NCBI RefSeq assembly: GCF_025244925.1
Contig: NZ_CP104275.1
Location: 2,666,001-2,730,000 of the forward strand
Direction: 5' to 3'
DNA: 64,000 nt
Source: Arthrobacter zhaoxinii
GTDB lineage: Bacteria > Actinomycetota > Actinomycetes > Actinomycetales > Micrococcaceae
Notes under the pieces: generated by a model
The model's input: the letters and a program-made list of their open reading frames with translations, nothing else
What the model was told of the DNA's origin: nothing
Database searches by the model: none
Made by a program: the position numbers and the translations under genes
Shown here: positions 1-64,000 of the stretch, piece after piece
Layout of the letters: every line of letters begins with the position of its first letter
Numbering within the stretch: position 1 is the stretch's first letter

Positions 1-1284
<1,284 letters not shown>

Positions 1285-1378
1285 TCGGGCTCTCCTTTGC
1301 GTAGTTTCTAACGGAATGGGGCCGTTGGTCTGGCGCTGGCCGTCGTCGCGGTGCCGGTTCGCGCTTTCCCTTCGGGAG

Positions 1379-1405
1379 TTAGCACCCTCACGTTCGGAGT
1401 GCTAA
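1379..1405 (-). promoter_or_regulatory. CIRCE operator 1 (HrcA site) upstream of groS
   Basis: TTAGCACCC-N9-GAGTGCTAA differs from the CIRCE consensus TTAGCACTC-N9-GAGTGCTAA at one base. It lies directly downstream of the predicted -10 box of the groS promoter, the expected position for HrcA repression. Confidence 0.93.
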
Positions 1406-1410
1406 CTCAG

Positions 1411-1439
1411 ACTTTATGCAACGGTTAGCACTCGGTCAA
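1411..1439 (-). promoter_or_regulatory. Sigma-A-type promoter of groS-groL
   Basis: On the minus strand TTGACC (1434-1439) and TAAAGT (1411-1416) are separated by exactly 17 nt. One CIRCE element overlaps the -35 box and the other lies at or just after the start-site region, so both operators bracket the promoter. Confidence 0.75.
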
Positions 1440-1451
1440 GGTGAGTGCCAG
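1425..1451 (-). promoter_or_regulatory. CIRCE operator 2 (HrcA site) overlapping the -35 box
   Basis: TTAGCACTC-N9-GAGTGCCAG: the left arm matches CIRCE perfectly and the right arm has two mismatches. With the better copy at 1379-1405 it forms a tandem pair, an arrangement known from other actinobacterial groESL operons. Confidence 0.85.
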
Positions 1452-1511
1452 CACGCCCCGGTTTCCCCGCCCCTGCCCGCGGACTGCCGGGCCCCGGATG
1501 CGTAAACGGAA

Positions 1512-1530
1512 TTTGCTTAGGCTCACCTAA
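1512..1530 (+). promoter_or_regulatory. Iron box (DtxR/IdeR/DmdR-type operator)
   Basis: The 19-bp site matches the DtxR/IdeR consensus TTAGGTTAGGCTAACCTAA at 16 of 19 positions by my count, with the core palindrome GCTTAGG-CTCA-CCTAAGC at 1515-1532. It lies about 90 bp upstream of the siderophore-binding lipoprotein gene and overlaps the predicted -35 box, so iron-dependent repression of the transporter is expected. Confidence 0.8.
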
Positions 1531-1542
1531 GCGGGATAGCTT
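1513..1542 (+). promoter_or_regulatory. Probable promoter of the iron-siderophore ABC operon
   Basis: TTGCTT (1513-1518), an 18-nt spacer and TAGCTT (1537-1542). The iron box covers the -35 element and most of the spacer, which is the geometry of a repressible promoter. The individual hexamers are only moderate matches. Confidence 0.5.
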
Positions 1543-1620
1543 TCATCTGCGCGCACTATTAGAAAACATTTCTGTGCCCTATTCCCCCGGGTAGGCACAA
1601 CGACTCTTACCGGAGCCCCC

Positions 1621-2562
1621 ATGATTCCCAAGTCCCGCCTGCTGGCCGGAACCGCCCTTGTATCCCTCCTCGCGCTCAGCGCCTGCTCCACTGAAGCAGC
1701 AGATGCCGACGTCGAGTCCGCGCAGGCTAAAACCGTGACGGTTGAGCATGCCCAGGGAAGCACCGAAGTTCCGGTGAACCCGGAGACGGTCTACACCTTC
1801 GACCTCGGTGCCCTCGACACCATGGATGCCCTCGACATCGACGTCGACGGCGTGCCCGCCGCCAACTTCCCGGAGAGCCTCGCCAAGTACGGCGCCGAAG
1901 AGATCACCAAGATCGGCAGCATGAAGGAGCCCGATTTTGAGGCGATCAACGCCGGAGCTCCCGACCTGATCATCATTTCCGGCCGGGTGGCCGACTCCTA
2001 TGACGAGCTGAGCGAGATTGCCCCGACCATCGACCTGAGCGTCGACAACGCCGACGCCTGGAGCTCCTTCACGGAGAACACCCAGACCCTCGGCACGATC
2101 TTCGAAAAGGAAGACCTGGTCGAAGAGAAGCTGAATGCCCTCGAAGGCAAGGTTGAAGACACCAAGGAACTGGCAGCCGATGCCGGCAACGGCCTGATCG
2201 TCCTGACCAGCGGCGGCGAAATGACCGCTTACGGCGCGGGCTCGCGCTTCGGCATCATCCACGACGTCCTCGGCGTCACGCCGGCCGCAGAGGTCAAGTC
2301 CGAAGGTGCCCACGGCGAAAAGGTTTCCTTCAACTACGTCGCGGATACCAACCCGGACCACCTGTTCGTGATTGACCGCGACGTCGCCGTCGGCACCTCG
2401 GGTGAAGCCGCCTCCGCCGTACTGGACAACGATCTGGTCAAGAGCACCAAGGCTGCGCAGAACGACAACATCACCATGCTGGATTCCGCCAGCTGGTACC
2501 TGGTCGGATACGGCCTGAACAATGTGGACACCATGGTTAACACCGTCCACGACGCTCTCTAG
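1621..2562 (+). CDS. Iron-siderophore ABC transporter substrate-binding lipoprotein
   Basis: 313-residue extracellular, lipid-anchored solute receptor for a ferric siderophore. A short basic N-terminus and hydrophobic core end in the lipobox LSAC, with Cys22 as the predicted acylated residue. The mature part is of the FepB/FhuD/CeuE class (TroA-like, two lobes joined by a long helix), with recognisable stretches PDLIIISGRVADSYDELSEI and NPDHLFVIDRD. The closest relative I recognise is the YclQ/CeuE subgroup, which binds catecholate or petrobactin-type ligands; the actual ligand cannot be read from sequence. A GGAG ribosome site lies 7 nt before the ATG. It is first in a four-gene importer operon behind an iron box. 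Confidence 0.93.
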   Translation: MIPKSRLLAGTALVSLLALSACSTEAADADVESAQAKTVTVEHAQGSTEVPVNPETVYTFDLGALDTMDALDIDVDGVPAANFPESLAKYGAEEITKIGSMKEPDFEAINAGAPDLIIISGRVADSYDELSEIAPTIDLSVDNADAWSSFTENTQTLGTIFEKEDLVEEKLNALEGKVEDTKELAADAGNGLIVLTSGGEMTAYGAGSRFGIIHDVLGVTPAAEVKSEGAHGEKVSFNYVADTNPDHLFVIDRDVAVGTSGEAASAVLDNDLVKSTKAAQNDNITMLDSASWYLVGYGLNNVDTMVNTVHDAL

Positions 2563-2628
2563 CCGCACTTTTGCTCTCCGCGGCCCGGAACTCCGGTGCC
2601 GGGCCGCGGAGGAACTGGACACCGATAT

Positions 2629-3669
2629 ATGACCGCCCCCGCCGCGCCGGCGAAAAAACCGGCCTCCGCTTCCGCCGCCGCTCCCCCGGAACGGCGGCGC
2701 TTTGTGCGTTCACGCGCCGCACTGGCCCTGGGAATCTGCCTCGTCATCCTCCTGGCGGCCGTCAGCCTCTTTGTAGGCGTCGGCGACCTGTCGCTGTCCT
2801 CGCTTCTGGCTGGGGACCCCACCACGCACATGCTGTTCTGGGCCAGCCAGCTCCCCCGCACACTGAGTATCGTCCTTGCGGGGATGGCACTGAGCGTGGC
2901 CGGCCTGATCATGCAGCTGATGGCCCGGAACAAGTTCGTGGAACCTTCCACCGTCGGCACGGTCGAATCGGCGCAGCTGGGGATCCTGGCGGTGACCGTA
3001 CTGCTGCCCGGCGCCTCCATGTTTATGAAGATGTCCACCGCATCGGTCTTTGCCGCGGCCGGAACCGCGCTCTTCCTGCTGGTACTGCGACGGATCCCGC
3101 TGCGCAACACCTTGATCGTCCCCCTGGTGGGCATCATGCTCGGCGGCGTGATTTCCGCCGTCACCACCTTCTTCGCCTACCGCACCGACCTCCTGCAGAC
3201 ACTCAACAGCTGGATGGTCGGCGACTTCTCCGGTGTCCTGCGGGGCCGCTACGAACTGCTCTGGATTGTGGGCGCCCTGACCGTCATCGGATACCTGGCG
3301 GCGGACCGGTTCACGGTTGCGGGCATGGGAGCCGACTTCACCACCAACCTCGGCCTGAACTACAACCGGGTCATGGCGCTCGGACTGGTCATTGTCTCCC
3401 TCATCAGCGCCGTTGTGGTGGTCAGCGTCGGCTCCATCCCCTTCCTGGGCCTCATCGTGCCCAACCTGGTGTCCCTGCTGATCGGTGACAATGTCCGCCG
3501 GGCAGTGCCCTGGGTTGCCGTCTTCGGGGCGGGCTTCGTCCTGCTCTGCGACATCATCGGGCGCACCATCCGCTACCCCTACGAAATCCCGGTCGGCGTT
3601 GTGGTCTCCGCGGTAGGCAGCGTCATCTTCCTGTACCTCCTCCTACGCAAGCGCGGTTCCCATGCCTGA
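2629..3669 (+). CDS. Iron-siderophore ABC transporter permease (FecCD family), first subunit
   Basis: 346-residue inner-membrane subunit of the FecCD/BtuC family, with the usual run of about nine to ten hydrophobic helices. Family hallmarks are LPRTLSIVLAGMALSVAGLI near the N-terminus and the C-terminal IPFLGLIVPNLVSLLIGDN followed by DIIGRTIRYPYEIPVGVV. I chose the ATG at 2629 over the upstream GTG at 2596 because the protein then begins MTAPAAPAKK and the GTG would add a Gly/Arg-rich leader atypical of the family. The gene overlaps the next permease by 8 bp (ATGCCTGA), so translation is probably coupled. Confidence 0.93.
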   Translation: MTAPAAPAKKPASASAAAPPERRRFVRSRAALALGICLVILLAAVSLFVGVGDLSLSSLLAGDPTTHMLFWASQLPRTLSIVLAGMALSVAGLIMQLMARNKFVEPSTVGTVESAQLGILAVTVLLPGASMFMKMSTASVFAAAGTALFLLVLRRIPLRNTLIVPLVGIMLGGVISAVTTFFAYRTDLLQTLNSWMVGDFSGVLRGRYELLWIVGALTVIGYLAADRFTVAGMGADFTTNLGLNYNRVMALGLVIVSLISAVVVVSVGSIPFLGLIVPNLVSLLIGDNVRRAVPWVAVFGAGFVLLCDIIGRTIRYPYEIPVGVVVSAVGSVIFLYLLLRKRGSHA

Positions 3670-4678
3670 GACCTCCACCAACGCGCTGCCCGCTGCACTG
3701 ACCGGACACCGCCGGCATCCGGTCCGGACCGTTCCGGCGAAGTTCTGGATCATCACCCTCGGCATCGCCGCAGCGGCGCTGATTGCGGTGTTTATGACCA
3801 TCGAGCTGCGCGGCAACCTCGGCTACGCGCTGCCCCGCCGGGCGGTCAAGGTCGGCTCCATGATCCTGGTGGCCTACGCCGTGGGCGTCTCCACCGTCCT
3901 GTTCCAGACAGTCACTGCGAACCGGATCCTGACGCCGTCGATCATGGGCTTTGACGCGCTCTACGTGCTGATCCAGACCGTCCTGGTGTTTACCCTGGGC
4001 GGCGGCGCCCTGCTGTCACTGGGCGCACCGGTCCGTTTCTGCCTCGAAGTGCTGCTGATGGTCGGATTCTCGTTCCTGCTCTACCGCTGGCTCTTCACCG
4101 GCGGCGGGAAATCGCTGCACCTGATGCTCCTGGTCGGCATTGTCTTCGGCACCATGTTCCGCGGCTTCTCCTCGCTGCTGCAGGTGCTCATCGACCCCAG
4201 CGAGTTCATCATCCTGCAGGACCTGTTCTTCGCGAGCTTCAACAATGTGGACGCCGCCCTGCTGGGCTACTCCGCCGCCGCCGTCGCACTGGTCAGCGCC
4301 CTGGCCTGGCGGATGCGCCACTCCTTCGATGTCCTGGCCCTGGGCCGGGATACCGCGGTGAACCTCGGAGTGGACCACAAACGGGCAGTGACGCTCACGC
4401 TGATTATCTGCTCCGTGCTCGTCGCGGTGTCCACGGCGCTGGTGGGACCGGTGACGTTCTTCGGCCTACTGGTGGCCTCGCTGGCCTATCAGCTGTGTGC
4501 CAACTTCCGGCACGCCGCGGTACTGCCCATCGCCGTACTGCTGGGAATCATCGCCCTGGTGGGCGGCCAGCTGGTGCTGGAGCGGATCTTCGATTTCGAC
4601 ACCGCGCTGAGCATCGTCATCGAATTCGTGGGCGGCATCGTGTTCCTCGTCTTGCTCCTGAGGGGAAAGGTGAAATGA
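3662..4678 (+). CDS. Iron-siderophore ABC transporter permease (FecCD family), second subunit
   Basis: 338-residue second membrane subunit of the importer. It carries the FecCD features: an early LPRRAVKVGSMILVAYAVGV segment, NRILTPSIMGFDALYVLIQT, and the coupling-helix region LGVDHKRAVTLTL followed by LVGPVTFFGLLVASLAYQL. With its partner it should form a heterodimeric channel. It overlaps the first permease gene and is followed after 37 bp by the ATPase gene. Two distinct permeases plus one ATPase is the usual layout for catecholate-type siderophore systems. Confidence 0.92.
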   Translation: MPETSTNALPAALTGHRRHPVRTVPAKFWIITLGIAAAALIAVFMTIELRGNLGYALPRRAVKVGSMILVAYAVGVSTVLFQTVTANRILTPSIMGFDALYVLIQTVLVFTLGGGALLSLGAPVRFCLEVLLMVGFSFLLYRWLFTGGGKSLHLMLLVGIVFGTMFRGFSSLLQVLIDPSEFIILQDLFFASFNNVDAALLGYSAAAVALVSALAWRMRHSFDVLALGRDTAVNLGVDHKRAVTLTLIICSVLVAVSTALVGPVTFFGLLVASLAYQLCANFRHAAVLPIAVLLGIIALVGGQLVLERIFDFDTALSIVIEFVGGIVFLVLLLRGKVK

Positions 4679-4715
4679 CCTTCCTCCCCCTGCACCATTC
4701 GAAAGGCCCCGCCTC

Positions 4716-5474
4716 ATGATCTCCGTCAACGGCGTTACCAAGCGCTATTCCTCCACGGTTGTTGTGGACGGGGTGAGCTGCGGGATCAAGGAAGGCGGCA
4801 TCACCTCGATCATCGGACCCAACGGTGCCGGCAAGTCGACCCTGCTGTCCATGATCAGCCGCCTGCTCCCCATGGACTCTGGGTCGGTTACCGTGGACGG
4901 GCTCGACGTCGTTTCCACCCCGGGCCGGGACCTCGCCCGGAAGATGGCCATCCTGCGCCAGGACAACCAGCTCACCGTGCGCCTGACGGTGCGGGACCTG
5001 GTGGGGTTCGGCCGCTACCCGCACAACGGCGGCCGGCCGGGTCCAGCGGACAAGGTCTCCATCGAGACGGCCATGGCCTACCTGGACCTGACGGCACTGG
5101 CGGACCGGTTTGTGGACGAGCTCTCCGGCGGCCAGCGGCAGCGGGCGTTCATTGCCATGGTGCTGGCCCAGGACACGGACTACCTGCTGCTCGATGAGCC
5201 GTTGAACAACCTGGACATGAAGCACTCCGTGGAAATGATGCGGCTGCTGCGCCGGCTCACGGACGACTTCGGGAAGACCGTGGTCCTGGTCATCCACGAC
5301 ATCAACTTCGCCTCCTGCTATTCCGACGACATCATCGCCATGCGCGACGGCCGGCTGATCCACCAGGGGCCGCCGTCGGCCATCATGCAGCCGGAGGTCC
5401 TGAAGGACATTTACGACATCGATATCCGGATCGAGGAGATCGACGGCAACCGGATCGGCGTCTACTTCGCCTGA
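4716..5474 (+). CDS. Iron-siderophore ABC transporter ATP-binding protein
   Basis: 252-residue cytosolic ATPase of the FepC/FecE class that powers the two permeases. Walker A is GPNGAGKST (residues 34-42), the signature motif is LSGGQRQR (136-143), Walker B is LLLDEP (157-162), and the switch histidine lies in VVLVIHDINFA. The D-loop NNLDMKHSVEMM is typical of the iron-siderophore subclass. It is last in the operon; no siderophore reductase or esterase follows, so iron release must be encoded elsewhere. Confidence 0.95.
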   Translation: MISVNGVTKRYSSTVVVDGVSCGIKEGGITSIIGPNGAGKSTLLSMISRLLPMDSGSVTVDGLDVVSTPGRDLARKMAILRQDNQLTVRLTVRDLVGFGRYPHNGGRPGPADKVSIETAMAYLDLTALADRFVDELSGGQRQRAFIAMVLAQDTDYLLLDEPLNNLDMKHSVEMMRLLRRLTDDFGKTVVLVIHDINFASCYSDDIIAMRDGRLIHQGPPSAIMQPEVLKDIYDIDIRIEEIDGNRIGVYFA

Positions 5475-5613
5475 CGGGCCTTACCGGGGGGCCGCCGGCA
5501 GAAACTGCACTGCCCGGGCAGGCAGTATGGGCCGTGTGCATTGTGCCGTCCCGCGCGGCGCTCCTAGGTTGGAATCCGTCGCACTTCTGCGGCCCTTCGG
5601 GGAAGGACCTGCC

Positions 5614-5916
5614 ATGGAGCCCAAACTGCGTGTCGGCATTCGGTTTGATCTTGACCGCCGCATGGCACGGCTGGAAGTCCGCGGACGCGTCACCGAACAA
5701 AACAGCAGGGTGCTTTACGTCCTTGTGCGGAGGGCCAACACTGCCCTTCCCGGCCTCACGGTGCTCCTGGACCTGCGCCGCGCTACGGTAACCGAGGACG
5801 CGATGGCCGGCCTGGTCCGCAGCTCGGAAACCGGGTCCCTCCCCGTGCCCGTCGTGCACATCAAAGGCGGGACGCTGGCGCCCCGCCAACTGAGCATCCT
5901 CGCTCCGGCGGCATAG
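5614..5916 (+). CDS. Small protein, possibly STAS-like; function unknown
   Basis: 100-residue protein (MEPKLRVGIRFDLDRRMARL...). The ATG at 5614 follows a good GGGGAAGGA ribosome site; the open frame extends further upstream but without support. The pattern of beta strands with LTVLLDLRRATVTEDAMAGL resembles the core of STAS or SpoIIAA-like domains, where a helix follows a short strand and an Asp-Leu pair. I see no conserved phosphorylatable serine in the usual place, so this is only a fold guess. It lies alone between the iron importer and a convergent aminotransferase gene. Confidence 0.55.
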   Translation: MEPKLRVGIRFDLDRRMARLEVRGRVTEQNSRVLYVLVRRANTALPGLTVLLDLRRATVTEDAMAGLVRSSETGSLPVPVVHIKGGTLAPRQLSILAPAA

Positions 5917-5926
5917 CCCCGGCAGG

Positions 5927-7075
5927 CTAGACGGCAGCTGCGGCAAGCCGCTCCACGGCCTCGGCCAGGACCTCCGGGGAGCAGGCGAAGTTCAGCCGGA
6001 CAAACCCGGCGCCCTGGTGTCCGAACCGCAGCCCCGGTTCCAGCGCCACCCGTGCCCGTTCCAGGGCCGCCGCCGCTGGATCATCACCCCAGCCGAGGGC
6101 CCGGAAATCCAGCCAGGCGAGGTAGCCGGCCGAGGGCGGACGGTATCCCGTGCCCGGCAGCCGCTCCGCCAGAAGCTCGGCCAGCAGGGTCCGGTTCGCG
6201 GCGAGGGACTCCATCACTCCGGCAAGCCACGGACCGCCGTCGTTATAGGCCGCTGCCGTGGCATGCAGGCCGAGGATGCTGGTGCGCGCGGAGACTTCCT
6301 CGGGCATGGAGGCCAGCATCAGCCGGGTCCGCTCGCTCTGCGCCACCATCACGGCGCACTTGGTGCCGGCGATGTTCCAGGCCTTACTGGCAGCGGTGAC
6401 GCAGAGGCCGTATTCCCGCGCGTTCTCCGAGACGGCGAGGTACGGGGTGAACTCCCCTGCTTCGTACGTCAGCGGGGCGTGGATCTCGTCGCTGATTACG
6501 GCCACGCCGTACTTCGCCGAAAGGTCCGCGAGCGCCCGCAGGGTATCGGCGGAATGTACCAGTCCCAGCGGATTGTGCGGGTTGCACAGCAGCAGGGCAT
6601 CGGCGCCGCGGGCAAAGGCCCGCTCCAGCCCGGCAAGGTCCAGTGCCCACCCGTCGCCGTCGGACAGGAGCGGTACTTCCATGACCAGGGAATCCGCTTC
6701 CAGCGGCAGCTCAAAGAACGGCGGATAGACGGGCGGAGTGATGATGACGACACCGTCCACGGGTACGGCCTGGCGCAGGCACTCCACAATCGCCACACTC
6801 ACATCCGTGGTGCTCCGTACATCCCCGGGGTCCACCGCCCAGGCCCAGGTCCGCGCAGCATACCCCGAGAAGGCCTCCGCCACCGGCTGAGGTCCGGCGA
6901 TATATCCGGTGTCGGAGGCTAGCACCCGGTCAATGATGGCCTGCTGCACCGGTCCGGCCAGCGGATAGTCCATTTCGGCCACGAACAGCGGCAGCACGTC
7001 CGCCGGATAGGTCTGCCATTTGTAGCTGGTACGCGCCCGCAGTGCAGCCAGCGGCTCGGCGGCGATCTTCGTCAT
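5927..7075 (-). CDS. MalY/PatB-family PLP aminotransferase (probable cystathionine beta-lyase)
   Basis: 382-residue fold-type I PLP enzyme. The PLP-binding lysine is in SKAWNIAGTK, the phosphate and ring contacts are in LLCNPHNPLG and VISDEIHAPL, and the C-terminal FVRLNFACSPEVL holds the carboxylate-binding arginine. SKAWNIAGTK and the N-terminal LPLFVAEMDYPLA are characteristic of the MalY/PatB group, which cleaves cystathionine or other cysteine conjugates to pyruvate, ammonia and a thiol. The frame stays open far upstream, but that part is antisense to the methyltransferase gene; I take the ATG at 7075. Substrate is inferred from family only. Confidence 0.88.
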   Translation of the reverse strand: MTKIAAEPLAALRARTSYKWQTYPADVLPLFVAEMDYPLAGPVQQAIIDRVLASDTGYIAGPQPVAEAFSGYAARTWAWAVDPGDVRSTTDVSVAIVECLRQAVPVDGVVIITPPVYPPFFELPLEADSLVMEVPLLSDGDGWALDLAGLERAFARGADALLLCNPHNPLGLVHSADTLRALADLSAKYGVAVISDEIHAPLTYEAGEFTPYLAVSENAREYGLCVTAASKAWNIAGTKCAVMVAQSERTRLMLASMPEEVSARTSILGLHATAAAYNDGGPWLAGVMESLAANRTLLAELLAERLPGTGYRPPSAGYLAWLDFRALGWGDDPAAAALERARVALEPGLRFGHQGAGFVRLNFACSPEVLAEAVERLAAAAV

Positions 7076-7116
7076 GCCGCCCAACCTACAGCTAACGTGC
7101 CCGCAGGCAGAACAAC

Positions 7117-7130
7117 TAGGCTGGAGGGCA
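7117..7130 (+). promoter_or_regulatory. Probable leaderless promoter of the methyltransferase gene
   Basis: TAGGCT (7117-7122) fits the TANNNT -10 pattern and ends 7 nt before the ATG at 7130, so transcription would start at or beside the start codon. The GGAGGG that directly abuts the ATG is too close for a normal ribosome site. Confidence 0.45.
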
Positions 7131-8347
7131 TGCCCGATACTTCCCTTGCCCATGTTCTGACCCCCGAGGGATGGCAGCTGCTGAACTCGCTTCCCCCCTA
7201 TCTCGAATCCGAGTCCCTGAAGCTGAACACGGACCTGCGCAAGGCCGGGCATGCCCCCGAGCTGGTGGCCGCCGTCCTGACGCAGGCAAAACTGCGGATG
7301 AAGGCCCGCGGAAAGTTCGGTCCGTTCGCCGAGCACATGGTCTTCACACAGCCCGGCCTGGAACAGGCCACCCGCCTGAACGTAGCCGCCCTGCACGCCC
7401 GCCGCTACCAGGAGGCCGGGCTGGATAAGGTCGCGGACCTCGGCTGCGGCATCGGCGCCGATTCCCTGGCCCTGGCCACCCTGGACCGGCAGGTGACCGC
7501 CGTCGAGCTGGATGAAATCACCGCCGCGGCAGCAACCATCAACCTCATGCCCTGGCCGGAGGCCACGGTGGTCCAGGGCCGCGCCGAGGACTTCGACCTG
7601 ACCGGGTTCGACGGCGTCTGGCTGGATCCGGCGCGCAGGACCACGTCGACGTCGGGTACCACCCGCATCTTCGATCCGGAGGCCTTCTCCCCTCCCCTGT
7701 CCTTCGTGGAATCGCTGGCGGATGCCGGCCTGCCCGTCGGAGTGAAGATGGGACCCGGCATCCCGCACGAGGCGCTGCCCGCCAACTGCGAGGCGCAGTG
7801 GGTGTCCGTGGACGGAGACGTCACCGAGGCCACCCTGTGGTTCAACGCGCTGCGCCGCGAGGGCGTCCGGCGGGCCGCCCTGGTGATCGGCTCCGGGGGC
7901 GCGGCGGAACTGACCTCGCCGGTGGATTACGACGCCGGTGCCCAGGACGTGGCCATGGGTCCGGTCGAAGGCTACCTGTATGAACCCGACGGCGCCGTGA
8001 TCCGTGCCGGGCTGGTGGCCGACGTCGCGGCCACCCTGGACGGACACCTCCTGGATCCGCACATCGCCTACATCTGCGCCCCGGAACTGCGCGAAACCCC
8101 CTTCGCCCGTGCCTACCGGATCCTCGACGTACGCCCGTACAACATCAGGGCGCTGAAGGCCTGGGTCCGGGAAAACCGCATCGGTGTCCTGGACATCAAG
8201 AAGCGCGGCATGTCCGTGACGCCGGAGGAGGTCCGCAAGGCCCTGCTTACGGGCTCCGGTAAAGGTCCGAACAAAGCCACGCTGGTCCTCACCCGGATCG
8301 GCGAGGACCGTGTGGCCCTGGTGGTGGAACCGGTGCCGGCCGCCTAG
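7130..8347 (+). CDS. Class I SAM-dependent methyltransferase with THUMP-like C-terminus
   Basis: 405-residue protein. SAM-binding motif I is VADLGCGIGADSLALA (from about residue 101), the acidic residue ending strand 2 is in VTAVELDEI, and motif IV is the unusual VWLDPARR in place of NPPY/DPPY. The C-terminal part (LDVRPYNIRALKAWVRENRI, DIKKRGMSVTPEEV) matches the THUMP-like domain found after such methyltransferases in actinobacteria, suggesting an RNA substrate. The substrate is unknown. The start at 7130 is chosen over a GTG at 7097 because MPDTSLAHVL opens the conserved region and a TANNNT box fits it. It is divergent from the aminotransferase gene. Confidence 0.82.
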   Translation: MPDTSLAHVLTPEGWQLLNSLPPYLESESLKLNTDLRKAGHAPELVAAVLTQAKLRMKARGKFGPFAEHMVFTQPGLEQATRLNVAALHARRYQEAGLDKVADLGCGIGADSLALATLDRQVTAVELDEITAAAATINLMPWPEATVVQGRAEDFDLTGFDGVWLDPARRTTSTSGTTRIFDPEAFSPPLSFVESLADAGLPVGVKMGPGIPHEALPANCEAQWVSVDGDVTEATLWFNALRREGVRRAALVIGSGGAAELTSPVDYDAGAQDVAMGPVEGYLYEPDGAVIRAGLVADVAATLDGHLLDPHIAYICAPELRETPFARAYRILDVRPYNIRALKAWVRENRIGVLDIKKRGMSVTPEEVRKALLTGSGKGPNKATLVLTRIGEDRVALVVEPVPAA

Positions 8348-8356
8348 GCGGTACGG

Positions 8357-8400
8357 CCCCGGGCGTAGATGCCTGCCCCGGGCGTAGATGCCTGCCCCGG
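8357..8400. repeat. Tandem 19-bp direct repeat between convergent genes
   Basis: Two perfect copies of a 19-bp unit (8357-8375 and 8376-8394; unit CCCCGGGCGTAGATGCCTG) followed by a partial third copy CCCCGG. It fills the short gap between the methyltransferase stop and the aroE-like stop. No inverted symmetry strong enough for a terminator was seen. Confidence 0.85.
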
Positions 8401-8404
8401 ACGG

Positions 8405-9217
8405 TCAGGCGCGGGAGAACTCGCCGGCTTCGCGCACCTGCTCCGGTGTCGGCCGGAGACCGGTGTAGAGCACGAACTGTTCCTCGGCCTGGATGGCAAT
8501 TACCTCGGCACCGGTAATCACCGGTTTCCCGGCGGCCCGTGCCGCGGCGATCAGCGGGGTTTCGGCGGGCAGCGCGACGACGTCGAACACCGTTTTCGCC
8601 CCGGCCACCGCGTCGTCGCCGAAGGACTGCACGTCCTCGTCCTGCCCGGCCATGCCCAGCGGGGTGACGTTGATCAGCAGGTCCGCAGTGGAGGTCCCCG
8701 GTTCCGCCTGCCAGGCGAAGTCGTAGAGGTCCGCCAGCGCCCGGCCGGTGGCCTCGTTGCGGGCAACCACCGTGACATCGGAGAACCCGGCGTCCCGCAG
8801 GGCGGCTGCCACTGCCTTGGCCATGCCGCCGGAACCGCGCAGCAGCACTGAGTGCGTGACCGGCACCCGGTGGTCCCGCAGCAGCCGGGCGATGGCCAGG
8901 TAGTCGGTGTTGTAGGCGGTGAGCACGCCGTCGTCGTTGACGATGGTGTTCACGGAACTGATGGCTTCCGCGGACGGATCCATCCGGTCCACCAGGGCAA
9001 TCACGTCCTCCTTGTACGGCATGGAGACGGCGCAGCCGCGGATGGGCAGGCCCCGCACCCCGGCAATGGCCTGCGCCAGGTCCGCGGGGGCGAAGGCCTT
9101 GTAGACGTAGTTCAGGCCCAGCTGGTCATACAGGTAGTTGTGGAAGCGCGTGCCGATGTTGCTCGGCCGCGCGGCCAGGGAAATGCACAGGGTCATGTCT
9201 TTGTTCAGGATCGGCAT
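8405..9217 (-). CDS. Shikimate 5-dehydrogenase-like protein (AroE/YdiB superfamily, variant active site)
   Basis: 270-residue NAD(P)-dependent dehydrogenase related to AroE. The catalytic lysine region is present as AVSMPYKEDV and the substrate aspartate as YNTDY; the nucleotide-binding loop is LLRGSGGMAKAVAAAL. The N-terminal substrate motif differs: canonical AroE has HSxSP, here the equivalent is SLAARPSNIGTRFHNYL, so the usual serine pair is not in place, although the FHN that follows is kept. This points to a non-canonical member that may use quinate, aminoshikimate or another shikimate relative. The true aroE is probably elsewhere. The start at 9217 gives MPILNKDMTLC; a second ATG lies at 9196. 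Confidence 0.8.
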   Translation of the reverse strand: MPILNKDMTLCISLAARPSNIGTRFHNYLYDQLGLNYVYKAFAPADLAQAIAGVRGLPIRGCAVSMPYKEDVIALVDRMDPSAEAISSVNTIVNDDGVLTAYNTDYLAIARLLRDHRVPVTHSVLLRGSGGMAKAVAAALRDAGFSDVTVVARNEATGRALADLYDFAWQAEPGTSTADLLINVTPLGMAGQDEDVQSFGDDAVAGAKTVFDVVALPAETPLIAAARAAGKPVITGAEVIAIQAEEQFVLYTGLRPTPEQVREAGEFSRA

Positions 9218-9378
9218 CCACCCATTATGTCCGTGCAGGTGCCGTCTCCCCCGGGTTTGGCGGCCGGTTCCGGGCCGAGGCCCGGCAACCGCGCGTGCGG
9301 CTATAGGATTGATAAGGTTCTCAACGCAGTGATGCGGGTCCGGGTACTTCAGTGGTAACGCATAAAGCAGGAGACAGT

Positions 9379-10524
9379 TTGGAAATCGAGTTCGCCAAAT
9401 CGGCCCAGTCAACACTGGGAGTCGAGTGGGAACTGGCCCTCGTGGACGGCACCACCGGAGATCTGGTCTCCGTGGCGGATGAAGTGCTGCGTGGTGTGAA
9501 CGTCAATGACCCCGCACTGCGGGAAGACGACGAGCATCCGCACATCAAGCAGGAACTGCTGGAGAACACCGTTGAACTGGTGACCGGCATCTGCAGCACG
9601 GTGGCGGAGGCCAAGGCGGATCTTTCCCGCTCCCTCGCAGCAGTGCGGCGGGTGACGGACCCCATGGGGGTGGAGCTGTTCTGTGCCGGGTCCCACCCGT
9701 TCAGCACCCCGCGCTCGCAGCCGGTCACGGACAAGGAACGCTACGCCAAGCTCATCGACCGGACCCAGTGGTGGGGCCAGCAGATGCTCATTTACGGCGT
9801 GCATGTCCACGTGGGCCTGGACAGCCGGGACAAGGTCCTGCCCGTCCTGGACGGGCTGGTGAACTACTTCCCGCACTTCCAGGCGCTGTCTGCTTCCTCC
9901 CCCTACTGGTCCGGGGATGACACCGGCTACGCCTCCCAGCGGGCCCTGATGTTCCAGCAGCTGCCCACCGCGGGGCTGCCGTTCCAGTTCGCGTCCTGGA
10001 GCGAGTACGAGTCCTACGTGCAGGACATGTTCACCACCGGAGTCATCGACTCAATCAGTGAAATCCGCTGGGACATCCGCCCCGTCCCGGGACTGGGCAC
10101 CATTGAGATGCGGGTCTGCGACGGGCTGGCGGATATCCAGGACGTGGGCGCCATTGCTGCCCTGACCCAGTGCCTGGTGCACGAGTTCTCTTCGATCATC
10201 GACGCCGGCGGCACCATCCCCACCATGCCGCCCTGGCACGTCCAGGAAAACAAGTGGCGGGCAGCCCGCTACGGCCTGGAAGCCATCGTCATCCTCGACG
10301 CCGAGGGCAACGAGAAGCTGGTCACCGATCACCTGCTCGAGGACGTCCTCCCCCGGCTGACGCCGATTGCCGCCGAGCTGGGCTGCAGCGCCGAACTGGC
10401 CGACGTCCGGACCATCATTGAGCGGGGCGCCGGCTACCAGCAGCAGCGCCGCGTAGCGCAGGAGAACGACGGCGACCTGCGCGCCGTTGTCTTCGACGGT
10501 ATCCGCCGGCTCCGCGGAGCCTAA
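9379..10524 (+). CDS. Carboxylate-amine ligase / glutamate-cysteine ligase family 2 (YbdK type)
   Basis: 381-residue GCS2-family enzyme that would make gamma-glutamylcysteine or a related gamma-glutamyl amide with ATP. Family motifs are STLGVEWELALVD at the N-terminus, IKQELLENTVELVTGIC, YGVHVHVGLDSRDKVL and the glycine-rich IETMRV-like stretch GTIEMRVCDG. I favour the TTG start at 9379 (MEIEFAKSAQSTLGVEWE), preceded by GGAG at a good distance, over a GTG at 9352. Actinobacteria use mycothiol, so glutathione synthesis is uncertain and the physiological acceptor is open. A strong terminator follows the stop codon. Confidence 0.87.
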   Translation: MEIEFAKSAQSTLGVEWELALVDGTTGDLVSVADEVLRGVNVNDPALREDDEHPHIKQELLENTVELVTGICSTVAEAKADLSRSLAAVRRVTDPMGVELFCAGSHPFSTPRSQPVTDKERYAKLIDRTQWWGQQMLIYGVHVHVGLDSRDKVLPVLDGLVNYFPHFQALSASSPYWSGDDTGYASQRALMFQQLPTAGLPFQFASWSEYESYVQDMFTTGVIDSISEIRWDIRPVPGLGTIEMRVCDGLADIQDVGAIAALTQCLVHEFSSIIDAGGTIPTMPPWHVQENKWRAARYGLEAIVILDAEGNEKLVTDHLLEDVLPRLTPIAAELGCSAELADVRTIIERGAGYQQQRRVAQENDGDLRAVVFDGIRRLRGA

Positions 10525-10534
10525 GCATCCACAG

Positions 10535-10570
10535 AGAAGGGCCCCGGCGAACCATCGCCGGGGCCCTTCT
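10535..10570. terminator. Bidirectional rho-independent terminator
   Basis: Perfect 16-bp stem (10535-10550 with 10555-10570) and a 4-nt loop ACCA, between the convergent YbdK-type ligase and tsaD genes. The G+C-rich core and the AGAAGG/CCTTCT ends serve both strands. Confidence 0.9.
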
Positions 10571-10584
10571 GCATTGCGGCCGGG

Positions 10585-11667
10585 CTAGGCCGGGGCTGCA
10601 GCGAGGTGGATGCTGGTGACCGGCAGTGACGGGTCCGTGCCGAAGCCGATCCCCGAAGGTTCACCGCCGGCCATAACCACCTGCGCGCCCAGCGCCGCGA
10701 CCATGGCGCCGTTGTCCGTGCACAGGGAGATCGGCGGCACGCGGAGCGTGATGCCCGCCGCGGCGCAGCGCTCACCGGTCAGCTCCCGCAGCCGGGAGTT
10801 CGCGGCCACTCCGCCGCCCAGGAGCAGGTTGGTAATTCCGTGCTCGGTGCAGGCCAGTACCGCCTTGGCCGTAATCACGTCCACCACGGCTTCCTGGAAG
10901 GACGCGGCAATGTCCGCCACGGGCAGCTCCTGGCCTGCCGCCTCGTACTGCTCCACGCAGCGGGCCACGGCGGTCTTGAGGCCGGAGAAGGACCAGTCGT
11001 AGCGGTGCGGCCCCGGAGCTTCGGCGGTGCCCATGTATTTGGGCTGGGTCAGTCCGCGCGGGAACCGGATGGCCTTGGGGTTGCCCTCGCGTGCCAGCCG
11101 GTCGATGGCCGGACCGCCGGGGTAGCCCAGCCCGAGGATGCGGGCCACCTTGTCATAGGCCTCGCCCGCGGCGTCGTCGATGGTGGAACCGAGCAGTTCC
11201 ACGTCGGAAGTCAGGTCCGCCACACGCAGGATCTCGGTATGTCCGCCGGAGACCAGCAGCGCACCGAGGTTCTCCGGCAGCTCGCCGCCGTCGAGCACGC
11301 CCACGCCTACGTGGGCCACCAGGTGGTTGATCGCATAGAGCGGCTTCCCGGTGGCCAGGGCCAGGGCCTTGGCGGCGCTGACCCCCACCATCAGTGCCCC
11401 GGACAGGCCGGGGCCGGAGGTCACCGCAATCGCGTCCAGCTCCGCCAGGGTCACTCCTGCTTCGGCCAGCGCCGCCTGCAGGGCCGGGACCATCGCATCG
11501 AGGTGCGCGCGGGACGCGATCTCGGGGATGACGCCCCCGAACCGGACGTGTTCGTCCATGGAGGAGGACACCGTGTTGGTCAGCAGGTCGGTCCCCCGGA
11601 CAATGCCGATCCCGGTCTCGTCGCAGGAGGATTCGATGCCGAGCACCAGGGGGTCGGTGCGGTTCAT
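10585..11667 (-). CDS. tsaD: tRNA N6-adenosine threonylcarbamoyltransferase TsaD
   Basis: 360-residue Kae1/TsaD/YgjD-family protein that transfers the threonylcarbamoyl group to A37 of ANN-decoding tRNAs. The N-terminal [16 protein letters not shown], the metal-binding NHLVAHV (two histidines four apart) and [11 protein letters not shown] are diagnostic. The length is normal. Its partners TsaB and TsaE are encoded in the same operon, so the whole transfer complex is made from one transcript; TsaC, which makes the adenylate intermediate, is not in this window. The start overlaps the rimI stop by 4 bp (ATGA). Confidence 0.97.
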
Positions 11668-12179
11668 TTACTGTCCTTCGTTTCTGTGGCAGTCCCGGCC
11701 GTCGGCGCGCCGGACCACCCGGCCAGGGGCAGGCGCATGATCAGGGCGGAGGCGCCGTCGCGGTAATAGCGCGGCCGGACGTGGATCTGTTCAAAGCCGA
11801 ACCAGCGGTACAGGCGCTGGGCGCGGGGGTTGTCGTCCCGGACTTCCAGGAGTACGTCGTCGGCGCCGCGCTGCTTCGCCTCGTCCACCAGGGTGGTGAG
11901 CAGCCGCGAGCCGATGCCTGCGCCTTCGCTTTCGGGGACGACGGCGATGGTCTGGACATCCGCGATCGGCAGCACGCACATCAGGCCGGCATAGCCGATG
12001 ACGGTGCCGGCCGGGTCCACCGCCACGTAGTAGGAGCGGGTGGACGTCTGCGCCAGCTCGTCGTGGAACATCTGCAGCGGCCACGCGTCGACGGGGAACA
12101 GCCGCCGTTCCAGGGCATCGACCGCGGGAATGTCTTCGGCGTCCATCCGCCGGATGCGCACGGTTCCGGGGGCGGTCAC
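11664..12179 (-). CDS. rimI: Ribosomal protein S18 alanine N-acetyltransferase RimI
   Basis: 171-residue GNAT acetyltransferase. The acetyl-CoA loop is seen as [17 protein letters not shown] and the C-terminal part as [20 protein letters not shown], the typical RimI arrangement with YRWFGF. RimI acetylates the N-terminal alanine of S18 in Escherichia coli. In actinobacteria it is commonly encoded between tsaB and tsaD, as here, with 4-bp overlaps on both sides. Substrate assignment rests on this context and family. Confidence 0.9.
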
Positions 12180-12844
12180 AGGGCGCGCTTCCGCGGGCCG
12201 GGAACCTTGGCGTCGGACTCACGCAGGTACAGCGGGGTGCTGGGCAGCAGCGGCAGTCCCCGCACCAGGCGGACGACGGCGGTGCGCCCCAGTGCGGCGG
12301 CGGTGGGCTGCGCATCGGCAAAACCCTCCACCGCGTGCAGGGCTTCGGGGTACAAGCCGGCCCCTGCTCCGTAGACGGGGAGCGCGGGAACTTCGGCGGG
12401 GTCCGTCACGTGCGGGCCGTCCAGCAGTTCGGGGGTGCCGCCGGTGCTGCGGTAGGCAGCCCAGTAGACCTCTTTGCGGCGGGCATCGGTGGCGACGGCG
12501 AACTCGTCGATGCCGTGGCGCCACGCATCCAGGGCAGCGTCCACGGCAATGGCATCCAGGCTCATCACTCCGTGCAGCGGCTTGTCCCACGCGAAGGCCA
12601 GGGTCCGCGCGGTGGCGATCCCGGCGCGCAGCCCGGTGAAGGGACCGGGTCCAACCCCCACAACCAGGGCGTCCAGGTCCGGTCCGGCAACCCCGGCGTC
12701 GGCCAGCAGGCCGGCGATGGCGGGGGCGAGGACTTCGGCATGGGAACGGGTGTCTTCGCTGGCGAAGGACGCCAGGACCTCTGACTCCCCGTTGAGCAGT
12801 GCCGCACTGGCTATGGCGGAGGTATCAATGGAGAGAATCAGCAC
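12176..12844 (-). CDS. tsaB: tRNA threonylcarbamoyladenosine biosynthesis protein TsaB
   Basis: 222-residue ASKHA-fold protein, the inactive paralogue of TsaD that scaffolds the TsaBDE complex. Diagnostic stretches are ILSIDTSAIASAALL at the N-terminus and VVGVGPGPFTGLRAGIATAR. I place the start at the GTG at 12844, because the longer open frame adds a Gly/Leu/Thr-repeat region that is not part of the family. The GTG is preceded by TAGAAT then AGGAACC, which could be a leaderless promoter or a ribosome site. It overlaps rimI by 4 bp. Confidence 0.95.
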   Translation of the reverse strand: MLILSIDTSAIASAALLNGESEVLASFASEDTRSHAEVLAPAIAGLLADAGVAGPDLDALVVGVGPGPFTGLRAGIATARTLAFAWDKPLHGVMSLDAIAVDAALDAWRHGIDEFAVATDARRKEVYWAAYRSTGGTPELLDGPHVTDPAEVPALPVYGAGAGLYPEALHAVEGFADAQPTAAALGRTAVVRLVRGLPLLPSTPLYLRESDAKVPGPRKRAL

Positions 12845-12984
12845 GGTTCCTATTCTACGGCGCTGCCCGCGGGACGGATTTCGCCCGACCCCCGCCGCCA
12901 CAGCCCCCAGTACCGTCAGCCCGGTCAGCCCGGTCAGCCCGCCCCGGTCCAGCGGCCCACCCGGGTCCGGCACCCCGGCGTCCG

Positions 12985-13563
12985 TCAGGCCAGGTCCGGG
13001 GCCTGCTGCCAGCGCGGTCCGAAGCCGGCCAGCCGGATGGTGCGTTCCTCGTCAGTGTCTTCGGCGGAGAAGTCAGTGGAGAAGTCCATGGACGGGGCCG
13101 TCCCGGTGTCACGCGGGCCGGTCCCGGTGGCTGTTCCCGGACCGCCCCCGACTGCACGGATCAGGGTGATTTCCAGCCGGCTGTCGGAGAGGTGCTCCAC
13201 CAGCCCCCGGCCCCATTCGACCACGGTGACGGAACGGTCCATGGAGGCCTCGAGGTCAATGTCGTCGACTTCGCCTTCGGAGCCCAGCCGGTAGGCATCC
13301 ACGTGGATGAGGTCAGGTCCGTCGCCCAGGTTCGGGTGCTCGCGGACCAGGACGAAGGTGGGCGAAATGATGCCCGGACGCACACCGAGTCCGGCGCCGA
13401 GCCCCTGGGTGAAGGTGGTCTTGCCGGCGCCGAGTTCACCGGTGAGCAACAGCAGGTCCCCCGGGCGCAGGACACGGCCGAGCCGTTCGGCGAGCGCCTG
13501 GGTTTCGTCGGCGCCGGACGTGCGGTATTCCGCTTCCCATACTGGCGTGTCCGTGCCCGTCAC
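12985..13563 (-). CDS. tsaE: tRNA threonylcarbamoyladenosine biosynthesis ATPase TsaE
   Basis: 192-residue P-loop ATPase that drives turnover in t6A synthesis. Walker A is LTGELGAGKTTF, followed by IISPTFVLVREH and IHVDAYRLGSEGEV, which are the classic YjeE motifs, and VTVVEWGRGL. The GTG start at 13563 overlaps the alr stop (GTGA), so translation is coupled. The family core ends near LEITL; about 55 extra residues rich in Gly, Thr, Asp and Ser follow, a C-terminal extension of unknown role. Confidence 0.95.
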   Translation of the reverse strand: MTGTDTPVWEAEYRTSGADETQALAERLGRVLRPGDLLLLTGELGAGKTTFTQGLGAGLGVRPGIISPTFVLVREHPNLGDGPDLIHVDAYRLGSEGEVDDIDLEASMDRSVTVVEWGRGLVEHLSDSRLEITLIRAVGGGPGTATGTGPRDTGTAPSMDFSTDFSAEDTDEERTIRLAGFGPRWQQAPDLA

Positions 13564-14840
13564 GGGGCCTCTACCGCCTGTGCCGCGTGCGTCTCCGGGT
13601 CTGTGGCGCCTTCCGGGGCCGTAGTACTTTCCGGCGCCGCCTCCAGGGCAATGGGCAGCCCTTCGGTGTCCCCTGCCCCGCCGCGGGGTTCGCTGTCGAT
13701 GTAGGTGCGCGGCACGCGGCCGCCGATCCTGCTGATGATCTCGTAGTTGATGCTGCCGGCTGCGGAGGCCCACTCATCAACGCTTGGCTGGCCCTCTCCG
13801 CCGAAGAGGACGGCTTCCCGTCCCACGAGCGAGTCCGGGGTACCGGCGATACCGGTCCGGCGCAGGTCAATCACCATTTGGTCCATGGCAACGCGTCCCA
13901 CCACCGGATACACCTGCCCGTCCACCTGCACGGGACCGCCGGTGGCGACGCGCGGGATACCGTCGGCGTACCCCAGCGGGATGAGGGCCAGGGTTGTGGG
14001 CTCCTGGGTCCGGTAATGCAGGCCATAGGAAACACCCTGGTCGGCAGGTACTTCCTTGCAGGCCGCAATGGTGGTCTTCACCGTCATGGCCGGCCGCAGG
14101 CCCAGTTCCGCCGAGGTCTGTCCTGCAAAGGGCGAGAGCCCGTACATGCCCAGTCCGATCCGGACCAGGTCAAAGTGCGCATCGGGACGGGAGAGGGCTC
14201 CGGGAGTGTTCGCGATATGCCGCACCTCGCGGTCCACACCTGCGTCTTCGGCGACGGCGACAGCGTCACGGAACTTCTGCAGCTGCTCATCGGTTTCCGG
14301 ACGGTGTGGTTCATCCGCTACGGCAAAGTGGGAGAAGATCCCCACAACCCGCAGGAGGCCTTCCTCCTGATAGGCCAGCGCCCTGCCGACGAAGGCTTCC
14401 CAGAGGTCTTCCGGGCAGCCGTTGCGGCCCAGTCCGGTGTCGATTTTCAGGTGTACGCGGGCCGGCATTTCCAGTTCCCGGGCGGCCGCGACCACCTCTT
14501 CCAGATCCCAGCCGGAAACCCCCAGATCCACGTTGGCCCGGATGGCTTCACCGAATTCCGCCTCACGGGTATGCAGCCAGGCGAGTACGGGTTCGGTGAT
14601 GCCGGCGGTCCGGAGCGCCAGCGCTTCGCTGATATGGGCGACTCCGAGCCAGGCCGCCCCGGCGGAGACCGCGGCCCGCGCGGTCTCCACCGCACCGTGC
14701 CCGTACGCATCGGCCTTGACTACTGCCATGACGCGGGCGGGACTGACCACATGGGACAGATGGCGGACATTATGCCGGATGGCAGCCAGGTCGATAACGG
14801 CAGTACGCTCGGCCGGCGCCGGGAATTCAGGGTAGTTCAC
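13560..14840 (-). CDS. alr: Alanine racemase
   Basis: 426-residue fold-type III PLP enzyme that interconverts L- and D-alanine for peptidoglycan. The PLP lysine is in VMAVVKADAYGHGA near the N-terminus; the catalytic tyrosine region is VSYGLHYRTQEPTTLALIPL, and VGRVAMDQMVIDL is also typical. The last 45 or so residues after RTYIDSEPRG form an Ala/Glu/Thr-rich tail not found in most racemases. It lies between a GNAT gene and tsaE, overlapping both by 4 bp. In many actinobacteria alr heads the tsaE-tsaB-rimI-tsaD run, as here. Confidence 0.96.
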   Translation of the reverse strand: MNYPEFPAPAERTAVIDLAAIRHNVRHLSHVVSPARVMAVVKADAYGHGAVETARAAVSAGAAWLGVAHISEALALRTAGITEPVLAWLHTREAEFGEAIRANVDLGVSGWDLEEVVAAARELEMPARVHLKIDTGLGRNGCPEDLWEAFVGRALAYQEEGLLRVVGIFSHFAVADEPHRPETDEQLQKFRDAVAVAEDAGVDREVRHIANTPGALSRPDAHFDLVRIGLGMYGLSPFAGQTSAELGLRPAMTVKTTIAACKEVPADQGVSYGLHYRTQEPTTLALIPLGYADGIPRVATGGPVQVDGQVYPVVGRVAMDQMVIDLRRTGIAGTPDSLVGREAVLFGGEGQPSVDEWASAAGSINYEIISRIGGRVPRTYIDSEPRGGAGDTEGLPIALEAAPESTTAPEGATDPETHAAQAVEAP

Positions 14841-15361
14841 GACCCTATTGTTTCACTCCTGCCAGCCTCCAGGGTGCGGTACATGATGTGCAGCCCGGTG
14901 AACCCCTCGGTTGGATGCCGGAAGGCCCCGGGCACCGTGGCAAGGATGGAAAATCCCAGGGACTGCCAGAGCTTCACCGCCCGTGTGTTGGTTTCCACCA
15001 CGGCATTGAACTGCATGGACCGGTAGCCCCGGCGCGCAGCCTCGGCCAGGACGTGTTCGGCCAATGCCCTGGCGATGCCCTGTCCGCTGAACTCGGCGGC
15101 GGTCATAAAGGACGCGTTGGCTACGTGGCTGCCGTTGCCGGACCTGTTGGGGTGCAGCTGGGCGGTGCCTGCCACCGCTCCGTCCTTCTCGGCCACGAAC
15201 ACCACCGTAGGGGCAGGCTCCAGCCACAGCTGCCGGGCCTGCTCCTCGGTGGTATCGGTGTCCCAGCAGTAGGTTTCCCCGGCACGCACGATGGGTTCCA
15301 TCAGGCTCCAGATGCCCGGCCAGTCAGCCGGCCGGGCCTCCCGGATGGTCAGTGCGGCCAT
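14837..15361 (-). CDS. GNAT-family N-acetyltransferase
   Basis: 174-residue GNAT protein beginning MAALTIREARPADWPGIW. The acetyl-CoA-binding region is ASFMTAAEFSGQGIARALAE, and the C-terminal NTRAVKLWQSLGFSI completes the fold. It resembles the phosphinothricin/YhhY-like group by overall layout, but no substrate residue pattern is clear to me. The start abuts the aldo/keto reductase stop (TAAATG) and its stop overlaps the alr start, so all three are probably co-transcribed. Confidence 0.88.
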   Translation of the reverse strand: MAALTIREARPADWPGIWSLMEPIVRAGETYCWDTDTTEEQARQLWLEPAPTVVFVAEKDGAVAGTAQLHPNRSGNGSHVANASFMTAAEFSGQGIARALAEHVLAEAARRGYRSMQFNAVVETNTRAVKLWQSLGFSILATVPGAFRHPTEGFTGLHIMYRTLEAGRSETIGS

Positions 15362-16408
15362 TTACGCCTCGAGGGCTGCTGCCCACAGGTTGATCTTGGA
15401 GTCGACGGCGTATTCGTCGATCCGGCGCAGTTCATCCGCGGTGAACTCCAGGTTGTTCACTGCTGCCAGCGAGTCCTCCAGCTGCTTCACGCTGGAGGCG
15501 CCGATGAGGGCGGACGTGATGGACGCGCCGTCGGGCCGGGTGCGCAGGACCCAGGCGATGGCCATTTGGGCCAGGCTCTGGCCGCGGGATTCGGCAATGC
15601 TGTTCAGCCCGCGGACCCGTTCCAGGTTTTCCTCCGAAAGCTGGGACTGGTCCAGTGACTTGCCGGCGGCGGCGCGGGAGTCTTCCGGCACACCGTTGAG
15701 GTACTTGTTGGTGAGCAGGCCCTGGGCCAGCGGCGAGAAGGCAATCGATCCGGCGCCTACTTCCTGCAGTGCCGCGAACAGATCCGGCTCCCCGTCCTCC
15801 ACCCAGCGGTTGAGCATGGAATAGGACGGCTGGTGGATGAGCAGCGGGGTGCCCATTTCACGCAGGATCCGGGCCGCCTCGATGGTCTTTTCCGGCGAGT
15901 AGGAGGAGATGCCCGCGTAGAGCGCCCGGCCGGAGCGCACGGCTGTGTCCAGGGCGCCCATGGTTTCCTCCAGCGGGGTCTCCGGATCCGGGCGGTGGCT
16001 GTAGAAAATGTCCACGTAATCCAGGCCCATGCGTTCCAGGGACTGGTCCAGGGAGGAAAGCAGGTACTTGCGGGATCCCCAGTTTCCGTAGGGGCCCGGC
16101 CACATGTCGTATCCGGCCTTGCTGGAAATCACCAGCTGGTCGCGGTACGGACCGAAGTCGTCCCGGAAGTGCCGGCCGAAGTTGGTTTCGGCGGAGCCGT
16201 AGGGCGGGCCGTAGTTGTTGGCCAGATCGAAGTGGGTGACACCGAGATCGAACGCGCGGCGCAGGATGGCCCGCTGGGTTTCGAAGGGCTTGTCATCACC
16301 AAAGTTGTGCCACAGCCCCAGCGAGACCGCCGGCAGCTGGAGTCCGCTCTGTCCGACGCGGCGGTAGGGCATGGATTCGTATCGGTTGTCTGCAGCAACA
16401 TAAGTCAT
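15362..16408 (-). CDS. Aldo/keto reductase, L-glyceraldehyde 3-phosphate reductase (YghZ) group
   Basis: 348-residue TIM-barrel NADPH reductase. It follows E. coli YghZ closely through SGLQLPAVSLGLWHNFGDD, HFDLANNYGPPYGSAE, SSKAGYDMWPGPYG, MGLDYVDIFYSHR and SPLAQGLLTNKYLNG. The catalytic set is visible: Asp and Tyr in FDLANNYGPP, Lys in SSKAGYD and His in FYSHR. This group detoxifies L-glyceraldehyde 3-phosphate and methylglyoxal in E. coli. I place the start at 16408 (MTYVAADNRYE); an ATG three codons earlier at 16417 is also possible. Confidence 0.92.
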   Translation of the reverse strand: MTYVAADNRYESMPYRRVGQSGLQLPAVSLGLWHNFGDDKPFETQRAILRRAFDLGVTHFDLANNYGPPYGSAETNFGRHFRDDFGPYRDQLVISSKAGYDMWPGPYGNWGSRKYLLSSLDQSLERMGLDYVDIFYSHRPDPETPLEETMGALDTAVRSGRALYAGISSYSPEKTIEAARILREMGTPLLIHQPSYSMLNRWVEDGEPDLFAALQEVGAGSIAFSPLAQGLLTNKYLNGVPEDSRAAAGKSLDQSQLSEENLERVRGLNSIAESRGQSLAQMAIAWVLRTRPDGASITSALIGASSVKQLEDSLAAVNNLEFTADELRRIDEYAVDSKINLWAAALEA

Positions 16409-16477
16409 GGGCACCATACTGCCACTGTTGCCGGGCTCACGTCGCCGGGCCGTTCTCCTGCTCCGGGGCCCGGTTAA

Positions 16478-16527
16478 GCCGCTGCAGCCGGCACCCGCAG
16501 TTACCTGCGGGTGCCGGCTGCAGCGGC
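16478..16527. terminator. Long perfect hairpin downstream of treZ
   Basis: 23-bp perfect inverted repeat (16478-16500 and 16505-16527) with a 4-nt loop TTAC. It lies just after the treZ stop and 70 bp before the aldo/keto reductase start, both on the minus strand, so it should end the glgX-treY-treZ transcript. No T-tract follows, which is common in high-GC actinobacteria. Confidence 0.8.
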
Positions 16528-16540
16528 AGGCCGGGGTTTG

Positions 16541-18283
16541 CTATCCGGCCAGAATCGCCGCACCGTACGCGGGGAGCTGCACGGTATCGCCATCGAGTTC
16601 CACCGGAGCGGTCTCGAGCAGCACGTCCGGCCGCCTGCCGAACGGAAGCGGCACCTCGCGCGGGGCGTCGGCAAAGTTCAGCGCCACTGCCGTGGAACCG
16701 CGCTGCAGAACCAGCCAGCCGCCCGCCTCGTCATAGTCCACGCGGACGTTGCGCAGGTCCGGATCCATCAGGTCGGGGGTTTCCCGGCGCAGCGTCAGGA
16801 GCCTGCGGTACAGGTCCAGCAGCCGCCCGTGGTCCCCCTCTTCCGCCTCGGACCAGTCCAGCTTCGAGTTGGTGAAGGTCGTCGGATCCTGCGGATTGGG
16901 AACCGTGGCCGGATCCCAGCCCATCCGCTCGAATTCCTTCAGGCGGCCCTCGGCCGTGGCCTTGCCCAGCTCGGGTTCCGGATGGGACGTGAAGAACTGC
17001 CAGGGCGTGGACGCCCCGAACTCCTCGCCCATAAACAGCATGGGGGTAAACGGCGAGGCCAGGCTCAGCACCGCACCGAGGGCGAGCTGCTCGTACCCCA
17101 GGGTCGCGCTCAGCCGGTCACCGGCGGCCCGGTTGCCGATCTGGTCGTGGTTCTGGATGGCGGTGACCAGCTGGCGTGCGGTCACCACCTCCTTGTCCAG
17201 GGGACGGCCGTGTCCGCGTTCCCGGAAGGTCGAGAACGTTCCGTTGTGGAAGAACCCTTCCTGCAGGACCTTCGCCAACGCACCAACCGAGTCGAAGTCC
17301 TCGTAGTAGCCGCCGTTTTCACCGGTGAGGTTGGTGTGGGCGGCATGGTGGAAGTCATCGGACCACTGGCCCGCAAGGCCGTAGCCGTTGACGTTCCGCG
17401 GGGTAATGAGCCGGGGGTTGTTCAGGTCCGACTCCGCGACCAGGAACAGCGGCTTGCCCAGGGCTTCGGCGCATTCGTCCGTCGCGGCGGCCATCTCTTC
17501 GAGGATGTGCACTGCCCGTTCGTCGTGCAGGGCGTGCACCGCATCCAGCCGCAGTCCATCCACGTGGTAGTCGCGGAACCACATCAGGACGTTGTCCACG
17601 ATGTACTCGCGGACGACGTCGGAGAGCGGGCCGTCCAGGTTGACCGAGTCCCCCCAGGTGTTCGACTTGCCCTCGGTGAGGTAGGGGCCGAACATCGGGA
17701 GGTAGTTGCCGCTGGGGCCCAGGTGGTTGTACACCACGTCCTGGATGACGCCGAGGCCCGCCTGGTGGGCCGCGTCCACGAAGCGCTGGTAGGCCTCGGG
17801 ACCGCCGTAGGTCTCCTGCACGGCGTACCAGAGCACACCGTCATAACCCCAGTTGTGGGTTCCGTTGAACGCGTTGACCGGCAGCAGTTCGACAAAGCGG
17901 ACCCCCAGGTCCACCAGGTAGTCCAGCCGGCCGATGGCTGCGTCCAAGGTTCCTTCGGGGGTGAAGGTGCCCACGTGCATTTCATAGATCGCGCTGCCGT
18001 CGAGGCCCGGGGAGACCCAATCGGAGTCGTGCCACTGGTACAGATCGGGATCGAAGGTGCGCGAAAGTGCGTGCACACCCTCGGGCTGCCGCCGGGACCG
18101 GGGGTCCGGCACGGGGGTCTCGGCGCCGTCAATGAGGTAGCCGTAGTCAATGTCCTCGGTGAGTTCGGCGTGCTGGACGTGCCACCAGCCGTTTTCGCCC
18201 CGGGTCATCGACAGGTGCCGGCCGTCGGCCAGCAGCGTTACGGTGCCGGCCTTGGGAGCCCACACATCGAAGTTGGTCCTCAT
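16541..18283 (-). CDS. treZ: Malto-oligosyltrehalose trehalohydrolase TreZ
   Basis: 580-residue GH13 enzyme that releases trehalose from the maltooligosyl-trehalose made by TreY. The N-terminal beta-sandwich starts at [15 protein letters not shown]. The barrel motifs are [22 protein letters not shown] with the nucleophile Asp, LVAESDLN with the acid Glu, and NHDQIGN. The start at 18283 overlaps the treY stop (ATGA); the open frame upstream is not conserved sequence. It is last in the glgX-treY-treZ operon and followed by a strong hairpin. Confidence 0.95.
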
Positions 18284-20610
18284 TTGCCGTCCTCCCGAAC
18301 AAGCAGGGCCACCGGATAGGTGCTGAACAGATCTGCAGCTGCCACCCGGCCGCTGCTGTCGTGCGTTTTCCCGGTAACCACGTCGCGGTAGGTGCCCGGT
18401 GCCAGGACGACGGCGGTGTCCTGCCATCCGCCGTCGCGCTCAAGCCCCAGCGGAAGACGGGTCACCAGCGTGACCGCACCGCCCCGGTCAAACCCGAAGA
18501 GGTGTTCAGCCGCGGATCCTTCCACCGCTACGGGAACGTACCCCGTGAACAGCTCGGGCCGGCCGTGCTTGAGCTGCAGCGCACGGGTGGTGACCAGCAG
18601 CTTCGCTGCCGCATCCTCGTCCACTGCGGGGGCACCGGCGTCGGCGAACGACGCCGCTACCTCGCGGCGGCGGGCAAAGTCCACCTCGCGGCGGTTGTCC
18701 GGGTCCACGAGCGAGCGGTCCCAGAATTCCGTGCCCTGGTAGACGTCGGGTACGCCGGGCATGGTCAGCTGCAGGAGCTTGGCCGACAGTGAATTGCTGT
18801 ACCCGGCTTCGCGGATCCGTTCCACCAGTGCGGTGATCACCGCGCGAACGTCCGGGTTGTCGAACGCCGCATCAATGGCTGCATGCATCCGCTCTTCGAA
18901 TTCGGCGTTGGGAGCCGTCCAGGTGGTGCTGCTGGAGGCTTCTCGGGCGGCCTTCTCTGCGTAGGCGTGCGCACGTTCCCGGCTCAGCGGCCAGGCCCCG
19001 ACGAAGGTCTGCCAGAGCAGGTTCGCCATCGGCCCGTCATTCATCGGAGCCAGGGCATCGAGGCGCGTGAACGCCTCGCTCCACTCCCCCGGGATTTCCG
19101 CGAGTACGGAGATCCGGGCGCGGGTGTCCTCGCTGCGCTTGGTGTCATGCGTGGTCAGGGCCGTCATGGCTGCCGGCTGTTCCAGCTGCCGGCGGATCAG
19201 GCGCGTGTGCATGTCAAACGGCGCCACCGAGAAGTGCGCCGGGTCGGCGCCCACCTCGTTCAGGGACGTCAGGCGGGAGTAACGGTAGAACGCCGTGTCC
19301 TCGACGCCCTTGGCCATCACCATGCCGGAGGTCTGCTGGAAGCGGACTGCGAGCTCGCCCAGGCGGGAAAGGGAAACCTCGGTTTCTCCGTCCGCCAGCG
19401 GGTTCAGCAGCCCATGCAGGCGATCCAGCGCGGCCGCGAGATCCGGCCGGTGGACCTTGGCCGCAATCACGGCGTCGGTCAGGTACCCGGCGCCTTCGGG
19501 CAGGTAGCTGCGGTAGACCGGGAAGCAGGCCAGCAGCTCCGCGAGCGCATCTGCAGCCGTTTCCGGGTCCAGCCCGCTGTCCGCCGGGAGCAGGCGCACG
19601 AGGCGCTGCACCTCGGAGTGCAGCAGGTTGTCTGCGATGACCCGCTTGGTGCCGTGGATCATCTGTGCGTACGGTTCCATCGGCACCAGTGCGGTCAGCG
19701 TGTCACTGCCCGCCGGGTCCACGAACAACCGGTCAATGTCGGCCAGCGCGTCGTAGCCGGTGGTGCCTTCGGTTTCCCAGTCCGCGGCGAGCTTTTCGCC
19801 CGGTTCCAGGATCTTTTCGACGAGGATGTAGGCACCGCCGGTGATCTCGCGCAGCCGTGCCAGGTAGCCCTTGGGATCGGCAAGACCGTCCGGATGGTCG
19901 ATGCGCAGGCCGTCCACGAGGCCTTCGTCGAACCAGCGCTTGATTTCGGCGTGTGCCTCGTCAAAGACCCAGGGCTCTTCCACGCGGATACCGGCCAGGG
20001 TGTTGACCCCGAAGAACCGGCGGTAGTTCAGCTCATTGTCGGCGCGGCGCCAGTTCACCAGTTCGTAGGACTGGCGGGCGTGCACGTCCTGCGCGCTGTC
20101 CCCTTCCGAGGCAGTGCCTTCGGCCACCGGGAACCGGTGGTCGTAGTAGTGCAGTTCGTTGCCCGCCAGCTTGAGCTGCTCGAGCTCGTTGTCGCCGTCG
20201 CCCAGGACGGGCAGCCGCAGCTTTCCGTTCCCGGCGTCCCAGTCAATGTCGAAGGCCTCGGCATACCGGGAGCTGCGGCCTTCGGCCAGCACGGACCACC
20301 ACCACGGATTCCGGAACGGGGTGGCGATGCCCATGTGGTTGGGCACAATATCCACCAGCACGCCGAGACCCGCCGAGTGGGCGGCGTCGGAGAGGGCCTT
20401 CAGCCCCTCCGCTCCGCCGCGGGTCGGGTCGACGGCTGAGGGGTCGGTGACGTCATAGCCGTGATCCGAGCCCGCTTCCGCCGTGAGGATGGGTGAAAGG
20501 TAGACCCAGTCCACTCCCAGGTCAGCCAGGTACGGCACCAGCTCCGCGGCGTCGAACAGGGTGAAGGACGGACGGATCTGGAGGCGGTACGTGGAGAGCG
20601 GTGTCCTCAT
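18280..20610 (-). CDS. treY: Malto-oligosyltrehalose synthase TreY
   Basis: 776-residue GH13 enzyme that isomerises the reducing-end alpha-1,4 bond of maltodextrins to the alpha,alpha-1,1 bond of trehalose. The start [20 protein letters not shown] is the TreY hallmark, followed by [30 protein letters not shown] with the nucleophile and YILVEKIL with the acid. The length fits the family. It overlaps both glgX and treZ by 4 bp, so the three enzymes are made together and probably in fixed ratio. Confidence 0.97.
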
Positions 20611-22787
20611 TCAGCAGCCTCTGTGTTCTGGGCTGCCATGGCAGCGAGTGACGCCGCCACGGAGTGGTCGTGCTCCTCTTCCTCAGCGTGTGCCCGCAGG
20701 ACCACCATCGACTTGGCAGCCACGGTCATCTGCGCGTCAGCGGCAACCGGCTCGGAGTCCGCGTATTCACCGGCGGTGTCGATGACCGTGTCCCACATCG
20801 GGGCGTATTCCTTGGCCGGAAGGGTGATCTTCACTGCTTCGTCGTGCGCGTTGAAGTACAGCAGGAAGTTCAGGTCCGTGATGCGCTGTCCACGTGCGTC
20901 CTTGCCGGAAATGCCCTGGCCGTTCAGGAACACGCCCAGGGAACGGCTGACCGGGGTGTCCCAGTCATCCGGGGACATGGTGGAGCCGTCCTCGTTCAGC
21001 CAGACGATGTCCGGCAGTGCCTCGCCCTCGCCCCGCCGGACCGGTCGTCCGTCGAAGAAGCGGCGGCGGCGGAACGTGGGGTGTTCGGCGCGCAGGGTGT
21101 TGACCGCTGCGGTGAATTCCAGGAGCGGCGCATCCATGGTCTCCCAGTTGATCCAGCTCAGCTCGGAGTCCTGCGCATAGGTGTTGTTGTTACCCTGCTG
21201 CGTCCGGCCCAGCTCATCGCCGTGGGCGATCATCGGCACGCCCTGCGAAAGGAGCAGGGTGGCAATGAAGTTGCGCTGCTGGCGTGCGCGCAGCGACAGG
21301 ACCGAGGGATCATCCGTGGGGCCCTCAACGCCGCAGTTCCAGGACCGGTTGTGGGACTCGCCGTCGTTGTTGTCTTCGCCGTTGGCCTCGTTGTGCTTTT
21401 CGTTGTAGGCCACGAGGTCATGCATCGTGAAGCCGTCGTGGGCGGTGACGAAGTTGATGGACGCCACGGGGCGGCGTGCGGAGGACTCGTAGAGGTCCGC
21501 GGAGCCCGTGATACGGGAAGCGAACTCGCCCAGTGTGGAGGGTTCTCCGCGCCAGAAATCGCGGACGGTGTCCCGGTACTTGCCGTTCCATTCGGTCCAC
21601 TGCGGGGGGAAGTTGCCCACCTGGTAGCCGCCGGGACCAACGTCCCACGGCTCGGCGATCAGCTTGACCTGGGAAACTACCGGGTCCTGCTGCACCAGTT
21701 CGAAGAAGGCGGAGAGGCGGTCGACGTCGTAGAACTCGCGGGCCAGCGTCGAGGCCAGGTCAAAGCGGAAGCCGTCGACGTGCATTTCGGTGACCCAGTA
21801 ACGCAGCGAATCCATCAGCAGCTGCAGCGAGTGCGGGTTGCCCACGTTGAGGGAGTTGCCGGTACCGGTGTAGTCCATGTAGTACTTCTTGTCGTCTTCC
21901 ACCAGCCGGTAGTAGGACGCGTTGTCGATGCCACGGAAGGACAGCGTGGGACCCATGTGGTTGCCCTCGGCCGTGTGGTTGTAGACCACGTCGAGGATGA
22001 CTTCGATGCCGGCCAGGTGCAGCGCACGGACCATGGCCTTGAACTCCTGGACCTGCTGGCCCTGGTCGCCGGTGGCGCTGTAGGTGTTGTGCGGGGCGAA
22101 GAAGCCGATGGTGTTGTAGCCCCAGTAGTTCGACAGCCCCTTTTCCTGCAGGGTGGAGTCGTTGACGAACTGGTGCACGGGCATCAGTTCGATCGCGGTG
22201 ATCCCGAGCTTCTGCAGGTGTGCGATCACGGAGGGATGGGCAACGCCGGCATAGGTGCCGCGCTGGTCCTCGGGCACGTCGGGGTGCGTTTCCGTGAGGC
22301 CCTTGACGTGCGCCTCGTAGATCACGGTCTGGTGGTACGGGATCTTCGGCTTCCGGTCCCCGTCCCAGTCGAAGAACGGGTTGATGACGACGCCCATCAT
22401 CATGTGCGGGGCGGAGTCCTCGTCATTGCGCGAGTGTTCGTCGCCGAAGTTGTAGCCGAACAGCGCCTGGTCCCAGTCGATCTCGCCGGCAACGGCCTTG
22501 GCGTAGGGGTCCAGCAGCAGCTTGTTCGGGTTGCACCGGTTGCCGTTCTCCGGATCGTTCGGCCCGTCCACGCGGTAACCGTACTTCTGCCCCGGCATGA
22601 CCTGCGGCAGGTAGCAGTGCCAGACATACCCGTCGACCTCAGTCAGGCGGACCTGGTGCTCGGTGCCGTCCTCATCGAACAGGCACAGGATTACGGAATC
22701 TGCCACCTCGCTGTAAAGCGCGAAGTTGGTGCCGTTTCCGTCGTAGGTTGCGCCCAGCGGATAGGCATCTCCCGGCCAAACTTCCAT
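20607..22787 (-). CDS. glgX: Glycogen debranching enzyme GlgX/TreX
   Basis: 726-residue GH13 isoamylase-type debranching enzyme. It carries the N-terminal CBM48-like part ([20 protein letters not shown]), then [26 protein letters not shown] with the nucleophile Asp, [16 protein letters not shown] with the acid Glu, and [13 protein letters not shown]. It releases linear chains from glycogen that TreY and TreZ then convert to trehalose, so the operon is a complete TreXYZ route. First gene of the operon; 74 bp separate it from nnr upstream. Confidence 0.96.
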
Positions 22788-22861
22788 GTAGTGCTCCTGA
22801 CTAGTTCCCTGACAACACGTAATTGATATGTCTACTTACTTTTTTACCCCAGAGTTGGAGC

Positions 22862-24394
22862 TTACTTGAATTTGCGGTGCGACTGCTTGGTGAGATTCGC
22901 AACAATCGCCCGGATCCGGGGCTCCAGCAGTGACGGCTGAACCGGACCGTCGGCGGCTGCCAGCGTTCCGGCCCGGCCGTGCAGGTGGGCTGCAGCTGCC
23001 GCCAGGCGGGCGTAGTGGCCCGGTCCCCGTTCGGAGTCCGGCGTCCGGTCGGTGGCCAGCAGCGCGCCCAGGATGCCGGAGAGCGTGTCGCCGCTCCCCG
23101 CCGTCGCAAGCCACGGCGTGGCCTCGGCCTGGCTGTACAGTTCGCCGGTGGGAGCGGCGGCCAGCGTGGCCCACCCCTTGAGCAGGACGGTGGCACCGGT
23201 GCGTGCGGCCGCCAGGCGGGCGTAACGGATCGGATCGGCTTCGATCTCCGCGCGGTCGGCGTCCTCGCCCAGGGACCGCAGCAGCGCAGTGAGTTCACCG
23301 GCATGCGGGGTCAGGATGACGGCCGGGTGCAGGCCGGGTGCCACGACGCCGATCGCGTCGGCGTCGATCACGGCCGGCAGCCCCGAGGCCATGGCGTCCC
23401 GGGCCCGGCGGCGCTGGTCTTCGTCCTTGCCGGCGCCGGGTCCGGCGACCCAGGCCTGGACGTGGATGTCCGCGACCGCGTCCGAACTGCAGACCGCTTC
23501 CGGGTGCGCCAGGTTGATTAGCCGGGCCACCGTCGCGGGTCCCAGGTAGCGGAGCATGCCGACGCCGGTGGCGAGGGCTGCTCCCGCGGCCATCAGCGCT
23601 GCTCCGGGGTAGGTCTCCGAGCCGGCGGCTACACCGAGGACGCCGCGGCTGTATTTCTGGTCCGCGGGGGTGGGAACCGGCAGGAGCCCGGCCAGGTCTT
23701 CGGCCTGCAGCCGGTAGGCGTCCGGGGTTCCGAGGTGCGGGCCGAGCCCGATGTCGATGCACCGGATTTCCCCGGCCGCTGCCGCGCCGGGCCCGGCCAG
23801 CAGTCCCGTCTTGACGGCGCCGAAGGTGACTGTGAGGTCCGCCTGCAGGCAGGTTCCCGCCACCCGGCCGGAATCGGCATCAACTCCGCTGGGCAGGTCG
23901 CAGGCCACGACCAGCGGGGCCTTTCCCTGCAGCCGGGCCGTGTTCAGTGCCTCCGCGAGTATCCGGGCGGGTCCGCGGAGCCCGCCGCTGCCGCCGGTGC
24001 CCAGGACGCCGTCGAGCACGGCGTCGGCGGCCAGCGCGGCGCCGGAAACCGCTGCGGCGTTGGACTCGGTAAGGGCGAGGGTCTTTCCGCCCTGTGCCCG
24101 GAAGGCCGCCAGCGCTTCGGGGTGGGCTGCGGCAGACGTAAGCACCGCCGTCGCCGCCGCTCCGCGCCGGGCAAGCCGGGCGGCCGCGTACAGCGCATCG
24201 CCGCCGTTGTTGCCGCTGCCGGCAAGCACGGTGACGCTCGAACCGTAGATCCGGCCTCGGCGGGCCGTCAGTGAGGCGGCAGCGGCGGCGTACAGCCCGT
24301 AGGCTGCACGCTGCATCAGTTCCCCGCCCCGGCCTGCGGCCAGCAGCGGGGCTTCGGACCTGCGGACCGCGGTACCGGTATACGCACGAATCAT
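22862..24394 (-). CDS. nnr: Bifunctional NAD(P)H-hydrate repair enzyme Nnr (epimerase + dehydratase)
   Basis: 510-residue fusion that repairs hydrated NAD(P)H. The N-terminal NnrE (YjeF_N) epimerase part shows VTVLAGSGNNGGDALYAAAR and VVACDLPSGVDADSGRV. The C-terminal NnrD ADP-dependent dehydratase part of the ribokinase-like fold shows KYSRGVLGVAAGSETYPGAA, VILTPHAGELTALL and LATAGSGDTLSGILGALLA. I place the start at 24394 (MIRAYTGTAVRRSEAP), 10 bp after the acpS stop; the longer frame is antisense-like filler. The acpS-nnr pairing is common in actinobacteria. Confidence 0.95.
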   Translation of the reverse strand: MIRAYTGTAVRRSEAPLLAAGRGGELMQRAAYGLYAAAAASLTARRGRIYGSSVTVLAGSGNNGGDALYAAARLARRGAAATAVLTSAAAHPEALAAFRAQGGKTLALTESNAAAVSGAALAADAVLDGVLGTGGSGGLRGPARILAEALNTARLQGKAPLVVACDLPSGVDADSGRVAGTCLQADLTVTFGAVKTGLLAGPGAAAAGEIRCIDIGLGPHLGTPDAYRLQAEDLAGLLPVPTPADQKYSRGVLGVAAGSETYPGAALMAAGAALATGVGMLRYLGPATVARLINLAHPEAVCSSDAVADIHVQAWVAGPGAGKDEDQRRRARDAMASGLPAVIDADAIGVVAPGLHPAVILTPHAGELTALLRSLGEDADRAEIEADPIRYARLAAARTGATVLLKGWATLAAAPTGELYSQAEATPWLATAGSGDTLSGILGALLATDRTPDSERGPGHYARLAAAAAHLHGRAGTLAAADGPVQPSLLEPRIRAIVANLTKQSHRKFK

Positions 24395-24404
24395 GCGCTT
24401 CGTC

Positions 24405-24755
24405 CTAGCCTTCGGCGATGACCATTGCAGTAGCCATGTCGCCATCGTGGCTGAGCGACAGGTGCCAGGTCTGCACACCCTTGCCCTCCGCCACGGCGGC
24501 CACTGTTCCGTCGATCTGCAGCATCGGGGCCCCGGCGGGATCCAGCACAACCTGGCAGTGCTGCCAGTTCATGCCGGCCGGTGCGCCCAGGGCCTTGGCG
24601 ACGGCTTCCTTCGCCGCGAACCGTGCTGCGAGGGAACGCAGGTTCAGCTCACGTTCCGCCGGAGCGAACAGCCGGGCGCGCAGCCCGGGGGTGCGTTCCA
24701 GCTGACGGCCGAACCGCGGTACATCCACTACATCGACGCCGATTCCGATAATCAC
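24405..24755 (-). CDS. acpS: Holo-[acyl-carrier-protein] synthase
   Basis: 116-residue phosphopantetheinyl transferase that activates the acyl carrier protein with coenzyme A and Mg2+. Mg-binding [12 protein letters not shown] and the second motif [16 protein letters not shown] are intact, and [14 protein letters not shown] holds the conserved SHD. Of normal AcpS-type length. It lies between glmS and nnr on the same strand. Confidence 0.96.
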
Positions 24756-24768
24756 CGAATCCCGCTCC

Positions 24769-26655
24769 TTATTCCACTGTGACGGACTTGGCGAGGTTAC
24801 GCGGCTGGTCCACGTCGAAACCCTTGGCCGTGGCCAGTTCGCAGGCGAAGATCTGCAGCGGCACCGTGGTGAGCAGCGGGGCCAGCAAAGTCGGGGTTTC
24901 CGGCACGTAGAAGATGTGCTCGGCGTAGGCCTTGACGGCGTCGTCGCCCTCTTCTGCGATCACGATCGTCTTGGCGCCGCGGGCACGGATTTCCTGGATG
25001 TTGGAGACCACCTTGGCGTGCAGCGAATCCCGGCCGCGCGGTGAGGGGACCACCACGAACACGGGCTGGCCTTCCTCGATCAGTGCGATCGGGCCGTGCT
25101 TGAGCTCGCCGGCGGCGAATCCCTCGGCGTGGATGTAGGCGAGTTCCTTCAGCTTCAGGGCGCCTTCCATGGCCACCGGGAAGCCGACGTGGCGGCCGAG
25201 GAACAGCACCGACTTGGTGTCCTTCATCAGCTGCGCCAGTTCCCTGATCTGGCCGGAATTGTCCAGCACCTGCTGGATCTTCTCCGGCACCTTCCCCAGA
25301 TCCGCAAGAATGTCCTTGATCTCGCCCTGGAACTTGTTGCCGCGGATCTGCGCCAGGTACAGGCCAAGCAGGTAGGCGGCAGTGATCTGCGCCAGGAACG
25401 CCTTGGTGGAGGCGACGGCGATTTCCGGTCCGGCGTGCGTGTACAGGACGGCATCCGATTCGCGCGGAATGGTGGAACCGTTGGTGTTGCAGATCGCGAG
25501 GATCTTCGCGCCCTGCTCCTTGGCGTAACGGACCGCCATCAGCGTGTCCATGGTTTCTCCGGACTGGGAGATCGCCACGACCAGCGTGTTCGAGTCGACG
25601 ATCGGATCCCGGTAACGGAACTCGTGGCTGAGCTCCACCTCGACCGGCAGCCGGCACCAGTGCTCGATGGCGTACTTGGCTACCTGTCCCGCGTAGGCAG
25701 AGGTACCGCAGGCCAGCACCATGATCTTGTTGACGTTCTTGAGCTCTTCGGGGCTGACGCGCAGCTCGTCGAGGGTGAGCCGTCCGTCAATGTCGGACCG
25801 CCCCAGCAGGGTGTCACCCACTGCCTGCGGCTGGTCGTTGATTTCCTTCTCCATGAAGGAGTCGTAGCCGCCCTTTTCGGCTGCCGCGGCATCCCAGTTC
25901 ACATAGAACTCGGTGCCGGCGGCTTCTTCGCCGAAGAAGTCGGTGATCAGGACGGAGTCAGGGGTGATGGTGACTACCTGGTCCTGCCCCAGTTCGACGG
26001 CGCGGCGGGTGAAGTCGATGAAGCCCGAGACATCCGAGCCCAGGAAGTTCTCGCCGTCGCCCAGCCCGACGACGAGCGGGGAGTTGCGGCGGGCGGCAAC
26101 CACGGTGCCGGGAGAGTCGGTATGCACGGCCAGCAGGGTGAACGCACCCTCGAGCTGCTGGCAGGCGAGCTGCATGGACTTTGCCAGATCCGCGTCGCCT
26201 TCGCCGCGGTAAACGGAGGCCAGCAGCGCTGCGGCCACCTCGGTGTCGGTTTCGGAGACAAAGACCGTGCCGGCGTCCAGCAGTTCCGCCTTGAGCTCGG
26301 CGAAGTTCTCGATGATGCCGTTGTGGATCACGGCCAGGCGGCCGTTGTCCGCCAGGTGCGGGTGGGCGTTTTCGTCGGTGGGGCCGCCGTGCGTGGCCCA
26401 CCGGGTGTGGCCGATGCCGGTGGTGGCCGGGGTCAGCGGTGCCGATTCCAGTTCGGCCACCAGGTTGGCCAGCTTGCCGGACTTCTTGCGGTATTCAATG
26501 CCGAGGGGCGTGAGGACGGCGACACCGGCCGAGTCGTAGCCCCGGTATTCCAGCCGCCGAAGGCCTTCCATCACTACGTCGAGGGCTCCGTGCCCGCCTG
26601 CGCCAATACCTGGGACGGCGTCCGGACGGCCTGCATATCCAATAATTCCACACAT
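24769..26655 (-). CDS. glmS: Glutamine-fructose-6-phosphate aminotransferase (isomerizing)
   Basis: 628-residue enzyme that makes glucosamine 6-phosphate, the first step to UDP-GlcNAc. The glutaminase domain starts with the nucleophile Cys2 ([13 protein letters not shown]) and has [20 protein letters not shown]. Two SIS isomerase domains follow ([40 protein letters not shown]), and it ends in the conserved [15 protein letters not shown]. It is divergent from coaA. No glmS ribozyme was recognised upstream; those occur mainly in Firmicutes. Confidence 0.98.
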
Positions 26656-26777
26656 AGCACTAAGAGTACCGGCCTGCGGACGGGATGCCGAAAGCTTGCC
26701 ATCTCCGGCCGGTTACGGGGGCCTGCAGCAGTTCCGGCCGTTTGGGTTTGCCTGCTGTTCAGGGCAGAATTCCTAAG

Positions 26778-27758
26778 GTGACCGAACGCCATGTCAAGTC
26801 CTCCGCGGCCCAGCCGCCCGAAAGCAGTTTCACTCCCTTCGTCGAACTGGACCGCAAGACCTGGTCGCGGCTGTCACACGAGATCCGTTCCCCGCTCAAC
26901 CAGGATGACATCCTGCGGCTGCGCGGCCTCGGCGAGCAGCTGAACCTCGATGAGATCAGGGAGGTCTACCTCCCGCTCTCGCGGCTGCTGAACCTGTACG
27001 TGGCTGCCGCCGGCCGCCTGCACAGCGCCACCACCACGTTCCTGGGCGAGAAGACCACCCGCACCCCGTTCGTGATCGGAGTGGCCGGATCCGTGGCAGT
27101 GGGAAAATCCACCACCGCCCGGGTGCTGCGCGAGATGCTGCGCCGCTGGCCGGAGACACCCAACGTCGAACTTATTACCACCGACGGTTTCCTGTACCCC
27201 AACGCGGAGCTTGAGCGCCGCGGGCTGATGCAGCGCAAGGGCTTCCCTGAATCCTATGACCGGCGCCGGCTGCTGCGCTTTGTCAGCGAGGTCAAGAGCG
27301 GGGCCGAAGAAGTCCGGGCGCCGAAGTATTCCCACCTGACGTATGACATTGTCCCGGGCGAGGAAGTGGTGGTCCGCCGTCCTGACGTGCTGATTGTCGA
27401 AGGGCTGAACGTCCTTGCCCCGGCCCGGACCCGCGCCGACGGCCGTGCCGGCCTCGCGCTGAGCGATTTCTTCGACTTCTCCATTTACGTGGACGCCCGC
27501 ACCTCATACATCGAGGAATGGTATGTCCAGCGTTTCCAGTCGCTGCGCACCGGGGCCTTCGCCGACCCGGCGTCGTACTTCCACCGCTACGCGGACCTGA
27601 CGGACGACGAGGCGAGGGCCACGGCCCTGGACATCTGGAAGCGGATCAATGAGCCGAACCTCATCACCAATGTCCTGCCCACGAGGGGCCGCGCCCAGCT
27701 GGTGCTGACCAAGGACGCGGACCACTCGGTGAGGCGGATGCTCCTGCGCAAGACCTGA
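26778..27758 (+). CDS. coaA: Type I pantothenate kinase
   Basis: 326-residue kinase for the first and rate-limiting step of coenzyme A synthesis. The P-loop is [12 protein letters not shown] (residues 101-112); [27 protein letters not shown] and [20 protein letters not shown] are classic CoaA motifs. I chose the GTG at 26778 ([12 protein letters not shown]), because the frame upstream overlaps the glmS promoter region and is not conserved. CAGAAT 7 nt before the GTG could be a leaderless -10 box. Convergent with glmM, with 23 bp between the stops. Confidence 0.95.
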
Positions 27759-27781
27759 GCCGGGGGCCGGACCGTGTCCGG

Positions 27782-29152
27782 TTAGACCGCGGCGCCTGCG
27801 CCGGCGTTGAGGGCCAGGTTGATTTCGACGGTTTCGGCGAGACGGCGGGCGGTGTCTGCGGCGGTTTCCATGTCGGCTGCCTCGACCATGACCCGGACCA
27901 CCGGTTCCGTACCCGACGGGCGCAGCAGCACCCGTCCGGTTTCGCCCAGCGCCAAACCTGCCTGCTCGACCGCGAGCCGCACCGGCTCGTTGGTCTCCAC
28001 GGCGGACTTGTCGACACCCTTGACGTTGATCAGTACCTGCGGAAGCTTCTGCATGACTCCGGCAAGCTGCTTCAGGGTCTGCCCGGTCCGCGCCACCCGT
28101 GCCGCCAGCTGCAGGCCGGTGAGGACGCCGTCGCCGGTGGTCGCGTACTCGGAGAAGATGACGTGGCCTGACTGTTCCCCGCCGAGGCTGTAGCCGCCGC
28201 TGCGCATTCCTTCGAGCACGTAGCGGTCCCCCACCCCTGTTTCAATGACCTGGATGCCTGCATCGCGCAGGGCGAGCTTCAGTCCGAGGTTGCTCATGAC
28301 CGTGGCCACCAGGGCGTTGTCCTTGAGCTTGCCGGATTCCTTCATGGCCACGGCCATGATCGCCATGATCTGGTCGCCGTCCACCACCGCGCCCTCGTGG
28401 TCCACGGCAAGGCAGCGGTCGGCGTCGCCGTCGTGGGCGATGCCCAGATCGGCACCGTGCGCGACGACCGCGGCCTGCAGCTGCTCAAGGTGGGTGGATC
28501 CGTAGCCGTCGTTGATGTTGATGCCGTCCGGCTCTGCACCGATGACGATAACCTCGGCGCCGGCGTCGGCGAAGACCTGGGGCGAGCAGCCGCTGGCTGC
28601 TCCGTGGGCGCAGTCCAGGACCACTTTCAGGCCCTCGATCCGGTTGGGGAGGGTCTGCAGCAGGTGGACCACGTATCGGTCCTCGGCGTCCGCGAAGCGG
28701 TGGATCCGTCCCACGTCGGCTCCGGTGGGGCGCATGCTGGGGCGTGCCATCTCGGCTTCGATGGCGTCCTCGACGGCGTCATCCAGCTTCTGGCCGCCGC
28801 GGGCCAGGAACTTGATGCCGTTGTCGGGGGCGGCGTTGTGGGAAGCGGAGATAACGACGCCGAAGTCGGCCCCGAGGTCAGCGACCAGGTACGCAGCAGC
28901 CGGGGTGGGCAGGACACCGGCGTCGTAGACGTCGATGCCGGAACTGGCCAGTCCGGCCTCCATGGCGGCGGAAATAAAGTCGCCGCTGATGCGGGGGTCC
29001 CGTGCAACCACGGCGACCGGACGACGGCCCGCTTCCACGCGGCGGTGGCCGAGCACCACCGCGGCGGCCTGGGCGAGTCCGAGGGCAACTTCGGCGGTGA
29101 TTAGCCCGTTGGCCAGCCCACGGACGCCGTCCGTTCCAAACAATCTAGTCAT
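27782..29152 (-). CDS. glmM: Phosphoglucosamine mutase
   Basis: 456-residue alpha-D-phosphohexomutase that converts glucosamine 6-phosphate to the 1-phosphate, the step after GlmS. The phosphoserine loop is [17 protein letters not shown] (Ser104), the metal loop is [14 protein letters not shown], the sugar loop is [10 protein letters not shown], and the C-terminal phosphate loop is [15 protein letters not shown]. It is transcribed from the rpsI side, 220 bp after the rpsI terminator. glmS and glmM flank coaA here. Confidence 0.97.
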
Positions 29153-29327
29153 TACGTATCCTCAAGCAGGTTATAGCCACATCGGGAGCCATTCAGGGCA
29201 ACTTACTGGCCCATTCTGCCACCGGTTCACCCCTGTCTCCGAAACGTGAAAACCCAAAGTACAGAGCGGGCGGCAAAATATCCAGAGCAAGTGTGGTCAA
29301 CCCAACGCCCGGGCCGGTGCCTTAACG

Positions 29328-29361
29328 CCAAAAGGCAGCCGCCGTAGCGACTGCCTTTTGG
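29328..29361 (-). terminator. Terminator downstream of rpsI
   Basis: Inverted repeat CCAAAAGGCAG (29328-29338) with CTGCCTTTTGG (29351-29361) and a 12-nt loop, directly after the rpsI stop. It probably ends the rplM-rpsI transcript before glmM. Confidence 0.7.
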
Positions 29362-29372
29362 TGAAGCCTGAA

Positions 29373-29870
29373 TTAGCGCTTGGAGTACTGAGGTGCCTTG
29401 CGAGCCTTCTTAAGACCGGCCTTCTTACGCTCGATGACGCGGGCGTCACGAGTCAGGAAGCCTGCCTTCTTCAGGGCGGGGCGGTTGTTCTCGCGGTCGA
29501 TCTCGTTCAGCGAGCGGGCAACGCCCAGACGCAGCGCGCCGGCCTGGCCGGAGGGGCCGCCGCCGTGGATGCGGGCGATGACGTCGTAAGCGCCTTCGAG
29601 CTCAAGAAGCTTGAACGGCTCGTTGACTTCCTGCTGGTGCAGCTTGTTCGGGAAGTAATCCTCGAGCTCGCGGTCGTTGACGATCCACTTGCCGGTGCCC
29701 GGCACCAGACGCACGCGGGCAATAGCCTGCTTGCGGCGTCCAACGGCAGAGCCGGGGACAGTCAGGGCGGGGCGTTCCTTGACGTCGGCCTGAACCGAGT
29801 CAGAGGATTCCGAGGTGTAGCTCGAAAGCTCCTCGGTGTTTTCATTCAGCTCTTCAGTGTTCTGAGCCAC
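29373..29870 (-). CDS. rpsI: 30S ribosomal protein S9
   Basis: 165-residue S9 whose C-terminal tail reaches the P-site tRNA; the last residues KAPQYSKR are conserved. The core begins near [19 protein letters not shown] and includes [20 protein letters not shown]. About 40 extra N-terminal residues are rich in Glu, Ser and Asn ([15 protein letters not shown]...), an acidic extension seen in actinobacterial S9. It follows rplM by 39 bp in the usual rplM-rpsI pair. Confidence 0.98.
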
Positions 29871-29909
29871 GATTCTCCTTGAATTAATTTCTTAGTTGGC
29901 GGGCCAGAA

Positions 29910-30353
29910 CTACTGGGCGACCTGGGTGATTTCGAAGGTCTTCGGCTGCTGTGCGGCGTGCGGGTGCTCTGCACCGCGGTAGACCTTCAGCTTGCTGATC
30001 TGGTCAGCAGCCAGGGAGTTCTTGGGCAGCATGCCGCGGATGGCCTTCTCAACTGCACGTACCGGGTTCTTTTCCAGCAGTTCGGCGTAGTTGACGGAGG
30101 ACAGACCGCCCGGGTAACCCGAGTGGCGGTAGGCACGCTTCTGTTCGAGCTTGGCGCCGGTCAGGGCAACCTTCTCAGCGTTGATGATGATGACGAAATC
30201 GCCCATGTCCATGTGGGGAGCAAAGGTCGGCTTGTGCTTTCCGCGCAGCAGTGTTGCGGTCTGGCTGGCAAGACGGCCTAGGACAACGTCGGTGGCGTCA
30301 ATGACGTGCCACTGGCGGTTGATGTCGCCGGGCTTCGGGGTGTACGTACGCAC
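29910..30353 (-). CDS. rplM: 50S ribosomal protein L13
   Basis: 147-residue L13, an early-assembling 50S protein. It begins [20 protein letters not shown] and includes [19 protein letters not shown] and the conserved [16 protein letters not shown]. Of normal length. It is first in the rplM-rpsI operon behind a good sigma-A-type promoter about 215 bp upstream. Confidence 0.98.
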
Positions 30354-30568
30354 GGTGTTTGCCTTCGTTTCTTCTTCTTAGGTGGCGCGCCGCCCATGGA
30401 TGCCATGGACAGTGCAGCTTCTCTATGCGTTACCGGATGGTCAGGTGAGGACTGAATTAACCAGTGGTCCTGATATCTCGGCTATTTCCCCGGGGCCAGG
30501 TGGCTCTGCAACTGAGCCGCTCCCGTGGGCATAGGCCTATCGAGGTAGGACACGCACAACGACTATAA

Positions 30569-30597
30569 ACAATAGCCTGCTTACGTAGTCTGGTCAA
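30569..30597 (-). promoter_or_regulatory. Promoter of rplM-rpsI
   Basis: Minus-strand TTGACC (30592-30597), a 17-nt spacer and TATTGT (30569-30574). It lies in the 307-bp gap between truA and rplM, giving a 5' leader of about 200 nt. I saw no other convincing element in this gap and no clear truA terminator. Confidence 0.65.
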
Positions 30598-30660
30598 AAG
30601 CTGCCGAGGCGCCCGGATATGGGATTTGCCCCCATTTTACGACCCCACCCCGTGGATGCG

Positions 30661-31590
30661 CTATTTGCGGTGTGCGCGGGTGAGTTCCGCCCGGCCGGCC
30701 AGCTCCGCTGCCGCCGGGTAGCGGACCTCTTCCAGCACCAGCGGGTGGGGTGGGGCCAGCAGCGATTTCGAGTCCCGGATCCTGGCAGCAAGGCGGTCCG
30801 CCAGCCACTGGGGGCGCCGCTCCCCCAACCCGACCAGCAGCGAACCGCCCACCAGCGAACGGACCATATTGTGGCAGAACGCGTCGGCCTGGATGTGCGT
30901 GGTGATCACGCCGTCGGCACCGCGCCGGAAGTGAAACTCCTGCAGTTCGCGGATGGTGGTGGAACCGTTGCGGGGCTTGCAGTAGGAGAGAAAATCCCGG
31001 ACGCCCAGCACCCCGGCCGCTGCTTCGTTCATGAGCGCGGTATCCAGGGGCGCCTTGAACCACAGAGTGGTGTGCCGGGACAGCGGGTCCCGGGTCTCGG
31101 GCAGGTCGCAGATGCGGTAGCTGTAGCGCCGCCAGAGGGCGGAGAAGCGGGCGTCGAAGCCTGCGGGGGCCGGCACCGCTGACAACACCTCCACAGCGCC
31201 GCCCAAGGCGTCTATGGCGCGCCGCTGGAGGCCGGCCTCCCGGGCCGCCATGGTCAGCTCCTTGTTGATCACCCCGTGCAGCCTGCGCCGCAGCGAGACG
31301 CCCGGGTCCAGGTCCCGGCCCCGGGCCAGTTCGTGCCATTCCGCGGCGGTGAGGTCGAAATGGACCACCTGCCCGCGGGCGTGGACGCCGGCGTCGGTCC
31401 GTCCCGCGACGGTGATGCGGACCGGCCTGCGCAGCAGGACAGCCAGTGCGTCCTCCACGAGGCCCTGGACGGTCCGCAGGCCGGGCTGGGCCGCCCATCC
31501 GGAGAAGGAAGCCCCGTCATACGCAAGGTCCATCCGGACGCGGAAAGGCCCGCCATCCATTTCGGGGACGGCGGGCCTTTCAGTAGTCAT
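30661..31590 (-). CDS. truA: tRNA pseudouridine(38-40) synthase TruA
   Basis: 309-residue pseudouridine synthase for positions 38-40 of the anticodon arm. The catalytic aspartate is Asp66 in AGRTDAGVHARGQVVHF; DLAYDGASFSGWAAQPG and RDFLSYCKPRNGSTTI are family motifs. I prefer the ATG at 31590 (MTTERPAVPE), since TAATAT lies 7 nt before it and suggests a leaderless start; the ATG at 31599 adds three residues. It follows rplQ by 38 bp, as in many bacteria. Confidence 0.94.
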   Translation of the reverse strand: MTTERPAVPEMDGGPFRVRMDLAYDGASFSGWAAQPGLRTVQGLVEDALAVLLRRPVRITVAGRTDAGVHARGQVVHFDLTAAEWHELARGRDLDPGVSLRRRLHGVINKELTMAAREAGLQRRAIDALGGAVEVLSAVPAPAGFDARFSALWRRYSYRICDLPETRDPLSRHTTLWFKAPLDTALMNEAAAGVLGVRDFLSYCKPRNGSTTIRELQEFHFRRGADGVITTHIQADAFCHNMVRSLVGGSLLVGLGERRPQWLADRLAARIRDSKSLLAPPHPLVLEEVRYPAAAELAGRAELTRAHRK

Positions 31591-31628
31591 AGCACCCATA
31601 TTAAGGGCACCGGGACGTCAGCGAAGAA

Positions 31629-32171
31629 TTACTTCTTCTCTTCGGTCTCTACGACTGCTTCGGGTGCCTCTTCAGCGGAGTCGGCAGACTCAGCGGAATC
31701 AGCGGATTCGGCGGAATCAGCGGAGTCGGCAGACTCAGCGGACTCGACCGGAGCCGGAGCAGCAGCGGCTGCTGCGGTGCTGGCTTCAGCCACTACCGAC
31801 TGCTTGGCAGAAAGCGGTTCCAGGACCAGCTCGATGACAGCCATGGGAGCGTTGTCGCCCTTGCGGTTGCCGATCTTGGTGATACGGGTGTAGCCGCCGT
31901 CGCGCTTCTCGACTGCCGGAGCAATGTCGGTGAAGAGCTCGTGGACGATGCCCTTGTCGGAGATCAGGGCCAGGACGCGGCGGCGTGAGGACAGGTCCCC
32001 GCGCTTTGCGAACGTGATCAGGCGCTCTGCGTAGGGACGCAGACGCTTGGCCTTGGTCACCGTGGTGGTGATCTGCTTGTGCTCGAACAGCTGCGCGGCA
32101 AGGTTGGCCAGCATCAGGCGCTGGTGTGCCGGGCTGCCTCCGAGGCGCTTACCCTTGGTGGGTGTAGGCAT
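31629..32171 (-). CDS. rplQ: 50S ribosomal protein L17 with Ser/Ala/Asp/Glu-repeat tail
   Basis: 180-residue L17. The core reads [20 protein letters not shown] and includes [20 protein letters not shown] and [20 protein letters not shown]. Bacterial L17 usually ends near residue 120-130. Here a tail of about 55 residues follows, starting with an Ala-rich linker and then near-perfect repeats of SADSAES type before an acidic-basic end. The repeats are visible in the DNA at 31676-31743. Such acidic tails are typical of actinobacterial L17, but this one is repetitive enough to vary in length. Confidence 0.97.
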
Positions 32172-32236
32172 TACTTTTTCTCCTCAAACGGTGCCGCGCG
32201 GTGCTCAAAGGCCCGAACGGCAAGAATTTGCTTCAG

Positions 32237-33253
32237 TTAGAGCTCGTCGTCCGAGTATTCGGACTCGTCCTCTTCAATAGCTGCGGCACGGGCGGCCAGG
32301 TCGAACCCGGGAGGGGAATCCTTCAGGGACAGACCCAGTTCAACCAGCTTTGCCTTCACCTCGTCGATGGACTTCGCGCCGAAGTTGCGGATGTCCATCA
32401 GGTCAGCCTCGGAGCGGGCTACGAGTTCACCCACGGTGTGGATGCCTTCGCGCTTGAGGCAGTTGTACGAACGCACGGTCAGCTCGAGGTCTTCGATCGG
32501 CAGGGCCATGTCGGCTGCCAGTGCGGCATCCGTGGGGCTCGGACCGATTTCGATACCTTCAGCGGCGGTGTTGAGTTCACGTGCCAGGCCGAACAGTTCA
32601 ACCAGGGTGGTACCGGCAGAGGCGACGGCGTCGCGCGGTGCAATGGCATCCTTGGTCTCAACGTCAACGATCAGACGATCGAAGTCGGTGCGCTGCTCAA
32701 CGCGGGTGGCCTCCACGCGGAAGGTCACCTTCAGGACCGGCGAGTAGATGGAGTCGACCGGGATGCGGCCGATCTCCTGGTCACCGGACTTGTTCTGGCT
32801 GGCCGACACGTAGCCGCGGCCGCGCTCGATGGTCAGTTCGAGTTCGAACCTGCCCTTCGAGTTCAGCGTGGCGATGTGCAGGTCGGGGTTGTGGAACTCC
32901 ACGCCGGCCGGCGGAGCGATGTCCGCAGCCGTAACCACGCCGGGGCCCTGCTTGCGCAGGTATGCCACAACGGGCTCGTCGTGCTCGGAGGAAACCGAGA
33001 GGTTCTTGACGTTCAGGATGATCTCAGTGACATCTTCCTTGACGCCGGGAACCGTCGTGAACTCGTGCAGCACGCCCTCGATGCGGATGCTGGTTACAGC
33101 GGCACCGGGAATGGAGGACAGCAGGGTACGACGGAGGGAGTTACCAAGGGTGTAACCAAAACCGGGCTCCAGGGGTTCAATGATGAACCGTGAGCGGTTG
33201 TCGGCTACGACTTCTTCAGTGAGGGTGGGGCGCTGTGCAATGAGCACTTGCAT
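32237..33253 (-). CDS. rpoA: DNA-directed RNA polymerase alpha subunit
   Basis: 338-residue alpha subunit. The N-terminal dimerisation domain begins MLIAQRP-like ([15 protein letters not shown]) with [20 protein letters not shown]. The C-terminal DNA- and activator-binding domain has [19 protein letters not shown] and [13 protein letters not shown]. The linker lies around [15 protein letters not shown]. Of normal length for actinobacteria. It sits between rpsK and rplQ, with a strong hairpin in the 176-bp rpsK-rpoA gap. Confidence 0.98.
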
Positions 33254-33365
33254 TTCCTTTCAGCGAGCATCCGCTATATGACGCAACACAAATGGTGGAA
33301 ACGACGACGACGGGTCTTCCGCGGGCGTCTTGGACGGCTTACAGCCAGCCCGGGACCGGCGCCCG

Positions 33366-33406
33366 CCGGCGGGCAGGCCACTTAGAGAAAGTGGACTGCC
33401 CGCCGG
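33366..33406 (-). other. Intercistronic hairpin between rpsK and rpoA
   Basis: Inverted repeat of 11 bp plus 6 bp with one internal mismatch (arms 33366-33383 and 33389-33406) and a 5-nt loop. No T-tract follows on the minus strand. It may be a processing, stability or attenuation element that sets rpoA expression relative to the ribosomal genes. Confidence 0.6.
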
Positions 33407-33429
33407 GGGAACCGGAACCGCAGTGCTGC

Positions 33430-33831
33430 TTATACGCGGCGGCGCTTCGGGGGACGGCAACCGTTGTGTGCGCTCGGCGTGACGTCCTGAATGGAGCCAA
33501 CCTCCAGGCCGGTGGCCTGGAGCGAACGGATTGCGGTCTCGCGACCGGAGCCCGGACCCTTCACGAAGACGTCGACCTTGCGGACGCCGTGCTCCTGTGC
33601 GCGCTTTGCGGCAGCTTCAGCAGCCATCTGAGCAGCGAACGGGGTGGACTTACGGGAGCCCTTGAAGCCAACCTCACCGGCGGAAGCCCATGAGATAACA
33701 GCACCGGACGGGTCCGTGATGGACACGATGGTGTTGTTAAAGGTGCTCTTGATATGCGCCTGGCCGAGCGCGATATTCTTCTTATCCTTGCGACGCGGCT
33801 TGCGGACCGCTCCACGAGTCTTGGGGGGCAT
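33430..33831 (-). CDS. rpsK: 30S ribosomal protein S11
   Basis: 133-residue S11 of the 30S platform. Core motifs are [40 protein letters not shown] and [19 protein letters not shown] at the C-terminus. The N-terminal basic tail ([18 protein letters not shown]) is normal for actinobacteria. It follows rpsM by 66 bp; the usual rpsD gene between rpsK and rpoA is absent, as in other actinobacteria. Confidence 0.98.
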
Positions 33832-33897
33832 TACTTCTCCTACAAAGAGTTTGGTTTAGGTGGCCCGGATTCGGGCCCTGGCCGGAAGACCGCTTAT

Positions 33898-34275
33898 TTA
33901 GCGGCCGGCCTTCTTCTTACCGGCAACGGTGCGCTTCGGGCCCTTGCGGGTGCGAGCGTTGGTCTTCGTGCGCTGACCGTGGACGGGCATGCCGCGGCGG
34001 TGCCGGATGCCCTGGTAGCTGCCGATCTCGACCTTGCGGCGGATGTCGGCGGCCACCTCACGGCGGAGGTCACCCTCAACCTTGAAGTTGCCCTCGATGT
34101 AGTCACGCAGCTGAACGAGTTCAGCGTCGGTGAGGTCCTTGACGCGAGTGTCCGGGCTGATGCCGGTCTCTACAAGGGTCTGCTCTGCACGGGTCTTGCC
34201 CACGCCGTAGATGTAGGTAAGCGCAATCACTACCCGCTTTTCGCGGGGAATGTCAACGCCAGCGAGACGTGCCAT
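33898..34275 (-). CDS. rpsM: 30S ribosomal protein S13
   Basis: 125-residue S13 of the 30S head, which contacts the P-site tRNA and the 50S subunit. It begins [20 protein letters not shown] with [14 protein letters not shown], and the C-terminal tail has [19 protein letters not shown]. Of normal length. It lies 202 bp downstream of rpmJ in the alpha operon. Confidence 0.98.
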
Positions 34276-34477
34276 ATCGGCGGTTCTCCTTTGGTTATTA
34301 CCGGAGGTCTGAAGCAGTGCGTCCCTGTTGCCAGGTCCCCGGCCTCCGTACCGGGGGTATGCGTCACGCGTATAGACGCTGCACTGCCATATTCAATTAA
34401 CTACGCGTGGGCTGAATCCCTGTAAACAGGGGCCCTCTTACCGGTGCCCTTTCGGACCTCGGAGCCAGAGAGGCTGA

Positions 34478-34591
34478 TTAGCCCTGGCGCTGCTTGTGGC
34501 GCGGGTTCTCGCAGATCACCATGACTCGACCGTTACGGCGAATCACCTTGCACTTATCGCAGATCTGCTTGACGCTCGGCTGGACCTTCAT
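34478..34591 (-). CDS. rpmJ: 50S ribosomal protein L36
   Basis: 37-residue L36 beginning [20 protein letters not shown] and ending RHKQRQG. The zinc ligands are Cys11 and Cys14 (CDKC), Cys27 (VICEN) and His32, so it is the zinc-binding C+ form. It lies between infA and rpsM, the usual position. The downstream rpsM is 202 bp away; the gap holds only a short 6-bp hairpin at 34418-34431 and nothing else I can name. Confidence 0.97.
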
Positions 34592-34674
34592 GGTTTTCCT
34601 TTGCGTGGTTGCAGGGTTGAGCTTGAACGGTCAGCGGACCGGTGTACCGGAACGCTGTCCGTCTTGGCAGCGGT

Positions 34675-34896
34675 TTATTTGTAGCGGTAGACGATGCGAC
34701 CCCGGGTGAGGTCGTACGGGCTAAGTTCCACCACAACGCGGTCTCCTGGGAGGATGCGAATGTAGTGTTGACGCATCTTTCCCGAGATGTGTGCGAGCAC
34801 AATGTGGCCGTTGGCCAGCTCAACGCGGAACATCGCGTTGGGCAGGGCTTCGTTGACCGAGCCCTCGATCTCAATGACGCCGTCTTTCTTGGCCAT
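34675..34896 (-). CDS. infA: Translation initiation factor IF-1
   Basis: 73-residue OB-fold factor that occupies the A site during initiation. It begins [20 protein letters not shown] and has [19 protein letters not shown] and the conserved end [13 protein letters not shown]. The ATG at 34896 gives the normal length; the open frame upstream is not conserved. First of the infA-rpmJ-rpsM-rpsK-rpoA-rplQ group. Confidence 0.98.
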
Positions 34897-35069
34897 ATCC
34901 TCCGCTAACGTCTGTGCCACCGGCTTTGACGCCGGCAACGGTTTTTCGAATGTGGCCGCTCCGTCCGGTTCCGGCAACCGCATCGGCACACAGGGCATCG
35001 AAAGCGGTCAATCCGGGCACGAATGTAGAGACAACCAACAGATAACTCTACGGGAAGACCCCCCATAAG

Positions 35070-35666
35070 TTAAATCGCTCCTGCTGTCCAGTTTCCGTTC
35101 CGGGTGTTTGCCCACGCTGCCAGTGCGCCGGGACGGTTAGTGATGATCCCGTCCGCCCCCGCCTCAAGGGCTTCGATCCACTGCGCCGGGAGGTCCAGCG
35201 TCCACGGAAACACGGCCAGCCTGTCACAGTGCGTCGGCAACCGGCTCCAGTTCGCGGGGACTCCACTCCCCCTTGAATTCCAGGACCAGTCCCAGCCCGT
35301 TCCAGTCGGACAGGAACGTGATGAGGTGTCCCCTAGCGTCGGAACCGGCACACCCCTGTGGCTTTCGGAGAACCAGGCGCCGGCGTCTGCTCCGGCAAGC
35401 CGCGCGGACGGAGTGCGGTCCACCCGCCCGCGCAGGTTCGTGGTTCGGCGGAGATCCGCATCATGCAGGAGCACCGCGGTTCCGTCGGCCGTGAGGCGGA
35501 TGTCCGTTTCGATCATGGCAGCCCCGGCTGCTGCGGCGGCGGCGAACGCCGGAAGGGTGTTTTCCGGTGCCGCGGTGCTGTGCCCTCTGTGGGCGATCAC
35601 AGCCGGCAGGCGGCTTCCCCTGGGGAAAGGGACGGTCGGGGCTGTTTCCCGGTGTGTTGAGGCCAT
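35070..35666 (-). pseudogene. Decayed glycerophosphodiester phosphodiesterase gene
   Basis: The N-terminal third is a good GDPD: IAHRGHSTAAPENTLPAF (catalytic His and Glu), AMIETDIRLTADG (metal-binding Glu and Asp) and VLLHDADLRRTTN. After VPTLGD the frame breaks. The continuing GDPD sequence, with GLGLVLEFKGEW that carries the conserved Glu-x-Lys, lies in another frame at 35227-35328 and ends in a stop at 35224-35226. The last part (LAVFPWTLD, GADGIITNRPG) is back in the first frame. Roughly 60-75 residues normally present between these parts are missing. The open frame therefore survives by chance compensation, and the product should lack activity. It lies between map and infA. Confidence 0.8.
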
Positions 35667-35791
35667 AACCTCACGGTAGAGTTCCGGACCGCCCGGAAAC
35701 CGGGGAAAGGTCACTCTTCACCGGCTCCCCGCCGGGTGTTCCCCGCGGCGTTGAGTGCCGTTTACCCTGACGGGTCCGAAGGAGAACAAAA

Positions 35792-35829
35792 ACAGCAGGC
35801 CCCGTTCCGGAAGGAACGGGGCCTGCTGT
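35792..35829 (-). terminator. Rho-independent terminator downstream of map
   Basis: Perfect 17-bp stem (35792-35808 with 35813-35829), 4-nt loop, followed on the minus strand by TTTTGTTC. It should end the secY-adk-map transcript before the GDPD remnant and infA. Confidence 0.9.
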
Positions 35830-35844
35830 CTTGAGTCGGGAACC

Positions 35845-36669
35845 CTAGGGAATCGGCACCGGGGTGACGCCCAGCGGCTCCAGCCGCGAGGCACCGCCGT
35901 CGGGCGCCGTCAGGACCCAGATTCCCTTGTCATGGATCGCCACAGAGTGTTCCCACTGGCTCGACCGGCTACCGTCCTCGGTGACAACCGTCCAGTCGTC
36001 GTCGAGGGTGCGGGTGAGGATCTTGCCCCGTACCAGCATCGGTTCGATGGCCAGGCACAGGCCGGGCCGCAGCTTGGGGCCGCGGTGTCCCGTGCGGTAG
36101 TTCAGCACGTCCGGGGCCTGGTGCATTTCGGTCCCGATGCCGTGGCCGACATAGTCTTCGAGGATCCCCAGCTTCCTGCCCGGGACGCTGCTGACGTAGT
36201 CGTCCACGGCGTCGCCGATATCCCCCACGAACTTGCCCTTTGCGGCGGCGGCAATGCCGTGCCACATGGCGTTCTCGGTGACGTCGGACAGCCGCTGGTC
36301 CTCGGGATCCGGGGTACCCACAATCACGGTACGCGCGGAATCCGAATGCCATCCGTTGACGACGGCGCCGCCGTCAATGGAAATGATGTCGCCGTCCTGC
36401 AGCACCCGGTTGCCCGGGATGCCGTGGACCACTTCCTCGTTCACGGAGGTGCAGACCGTGGCCGGGTAGCCGTGGTAGCCCAGGAAATTGGAGGTTGCTC
36501 CTGCTTCCTTGAGCACCCGTGCAAATACTGCGTCGATCTCGCGTGTGCTGACGCCGACGTCGGCGGCCTTCACGGCCGCGTCGAGGGCGGAGATCAATAC
36601 AAGGCCGGCTTCACGCATAATGCGCATCTGCTCGTTGGTTTTGTATTCGATTCGAGGCTGGCCGAACAT
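35845..36669 (-). CDS. map: Type I methionine aminopeptidase
   Basis: 274-residue dimetal peptidase that removes N-terminal methionine. The five metal ligands are all present: Asp99 and Asp110 (ISIDGGAVVNGWHSDSA), His176 (YVGHGIGTEMH), Glu209 (LAIEPM) and Glu240 (SQWEHSVAI). No N-terminal zinc-finger or SH3-binding extension. It follows adk in the secY-adk-map order and is followed by a strong terminator. Confidence 0.97.
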   Translation of the reverse strand: MFGQPRIEYKTNEQMRIMREAGLVLISALDAAVKAADVGVSTREIDAVFARVLKEAGATSNFLGYHGYPATVCTSVNEEVVHGIPGNRVLQDGDIISIDGGAVVNGWHSDSARTVIVGTPDPEDQRLSDVTENAMWHGIAAAAKGKFVGDIGDAVDDYVSSVPGRKLGILEDYVGHGIGTEMHQAPDVLNYRTGHRGPKLRPGLCLAIEPMLVRGKILTRTLDDDWTVVTEDGSRSSQWEHSVAIHDKGIWVLTAPDGGASRLEPLGVTPVPIP

Positions 36670-36716
36670 GTGTCTTCTAACTTCCTAGCGGGATAACTTT
36701 TAGCGCCGGTCCTTCT

Positions 36717-37289
36717 TTAGCGCAGGTCCTTCAGTGCTTCCATAACGCGCTCGGTGACATCGTCGATGGCGCCGAGGCCGTCCACGCGGGTCACGATGCC
36801 GCGGTCCTCGTAACGGGCGACGACGTCGCCCGTCTGCTTCTTGTAGAGGCTCAGGCGGTGCCGGATGACGTCTTCGGTGTCATCGCTGCGGCCTTCGAGT
36901 TCTGCACGGCGCAGCAGGCGGGCAACGAGTTCGTCGTCGTCCGCCGTCAGCAGGAGCACGGCGTCGAGCTTCTGGCCGTTGCCGGCGAGGATATCGTCCA
37001 GTTCCTCCACCTGCGCCACGGTGCGCGGGTAGCCGTCGAGCAGGAAGCCCGATTCGACGTCGTCCTCGGTGAGCCGGGTGCGGACCATGTCGTTGGTGAC
37101 GGAATCCGGAACGAAGTTGCCGGCGTCGATGTACTTCTTGGCTTCCACGCCGAGCGGAGTCTGCTCCTTGACGTTGAAGCGGAAAATGTCTCCGGTCGAT
37201 ATTGCCGTGACACCGAGGCGGTCCGAGATTCGTGCCGCCTGAGTTCCTTTACCGGCGCCGGGAGGCCCGATAATGAGCATTCTTGTCAT
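36717..37289 (-). CDS. adk: Adenylate kinase (short form)
   Basis: 190-residue enzyme that interconverts AMP, ADP and ATP. P-loop GPPGAGKGTQAARI; AMP-binding TGDIFRFNVKEQTPLG and FLLDGYPRTVAQVEELD; the LID is the short type without zinc cysteines (RAELEGRSDDTEDVIRHRL). The length is close to the short actinobacterial enzymes. It overlaps secY by 4 bp (ATGA) and precedes map. Confidence 0.97.
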   Translation of the reverse strand: MTRMLIIGPPGAGKGTQAARISDRLGVTAISTGDIFRFNVKEQTPLGVEAKKYIDAGNFVPDSVTNDMVRTRLTEDDVESGFLLDGYPRTVAQVEELDDILAGNGQKLDAVLLLTADDDELVARLLRRAELEGRSDDTEDVIRHRLSLYKKQTGDVVARYEDRGIVTRVDGLGAIDDVTERVMEALKDLR

Positions 37290-38596
37290 CGCAATAACCC
37301 TTCGTAGTGACGTTGCTGGAGCTGCGCGTCAATTTGCTTAACCGTTTCCAGTCCCACACCAACCATGATGAGGATTGACGTTCCGCCGAACGGGAAGTTC
37401 TGGTTAGCTCCAACCAACACCAGAGCAATCAGCGGGATCAGGGCGACAAAGCCCAGGTAAAGGGCGCCGGGCAGCGTGATCCGGGAGAGCACGTACTGCA
37501 GGTATTCGGCGGTGGGGCGGCCGGCCCGGATGCCGGGGATGAAGCCGCCGTATTTCTTCATGTTCTCCGAGACCTCGTCCGGGTTGAACGTGATGGAGAC
37601 GTAGAAGTAGGTGAAGAAGACGATCAGCAGGAAGTACACCAGCATGTAGAGCGGGTGGTCGCCGCTGACGAGGTAGTTGTTGATCCATACCACCCATCCC
37701 GGGGGCGTGCCCTGGCTGGGCGTATTGAACTGCGCCAGGAGGCTGGGCAGGTAGAGCATGGAGGACGCGAAGATCACGGGGATCACGCCGGCCATGTTCA
37801 CCTTGATCGGGATGTAGGTGTTGGTTCCGCCGACGGTGCGGCGTCCGACCATCCGCTTGGCGTACTGCACCGGGATGCGGCGCTGGGACTGTTCCACGAA
37901 GATGACCAGGGCAACCGTCAGGACGCCGACGGCGATGACGGCCAGGAAGATGGTCCAGCCCTGTGCGGTGAGGATGGCGCCGAGGGCGCTGGGGAAGGAG
38001 GCTGCGATCGAGGTAAAGATGAGCAGCGACATACCGTTGCCCACACCCTTTTCGGTCACGAGCTCGCCCATCCACATGATGACGCCGGTGCCGGCGGTCA
38101 GCGTAACAATGAGCAGCAGGACCGTCACCAGGTTGTCATCCGGGATGATCGGCAGGGCGCACTGGTTGTTGAAGAGTGCACCGGAGCGGGCCAGCGAGAC
38201 GACAGTGGTCGCGTTGAGCAGGCCCAGCGCGATGGTGAGGTAGCGCGTGTACTGGGTCAGCTTCGACTGGCCCTGCTGGCCTTCGTCGTAGAGAGCCTGG
38301 AAGTGCGGGATCACGACGCGCAGCAGCTGAACAATGATGCTGGCGGTGATGTACGGCATGATGCCGAGGGCAAAGATGGAGACCTGCAGCAGCGCACCGC
38401 CGCTGAAAAGATTGACGAACTGGTAAATGCCGCCCGAGGTGGCACCCAGATTCAAGCACTGCTGCACATTGCCGTAGTCAACACCCGGGGCCGGGATAAA
38501 AGCACCCATGCGGAAGATAGTGATGATTCCCAGCGTAAACAACAGCTTGCGTCGCAGATCTGGTGTCCGGAAAGCCCGGCCAATAGCGCTAAGCAA
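37286..38596 (-). CDS. secY: Protein translocase subunit SecY
   Basis: 436-residue channel protein of the Sec translocon with about ten membrane helices. Family stretches are LGIMPYITASIIVQLLRVVI near helix 2 and GFIPGIRAGRPTAEYLQYVL near helix 8. The start is a TTG at 38596 with AGGAGG five nt upstream. It is separated from rplO by 244 bp with a strong terminator, so it begins its own transcript with adk and map. Confidence 0.97.
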   Translation of the reverse strand: MLSAIGRAFRTPDLRRKLLFTLGIITIFRMGAFIPAPGVDYGNVQQCLNLGATSGGIYQFVNLFSGGALLQVSIFALGIMPYITASIIVQLLRVVIPHFQALYDEGQQGQSKLTQYTRYLTIALGLLNATTVVSLARSGALFNNQCALPIIPDDNLVTVLLLIVTLTAGTGVIMWMGELVTEKGVGNGMSLLIFTSIAASFPSALGAILTAQGWTIFLAVIAVGVLTVALVIFVEQSQRRIPVQYAKRMVGRRTVGGTNTYIPIKVNMAGVIPVIFASSMLYLPSLLAQFNTPSQGTPPGWVVWINNYLVSGDHPLYMLVYFLLIVFFTYFYVSITFNPDEVSENMKKYGGFIPGIRAGRPTAEYLQYVLSRITLPGALYLGFVALIPLIALVLVGANQNFPFGGTSILIMVGVGLETVKQIDAQLQQRHYEGLLR

Positions 38597-38646
38597 GCGT
38601 CCTCCTGAAGTTTGGGAAGTCCAATGCGGACTTGTGACAGAAACAG

Positions 38647-38652
38647 AGTCTA
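38647..38652 (-). promoter_or_regulatory. Probable -10 box of the secY-adk-map promoter
   Basis: TAGACT on the minus strand, 51 nt upstream of the secY TTG and downstream of the rplO terminator. The same hexamer is seen upstream of tuf. The -35 region (ACGCAG at 17 nt) is a poor match. Confidence 0.4.
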
Positions 38653-38712
38653 GCCGCTCGCGGCCCGTACTGCGTTAACGCCGTACGGGACGCGGTAGTT
38701 GCCTTAAACGGA

Positions 38713-38755
38713 ACTGAACTCCCGGCGGACCGGATGGGCCCGCCGGGAGTTCAGT
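38713..38755 (-). terminator. Terminator of the spc operon, downstream of rplO
   Basis: Perfect 16-bp stem (38713-38728 with 38740-38755) and an 11-nt loop, starting 86 bp after the rplO stop. It separates the ribosomal-protein transcript from secY-adk-map. Confidence 0.85.
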
Positions 38756-38840
38756 GGTGAAACGTTGGATCGTGCGCCCCTCCCCTGCCGGCGCGCATGA
38801 TGCGTCCGGACGGGGAGGGAGACAGACCCGCCACGAGGTC

Positions 38841-39296
38841 TTAGACCGTGGTGGTGGATCCGCCGGCTGCGGCGATCTTTTCTGCGGCGCTGGCGGAGAA
38901 GGCGTTCGCGGAGACGTCAACCTTGACGGTGATGTCGCCGGAGCCGAGAACCTTCACGGGCTGGTTCTTGCGAACCGCACCCTTGGCAACCAGTGCTTCG
39001 ATGCTCACGGCGCCGCCTTCGGGGAACAGCTCCGAGATCTTGTCCAGGTTGACAACCTGGAACTCGACCCGGAACGGGTTCTTGAAGCCGCGCAGCTTCG
39101 GCAGACGCATGTGCAGCGGAAGCTGCCCGCCTGCGAAGCCTGCCTTGATCTGGTAGCGGGCAGCCGTACCCTTGGTACCGCGGCCTGCCGTCTTACCCTT
39201 GGAACCTTCACCGCGGCCGACGCGGGTCTTGGCCGTCTTGGCACCGGGTGCCGGACGCAGGTGATGGACCTTCAGAGTTCTGTTTTCTTCGGGCAT
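38841..39296 (-). CDS. rplO: 50S ribosomal protein L15
   Basis: 151-residue L15, a late-assembling 50S protein. It begins [20 protein letters not shown] and continues through the glycine-rich [17 protein letters not shown], with [18 protein letters not shown] further on. The ATG at 39296 is the conserved start and lies one base after the rpmD stop. Last gene of the spc operon before a strong terminator. Confidence 0.97.
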
Positions 39297-39297
39297 G

Positions 39298-39510
39298 TTA
39301 CTTCGCCTCCTCAACCTTCACGAGGTGCGGAACCGTGTTGATCATGCCAACGGTCACTGCATCAGCAGTACGGACGACGGAGTCGCCGATGTGCTTCAGG
39401 CCCAGTGAACGCAGCGTGTCGCGCTGATTCTGCTTACCACCGATGGTGGACTTGATCTGAGTGATTTCCAGCCGAGCCGTGCTAACGACGACGTTCTTCG
39501 GAGTCGACAT
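39298..39510 (-). CDS. rpmD: 50S ribosomal protein L30
   Basis: 70-residue L30 ([20 protein letters not shown], then [20 protein letters not shown]), a small 50S protein. Length is slightly above the 60-residue norm because of a short N-terminal arm and a C-terminal VEEAK. Its ATG overlaps the rpsE stop by one base, and rplO starts almost at its stop. Confidence 0.97.
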
Positions 39511-40223
39511 CAGGCACCTGCCTTCTGCATGTTGCGGAGCATCGCGTAGGGAACGACCTGGTCGAGCGGAAGGCCGCGGCGTGCTGCCACTGCCTGGGGC
39601 TCTTCGAGGCGCTTCAGCGCATCAACCGTGGCGTGCACGATGTTGATGGCGTTGGAGGACCCGAGCGACTTGGACAGGACGTCGTGGATACCGGCGCATT
39701 CGAGAATGGCGCGGACCGGACCACCGGCGATAACACCGGTACCCGGGGAAGCCGGACGCAGCAGGACAACGCCTGCAGCAGCTTCACCCTGGACGAGGTG
39801 CGGGATGGTTCCACCGATGCGCGGGACGCGGAAGAAGGTCTTCTTGGCTTCTTCAACGGCCTTTGCGATAGCGGAGGGAACTTCCTTTGCCTTGCCGTAG
39901 CCAACGCCGACCATGCCGTTGCCGTCACCGACAACAACGAGGGCGGTGAAGCTGAAGCGACGGCCACCCTTGACCACCTTGGCAACGCGGTTGATGGTCA
40001 CGACGCGTTCAATGAACTTGTCCTTCTCATCGTTGCGTCCGCCGTCGCGGCCACCGCGGCCACCGCGTTCGCCGCGGCCTCCACGGTCGGAACCGCGCTG
40101 CTCGCCGCGACGTCCGCCGCGGCGGTCGTCGGTACCGGTGGCTGCGGCTTCCTTGGTCTCAGTTGCCTCAGCAGCTGTAGCTTCAGTCACCTGATTTTCC
40201 TTTTCCTTGTTTACCTCGGTCAC
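39510..40223 (-). CDS. rpsE: 30S ribosomal protein S5 with RGG-rich N-terminal extension
   Basis: 237-residue S5, part of the mRNA entry channel and the decoding fidelity centre. The conserved core starts near [20 protein letters not shown] and includes [20 protein letters not shown] and [20 protein letters not shown]. About 70 extra N-terminal residues come first: an acidic Glu/Thr/Ala stretch, then a run of Gly-Arg-rich repeats ([19 protein letters not shown]...). RGG-like sequence usually binds RNA. It overlaps rplR by 4 bp. Confidence 0.97.
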
Positions 40224-40603
40224 AGTGCCAGCCCACCTTCACGTGCGCCGTCTGCAACTGCGGCAATACGGCCGTGGTAGCGGTTACCACCGCGGTCAAA
40301 GACAACGGCTTCGATGCCGGCGGCCTTGGACCGCTCAGCAACGAGTTCGCCGACGCGCTTGGCCTTGGCGGTCTTATCGCCGTCCAGTGCACGCAGATCC
40401 GCTTCCATGGTGGAGGCGGAAGCCACGGTTACGCCGCGGGTGTCATCGACAACCTGGACGAAGATGTGGCGGGCAGAGCGGTTGACCACGAGGCGCGGAC
40501 GAACCGCGGTTCCGGAAATCCGCTTGCGGATACGCAGCTGGCGACGGCTGCGCAGGGCAGACTTGCTCTTGCTGTTTCGCTTCTTATTAATGCTGATGGC
40601 CAT
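40220..40603 (-). CDS. rplR: 50S ribosomal protein L18
   Basis: 127-residue L18 that binds 5S rRNA. The N-terminal basic part is [20 protein letters not shown], followed by [20 protein letters not shown] and the C-terminal [20 protein letters not shown]. Of normal length. It overlaps rpsE and follows rplF by 2 bp. Confidence 0.98.
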
Positions 40604-40605
40604 GG

Positions 40606-41142
40606 TTACTTACCAGCCTTTCCGACCTTGCGGCGGACAATCTCGCCGGCGTAACGAATACCCTTGCCCTTGTACGGGTCGGGCTTACGCAGCTTGCGGA
40701 TGTTGGCGGAAACCTCGCCCACCTGCTGCTTGTCGATACCGGACACGGTGACCTTCGTCGGGCCAACCACGGTAAGCGTGATGCCTTCGGGGGCCGCGAC
40801 AGGGACCGGGTGGCTGTAGCCCAGGGCGAACTCGAGGTCCGAACCCTTCGCGACTACACGGTAACCGGTACCAACGATTTCCAGATCCTTCTTGTAGCCC
40901 TCGGTCACGCCGGTGATCATGTTGCTGATCAGCGTGCGGGTCAGGCCGTGGAGGGAGCGGGATTCACGCTCGTCGTTCGGGCGGGTAACGGTGATGGTGC
41001 CGTCTTCGAGGGTGGCCGTGATCGGGCTGGGCACAGTGTGGCTCAGCTCTCCCTTGGCACCCTTGACGGATACAACGTTGCCGTTGATGGCGATATCTAC
41101 TCCGGCAGGAACCGGGATGGGCAGACGTCCAATACGTGACAT
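40606..41142 (-). CDS. rplF: 50S ribosomal protein L6
   Basis: 178-residue L6 near the factor-binding site. It begins [20 protein letters not shown] and has the C-terminal motif [20 protein letters not shown]. Of normal length. It lies between rpsH and rplR in the spc operon. Confidence 0.98.
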
Positions 41143-41160
41143 TTTTCTTTCCCTTCCCTG

Positions 41161-41559
41161 CTACCAGACGTAGGCGAGGACTTCCCCACCTACACCCTTC
41201 TTGGCGGCCTGACGGTCGGTCAGAAGACCTGACGACGTCGACAGGATTGCGATGCCCAGACCACCCAGCACGTGCGGCAGGTTGGTGGACTTCGCGTAAA
41301 CGCGCAGACCGGGCTTGGAGATGCGGCGAACGCCGGCGATGGAACGCTCGCGGTTCGGACCGAACTTGAGATCCAGGGTCAGCTTCTTGCCGACCTCGGC
41401 CTCTTCTTCCTTCCAGCCGGCGATGTAGCCTTCGGCCTTCAGGATGTCAGCAACGCGCGCCTTGAGCTTGCTGTAAGGCATGGACACGGAGTCGTGGTAT
41501 GCCGAGTTTGCATTGCGCAGACGCGTGAGCATATCTGCGACAGGATCTGTCATTGTCAT
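41161..41559 (-). CDS. rpsH: 30S ribosomal protein S8
   Basis: 132-residue S8, a primary 16S rRNA binder. It begins [20 protein letters not shown] and ends with [20 protein letters not shown] then EVLAYVW. The 90-bp gap upstream, between rplE and rpsH, is where many bacteria encode S14; it is too short for it here. A second in-frame ATG two codons in is equally possible. Confidence 0.98.
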
Positions 41560-41649
41560 TTGGGCTCTTGCCCTCCCTCGTAACGGTTTCCTGCAGGAGT
41601 GCCGTGCGGCGTTGCCTCACGGACCTCCGTCGGACCTGTTACGTAGTAA

Positions 41650-42219
41650 TTAATCTTCGGATTTGAACGGGAAGCCGAGCGCCTTCAGCAGCGCGCGTCC
41701 CTCGTCATCGGTCTTTGCAGTGGTAACCACGGTGATGTCCATGCCGCGTACGCGGTCGATCTTGTCCTGATCGATTTCGTGGAACATCGACTGTTCGGTC
41801 AGACCGAACGTGTAGTTGCCGTTGCCGTCGAACTGCTTGCCGTTCAGACCGCGGAAGTCACGGATACGGGGCAGGGCCAGGGTGACCAGCCGGTCCACGA
41901 ATTCCCACATGCGGTCGCCACGCAGCGTAACGTGCGTACCGATCGGCATGCCTTCGCGCAGCTTGAACTGTGCGATGGACTTGCGTGCCTTGGTGACCTG
42001 GGGCTTCTGGCCCGTGATCTGGGTGAGGTCCCGGACAGCACCGTCAATGAGCTTGGAGTCCTTGGCGGCATCTCCAACACCCATGTTCACAACCACCTTG
42101 ACGAGGCGGGGAACCTGGTTGACGTTCGAGTAGTTGAATTCGTCCTGCAGGGTCTGCTTGATCTCCGCTGCGTAGCGGGTCTTCAGACGGGGAACGATCT
42201 TGGTGACAGTCTCAGTCAT
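41650..42219 (-). CDS. rplE: 50S ribosomal protein L5
   Basis: 189-residue L5, which binds 5S rRNA and contacts the P-site tRNA. Motifs include [40 protein letters not shown] and [20 protein letters not shown]. Of normal length. Its start touches the rplX stop (one-base overlap). Confidence 0.98.
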
Positions 42220-42578
42220 TAGAGGTCCTTCCCAGAGCCCTTGGCCACGCGGATACGCACAATGCGCTCACGGCCATCTTTTTCGACGGTTGCAGTGCGG
42301 AAGCCAACGCGGGTCGGCTTCTTGGTCTCCGGGTCGACAATGGCGACGTTGGAAACGTGGATCGGGGCTTCAACAACCTCGATGCCGCCGGTGTTGGAAC
42401 CGCGGGAGGTCTGGCCAACCTTGGTGTGCTTGGTGACACGGTTGATGCCTTCGACGAGAACGCGGTTGCTCTCGGGGAAGACCTTCAGTACCTTGCCCTG
42501 CTTGCCGCGGTCTCCGCCGCGCTCAGCCTTTGCACCGGTGATGACCTGAACGAGGTCACCCTTCTTGATTTTTGCCAT
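42219..42578 (-). CDS. rplX: 50S ribosomal protein L24
   Basis: 119-residue L24, an assembly initiator with a KOW motif ([40 protein letters not shown]). The C-terminal part [20 protein letters not shown] is typical of the actinobacterial protein. It lies three bases after rplN and overlaps rplE by one base. Confidence 0.98.
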
Positions 42579-42581
42579 GGA

Positions 42582-42950
42582 CTACAGCACCTCCGGAGCC
42601 AGCGAAATGATCTTCATGAACTTCTTGTCGCGAAGTTCGCGGCCGACCGGCCCGAAGATACGGGTACCGCGGGGGTCGCCGTCATTCTTCAAGATCACTG
42701 CAGCGTTCTCATCGAACTTGATGTAGGAACCGTCCTGGCGGCGGCGTTCCTTCTTGGTACGGACGATGACGGCCTTGACCACGTCGCCCTTTTTGACGTT
42801 GCCGCCGGGAATTGCATCCTTGACGGTGGCAACAATGGTGTCGCCAATGCCTGCGTAGCGACGGCCGGATCCACCGAGAACGCGGATGGTCAAGATTTCC
42901 TTGGCACCCGTGTTGTCGGCGACCTTCAGTCGCGACTCCTGCTGAATCAC
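42582..42950 (-). CDS. rplN: 50S ribosomal protein L14
   Basis: 122-residue L14 ([20 protein letters not shown], then [20 protein letters not shown] and [20 protein letters not shown]), at the subunit interface. Start is GTG at 42950. First gene of the spc operon; 383 bp of non-coding DNA separate it from rpsQ, so it may have its own promoter. Confidence 0.98.
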
Positions 42951-43333
42951 TTATTACTCCTGTCGTCGCGCCGGTTCTCTTCAAAGAGCCTTGCGGAACG
43001 GATATGGGTGGACCCCGTAATACTGGTACTCAACGCCCTTCGGCGGGCCGCACGCCAGTGCAGCCGCCGTCGAAGCGTCGAACAAGATTATCGGGCTTTT
43101 GTCTCATTCGGCGGTGAGAAGGCCGGCCGGCTTCGAGACCCGATTCGGGTCCGGATTCCGGACACACTTCCCCACCACACAGACAAGATTTCAAGTTTAT
43201 CGCGAAAAGGCCCCGGATGCGAAATCGAAGATGATAACGCGGCCGGGGCCCTCACGCTGTGGACGGTGCCGGTGTGTCCTGCGCTTACTGCAGGAACACA
43301 CCGGCGGGCCGGCCGGTACTTCTTACTACTAGG
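42951..43333 (-). other. 383-bp gap between rpsQ and rplN
   Basis: No credible gene on either strand. On the minus strand, after rpsQ, an imperfect hairpin (43271-43302, arms with one bulge) comes first, then a second with GGCCCCGG (43243-43250) pairing with CCGGGGCC (43209-43216) followed by TTTT at 43205-43208, a plausible terminator for the S10 transcript. A promoter for rplN is expected downstream, but I could not find a good hexamer pair. Confidence 0.5.
43205..43250 (-). terminator. Possible terminator of the S10 operon
   Basis: 8-bp G+C-rich stem (43209-43216 with 43243-43250) with a 26-nt loop and a T4 tract on the minus strand, about 85 nt after the rpsQ stop. The large loop lowers confidence. 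Confidence 0.4.
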
Positions 43334-43639
43334 TTACTTGGCCTTTTCGAGGATCTCGACCAGGCGCCACCGCTTCGTAGCGGACAGCGGCCGGGTCTCC
43401 GCGATCAGCACGAGGTCACCAATGCCGGCAGCGTTCTGCTCGTCATGGGCCTTGCGCTTCTCGGTCCGGCGGATAACCTTGCCGTAAAGGGCGTGCTTCA
43501 CGCGGTCTTCAACCTGGACAACGATGGTCTTATCCATCTTGTCCGAGACCACGTAGCCGCGTGCGGTCTTCCGGTACCCGCGGGCATCGGCTCCGTTTGC
43601 GTCAGTTGTCACTGCTGCCTCATTCTTGTTTTCGCTCAC
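43334..43639 (-). CDS. rpsQ: 30S ribosomal protein S17
   Basis: 101-residue S17, an early 16S rRNA binder with an OB fold. Core: GRGY-like region [20 protein letters not shown], then [20 protein letters not shown] and [20 protein letters not shown]. The N-terminal 20 residues ([20 protein letters not shown]) are an extra acidic arm. Last gene of the S10 operon; overlaps rpmC by 4 bp. Confidence 0.97.
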
Positions 43640-43965
43640 TTGGCATCATCCTCAGCGACCTTGGCTTCAGCTTCAGACTTGGTAGCCTTCTTCTTTGACT
43701 TCTTCGGTGCCTCGGGTGCTGCTTCCTCAACGGGAGCGACAACCTCGGGACGAATGCCCAGCTCGCGCTCACGCAGCACCGTGTAGATGCGGGCGATATC
43801 GCGCTTGACTGCACGCAGACGACCGTGGTTTTCCAGCTGGCCGGTAGCCGACTGGAAGCGGAGGTTGAACAGCTCCTCCTTGGCCTTGCGCAGTTCTTCT
43901 ACGAGACGGTCCTTATCGAAGCCGTCCAGCTGCTCAGTTGTCAGCTCTTTTGATCCAACTGCCAT
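43636..43965 (-). CDS. rpmC: 50S ribosomal protein L29 with Lys/Ala/Glu tail
   Basis: 109-residue L29. The conserved core is the N-terminal 70 residues ([57 protein letters not shown]). A tail of about 40 residues with [20 protein letters not shown] and an acidic end follows, well beyond the usual 65-70 residues. L29 lies at the peptide exit tunnel, so the tail would be near the exit. It overlaps rpsQ. Confidence 0.97.
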
Positions 43966-43967
43966 TT

Positions 43968-44384
43968 CTATTCACCACCCTCGCGACGCACAATGCGTGC
44001 CTTCAACGGCAGCTTATGGATCGCCAGGCGCAGGGCCTCACGAGCTACCTCTTCGGAAACACCGGAGAGTTCGAACAGAACCCGGCCCGGCTTGACGTTT
44101 GCAACCCACCACTCCGGAGAACCCTTACCGGAACCCATACGGGTTTCAGCAGGCTTCTTCGTCAGCGGACGGTCCGGGTAGATGTTGATCCAGACCTTAC
44201 CGCCACGCTTGATGTGGCGTGTCATGGCAATACGCGCAGCTTCAATCTGGCGGTTGGTGACGTACGCAGGCGTCAGAGCCTGGATACCCCACTCGCCGAA
44301 GCTGACGGCGGTGCCGCCGGTTGCAGCGCCGGAGCGACCCGGGTGGTGCTGCTTACGGTATTTGACTCGACGTGGGATAAGCAT
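43968..44384 (-). CDS. rplP: 50S ribosomal protein L16
   Basis: 138-residue L16, needed for A-site tRNA accommodation. It begins [20 protein letters not shown] and has [20 protein letters not shown] and [20 protein letters not shown]. Of normal length. Its start directly abuts the rpsC stop. Confidence 0.98.
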
Positions 44385-45227
44385 TTAAGCCTGTCCTCCT
44401 TCTGCTGCGGGGGCAGCTGCCTCAGCGGCCGGAGCCTCTGCAGCAGCAGGCGCGGCGGCTTTGTCGCCGCGCTCGGGACGACGACGGCGGTCGCCGCCAC
44501 GGTCGCCGCGGTCGGCCGGGCCGCGGCCCGGACGATCGTTGGAGCGTCCGCGGGACGGTGCAGCAGCCTGCTGTGCAGCCAGTTCCTTAGCGGTAACGTC
44601 GCCCTTGTAGATCCAGACCTTTACGCCAATGCGGCCGAAGGTGGTCTTGGCTTCGAAGAAACCGTAGTCGATCTGCGCGCGGAGGGTGTGCAGGGGCACA
44701 CGGCCTTCGCGGTAGAACTCCGAACGGCTCATTTCAGCGCCGCCCAGACGGCCGGAGCACTGGATACGGATACCCTTGGCGCCTGCACGCTGTGCGGACT
44801 GGATGGCCTTCTTCATCGCACGGCGGAAAGCCACGCGGGAAGAGAGCTGCTCAGCGACGCCCTGGGCAACCAGCTGTGCTTCCATCTCGGGGTTCTTGAC
44901 CTCGAGGATGTTCAGCTGGACCTGCTTGCCGGTGAGCTTTTCGAGCTCGCCGCGGATGCGGTCCGCTTCGGCGCCGCGGCGGCCGATGACGATGCCCGGA
45001 CGTGCAGTGTGGATATCCACACGGACACGGTCGCGGGTGCGCTCGATCTCTACCTTGGCGATGCCGGCGCGGTCCATGCCGGTGGACATCAGCTGACGGA
45101 TCTTGATGTCCTCGCGGACGAAGTCCTTGTAACGCTGTCCCGGCTTGTTGCTGTCAGCAAACCAGTGCGATACGTGGTCAGTGGTGATGCCGAGTCGGAA
45201 CCCGTGCGGGTTTACCTTCTGTCCCAC
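44385..45227 (-). CDS. rpsC: 30S ribosomal protein S3 with Arg/Gly-rich C-terminal extension
   Basis: 280-residue S3, which with S4 and S5 forms the mRNA entry site and its helicase activity. The KH domain is seen in [20 protein letters not shown], the C-terminal domain in [20 protein letters not shown]. After about residue 215 comes an extension of roughly 65 residues: first [20 protein letters not shown], then a basic stretch, then an Ala/Glu-rich end. E. coli S3 has 233 residues. The RGG-like part parallels the N-terminal extension of S5. Confidence 0.97.
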
Positions 45228-45593
45228 TTAGCGTTCCTCCTCGATCGTAGGGGTTGCGACTACCACAGTGACGTGGCTGGTCCGCTTGTTGATGCGGTAG
45301 GCGCGGCCCTGGGCCCGCGGCTGGAACCGCTTCATGGTGGGTCCTTCGTCAACGAATGCTTCGCTGATGAAGAGGTCACCCTCGTCGAAGGCCACGCCGT
45401 CACGGTCCGCGAGGACACGTGCATTGGCCATAGCCGACTGAATTACCTTAAGTACCGGCTCCGAAGCTGCCTGGGGGGCAAACTTCAGAATTGCCAGAGC
45501 CTCATTCGCTTGCTTGCCACGAACAAGGTTGACGACGCGCCGGGCCTTCATAGGCGTTACGCGGATATGACGCGCAATTGCCTTGGCTTCCAT
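45228..45593 (-). CDS. rplV: 50S ribosomal protein L22
   Basis: 121-residue L22, which lines the peptide exit tunnel ([40 protein letters not shown], then [13 protein letters not shown]). The beta-hairpin loop region [19 protein letters not shown] is intact, with none of the known macrolide-resistance deletions. It directly abuts rpsC. Confidence 0.98.
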
Positions 45594-45631
45594 TGCTTTC
45601 CTTCTCTCGTCTTCTGCCGAAAGAGCAGCGC

Positions 45632-45913
45632 CTAGCGGCGCTTGCCCTTGCGGTCGTCCTTCACATGGCCGCGGAATGTCCGCGTCAGAGCGAATTCGCC
45701 GAGCTTGTGCCCGACCATCGACTCGGTGACAAACACCGGAATGTGCTTACGTCCGTCGTGTACGGCGATCGTGTGCCCGAGCATGTCGGGGATGATCATC
45801 GAACGGCGAGACCACGTCTTGATGACGTTCTTGGTGCCCTTTTCGTTTTCGGCCGCTACCTTGAGAAACAGGTGCTGGTCGACGAAGGGGCCTTTCTTCA
45901 GGCTGCGTGGCAT
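45632..45913 (-). CDS. rpsS: 30S ribosomal protein S19
   Basis: 93-residue S19 of the 30S head ([60 protein letters not shown]). Normal length. Between rplB and rplV in the S10 operon. Confidence 0.98.
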
Positions 45914-45925
45914 GTTTCCAGGCTC

Positions 45926-46765
45926 CTATCGCTTGTTCTTGCCGGAACGACGGCGACGCACAATGAGGTTGTCGCTCTCTTTATTGGGACGGCGGGTACG
46001 GCCTTCGCGCTTACCGTTCGGGTTGACCGGGTGGCGTCCACCGGAGGTCTTACCTTCACCACCACCGTGCGGGTGGTCGACCGGGTTCATGGCGACACCA
46101 CGGACGGTCGGGCGGACGCCCTTCCAGCGCATACGGCCGGCCTTGCCCCAGTTGATGTTCGACTGCTCGGCGTTGCCGACCTCGCCGATCGTGGCGCGGC
46201 AGCGCACATCAACGTTGCGGATTTCGCCGGAGGGCAGACGCAGCTGGGCGAAGCGGCCTTCCTTGGCGACAAGCTGAACGGACGCACCGGCGGAGCGGGC
46301 CATCTTGGCACCGCCGCCCGGACGCAGTTCAACAGCGTGGATGGTGGTACCCACGGGGATGTTACGCAGGGGCAGGTTGTTGCCGGGCTTGATATCAGCG
46401 CCGGCGCCGGCCTCTACGAAGTCGCCCTGCTTGAGCTTGTTCGGAGCAATGATGTAACGCTTGGTGCCATCAACGTAGTGCAGCAGCGCAATACGGGCGG
46501 TACGGTTCGGATCGTATTCGATCTCGGCAACGCGTGCGTTGACGCCGTCCTTGTCGTGGCGGCGGAAGTCGATCAGACGGTACTGACGCTTGTGTCCACC
46601 ACCCTTGTGCCTGGTCGTGATCTTACCGGTGTTGTTACGGCCGCCCTTTTTGGGCAGCGGACGTACCAACGACTTTTCCGGCGTCGACCGCGTGATTTCG
46701 GTGAAGTCGGCTACGCTCGAGCCGCGACGGCCCGGGGTAGTCGGCTTGTATTTACGGATTCCCAT
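45926..46765 (-). CDS. rplB: 50S ribosomal protein L2
   Basis: 279-residue L2, required for subunit association and near the peptidyl transferase centre. The conserved histidine lies in [20 protein letters not shown]; the N-terminal [20 protein letters not shown] is also diagnostic. Of normal length. Between rplW and rpsS. Confidence 0.98.
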
Positions 46766-46795
46766 TATTTATTCCTCGTTAAAGTGGTCTCCGCC

Positions 46796-47101
46796 CTAGC
46801 TGAGCGGACCGCCGAAGATGTCGATTGTGCCGTCCTTGAGGGTGACAATGGCGCGCTTGGTGTTCTTGCGCTGTCCCCATCCGAACTTGGTGCGCTTACG
46901 CTTACCGGCACGGTTGATGGTGTTGATCGAGTCGACCTTGACGGAGAAGATTTTCTCCACGGCCAGCTTGATCTCGGTCTTGTTGGAGCGGGGGTCGACC
47001 AGGAAGGTGTACTTACCTTCGTCGATCAGGCCGTAGCTCTTTTCCGAGACGACGGGTGCAAGCACTACGTCGCGCGGATCCTTAGCGGTGGTCGCGCTCA
47101 C
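46796..47101 (-). CDS. rplW: 50S ribosomal protein L23
   Basis: 101-residue L23 at the tunnel exit, the docking site for trigger factor and SRP ([60 protein letters not shown]). Of normal length; overlaps rplD by 4 bp. Confidence 0.98.
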
Positions 47102-47712
47102 TTGGCGTCCTCCTTGACTGTGTTCTTGCCGACGAACTCGTCGTAGGCAGCCTTGGTGAAGACCACGTCGTCGGCAACAAGCACGTCATAGGTGTTCAGC
47201 TGATCTACGTAGATCACGTGAACAGCCGGAACGTTGCGCACGGAAAGTGCGGCAACATCGTTGGCGCGCTCGATAACAACGAGCAGGTTCTTGCGGTCGG
47301 AAACCGAACGCAGGGCGCTCAGTGCGTCCTTGGTGGAAGGCTTGGTGCCTTCAACCAGGGATTCGAGGACGTGGATACGGCCGTTGCGTGCCCGGTCCGA
47401 CAGGGCGCCGCGCAGTGCAGCAGCCTTCATCTTCTTGGGGGTGCGCTGGCTGTAATCGCGGGGCGTCGGTCCGTGGACTACGCCGCCACCGGTCATGTGA
47501 GGAGCACGGATGGAGCCCTGACGAGCCCGGCCGGTGCCCTTCTGCTTGAACGGCTTGCGGCCTGCGCCGCTTACCTCGGCACGCGTCTTCGTCTTGTGCG
47601 TACCCTGGCGGGCGGCTGCAAGCTGAGCAACTACCACCTGGTGGAGCAGCGGTACGTTCGTCTGAACGTCGAAGATCTCTGCGGGGAATTCAACAGTGGT
47701 TTCGTTAGCCAT
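47098..47712 (-). CDS. rplD: 50S ribosomal protein L4
   Basis: 204-residue L4 ([60 protein letters not shown]), with the long tunnel loop containing [15 protein letters not shown]. In E. coli L4 also represses the S10 operon; no matching leader structure was identified here. Between rplC and rplW. Confidence 0.98.
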
Positions 47713-47716
47713 GAGA

Positions 47717-48373
47717 CTAATCTCCCTTCACGGCAGAGCGTACGAGGACGACCTGGCCGCGGGCGCCGGGAACGGCACCCTTGATCAGCAGGAGCGACTT
47801 CTCGGCGTCCACACCGTGAACCGTGAGGTTCATGGTGGTGTGACGGACGCCGCCCATGCGGCCCGCCATCCGAACGCCCTTGAAGACGCGGCCCGGGGTG
47901 GATGCGCCACCGATGGAACCCGGCTTACGGTGGTTCTTGTGTGCACCGTGGGAGGCACCAACGCCATGGAAGCCGTGACGCTTCATGACACCGGCAAAGC
48001 CCTTACCCTTGGAGGTTCCGACGACGTCGACCTTCTGGCCGGCTGCGAAAATCTCAACGGAGAGTTCCTGGCCCAGCTCGTAGGTGTCGGCATCGGCGGT
48101 ACGCAGTTCAACTACGTGGCGGCGCGGCGTGACGCCGGCCTTTTCAAAGTGGCCGGCCAGCGGCTTGGTCACCTTGCGCGGGTCGATCTGGCCGTAGCCG
48201 ATCTGAACGGCGGTGTAGCCGTCCTTTTCCGCGTTGCGCAGCTGCGTGATGACGTTGGAGTCAGCCTGGACGACGGTTACGGGGATGAGCTTGTTGTTCT
48301 CGTCCCAAACCTGGGTCATGCCGAGCTTGGTGCCCAGCAGTCCCTTTACCTGGCGTGTAAGTGAAGTAGACAT
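47717..48373 (-). CDS. rplC: 50S ribosomal protein L3
   Basis: 218-residue L3 near the peptidyl transferase centre ([80 protein letters not shown]). The glutamine-methylation loop region is present. Of normal length, 17 bp after rpsJ. Confidence 0.98.
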
Positions 48374-48390
48374 AAGTATCCGCTCCCCCC

Positions 48391-48699
48391 CTACAGCTTG
48401 ATTTCGATGTTCACGTCTGCAGGCAGGTCGAGACGCATAAGCGAGTCAACGGCCTTGGGCGTGGGGTCAATGATGTCGATCAGGCGCTTGTGCGTGCGCA
48501 TTTCAAAGTGCTCGCGGCTGTCCTTGTACTTGTGCGGCGAACGGATAACAACGTAAACGTTCTTTTCCGTGGGCAGCGGCACGGGGCCTACTACCGTTGC
48601 GCCTGCACGCGTGACCGTTTCAACGATCTTCCGTGCTGATACGTCGATGACCTCGTGGTCATACGACTTCAGCCGGATGCGGATTTTTTGTCCCGCCAT
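48391..48699 (-). CDS. rpsJ: 30S ribosomal protein S10 (NusE)
   Basis: 102-residue S10 ([60 protein letters not shown]). It also acts as NusE in antitermination. The ATG at 48699 is the conserved start; the open frame upstream is leader DNA. First gene of the S10 operon with about 500 bp of non-coding DNA upstream. Confidence 0.98.
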
Positions 48700-48935
48700 G
48701 GCGTCGTGCCTCTTTCTTCGAGTAATGCTCTCTGTACAGTTTTTGCACCGAACTGCCTTACGGCCTGGCGCCCCTCCAACAGACTGAATCCGGATAATTC
48801 CGGGTTCCTCACCCTGCCGAGGCTCCGACCCCCGCGCTCGGGCGTGTCGCGGTTTTGAGACCGACGACGCCGAGCAAGAGTAGGGGCGGGTTATATATGG
48901 GCTCTTTCCCCTAAGGATCCGACCCTGCATCAGGC

Positions 48936-48964
48936 ATTATCCTGACCGGGACGCAATCTCACCA
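48936..48964 (-). promoter_or_regulatory. Candidate promoter of the S10 operon
   Basis: TGGTGA, 17-nt spacer and GATAAT on the minus strand, about 235 nt before the rpsJ start. The -10 box is good and the -35 box is mediocre. Confidence 0.35.
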
Positions 48965-49113
48965 CTGCCTCATTCCCTGCTGTTCGCAGGAACGTGGGCG
49001 CGTGTGGGCACAAAAGCGCTTGAACAACTTCTCTAGTCTGCCAGACTCGGGCATGGATGGCTAATCAGGCATCACTCGCCGGAGGTCTCCCTCCAGGGCT
49101 TCCCGAGTCCGGG

Positions 49114-49151
49114 AACGCCGCTCCCCGGAGTAAACCCCCGGGAGCAGCGTT
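49114..49151. terminator. Hairpin downstream of the 43-residue membrane peptide gene
   Basis: 12-bp stem with one G-T pair (49114-49125 with 49140-49151) and a 14-nt loop; TTT follows on the plus strand. Its place between the small membrane peptide gene and the S10 promoter suggests it stops read-through into rpsJ. Confidence 0.45.
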
Positions 49152-49197
49152 TTCAGCTTCCCCCAGTCTAACGCACCGGCGCGGGCCGGCGGAAAAG

Positions 49198-49329
49198 TCA
49201 GGGCCGGTCCTCCCGGTTGGCCCGGCGGATCCGCTTTGTCCGCTCGATCTCGGGGCGGAACCGCTTGCGGGACCACCCAATGCCTGCAGCTAATGCGGCT
49301 GCGATACCCAGAAGAATGAGAAATTCCAT
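49198..49329 (-). CDS. 43-residue single-pass membrane peptide, function unknown
   Basis: MEFLILLGIAAALAAGIGWS forms one hydrophobic helix of about 17 residues, followed by a strongly basic tail (KRFRPEIERTKRIRR). By the positive-inside rule the tail would be cytosolic. The start codon lies 6 nt after TAGGCT, so it may be translated from a leaderless mRNA; GGAGG abuts the ATG. It sits 32 bp downstream of the giant membrane protein gene and may be co-transcribed with it. I do not recognise the family. Confidence 0.6.
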   Translation of the reverse strand: MEFLILLGIAAALAAGIGWSRKRFRPEIERTKRIRRANREDRP

Positions 49330-49361
49330 CCTCCGAGCCTAGCGGAGCCGTGATCCCGGTG

Positions 49362-52300
49362 TCAGTGAGTGCGGTCCTCCTCCGCAGATGATGCCCGGTC
49401 GGGTGCGTCTGTCTCCGATCCGGTTCCCGCACCGCTGCGGGGCTCGGCCGCCGTGCTTCCCGTGCCGGCAGTGGTGTCCGTGGTGTCCGCCTCCGGGTAC
49501 CCGGATGCCGACGGCCCACTCCCCCGGGCCGGCTCCACGGGCGGTGCATACCCGGCCTCCGGAGCAGGCGGCGCGTACCCGAGCCCAGGTGCAGGTGCAG
49601 GTGCAGGTGCAGGTGCAGGTGCAGCGTACCCGGCATCCGGCGAAGTCGGGGCGTACCCGGCACCCGGTGCAGGCGGGGCATATCCGGCACCCGGTGCAGG
49701 CGGGGCATATCCGGTTTCCGGAGCACCCGGAGCATTCCCGGGCGTCGGAGCACCCGGAGCGTATCCGACTTCCGGAGCAGCCGGAGCAGCCGGCGCATAC
49801 GCGGGCGTCGGAGCACCCGGGGCACCCGGAGTACCCGGAGTACCCGGAACATTCCCGGGCTCGTCGGTCCGCACCCGCGTCAGCCGCCAGACGGCCAGGG
49901 CGATCAACCCGATGCCCAGCAGTGCCAGGAGCAGGAAGGTGTAGCCGCGAAGGTACCAAAGCACCGCCAGCACAACACCGGCCGCACCCCACAGGGTGAA
50001 CAGCCTTCTACTGGCGAGGAGACCGAACACCAGAAGTCCGGCGTGTGCCACCAGTGCCCAGAGCTGCCTTCCGCCTCCCCCGAAAATAGCCGTGGTGAGT
50101 CCGCTGGCGGACAGGATGACGGCCGCAACCGCCAGGATCACGGTGCCCCGCTGGTCACGCTTACGCAGGAACTCGTAGGCAGCCAGGCCGGTCAGCACTG
50201 CGGCCCAGTACTGCAGGGACCAGAATCCATTCACGTCACCCAGGACGAGCCAGCTGATTCTCTGCACTGCCAGTGCGGCCACGAGGGCCGCAGCTTGGAC
50301 GGCCGGTTCCCGGAACCGGGCGGGTACTTCGAAGAGCGCAAGCACCACGGCAACAACGACGGTCAGTGATCCGGCTGCAGCAGAGACATCCGGTGCCATT
50401 GCGGGAACGGCAGCAAAGGCCAGCACAAAGGCGGAGGCCGAGCCCAGGATCCTCCGGCGGAGCAGCGACGGCGGCACGGCACCGCGCGCGGCATTGCCGG
50501 GCCCGGACGTTTCGACCTGCTTCAGCGGGGTGGCCAGGCGGACTGCCTGAAGGACGGCCGCGGCGGCCCATATGGGCAGGAGGGACGCGAACCCCGCATC
50601 TTCGATGCCGCCGAGCACAGTATCGGTGAGCCCCTGGAACACGAACATCATCCCGACAACAAGCAGGGGCGGCAGGCCAACCGCCAGCCACGGCTGGCTC
50701 CGGGTGTAGGAGAGAACCAGGAAAACCGCCCCGCCCACTGCGAAGGCTGCCGCCGACAGGAAGCTGTTGTCCCCCGGCGCAGTGGTTACCAGGACCGTCG
50801 CGGTATAGGTGACGGCGATGACAAGCAACGCCGTGCGGGTGGGCTTATCGAGGGACCGGCGGGCTTCCCCCCACAGTGCTGCCACAGCAAGGGCAAGCAG
50901 GAGCGCCCCTGCCGCTCCACGGGCAAGCAGCGGGTCCGGGACGAACCCTCCGCTGCTGAGGACCACCGGCATCGCACCCAGTGCGTATCCGGCGGGATAG
51001 AGAACCCAGGCTGACCGGGGCCCGCCACCGCCGCGCCGGCGCATAAACGCCGCGGACCCGGTGACGAGGAGCAGGAAGAGGTGAAGGGCCACAACGAGGC
51101 GCTGGGTTGTTGGTCCGGCCTGGAAACCGTAATAGAACGGAAGGAGCGCCAGCAACGCGAGGCTCAACCACTGCGACGTTTCCGAATATCCGTGCGAGTC
51201 GAGGCGGCGCTCCAGCAGCGTACGGAGCAGCTGCTGGATCGCCAGCGCCGTTGCGCCGGCGATATAGAGGCCGTGCATGCCGGCTCCAAGATCGGCCGCT
51301 GCAAGGACCGTCAGCACCACCAGAAGCCCCTGTACGCCGAGCAGGTAGAGACCCTTATTCGTCTCTTCCCGCTTCAACGCGAGATACGCCGCGTAGGCCA
51401 AGGCTGCCAGGACCAGCAGTTCGTAGCCGCGCAGCCCCAGGACGCCGGCACCTATGGCTCCGGCGGCAGCAAATCCTGCCAGCGCCGCTACTTCATACCT
51501 GTCGGAAAGCAACAGTGAGGTGGCAGCATTTGCCGCCAGCGCGGTCCACAGCAACACCAGGGTCCAGCCGATCCCCTGCCCTTCGATTCCACGGGAGGCA
51601 ACCGTTGCCAGCAGTGCCACGAGTGCAGCCGCGGTGAGGAACCCGGCAGCCGACGGAAGCGGCTTTCCCCTGCGCACCTGGACGACGGCGGCCAGCTGGC
51701 TGAAGACCGCCACCCCGGCTGCACACAGGAGAAGGAACATCAGCATGCCGCTTTGGGCTGCCTGCGCCTGCAGCCCGAGATATGCCAGGGGAACTCCGGC
51801 GGAGGCGGCCAGCCCGCCCCACCGTGCCCATGATGCCAGGCCCAGCGGTTCCAGCCTCCCGGCAAGGAAAGTCCGCAGCACCTGTCCGACGGCGATTGCG
51901 ACGGCCACGGTGGCGAAGACCGAATGGATGCTTCCGGTGAGATCGGCCGCCACCAGCCCGGCCAGAACAAAGGCAAGAATCTGGGCAGCCAGGAGATAGG
52001 CGCCGCGGAAGGCATTGTTCCGCCCCAGGACGAGGTAGGCACAGTAGCCAAGCGCCGCCAGCACGAGGATCTCGTAGCCCGCCAGTCCCAGTGTCCCCGC
52101 GCCGATGACGGCCGCAGCGGCGAAACCGGCGGGTGCCGCCAGTGCAAGCCAGCTGCGGCGCAGCATCAGCGCGGTAAAGATGTTGACGGCCAGGGCACCC
52201 GCCAGAACAGCCACAGTGGCAATGCCGCTGTTTTCCTCGGCCATCCGCACACCGGCGCTGAGCAGCATTACCAGCGCTGCTGCAACTGCGGTACCAATGG

Positions 52301-55169
52301 CAGCAGTGGATCCGGCAGCGTACGGACCGCCCGCTGGAGGTAGAGTCCCGGCAGCCTTCGGAGCGGAATCGATTCCGGTCCGGTGGAGCGCGCCGAAACC
52401 GATGCGGCCCGCAGCGCCGAGGGTATAGGCCCCCTGAGTGAAGGCCGCAGTCCCGGCACCGATCAGCAGCAGGACAACGCCGGTGTCCGAACGTGCCGCG
52501 GTATAGGTGAGGATGTAGTAGAGCGGCGGCAGCATCCCGAGCAGGGTCAATGCTGTCCACAGGATGGTCCTGGACAAGCCGAAACCGTGAAGCCGGCGGT
52601 CAAAGACGATACGGGCCAGGTGCTGGACAGCCAGACAGACAGCCACGGTGATAAAGATGCCGTGCACGCCGGCACCGAAGTCTGCGGCAACCAGTCCGGT
52701 AAGGACAGTCAGTTGCACCTGGCCTGCCGCTATGTAGTAGCTCCGGTGTGTCCGGGGTGCCAGTTTCCCTGCCTGGACCGCGCAGTAGCAAAGGGCCGCG
52801 GCTGTGAGCAGCTCGTAACCCCTGACGCCGAACACGCCCGCACCGATGAGCGCTGCGGCAGAGAATCCTGCGGGTGCGGCCAGGAGGTACAGTCCGCGGG
52901 GCCGCAGCGCGGAGGTCAGCGCGTTGGAGGCCACAACAGCCCACAGTCCGGCCAGGGTCAGCGCCACGCCGGGCCGCTCCTGGACACTTAGCAACAGGGT
53001 CAGCCCGGCGGCACCGGCAGCTGCTGCGCCGATGGCGGTACCCGGGAACCGTTCGTCCTTTCCGCGCGAGATACGGATAACCGAGACAGTTTGGTTGACC
53101 GCCAGTGCCAGCACGGCGGAGACGAGGGCCCAGGCTGCTGTGTTTGCTCCTGCGGCGCCGGCAAGGGCGGCCAGGACCACCAGGGGTACCAGCAGGACGG
53201 CCGCCGCGCGTGCTGCGAGGACGAACACGGGGCGCGCCTGCGCATCGCTTCGCACAGCGCGGACCACCAGGTAGGCGACGAGGACTGCGGTAGCCGTGAC
53301 TCCCGGCCACAGGGTGCCGCCGGGCACGAGCATGTTGGGAATGAACGCGAGGGCGACGGGTACCACGACGGTGAACTCAAGCCGTCCGCCGAGTTTCCAC
53401 GCGGCAGCCAAATACGTCAGCAGGACCACGACGGCGGTTCCGGCGAAGGCAGCGGAACCACCCGCAGTCTGCCGCTCGGCAAACACATACCAAAGTCCCG
53501 CGGCCAGAGCGGTGCCCGCCTGCAGAATCAGAAGCGCGGCAACATCCACCCGGAAGAATCTGCGGGCCGCCACTTCGGGAGCCACGGCGGGTTTCTTCTT
53601 GAGGCTGACAGTAGCGGCGGGGGCAGGGGCGGGCGGGGACACGGCTGCCGGCGGAGCAGGGGGTGCCGGTGGTGCCGGCGGTAGTGACACCGACTTCCCA
53701 CCGGTGCCTGCAGCAGCTGCGTGCAGAGCGGCATCCGTGCCGGATACCGCTCCTGCTTCCGTCCGCGGACGGTGATCGACTTCCAGCGGCAGGCCGGTGC
53801 TCCTGGCCGCCACCTGCAGCAGGGCGGCGGTACCGTACAGCGGGCGTCGCGCCAGGACCCCCGCGGTCTGGGCGGCGACCTGGACGGCGAAGGCCAGCAG
53901 CGTCAGCTGGCTGCTGTCCGTAAAGGAGTAGAACAGGGACGTGAGCCCCACGGTGCCCGCCGCCCGCAGCCCGTAGCTGTTGACGAGCTGGTTGCGGGTA
54001 GGTCCCTGCCAGAGCATGACCGCGTAGTAAACGGCGAAGGAAAGGAACAGGATGCCCAGCTGCGCCGCGCTCAGCTGCCCGGAGATCTGGACGGAAGCGA
54101 TGGCCGTGGCCGGAACCAGATAACGGTGGGAACGGACAAAGGCATCTACGTAGAGGTTGTTCAACCAGGCGGGACGCCGGATGGCGGCGAGGCTGATCAA
54201 GGTGGCGAGGATAACCGTGAAGAGGAAATACCAGACAATTCCCCAGCGCAGTGCGGCACCGGAAGCAAGACCCGAGGACAGCAGGAAGGTCAGGGCAAGG
54301 TAGGTGACCACCCTGCTCTCGATCTTGGCAGCGGCAAAGGCAAACGCCGCCGTTCCGACCACCGAGGTCACCAGCCAGGCTGCCGGACCGTCAGGCAGCA
54401 CAAAATTGAACAGAGCGAGTCCCACCACGGGGATCAGGGCCAGGCCGGTGCCCGTGAAGGCAACGGCTGCCGGCTTCAGACGCGTGCTGCGGGAGTGTAT
54501 GACCAGTCCGGAAACATAGAAGAGCGCAGTGACGGCAACGACGCCGAAGAAGCGTGCCTCGGCGGGGATGGCCAGGCCAATGAACAGTGCCGCAGCAGCA
54601 ACCAGCAGGAGGCTGGCTGAGTAGAGCGTGATGTTGATGTTGCGCAGGTCCCGCCGGCGCTTCTCTTCCTTCAGCTGTGCTTCGGTCTTGACCGGCGGAG
54701 CCGGCCTGGGGGGAACGGGCCTGGGCTGATCAGCAGCGTTCCGGTGCGAGGTACCCGGTGCCGGGGCAGGGGCTGCCCGCCGCCCGACGGGGACCGGGAC
54801 GGGCTGCGCTGCGGGCATCGGAGCCCGAGGAGCCGCCGGGACGTCACGGGGGGAACCAGTGGGAGCCGTGGGGACGGAGGGTGACGCCGTCCCGGGGCGG
54901 GTCGGGGGTCCCGCAGGAGCGACAGGGGCAGTGAACCCGGAACCGGCCGGCGGGGGCGTAGCCGGGGATGGGTCGGATGCAGGAGCCGAACCAGCGGAGG
55001 ACCGCATTGAGTCGCTGAATCCCGCCCGGTAGCCCTCCTCGTAGATCTGGGCCGGCGGCGGCAGCGGCCTGCCCTGGCTGTCCACGGGCCGGGCAGCCTT
55101 CCTGCCCACCGTCCTGCCGACGAAGAAACTGGCGGTGACCGCGGCCAGGAATATAAGGAAGACCCCCAT
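49362..55169 (-). CDS. Giant multi-pass membrane protein (1935 residues) with internal repeats, function unknown
   Basis: The layout is: membrane helix near residues 3-19; Pro/Ala-rich region 55-160; basic stretch 165-176; a DUF2157-like start NINITLYSASLLLVAAAALF at 178-197; many hydrophobic helices to about 450; a Pro/Ala linker 495-530; then helices almost without break to about 1763. Three related units of 217-247 residues lie at about 720-1395, marked by AGFSAAALIGAGVFGVRGYE (767), AGFAAAAVIGAGTLGLAGYE (1014) and AGFAAAGAIGAGVLGLRGYE (1231). Each is followed about 61 residues later by an AAD...H...LAxxxLR-type segment ending in Trp. The C-terminus (1765-1935) is a Pro/Gly/Ala/Tyr-rich tail with GYAPPAPGA repeats, then an acidic end. 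No catalytic motif was seen. The protein could be a scaffold, channel or cell-envelope factor. GGAAGG precedes the ATG. Confidence 0.85.
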   Translation of the reverse strand: MGVFLIFLAAVTASFFVGRTVGRKAARPVDSQGRPLPPPAQIYEEGYRAGFSDSMRSSAGSAPASDPSPATPPPAGSGFTAPVAPAGPPTRPGTASPSVPTAPTGSPRDVPAAPRAPMPAAQPVPVPVGRRAAPAPAPGTSHRNAADQPRPVPPRPAPPVKTEAQLKEEKRRRDLRNINITLYSASLLLVAAAALFIGLAIPAEARFFGVVAVTALFYVSGLVIHSRSTRLKPAAVAFTGTGLALIPVVGLALFNFVLPDGPAAWLVTSVVGTAAFAFAAAKIESRVVTYLALTFLLSSGLASGAALRWGIVWYFLFTVILATLISLAAIRRPAWLNNLYVDAFVRSHRYLVPATAIASVQISGQLSAAQLGILFLSFAVYYAVMLWQGPTRNQLVNSYGLRAAGTVGLTSLFYSFTDSSQLTLLAFAVQVAAQTAGVLARRPLYGTAALLQVAARSTGLPLEVDHRPRTEAGAVSGTDAALHAAAAGTGGKSVSLPPAPPAPPAPPAAVSPPAPAPAATVSLKKKPAVAPEVAARRFFRVDVAALLILQAGTALAAGLWYVFAERQTAGGSAAFAGTAVVVLLTYLAAAWKLGGRLEFTVVVPVALAFIPNMLVPGGTLWPGVTATAVLVAYLVVRAVRSDAQARPVFVLAARAAAVLLVPLVVLAALAGAAGANTAAWALVSAVLALAVNQTVSVIRISRGKDERFPGTAIGAAAAGAAGLTLLLSVQERPGVALTLAGLWAVVASNALTSALRPRGLYLLAAPAGFSAAALIGAGVFGVRGYELLTAAALCYCAVQAGKLAPRTHRSYYIAAGQVQLTVLTGLVAADFGAGVHGIFITVAVCLAVQHLARIVFDRRLHGFGLSRTILWTALTLLGMLPPLYYILTYTAARSDTGVVLLLIGAGTAAFTQGAYTLGAAGRIGFGALHRTGIDSAPKAAGTLPPAGGPYAAGSTAAIGTAVAAALVMLLSAGVRMAEENSGIATVAVLAGALAVNIFTALMLRRSWLALAAPAGFAAAAVIGAGTLGLAGYEILVLAALGYCAYLVLGRNNAFRGAYLLAAQILAFVLAGLVAADLTGSIHSVFATVAVAIAVGQVLRTFLAGRLEPLGLASWARWGGLAASAGVPLAYLGLQAQAAQSGMLMFLLLCAAGVAVFSQLAAVVQVRRGKPLPSAAGFLTAAALVALLATVASRGIEGQGIGWTLVLLWTALAANAATSLLLSDRYEVAALAGFAAAGAIGAGVLGLRGYELLVLAALAYAAYLALKREETNKGLYLLGVQGLLVVLTVLAAADLGAGMHGLYIAGATALAIQQLLRTLLERRLDSHGYSETSQWLSLALLALLPFYYGFQAGPTTQRLVVALHLFLLLVTGSAAFMRRRGGGGPRSAWVLYPAGYALGAMPVVLSSGGFVPDPLLARGAAGALLLALAVAALWGEARRSLDKPTRTALLVIAVTYTATVLVTTAPGDNSFLSAAAFAVGGAVFLVLSYTRSQPWLAVGLPPLLVVGMMFVFQGLTDTVLGGIEDAGFASLLPIWAAAAVLQAVRLATPLKQVETSGPGNAARGAVPPSLLRRRILGSASAFVLAFAAVPAMAPDVSAAAGSLTVVVAVVLALFEVPARFREPAVQAAALVAALAVQRISWLVLGDVNGFWSLQYWAAVLTGLAAYEFLRKRDQRGTVILAVAAVILSASGLTTAIFGGGGRQLWALVAHAGLLVFGLLASRRLFTLWGAAGVVLAVLWYLRGYTFLLLALLGIGLIALAVWRLTRVRTDEPGNVPGTPGTPGAPGAPTPAYAPAAPAAPEVGYAPGAPTPGNAPGAPETGYAPPAPGAGYAPPAPGAGYAPTSPDAGYAAPAPAPAPAPAPGLGYAPPAPEAGYAPPVEPARGSGPSASGYPEADTTDTTAGTGSTAAEPRSGAGTGSETDAPDRASSAEEDRTH
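49586..49624. repeat. Hexanucleotide tandem repeat (CAGGTG)6.5 in the giant membrane protein gene
   Basis: 39 nt of the 6-bp unit CAGGTG, encoding an Ala-Pro run (PAPAPAPAPAP) in the C-terminal tail. Slippage would change tail length without shifting the frame. A second longer direct repeat of about 30 bp lies just beyond, at roughly 49655-49715, encoding repeated GYAPPAPGA units. Confidence 0.85.
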
Positions 55170-55372
55170 GAAACTGCTACCTTCCGGTTTTGTGCTCGAC
55201 TGGAGACCATCCTAGGGTGCTCCGGCTCACATCCCGGTAACTATTCCGCTCCGATGTGCGCGGTGTTGCCTGCCGGCTGCGTCCTGGTGTCCTGTGCAGG
55301 GACAGTCGCCCGGATGGTGCCGGCCGCCCGCCGGTTTGCCCGCGGGCTGTTCCCGCCGGGATTCCGAACTGC

Positions 55373-55378
55373 TAGCGT
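55373..55378 (+). promoter_or_regulatory. Weak -10 candidate upstream of the shikimate-derived CoA cassette
   Basis: TAGCGT fits TANNNT and lies 53 nt before the ATG of the fusion gene, in the 261-bp gap shared with the divergent giant membrane protein gene. No good -35 box accompanies it. Confidence 0.25.
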
Positions 55379-55430
55379 CGGCGCACGAGATGAGCCGGAG
55401 GCTCCCGACGAACGGAAAGGCCCTGCGGCC

Positions 55431-58400
55431 ATGTATCTTTCGGTCCTGGGAACACACGCGGGCATCACCGGAACGGTGCAGGTCCCCAATTCCAAATACC
55501 ACGCCCACCGGGCCCTCATCCTGGCTTCCCTGGCTCCGGGCACGAGCCGGATTTCGGGGCTCACCGATGCCCGCCATGTGCAGTACACGGTCTCCATGCT
55601 GCGCCAGCTCGGGACCGGAATAGAGGTGCAGGATGACACGTTCATTGTCCACGGCGGCCCCTACACTGCGCGGCGGCCGAGTGTCTCCGCAGGCAGCTCC
55701 GGCACCACCCTGTACTTCATGGCCGGACTCGCGGCGCTCGGGACACGCGACGTCGTCGTCACCGGGCAGAAGTACTTCCAGCGCCGTCCCATCGGTGCGT
55801 TGCTGGCGGCCCTCCGGGACATGGGCGTGGATATCGCTTCGAGTAACGACTGCCCGCCCCTCCGGGTGGCTCACGGGCGGCCGCGCGGCGGCGAAGTCCG
55901 CATATCCGGAACTCTGTCCCAGTGGATCTCCGGCCTGCTCCTGCTGGCACCGTTTGCCCGTTCCGAAACCACGGTGGTGGTGGAAGGCGTACAGAACGAA
56001 ACCAGCTATGTGGACCTGACACTCGCCATGATGGCGCGCTTCGGCCTGCAGGTGGACGCCTCCGCGGACCGTCGGCGCTTTCGCATCCCGCCGGACCAGC
56101 AGGCAGTTCCGGCCGATGTGAGGATGCCCCCGGATATCGGATCCGCCGCTTTCGGCCTGGCCGCAGCAGCCCTGCATCCGGCCGATGTTGCCCTTGCCGG
56201 GCTGCGTTCCACCTCCTCGGCCGGCTCCGACCATCCCGAAGCCGATTTCCTGGACCTTGCCGCCCACATGGGTGTGCCCATGGCCTACGATCCGGCAGCG
56301 GACGCGGTGCGGATCCGCCATCAGGGGCTCACCCTGCAGCCGATCGACGTGGATTGCCGCCGCGTGCCGGACATGCTTCCCGTGCTGACCGTCATGGCCT
56401 GCTTCGCGAAGGGCCGCAGCGTCTTCCGGAACATCGACCACGTGCGGATGAAGGAGTCTGACCGGGTGGCTGCCATGCTGCAGCTGAACTCAATGGGCGC
56501 GGACCTCACCGTGGAGGGTTCCACCCTGGCGATCCGCGGCACCGGCGGCCTGGACGGCGCCGATCTGTCCTCCTTCAACGACCACCGGGTCCTGATGTCC
56601 CTGGCCGTGGCAGCTTCAGCTGCGGAGGGACGCAGCACCCTGACCTATCCCCACGCCTACCGCATCTCCTACCCGGAATATCTGGCCGCCATGACCACTT
56701 TCGGGCTGCGGATGCAGGTCGAAGACGGCGCGATTCGCCGTCCCCTTCCCAGCCGCCCCGCCAGGACGGCAAGGGGGAGCCGGCCCCGGAATTTTGCCGG
56801 GCCGGCTGCTGTGGAAGCCTGCGCCGCCGTGACCGGCGCGGACTGGGTGCGGCGGTGGGCCGCGGAACGGCCCAACGAAACAGCAGTGGTCGACGGCGGC
56901 ACCGGGGCATCGGGGCACCTCACCTGGGCCGAGCTCGACACGCAGGCGGACCGCGTAGCCGCGGCGCTGCTGGCGCTGGGGGTGCGGCCGGGTGACCGGG
57001 TGGCCTTCCAGCTCCCCAACCGAAGCGAATTCGTTGTCCTCACCGTGGCGGTGCTCCGACTCGGCGCCGTCGCCGCGCCGATCATGCCGATCTTCCGGGA
57101 GCGCGAAGTGGCACTGGCACTGCACCGCGCCGCCGCCCGGGTATTTGTCACCGTGGAGGAGTTCCGCGGACGCCTGCCGGCCGAGGAACTCGCCGGCCTC
57201 CTCCGGCGGCCGGACGGAACCGGCGCAGCGCCGCTTGCCCTGGCCCACGTCCTTGTGCTGCGGGAGCCGGCGTCCACCCGTCCTCTCCCCCGCATCAGCG
57301 GCGGCCCGCGGTTCGCCGACTGGGACACGGTCCTGCGGCAGGAGCGCCCCGCGGCAGCACCGGATCCCGGGTCCGCGCCGACTGCCCGGGACGCGGCGCA
57401 GCTGCTGTTCACCTCGGGCACCTCCGGCGAACCCAAGGGCGTGGTGCACCGGCATGGAACACTCAGCCGCGCTGCGGCCATGGAAGCCGTGCACCTGGGG
57501 CTCACCAGCGACGACGCTGTCTTCATTCCATCGCCACTGGCCCACCAAACCGGCTTCCTCTACGGCATGTGGCTCTCATTCGTGCTCGGCTGTCCGCAGA
57601 TCCTGCAGCCGGCCTGGAACCCGGAACGCGCCCTGCAGCTCATGCGCGGCTGGCGGGCCACCTTCGTCCAGGCCGCCACCCCGTTCCTGGCCGATCTGGT
57701 GTCCGCAGTGGACGCGGGCACCCCCGCGCCGCCCACCCTGCGCATCTTCGTCGCCACCGGGGCGGCGGTCCCCCGGCACCTCGCCGAACGTGCCACACGC
57801 ATCTTGGGCGCCGGGATCTGCGGTGCCTTCGGCACCACTGAAACCTGCCTGGGCACCCTGGCCTCGCCCCGGGACGAACCGGTAAAGGTGTGGGGCACCG
57901 ACGGCCGGGAGCTGGCGGGCGTGCGGACCCGGGTGGTCGACGACGACGGCCGCCTCCTGCCGCCCGGGGTGGAAGGCAACTTCGAGCTCAGTTCTCCCAC
58001 GGTCTTTGACGGTTACCTTGACCGCCCGGACTTGACCAAGGAAGTCTTTACCGAAGACGGCTGGTACCGCACCGGCGACACGGCGATCCTCGACGAAGCC
58101 GGGTTCCTGCGCATTACCGGCCGGGTTCGCGACATCATCAACCGCGGAGGGGAGAAAATCCCGGTGGCCGAGATCGAGCAGCTGATCTACCGGCATCCAG
58201 CCGTACGCGACGTTGCCCTGGCCGCCATGCCCGATGAACGCCTCGGCGAGCGGGCCTGCGCCTTCGTGGTCCCGGAACCTGGGAATCGCCCGCTGCTGGC
58301 GGACCTCACCGCGTTCCTCGACCGCCACCATGTCTCAAGGCACTACTGGCCCGAACGCCTTGAGCTGGTCGACGCCCTCCCCCGCAACGCCGTCGGCAAG

Positions 58401-58466
58401 GTGCAGAAGTTCCTGCTGCGGGAAATCACCCGCAGCTTCCCCGCACCGGATCGGAGCAGCCAGTGA
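55431..58466 (+). CDS. EPSP-synthase-like domain fused to an acyl-CoA ligase (AnsJ/AnsK or PlmJK type)
   Basis: 1011 residues in two parts. Residues 1-430 are an AroA (EPSP synthase) fold: VQVPNSKYHAHRALILASL, QRRPIG (117-122), PDIGSAAFGLAAAAL (235 on), MKESDRVAAM (340 on) and FNDHR (382-386). Lys22, Arg27, Arg119, Asp235, Lys341, Arg345 and Arg386 align with catalytic or ligand residues. However Ser23 is Tyr, the SSQ phosphate-site triplet reads LSQ, the Arg/Lys before PY-ID is lost and the Lys411 equivalent is gone, which argues against a 3-phosphate/PEP reaction. Residues 455-1011 are an ANL-superfamily CoA ligase: LLFTSGTSGEPKGVV (P-loop, 658 on), YRTGD, GRVRDIINRGGEKI and the catalytic Lys in NAVGKVQKF. 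The stop overlaps the next gene (GTGA). The start at 55431 is chosen because conserved sequence begins there. Predicted role: activation and dehydration of shikimate on the way to cyclohexanecarboxyl-CoA. Confidence 0.85.
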   Translation: MYLSVLGTHAGITGTVQVPNSKYHAHRALILASLAPGTSRISGLTDARHVQYTVSMLRQLGTGIEVQDDTFIVHGGPYTARRPSVSAGSSGTTLYFMAGLAALGTRDVVVTGQKYFQRRPIGALLAALRDMGVDIASSNDCPPLRVAHGRPRGGEVRISGTLSQWISGLLLLAPFARSETTVVVEGVQNETSYVDLTLAMMARFGLQVDASADRRRFRIPPDQQAVPADVRMPPDIGSAAFGLAAAALHPADVALAGLRSTSSAGSDHPEADFLDLAAHMGVPMAYDPAADAVRIRHQGLTLQPIDVDCRRVPDMLPVLTVMACFAKGRSVFRNIDHVRMKESDRVAAMLQLNSMGADLTVEGSTLAIRGTGGLDGADLSSFNDHRVLMSLAVAASAAEGRSTLTYPHAYRISYPEYLAAMTTFGLRMQVEDGAIRRPLPSRPARTARGSRPRNFAGPAAVEACAAVTGADWVRRWAAERPNETAVVDGGTGASGHLTWAELDTQADRVAAALLALGVRPGDRVAFQLPNRSEFVVLTVAVLRLGAVAAPIMPIFREREVALALHRAAARVFVTVEEFRGRLPAEELAGLLRRPDGTGAAPLALAHVLVLREPASTRPLPRISGGPRFADWDTVLRQERPAAAPDPGSAPTARDAAQLLFTSGTSGEPKGVVHRHGTLSRAAAMEAVHLGLTSDDAVFIPSPLAHQTGFLYGMWLSFVLGCPQILQPAWNPERALQLMRGWRATFVQAATPFLADLVSAVDAGTPAPPTLRIFVATGAAVPRHLAERATRILGAGICGAFGTTETCLGTLASPRDEPVKVWGTDGRELAGVRTRVVDDDGRLLPPGVEGNFELSSPTVFDGYLDRPDLTKEVFTEDGWYRTGDTAILDEAGFLRITGRVRDIINRGGEKIPVAEIEQLIYRHPAVRDVALAAMPDERLGERACAFVVPEPGNRPLLADLTAFLDRHHVSRHYWPERLELVDALPRNAVGKVQKFLLREITRSFPAPDRSSQ

Positions 58467-59713
58467 CCACTGCAGCCATCACCGCCGACGGACGGGGCAG
58501 CAGCATCCCGGAGCCGGAATACCTCGACCTGCTGGCGGCCGTTACCGCCTGGGTCGAGGGTCCCGGCGAGGAATGGGCCGGACTCATCGAAACCACCGGC
58601 ACCGTGCCGGACGCCCTGTGGAAGGAACTGCGCGGGGCCGGGTTCCTCTCCCTGGCAGCTCCGGCGAATCTCGGCGGGCGGGGGCTGAGCTTTGTCCAGT
58701 GGATGGGGCTGATGGAAATCTTCTCCCGTTCACACGCCTCGGTCCGCATGATTGTGCACGTGGTCAACGGCACCTGGCGGGCCATGAACCCGCACGTTGA
58801 CGACGTGCAGCGCCGGAAGTTCATCCGCCCGTCCGTCGCCGGCGACCTTCTGGTCGCCTTCACCCTGACCGAGCCCGGCAACGGCACGGGCGCCGACATC
58901 AGCTCGAGTGTGCGGCGGGCGGGCGACACGTACTACCTCACCGGCCGCAAGCATCTGATCACGTTCGGGGTGCGGTGCGATTATTGGCTGCTGTTTGCCC
59001 GGCTGGCCGGGAGCACGGGAAGCGGGGGCACGGTGGCACTGCTGGTGGACCGGCACGCCCCCGGCGTCGAAGTGGAAGACACGTCCGACACCCTGGGCGT
59101 CCGCGGCACCGACCACGCGTCCCTGACGTTCACGGACACCCCCGTCCCTGTCGCCAACCGGATCGGGGAGGAAGGGGACGGATTGGCCGTCGCGCTGGGC
59201 GGCTTCCTCACGCCCAGCCGGATCTCCGTAGCGATGAGCTGCGTCGGCCTGGCCCAGCGCGCCCAGCAGCTGGCGGTCTCCTACGCCCTGGAGCGCACCA
59301 CCTTCGGGAAGCCGCTCGCCTCGCGGCAGGCCGTCGCCTTCGCCCTGGCGGAAAACGCCGCTGACATCGCGGCGGCCCGCGCGCTGACCCTGCATGCCGC
59401 CGCCGCGTGGCAGGACGGCACGGCCGACGCCGGCTCCCTATCCTCGATGGCCAAGCTCACCGCCGTCGACATGCTCACCCGCGTAACGGACAAGGCCCTG
59501 CAGGTCCACGGGGGCGTGGGGTACTGGAAGACCATGCCCATTGAACGCGTGTACCGCGACGCACGGGCGCAGCGCTTCGAAGAAGGGACGAACGAGATCC
59601 AGAAAACCGTGATTGCCCGCGGCCTTCTTGGCCGGTTCCAGGCACCCGCGCCCGACGGCGGACGCGTCCCTGCCCCTGCCGGCCCCGGCACGGCTCCGGC
59701 CGCCCGCCCCTGA
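58463..59713 (+). CDS. Acyl-CoA dehydrogenase (AnsL/PlmL-like)
   Basis: 416-residue FAD enzyme of the acyl-CoA dehydrogenase family. Signature 1 is AFTLTEPGNGTGADISSSVR (FAD and substrate contacts), then the FAD-stacking helices (VSYALERTTFGKPLASRQAV) and QVHGGVGYWKTMPIERVYRD. The catalytic glutamate is in RFEEGTNEIQKT, the usual position for short- and medium-chain types. The GTG start overlaps the fusion-gene stop. Context suggests it acts on a cyclohexene- or cyclohexadienecarboxyl-CoA, introducing or isomerising a double bond. About 20 Pro/Ala-rich residues follow the family core. Confidence 0.88.
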   Translation: MTTAAITADGRGSSIPEPEYLDLLAAVTAWVEGPGEEWAGLIETTGTVPDALWKELRGAGFLSLAAPANLGGRGLSFVQWMGLMEIFSRSHASVRMIVHVVNGTWRAMNPHVDDVQRRKFIRPSVAGDLLVAFTLTEPGNGTGADISSSVRRAGDTYYLTGRKHLITFGVRCDYWLLFARLAGSTGSGGTVALLVDRHAPGVEVEDTSDTLGVRGTDHASLTFTDTPVPVANRIGEEGDGLAVALGGFLTPSRISVAMSCVGLAQRAQQLAVSYALERTTFGKPLASRQAVAFALAENAADIAAARALTLHAAAAWQDGTADAGSLSSMAKLTAVDMLTRVTDKALQVHGGVGYWKTMPIERVYRDARAQRFEEGTNEIQKTVIARGLLGRFQAPAPDGGRVPAPAGPGTAPAARP

Positions 59714-59720
59714 TACCGTC

Positions 59721-61730
59721 ATGCTGGACCGGGTGTTCTCCCCCGTCTCCCTCGGTCCGCTGCACCTGGACCACCGGATCGTGATGGGGTCGATGCATCT
59801 GAACCGGGAGGACGATCCCCGGGCCCTCGCAGCGTTCTACCGCGAACGGGCAGCCGGCGGAGCCGGCCTGATTGTCACCGGAGGCGCTGCGGTCAGCCGG
59901 GCCGGTGCCGGCGGTCCCAACTACCTGCTGATCAACGAACCCGCAGCGGCAGCCGTGATGATGCCGGTCCTGGACGCCGTGCACGACGCCGGCGGGAAAC
60001 TGGCCCTGCAGTTGTTCCATGCGGGGCGCTATGCCTTCGAAGCCAGCTTCGGCATCCGCCCCGTGGCGCCGTCGGAGGTTTACTCGGCCTTCTCCCGATG
60101 CCTGCCCCGCGCGCTGACGCTGGCGCAGATCGAGGACACCCTTGCCGATTTCGCTGCCGGCGCTGCCGCAGCGCGCGCCCTCGGCTTCGATGCCGTGGAA
60201 ATCATGGGCTCCGAGGGCTACCTGATCAACCAGTTCGCCTCTCCCCTGACGAACCGGCGCCGGGACCGCTGGGGAGGGGATCCGCAGCACAGGCAGGCCT
60301 TTCCGCGGGCGGTGCTGAAGGCCGTCCGGGAGGCCGTGGGCACCGGTTACCCGGTCATTTACCGCACGTCCGGTGCTGACTTCACGGCGGGCTCCAGCAC
60401 CCGGGCGGAGTCAGCTGACCTGGCGGTGGCACTGGCACGGGACGGGGCGGACGCGGTCAACGTCGGCATCGGCTGGCACGAGTCCCGGGCCCCCTCGGTG
60501 CAGGCTTTGGTTCCCCCCGGCCGCTGGCTGGACATTGCCGGCGGGATCCGCGGAGCACTTGCTGCCGCGGACGTTCGGGTCCCGGTGATCGGCAGCAACC
60601 GGATCAACTCGCTGGAATCCGCGGAGCGTGCCCTGGCCGCCGGGCACGCGGACCTGATCTCGATGGCCCGCCCCTTCCTCGCCGACCCGGACATCGTCGC
60701 CAAGTCCCGGCGCGGCGAGTCCCATCTCGTCAATACCTGCATCGCCTGCAACGAGGCCTGCATCGACCGGTCCCTGGGTACCGAGCCGGTCTCCTGCCTG
60801 GTGAACCCGCGGGCCGGGCGCGAAACCGTCTTCCCGCTGCGGGCAGTTCCGCCGCCCGCCGGAGTACGCGTGGCAGTGGTGGGAGCCGGTCCGGCCGGTA
60901 TGCAGGCCGCGGCGACGCTCGCGGAGGCCGGGCATGCGGTGGATCTTTATGAACGGGAGGGTGCCATTGGCGGCCAGTTCCGGCTCGCCGGGCAGGTGCC
61001 GGGCAAAGCCGACTTCCTGCAGACCATCCGCTATTTCACCAATGAACTGGCGCGGCTGGGCGTACACGTGCTGACAGGCGCGGCCCCCGGCGTCGCGCAT
61101 CTGGCCCGCTACGCGCACGTAGTCCTGGCCACGGGGGTGCGCCCGCGGCCCGTGCCGCTGCCCCGCAGCGGCCTGCTTCCCGTGCTGGATTACCGGCAGG
61201 CGTTCGCGGACCCGGCGAGGCTGGGGGCTCGCGTGGTGATTGTGGGTGCCGGCGGAATCGCAGTGGATCTCTCCCGCCTGCTCGTGGATCCAGGGGCACC
61301 CGGCGGCGCCCGGGACGTCACGATCCTGCGCCGCGGCAAACGGATCGGTGCAGGCATCGGCCCGTCCACCCGGTGGGCGGTGCTGCAGGAGATCCGGGCC
61401 GCCGGTGTCCGGACCCTGCCCGGCACCACGCCGCTGGAAGTATCCCGCCAGGGGCTCCGGGTGCGGGACGGGAACGGGGCCGCGGCGCTGCTGCCGGCCG
61501 ACGCCGTCGTGCTGGCCGCCGGGCAGGTGCCGCACAATCCGTTCCACGCACCGTTGGCGGTCCGCGGTGTCCCCTGCACGGTGATCGGCGGAGCACTGGA
61601 TGCGTCCGGGCTGAACGCGGTCCGGGCCTTCGACCAGGGCCTGACCGCAGGGACAGCGGTAGCGCGCCAGCTGGTCGGGCGGACACCGGGGCAGCCGGGG
61701 GTTAAAAGCAGCAGGGCCCCGCTGCCATAA
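59721..61730 (+). CDS. NADPH-dependent 2,4-dienoyl-CoA reductase-type flavoenzyme (FadH family; AnsM/PlmM-like)
   Basis: 669 residues, the length of E. coli FadH (672). The N-terminal old-yellow-enzyme barrel binds FMN and has both FadH-type catalytic residues: Tyr167 in GSEGYLINQF and His253 in GIGWHESRAP. The 4Fe-4S cysteines are Cys340, Cys343, Cys347 and Cys359 (CIACNEACID, SCLVNP). FAD and NADPH domains follow (VAVVGAGPAGMQAAATLAEA and VVIVGAGGIAVDL). It should reduce a conjugated dienoyl-CoA. The start at 59721 is 7 bp after the previous stop; the longer frame reads through the dehydrogenase tail. It ends inside the loop of a terminator. Confidence 0.9.
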   Translation: MLDRVFSPVSLGPLHLDHRIVMGSMHLNREDDPRALAAFYRERAAGGAGLIVTGGAAVSRAGAGGPNYLLINEPAAAAVMMPVLDAVHDAGGKLALQLFHAGRYAFEASFGIRPVAPSEVYSAFSRCLPRALTLAQIEDTLADFAAGAAAARALGFDAVEIMGSEGYLINQFASPLTNRRRDRWGGDPQHRQAFPRAVLKAVREAVGTGYPVIYRTSGADFTAGSSTRAESADLAVALARDGADAVNVGIGWHESRAPSVQALVPPGRWLDIAGGIRGALAAADVRVPVIGSNRINSLESAERALAAGHADLISMARPFLADPDIVAKSRRGESHLVNTCIACNEACIDRSLGTEPVSCLVNPRAGRETVFPLRAVPPPAGVRVAVVGAGPAGMQAAATLAEAGHAVDLYEREGAIGGQFRLAGQVPGKADFLQTIRYFTNELARLGVHVLTGAAPGVAHLARYAHVVLATGVRPRPVPLPRSGLLPVLDYRQAFADPARLGARVVIVGAGGIAVDLSRLLVDPGAPGGARDVTILRRGKRIGAGIGPSTRWAVLQEIRAAGVRTLPGTTPLEVSRQGLRVRDGNGAAALLPADAVVLAAGQVPHNPFHAPLAVRGVPCTVIGGALDASGLNAVRAFDQGLTAGTAVARQLVGRTPGQPGVKSSRAPLP

Positions 61731-61746
61731 GCAACGGGGCCCTGCT
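61710..61746. terminator. Bidirectional terminator between the CoA cassette and tuf
   Basis: 12-bp perfect stem AGCAGGGCCCCG (61710-61721) with CGGGGCCCTGCT (61735-61746); inner bases extend it with one mismatch. The stop codon of the FadH-type gene lies within the loop. Serves both this gene and the convergent tuf. Confidence 0.85.
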
Positions 61747-61779
61747 AAGAACCGATGAGGTTCAGGCTAAACCATCAAA

Positions 61780-62970
61780 TTACTTGATGATCTTGGTGAC
61801 GCGGCCTGATCCAACGGTGCGGCCGCCTTCGCGGATAGCGAAGCCGAGGCCCTCTTCCATTGCGATCGGCTGGATGAGCTCAACGCTCATCTCAGTGTTA
61901 TCGCCGGGCATAACCATTTCAGTGCCCTCGGGGAGGGTGATGACGCCGGTTACGTCCGTGGTGCGGAAGTAGAACTGCGGGCGGTAGTTCGAGTAGAACG
62001 GGTTGTGGCGTCCGCCTTCATCCTTGGACAGGATGTAGACGTTGGCCTCGAAGTCGGTGTGCGGGGTGATGGAACCCGGCTTTACGACAACCTGGCCACG
62101 CTCTACGTCTTCGCGCTTGATGCCGCGGAGCAGCAGGCCACAGTTCTCGCCGGCCCATGCTTCGTCAAGCTGCTTGTGGAACATCTCGATACCGGTAACC
62201 GTGGTCTTCTGGACCGGACGGATGCCGACGATCTCGACCTCGGAGTTGATGGCGAGGGTACCGCGCTCGGCGCGGCCCGTGACAACGGTTCCACGACCGG
62301 TGATCGTGAAGACGTCCTCGATCGGCATCAGGAACGGCTTGTCCTTGTCGCGAACGGGGTCCGGCACGTTGTTGTCAACGGCTTCCATGAGCTCTTCGAC
62401 GGCTGCAACCCACTTGGGGTCGCCTTCGAGAGCCTTGAGGCCGGAAACGCGGACGACGGGAGCGTTGTCGCCGTCGAAGTCCTGGGAGCTCAGCAGTTCG
62501 CGAACTTCCATTTCCACGAGGTCGAGCAGTTCTTCGTCGTCAACCATGTCGGACTTGTTCAGTGCGACCAGCAGGTAGGGAACGCCAACCTGGCGGGCGA
62601 GCAGAACGTGCTCGCGGGTCTGGGCCATCGGACCGTCGGTAGCGGCAACCACGAGGATTGCGCCGTCCATCTGAGCTGCACCAGTGATCATGTTCTTGAT
62701 GTAGTCAGCGTGGCCGGGGGCGTCTACGTGTGCGTAGTGGCGCTTCTCGGTCTGGTACTCGATGTGAGAGATGTTGATGGTGATGCCGCGCTGGCGCTCT
62801 TCAGGTGCAGAGTCGATAGCAGCGAAATCGCGCTTTTCATTCAGATCAGGGTACTTGTCAGCAAGCACCTTCGAAATGGCAGCGGTCAACGTCGTCTTAC
62901 CATGGTCAACGTGACCAATGGTGCCGATGTTGACGTGCGGCTTAGTCCGCTCGAACTTTGCCTTCGCCAC
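61780..62970 (-). CDS. tuf: Elongation factor Tu
   Basis: 396-residue GTPase that carries aminoacyl-tRNA to the ribosome. G1 is [10 protein letters not shown] (P-loop), G2 RGITI, G3 DAPGH, G4 NKSD, and the C-terminal beta-barrel domains end in [14 protein letters not shown]. The [13 protein letters not shown] switch I is standard. Of normal length, with a single copy visible. It lies 219 bp after fusA with a hairpin and its own promoter in the gap, and converges on the FadH-type gene. Confidence 0.99.
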
Positions 62971-63036
62971 GGGTTCCTCCTAGAGAGTTAGAAGACTCAA
63001 TCTCCAGCCGCGCTTTTCGCAACTGAAACTGATGTA

Positions 63037-63065
63037 AGTCTACTTGGGGCTGTTTATTTGATGAA
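63037..63065 (-). promoter_or_regulatory. Probable separate promoter of tuf
   Basis: On the minus strand TTCATC (63060-63065), 17 nt, TAGACT (63037-63042), about 67 nt before the tuf ATG. The -10 box matches the one upstream of secY. It would allow tuf to be transcribed more strongly than fusA. Confidence 0.45.
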
Positions 63066-63111
63066 ATTGCCGATTTCCGCAGCAGCCTCGTAAGGCCGCT
63101 CAGTCTGGCTA

Positions 63112-63147
63112 TGCGCCCGGTCCGGGCCGAAGCCCGGACCAGGCGCA
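63112..63147 (-). other. Hairpin with UUCG loop between fusA and tuf
   Basis: 16-position inverted repeat with one mismatch (63112-63127 with 63132-63147) around a UUCG tetraloop on the minus strand. No T-tract follows. It could be a partial terminator or a 3' stabiliser of the fusA mRNA. Confidence 0.6.
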
Positions 63148-63189
63148 CACGGCGGGTGGTCCGGTCGAAACCGTTCCACCCTCCAAGTT

Positions 63190-64000
63190 TTACTCGCCGC
63201 GCGTCTTCTGGATGATCTCGTCGGCAACTGCCTTCGGGACCTCGGCGTAGCTGTTGAAGGACATGGAGTACACGGCGCGGCCCTGGGTCTTGGACCGCAG
63301 GTCGCCGATGTAGCCGAACATGCCGGACAGCGGGACGTGTGCCCGGATGACCTTTACGCCGGCTGCGTCTTCCATGGACTGCATCTGGCCGCGACGGGAG
63401 TTGATGTCACCGATAACTTCACCCATGTATTCCTCAGGGGTGCGGACTTCAACATCCATCAGCGGTTCGAGCAGGACCGGGCTTGCCATACGTGCGGCTT
63501 CCTTGAAAGCCTGACGTCCGGCAATCTTGAACGCCATTTCCGAGGAGTCGACGTCGTGGTACGCGCCGTCAAGCAGCGTCGCCTTGATGCCGACAACCGG
63601 GTAACCGGCGAGCACACCGTCAGTAAGTGCACTCTGGATACCCTGGTCAACGCTGGGGATGTATTCGCGCGGAACGCGACCACCGGTGACCTTGTTCTCG
63701 AATTCGTAGAACGTGCCGTCGGACGTGTCCAGCGGCTCGATGGCGATCTGGATCTTTGCGAACTGACCCGAACCACCGGTCTGCTTCTTGTGCGTGTAGT
63801 CGTGCTTGGCGACTGCACGGCGGATCGTTTCGCGGTAGGCGACCTGGGGCTTGCCCACGTTTGCCTCGACGCGGAACTCGCGGCGCATGCGGTCCACCAG
63901 GATGTCCAGGTGGAGCTCGCCCATGCCGGCGATGATGGTCTGGCCGGTGTCTTCGTCGAGGGAGACCTGGAAGGTCGGATCCTCTTCGGAGAGCTTCTGG
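63190..64000 (-). CDS. fusA: Elongation factor G, C-terminal part (cut by window edge)
   Basis: The visible 270 codons cover domains III to V of [42 protein letters not shown], then [74 protein letters not shown] and [20 protein letters not shown]. The 5' end lies beyond the right edge. EF-G drives translocation. fusA-tuf is the downstream half of the usual str operon. Confidence 0.98.

Follow-up and report, generated by a model that had tools for sequence, protein, structure and literature searches.

Genes of the cassette

The window, by which we mean the whole 64,000-nucleotide stretch of Arthrobacter zhaoxinii DNA that was analysed, carries three packed plus-strand genes. The first (55431..58466) encodes a 1011-aa PlmJK-like fusion of an EPSP-synthase-like domain with an acyl-CoA ligase, as judged from its ORF, Pfam, NCBIfam, homologues and a tree; the open frame itself runs from 55254 and the conserved start at 55431 was taken. 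The EPSP-synthase-like domain covers residues 11-419 (55461..56687, plus strand; Pfam and residue alignment) and the AMP-forming ligase domain residues 474-990 (56850..58400, plus strand; Pfam and NCBIfam), with Pfam scores of 272 bits for EPSP_synthase, 245 for AMP-binding and 54 for AMP-binding_C. The top NCBIfam model for the ligase domain is cyclohexanecarboxylate-CoA ligase (TIGR03208) at 449 bits, under the cut-off of 792. Overlapping the fusion by four bases, the second gene (58463..59713) encodes a PlmL/AnsL-like acyl-CoA dehydrogenase of 416 aa with the Acyl-CoA_dh N, M and 1 domains of Pfam, which scores 133 bits, also under the cut-off, against the cyclohexanecarboxyl dehydrogenase model TIGR03207. 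It retains the EGTNEIQ motif, whose Glu presumably has a functional role. After a gap of seven bases follows the third gene (59721..61730), coding for a 669-aa FadH/OYE-type dienoyl-CoA reductase of the PlmM/AnsM kind (Oxidored_FMN 211, Pyr_redox_2 88 bits). Its residues 5-641 align in two stretches to the E. coli 2,4-dienoyl-CoA reductase 1ps9 (438 bits), with conservation of the Cys cluster and of a Tyr and a His which we take to be the catalytic residues. The ORFs, the Pfam matches and this alignment bear out the earlier note, which had described three such enzymes and a FadH-type reductase with Tyr and His intact.

The three cassette genes are real and under purifying selection, with dN and dS against A. 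yangruifuii (L015) of 0.054 and 0.470 for the fusion, 0.047 and 0.449 for the dehydrogenase and 0.098 and 0.556 for the reductase; dN is far under dS in all six genes of this and the second Arthrobacter locus described below. As the same note had it, the set is flanked by tuf and a giant membrane protein, both of which lie outside it on the minus strand. The tuf gene (61780..62970; EF-Tu equivalog, 707 bits) is convergent, and the divergent neighbour (49362..55169) encodes a 1935-aa protein, read by eye as a membrane protein from its hydrophobic stretches, which has no match in Pfam or NCBIfam.

The N-terminal domain of the fusion exceeds the aroA equivalog cut-off (312 vs 287 bits). Its PEP-site residues are conserved, whereas the shikimate-3-phosphate site is changed and the cassette domain lacks the serines S23, S169 and S197 (E. 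coli numbering) which we assume to belong to that site in AroA. Position S23 is Y in 80 of 81 cassette-family rows, with one gap, while S169 is replaced by L and S197 by E in 81/81. A separate AroA-like protein of the same genome (L001) has Ser at all three positions. Some differences are non-distinguishing: two MurA-like proteins also have E at S197, the H at N336 recurs in L001, and the comparison with L001 at K411 falls on an alignment gap. The loss of the key phosphate-site serines makes it unlikely that the domain is a second AroA.

The ChcA locus and related loci

No ChcA-type SDR lies between the dehydrogenase and the reductase in the window cassette. A search of the genome for a chcA-like enoyl reductase, proposed in the earlier note, did find an orthologue with 68% identity and a score of 398 bits, where the next SDR reaches 117. 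The locus in question, G000:C1:232595-236368, is about 1 Mb distant and comprises this ChcA and, after it, an AMP-forming ligase and a FabF-type ketosynthase (KAS). The best solved-structure match of the ChcA is the enoyl-ACP reductase 3oic (172 bits). The genome thus contains all four of fusion, dehydrogenase, ChcA and OYE, so that the reported absence of chcA holds for the cassette and fails for the genome, and neither "orphan" nor "stands alone" is an apt description of a set that has these partners elsewhere and occurs in many other genera. A ChcB-type isomerase also belongs to the plm/ans-type set for cyclohexanecarboxyl-CoA (CHC-CoA). Some of the outgroup SDR rows in the ChcA tree are spurious matches, with branch lengths of up to 9.6; we therefore relied solely on its clade of unlinked ChcA (8 rows, support 100/98). 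An ABC-transporter-like pair (an FtsX permease and an ATPase recognised by eye) lies on the opposite strand beside two-component genes upstream of ChcA.

We surveyed 80 of 406 confirmed genome_contigs relatives, with hand-set thresholds at which a neighbour counts as present. Because the counts include 21 loci of less than 20 kb, the figures for missing neighbours are upper bounds. Within this sample the order fusion, dehydrogenase, ChcA-like SDR, OYE occurs in 53/80 loci, the set extends to at least 19 named genera and to Eremiobacterota MAGs, and the cassette of 10 Arthrobacter loci and of 2 Cellulomonas loci lacks the SDR; two Cellulomonas genomes show the same split. All six genes are contiguous in 6/80 loci, all from Streptomyces, and Arthrobacter thus has that cluster split in two, its unlinked KAS and ligase being 60-61% and 61-63% identical to those of the six-gene cassettes. 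AHBA genes adjoin the set in five further Streptomyces loci of the sample (L041, L045, L046, L055, L075), including in L045 an AHBA phosphatase (TIGR01454, 349 bits vs a cut-off of 247); we take these loci to be ansatrienin-type. DAHP synthase, the entry enzyme of the shikimate pathway, is encoded at 9/12 Eremiobacterota loci. A search for the missing OYE in 11 genomes gave only a 45-46% homologue in seven (five Micrococcaceae, Kitasatospora and one Streptomyces) and no close one in two MAGs. Herbiconiux and one Curtobacterium MAG encode EPSP-like proteins with the cassette-family residue signature.

Within the genus, 20/29 genomes have both halves, one has only the ChcA half and eight have neither. 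ChcA and KAS accompany the cassette in 20/20 genomes and occur in 1/9 without it (Fisher p 2e-6, computed within one genus whose genomes are not independent). The exception, G009, has kept ChcA, ligase and KAS with the cassette absent.

Two FabF-class ketosynthases are encoded in the genome, one housekeeping and one with ChcA, and the remaining five PF00109 matches (short, 20-28 bits) are thiolases. The lack of a polyketide synthase remarked on earlier thus extends to the whole genome in the PF00109 search, which rules out a PKS of its own as user of the cassette product. A PKS motif scan of the 80 loci gave 0/80, on which nothing is based here since the scan had no positive control and covered at most 10 kb per side. 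The genome has type II fatty-acid synthesis with FabH-type priming enzymes, as three KASIII-like matches were found, one of them beside the canonical FabF. The KAS tree groups the KASa, 13 of them cassette-linked and 12 unlinked, in a single clade (support 100/99) apart from the canonical FabF rows, with Cys-His-His conserved. The KASb, which adjoin the cassette in Eremiobacterota and in one unclassified MAG, make up a second, separate clade. The tree covers 13 of the 16 loci with a linked KASa and 9 of the 12 with KASb (L038, L039, L070, L065, L066 and L068 were left out), and its rows L164, L165, L167 and L169 are the same gene fetched twice. No KAS lies inside the fetched flanks of 52/80 loci. 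Among 13 named genomes whose cassette has no linked KAS, four are without a close KASa: two Sinomonas reach 44-45% and Luteimicrobium 38-40% at best, and one MAG has none. KASa is also present in Cryobacterium, which together with G009 suggests that KAS and ChcA may serve another role.

Proposed pathway and competing readings

The best explanation, and in our view a probable one, is that the cassette constitutes half of a shikimate-to-CHC-CoA pathway whose product primes omega-cyclohexyl membrane fatty acids. Since the other half has its own fatty-acid elongation enzyme, the bacterium is likely to produce membrane fatty acids with a ring at the tip. The EPSP-like domain would act on unphosphorylated shikimate, perhaps with PEP, so that a ring hydroxyl is activated or removed, and the fused ligase would form the CoA ester. 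Isomerisation and reduction of the ring to CHC-CoA could then fall to the acyl-CoA dehydrogenase, the dienoyl-CoA reductase and ChcA, and FabH might start type II fatty-acid synthesis with this CHC-CoA. The dedicated KAS would extend the cyclohexyl-bearing chain to omega-cyclohexyl fatty acids for the membrane, and the second ligase may serve to recover free CHC or to load it.

We base this on the gene set, which equals plmJK, plmL, ChcA and plmM, on the AHBA-linked copies and the ChcA orthologue of the genome itself, on the existence of a contiguous six-gene version, and on the distinctness of KASa and the position of KASb beside Eremiobacterota cassettes, nine of which also have the DAHP synthase gene. 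Also in favour are the co-occurrence of ChcA and KAS with the cassette, the lack of a PKS, the role of CHC-CoA as a fatty-acid precursor in an asukamycin producer, as stated in an excerpt of PMC4147253, and the signature shared by the Curtobacterium MAG and Herbiconiux, whose genus description permits cyclohexyl-C17:0 (excerpt of PMC10011130). We have counted against it that H. daphne has an EPSP-like protein while cyclohexyl-C17:0 is not among the major fatty acids listed for it in that excerpt, as well as G009, the four cassette genomes without a close KASa, the 52 loci without KAS in their flanks and the distant or missing OYE. The open-licence literature yielded no report of omega-cyclohexyl acids in Arthrobacter and no lipid or CoA data on A. 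zhaoxinii, in agreement with the earlier note, which knew of no description in the genus. Its suggestion of a starter for omega-alicyclic membrane fatty acids is retained as the most economical use in a genome without a PKS, the lipid itself being predicted. It had also allowed for cyclohexene- or dihydroxycyclohexane-carboxyl-CoA as products; with ChcA in the genome next to a ligase and a KAS, and with the set so widespread, these are less likely than full reduction.

It is less probable, though worth weighing, that CHC-CoA or cyclohexenyl-CoA ends in a small molecule for secretion or signalling, or in an amide or ester formed via the second ligase, and not mainly in membrane fatty acids. In phoslactomycin-type clusters and next to AHBA genes the set does serve a secondary metabolite, a second AMP-ligase accompanies ChcA and KAS, and the transporter-like pair is near. 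However, the genome is without a PKS, and the KAS of two separate clades beside stand-alone cassettes indicate chain elongation. An improbable variant is that the pathway has partly decayed or been re-routed in Arthrobacter, with ChcA used otherwise and the cassette leading to one of the partly reduced products. The missing chcA and the state of G009 would fit this, but ChcA and KAS were found in each of the 20 cassette-bearing Arthrobacter genomes searched, the six genes all have dN well below dS, and two Cellulomonas genomes are split in the same way. We regard as very unlikely a catabolic module for growth on shikimate, quinate or cyclohexanecarboxylate by CoA activation and dehydrogenation: the resemblance to TIGR03208 and TIGR03207, below both cut-offs, speaks for it, but the EPSP-synthase-like domain, the enoyl-reductase-like SDR and the KAS would have no evident place there, and DAHP synthase adjoins nine Eremiobacterota cassettes. 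That the N-terminal domain is a second EPSP synthase, for example a herbicide-tolerant copy with unrelated neighbours, is hardly credible, since despite its aroA score the family has Y, L and E where L001 has the site serines, and the cassette gene order is preserved across phyla.

Wider meaning and comparison with known systems

Omega-cyclohexyl fatty acids are taken as a mark of the thermo-acidophilic Alicyclobacillus and a few other genera. We tentatively put forward, as a possibility that goes well beyond the membrane-lipid reading for Arthrobacter, a widespread actinobacterial lipid system, as opposed to a side pathway of antibiotic production, in which a dedicated EPSP-synthase offshoot would turn unphosphorylated shikimate towards CHC-CoA and which may have recruited its own ketosynthase twice independently, KASa in Actinomycetota and KASb in Eremiobacterota. 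Ring-tipped lipids would then be far commoner in mesophilic soil bacteria than known, and antibiotic clusters might have borrowed their starter genes from this system. Should the membrane-lipid reading hold, one or two loci would suffice to recognise the genes for omega-cyclohexyl fatty acids in a genome, and the trait could be predicted for at least the 19 named genera of the 80 loci and for uncultured Eremiobacterota represented by MAGs. The KAS and the ligase are two new candidate members of the CHC-CoA set, and the first step becomes testable as an EPSP-synthase fold with the phosphate-site serines replaced in the members examined.

Among known systems, the phoslactomycin clusters (pnP1-P4, lmP1-P4) have plmJK, plmL, ChcA and plmM consecutively in the gene table of PMC5852498, with the products ligase, acyl-CoA dehydrogenase, cyclohexenylcarbonyl-CoA reductase and NADH:FMN oxidoreductase in that order. 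By the kinds listed there, these are the genes of the Arthrobacter set, the ligase being a fusion to go by the name JK; in contrast, Arthrobacter has no PKS, and its chcA lies away from the cassette, together with a ligase and a FabF-type KAS. The AHBA-linked Streptomyces sets share fusion, dehydrogenase, ChcA and OYE with Arthrobacter (identities of 61-62% for the EPSP part, 67-71%, 65-67% and 53-54%, respectively) and have no KASa, KASb or second ligase within the fetched flanks. The kinship with the plm/ans CHC-CoA set suggested earlier is upheld by the tabulated genes and by these copies, 53-71% identical. The stand-alone Streptomyces cassettes (L036-L040, L043) contain the six genes of Arthrobacter, contiguous and unsplit. 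As to the product proposed for Arthrobacter, ring-tipped fatty acids are recorded for Alicyclobacillus, for Curtobacterium in the title of a cited work, and for Sulfobacillus, where they are stated to be shikimate-derived.

Cassette, flanks and a second locus

The three plus-strand genes of the earlier note are present as open reading frames supported by domain searches: the EPSP-like/ligase fusion (55431-58466), an acyl-CoA dehydrogenase (ACAD; 58463-59713) and a FadH-type reductase (OYE; 59721-61730). The nearest named relative of the fusion is that of Arthrobacter zhaoxinii zg-Y108 (98%). The cassette is convergent with tuf and divergent from the adjoining gene for an Ala/Pro-rich protein of 1935 aa with many hydrophobic stretches (49362-55169, minus strand), for which Pfam and NCBIfam gave no match. 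All 10 Arthrobacter three-gene loci and one Sinomonas locus (L024) have tuf within their flanks, and stretches homologous to the 1935-aa protein occur in 9 of these 10 and, weakly, in Sinomonas L022.

The cassette had been described as an orphan, which fails at the level of the genome, a single contig (C1) of 3.47 Mb. A ChcA query matched positions 232598-233410 of this contig with 398 bits and 68% identity, while the next SDR in the genome reached 117 bits. This chcA gene (232595-233425) is followed by an AMP-forming ligase (233456-235135) and then a FabF-type ketosynthase (KAS; 235136-236368), and a histidine kinase and response regulator lie directly upstream (7595-9489, plus strand, of the fetched locus L099). 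The distance to the cassette is about 0.97 Mb by the shorter way if the contig is circular. Absence of chcA is thus true of the cassette but not of the genome; that of a PKS was borne out by a search of the genome. The unlinked KAS scores 490 bits with TIGR03150, slightly below the cut-off of 494, and 475 with NF005589, above the cut-off of 387, and is 40% identical to the canonical FabF of the same genome.

In six Streptomyces loci (L036-L040, L043), OYE is followed by a KAS and a ligase 60-61% and 61-63% identical to this unlinked pair, so that the two Arthrobacter loci amount to the gene complement of a single Streptomyces cluster. The set is divided in the same way in two Cellulomonas genomes, with ChcA (75%), ligase (72%) and KAS (80-81%) side by side, whereas in Specibacter fusion-ACAD-ChcA lies at one site and ligase-KAS at another. 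Since the Arthrobacter/Cellulomonas group (support 99, SH-aLRT only) neighbours Sinomonas (93), whose cassettes contain ChcA, in the fusion tree, the absence of chcA from its cassette looks like a derived loss.

Distribution among genomes and loci

The full-length fusion was found in 19 of 28 genus genomes, our own counted, or 20 of 29 with G059 counted through the zg-Y108 locus (L084), and in none of 31 genomes of other genera searched. G059 is classed as conspecific, and its dehydrogenase gene occupies the same contig coordinates as the one in zg-Y108. Dehydrogenase and OYE are likewise present in 20 of the 29, and ChcA and KAS each in the identical 21; one exception (G009) has ChcA-ligase-KAS only and eight genomes have neither half (Fisher p 2e-6 for co-occurrence, in genomes of one genus that are not independent). 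Outside the genus, 9 of 13 named cassette genomes lacking a linked KAS hold a KAS of clade a (KASa; 60-81% identity) and four do not.

Of 406 relatives confirmed in species genomes, the loci of the best 80 were retrieved and counted; 21 of these loci are shorter than 20 kb and were kept in the neighbour counts. Among these best 80 of 406, the run fusion-ACAD-ChcA-OYE occurs in 53, ChcA in 60 and KAS in 28. Their arrangements were fusion-ACAD-ChcA-OYE (22 loci), fusion-ACAD-OYE (12; 10 Arthrobacter, 2 Cellulomonas), KASb-fusion-ACAD-ChcA-OYE (9), fusion-ACAD-ChcA (7, three named Arthrobacter), fusion-ACAD-ChcA-OYE-KASa with (6) or without ligase (5), with AHBA genes (5), with divergent KASa (5), fusion-ACAD (3), fusion only (3), KASb-fusion (2) and KASb downstream (1). 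The three Arthrobacter-named fusion-ACAD-ChcA loci belong to another lineage of the fusion tree than the three-gene Arthrobacter. OYE is missing from five Micrococcaceae cassettes (L028-L032), all of whose genomes hold only a 45-46% homologue elsewhere. Near fusion-ACAD of two MAGs (L051, L067) we found neither ChcA nor OYE, and their assemblies contained no close ChcA (best 106 and 87 bits).

Second fusion genes occur in S. xiaopingdaonensis (L063, 10001-12964) and S. albus NRRL B-1811 (L082, 10001-13000), with no ACAD, ChcA or OYE within the fetched flanks; both strains have a cassette besides, on another contig (L047, L048). MAGs named Gammaproteobacteria or Rhodanobacteraceae encode homologues of the fusion (P0032, P0033, P0038) and of KASa (P0295, P0311, P0314, P0331) at 63-68% identity.

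Active sites, ketosynthases and DAHP synthase

Aligned with E. coli AroA, whose active-site residue roles we take to be as commonly assigned, the EPSP-like domain keeps K22, R27, R124, S170, Q171, D313, K340, E341, R344, H385 and R386, while in 80 or 81 of the 81 rows S23 reads Y, S169 L, S197 E, N336 H and K411 I. Only the S23, S169 and S197 changes distinguish it from the AroA-like protein of the same genome (L001), which has H at N336 and a gap at K411. The 18-letter signature recurs in 107 of 120 further homologues, the other 13 being gapped (7) or different at one position (6). The simplest reading of these residues would be a PEP-site enzyme acting on a substrate other than shikimate-3-phosphate.

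In a KAS tree of 56 rows, 13 cassette-linked and 12 unlinked KASa form a single clade (100/99) separate from the canonical FabF rows; row L164, labelled fab, duplicates the linked KASa of L061. A long branch leads to a second clade (100/100), made up of KASb from Eremiobacterota and from locus L094. What we take to be the Cys-His-His triad is kept in the two KASa and two KASb examples aligned. Of the 12 Eremiobacterota cassettes, 9 are adjoined by a DAHP synthase, the remaining three loci being truncated; in L052 it lies at 471-1433 on the minus strand, opposite to the fusion (TIGR01361, 370 bits against a cut-off of 268), and in eight further loci it is also opposite. Because two KAS clades and this shikimate-entry enzyme adjoin the cassette, its logic points to shikimate in and chain elongation out.

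Probable lipid destination and kinship with antibiotic starter-unit sets

Omega-cyclohexyl fatty acids fed by cyclohexanecarboxyl-CoA (CHC-CoA) make up 3.1% of the total in an asukamycin producer (PMC4147253), and cyclohexyl-C17:0 may be present in the genus Herbiconiux, although it is not among the major acids listed there for five new strains (PMC10011130). A title in the reference list of PMC5118839 names cyclohexyl fatty acids in Curtobacterium, and PMC4378227 states that the genes were identified in Sulfobacillus, without naming them. We found the EPSP-like signature in six Herbiconiux proteins. The open-licence literature searched yielded no paper joining Arthrobacter and cyclohexyl fatty acids. 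The product is likely destined for lipid, and a CHC-CoA pathway with lipid use is, on balance, probably the best explanation as a whole. The core observation of the earlier note holds.

ChcB is also counted among the components of the CHC-CoA pathway, and CHC-CoA has reportedly been produced heterologously in Streptomyces. Of the five loci with AHBA genes, L045 passed the AHBA phosphatase model (349 bits, cut-off 247) and its AHBA synthase was assigned by inspection; the other four were called by matches to these two L045 genes. We are confident that the cassette is closely akin to the CHC-CoA set. In a published table, the lactomycin/phoslactomycin order is plmJK, plmL, ChcA, plmM (PMC5852498), and by this order the window cassette is the same set minus ChcA.
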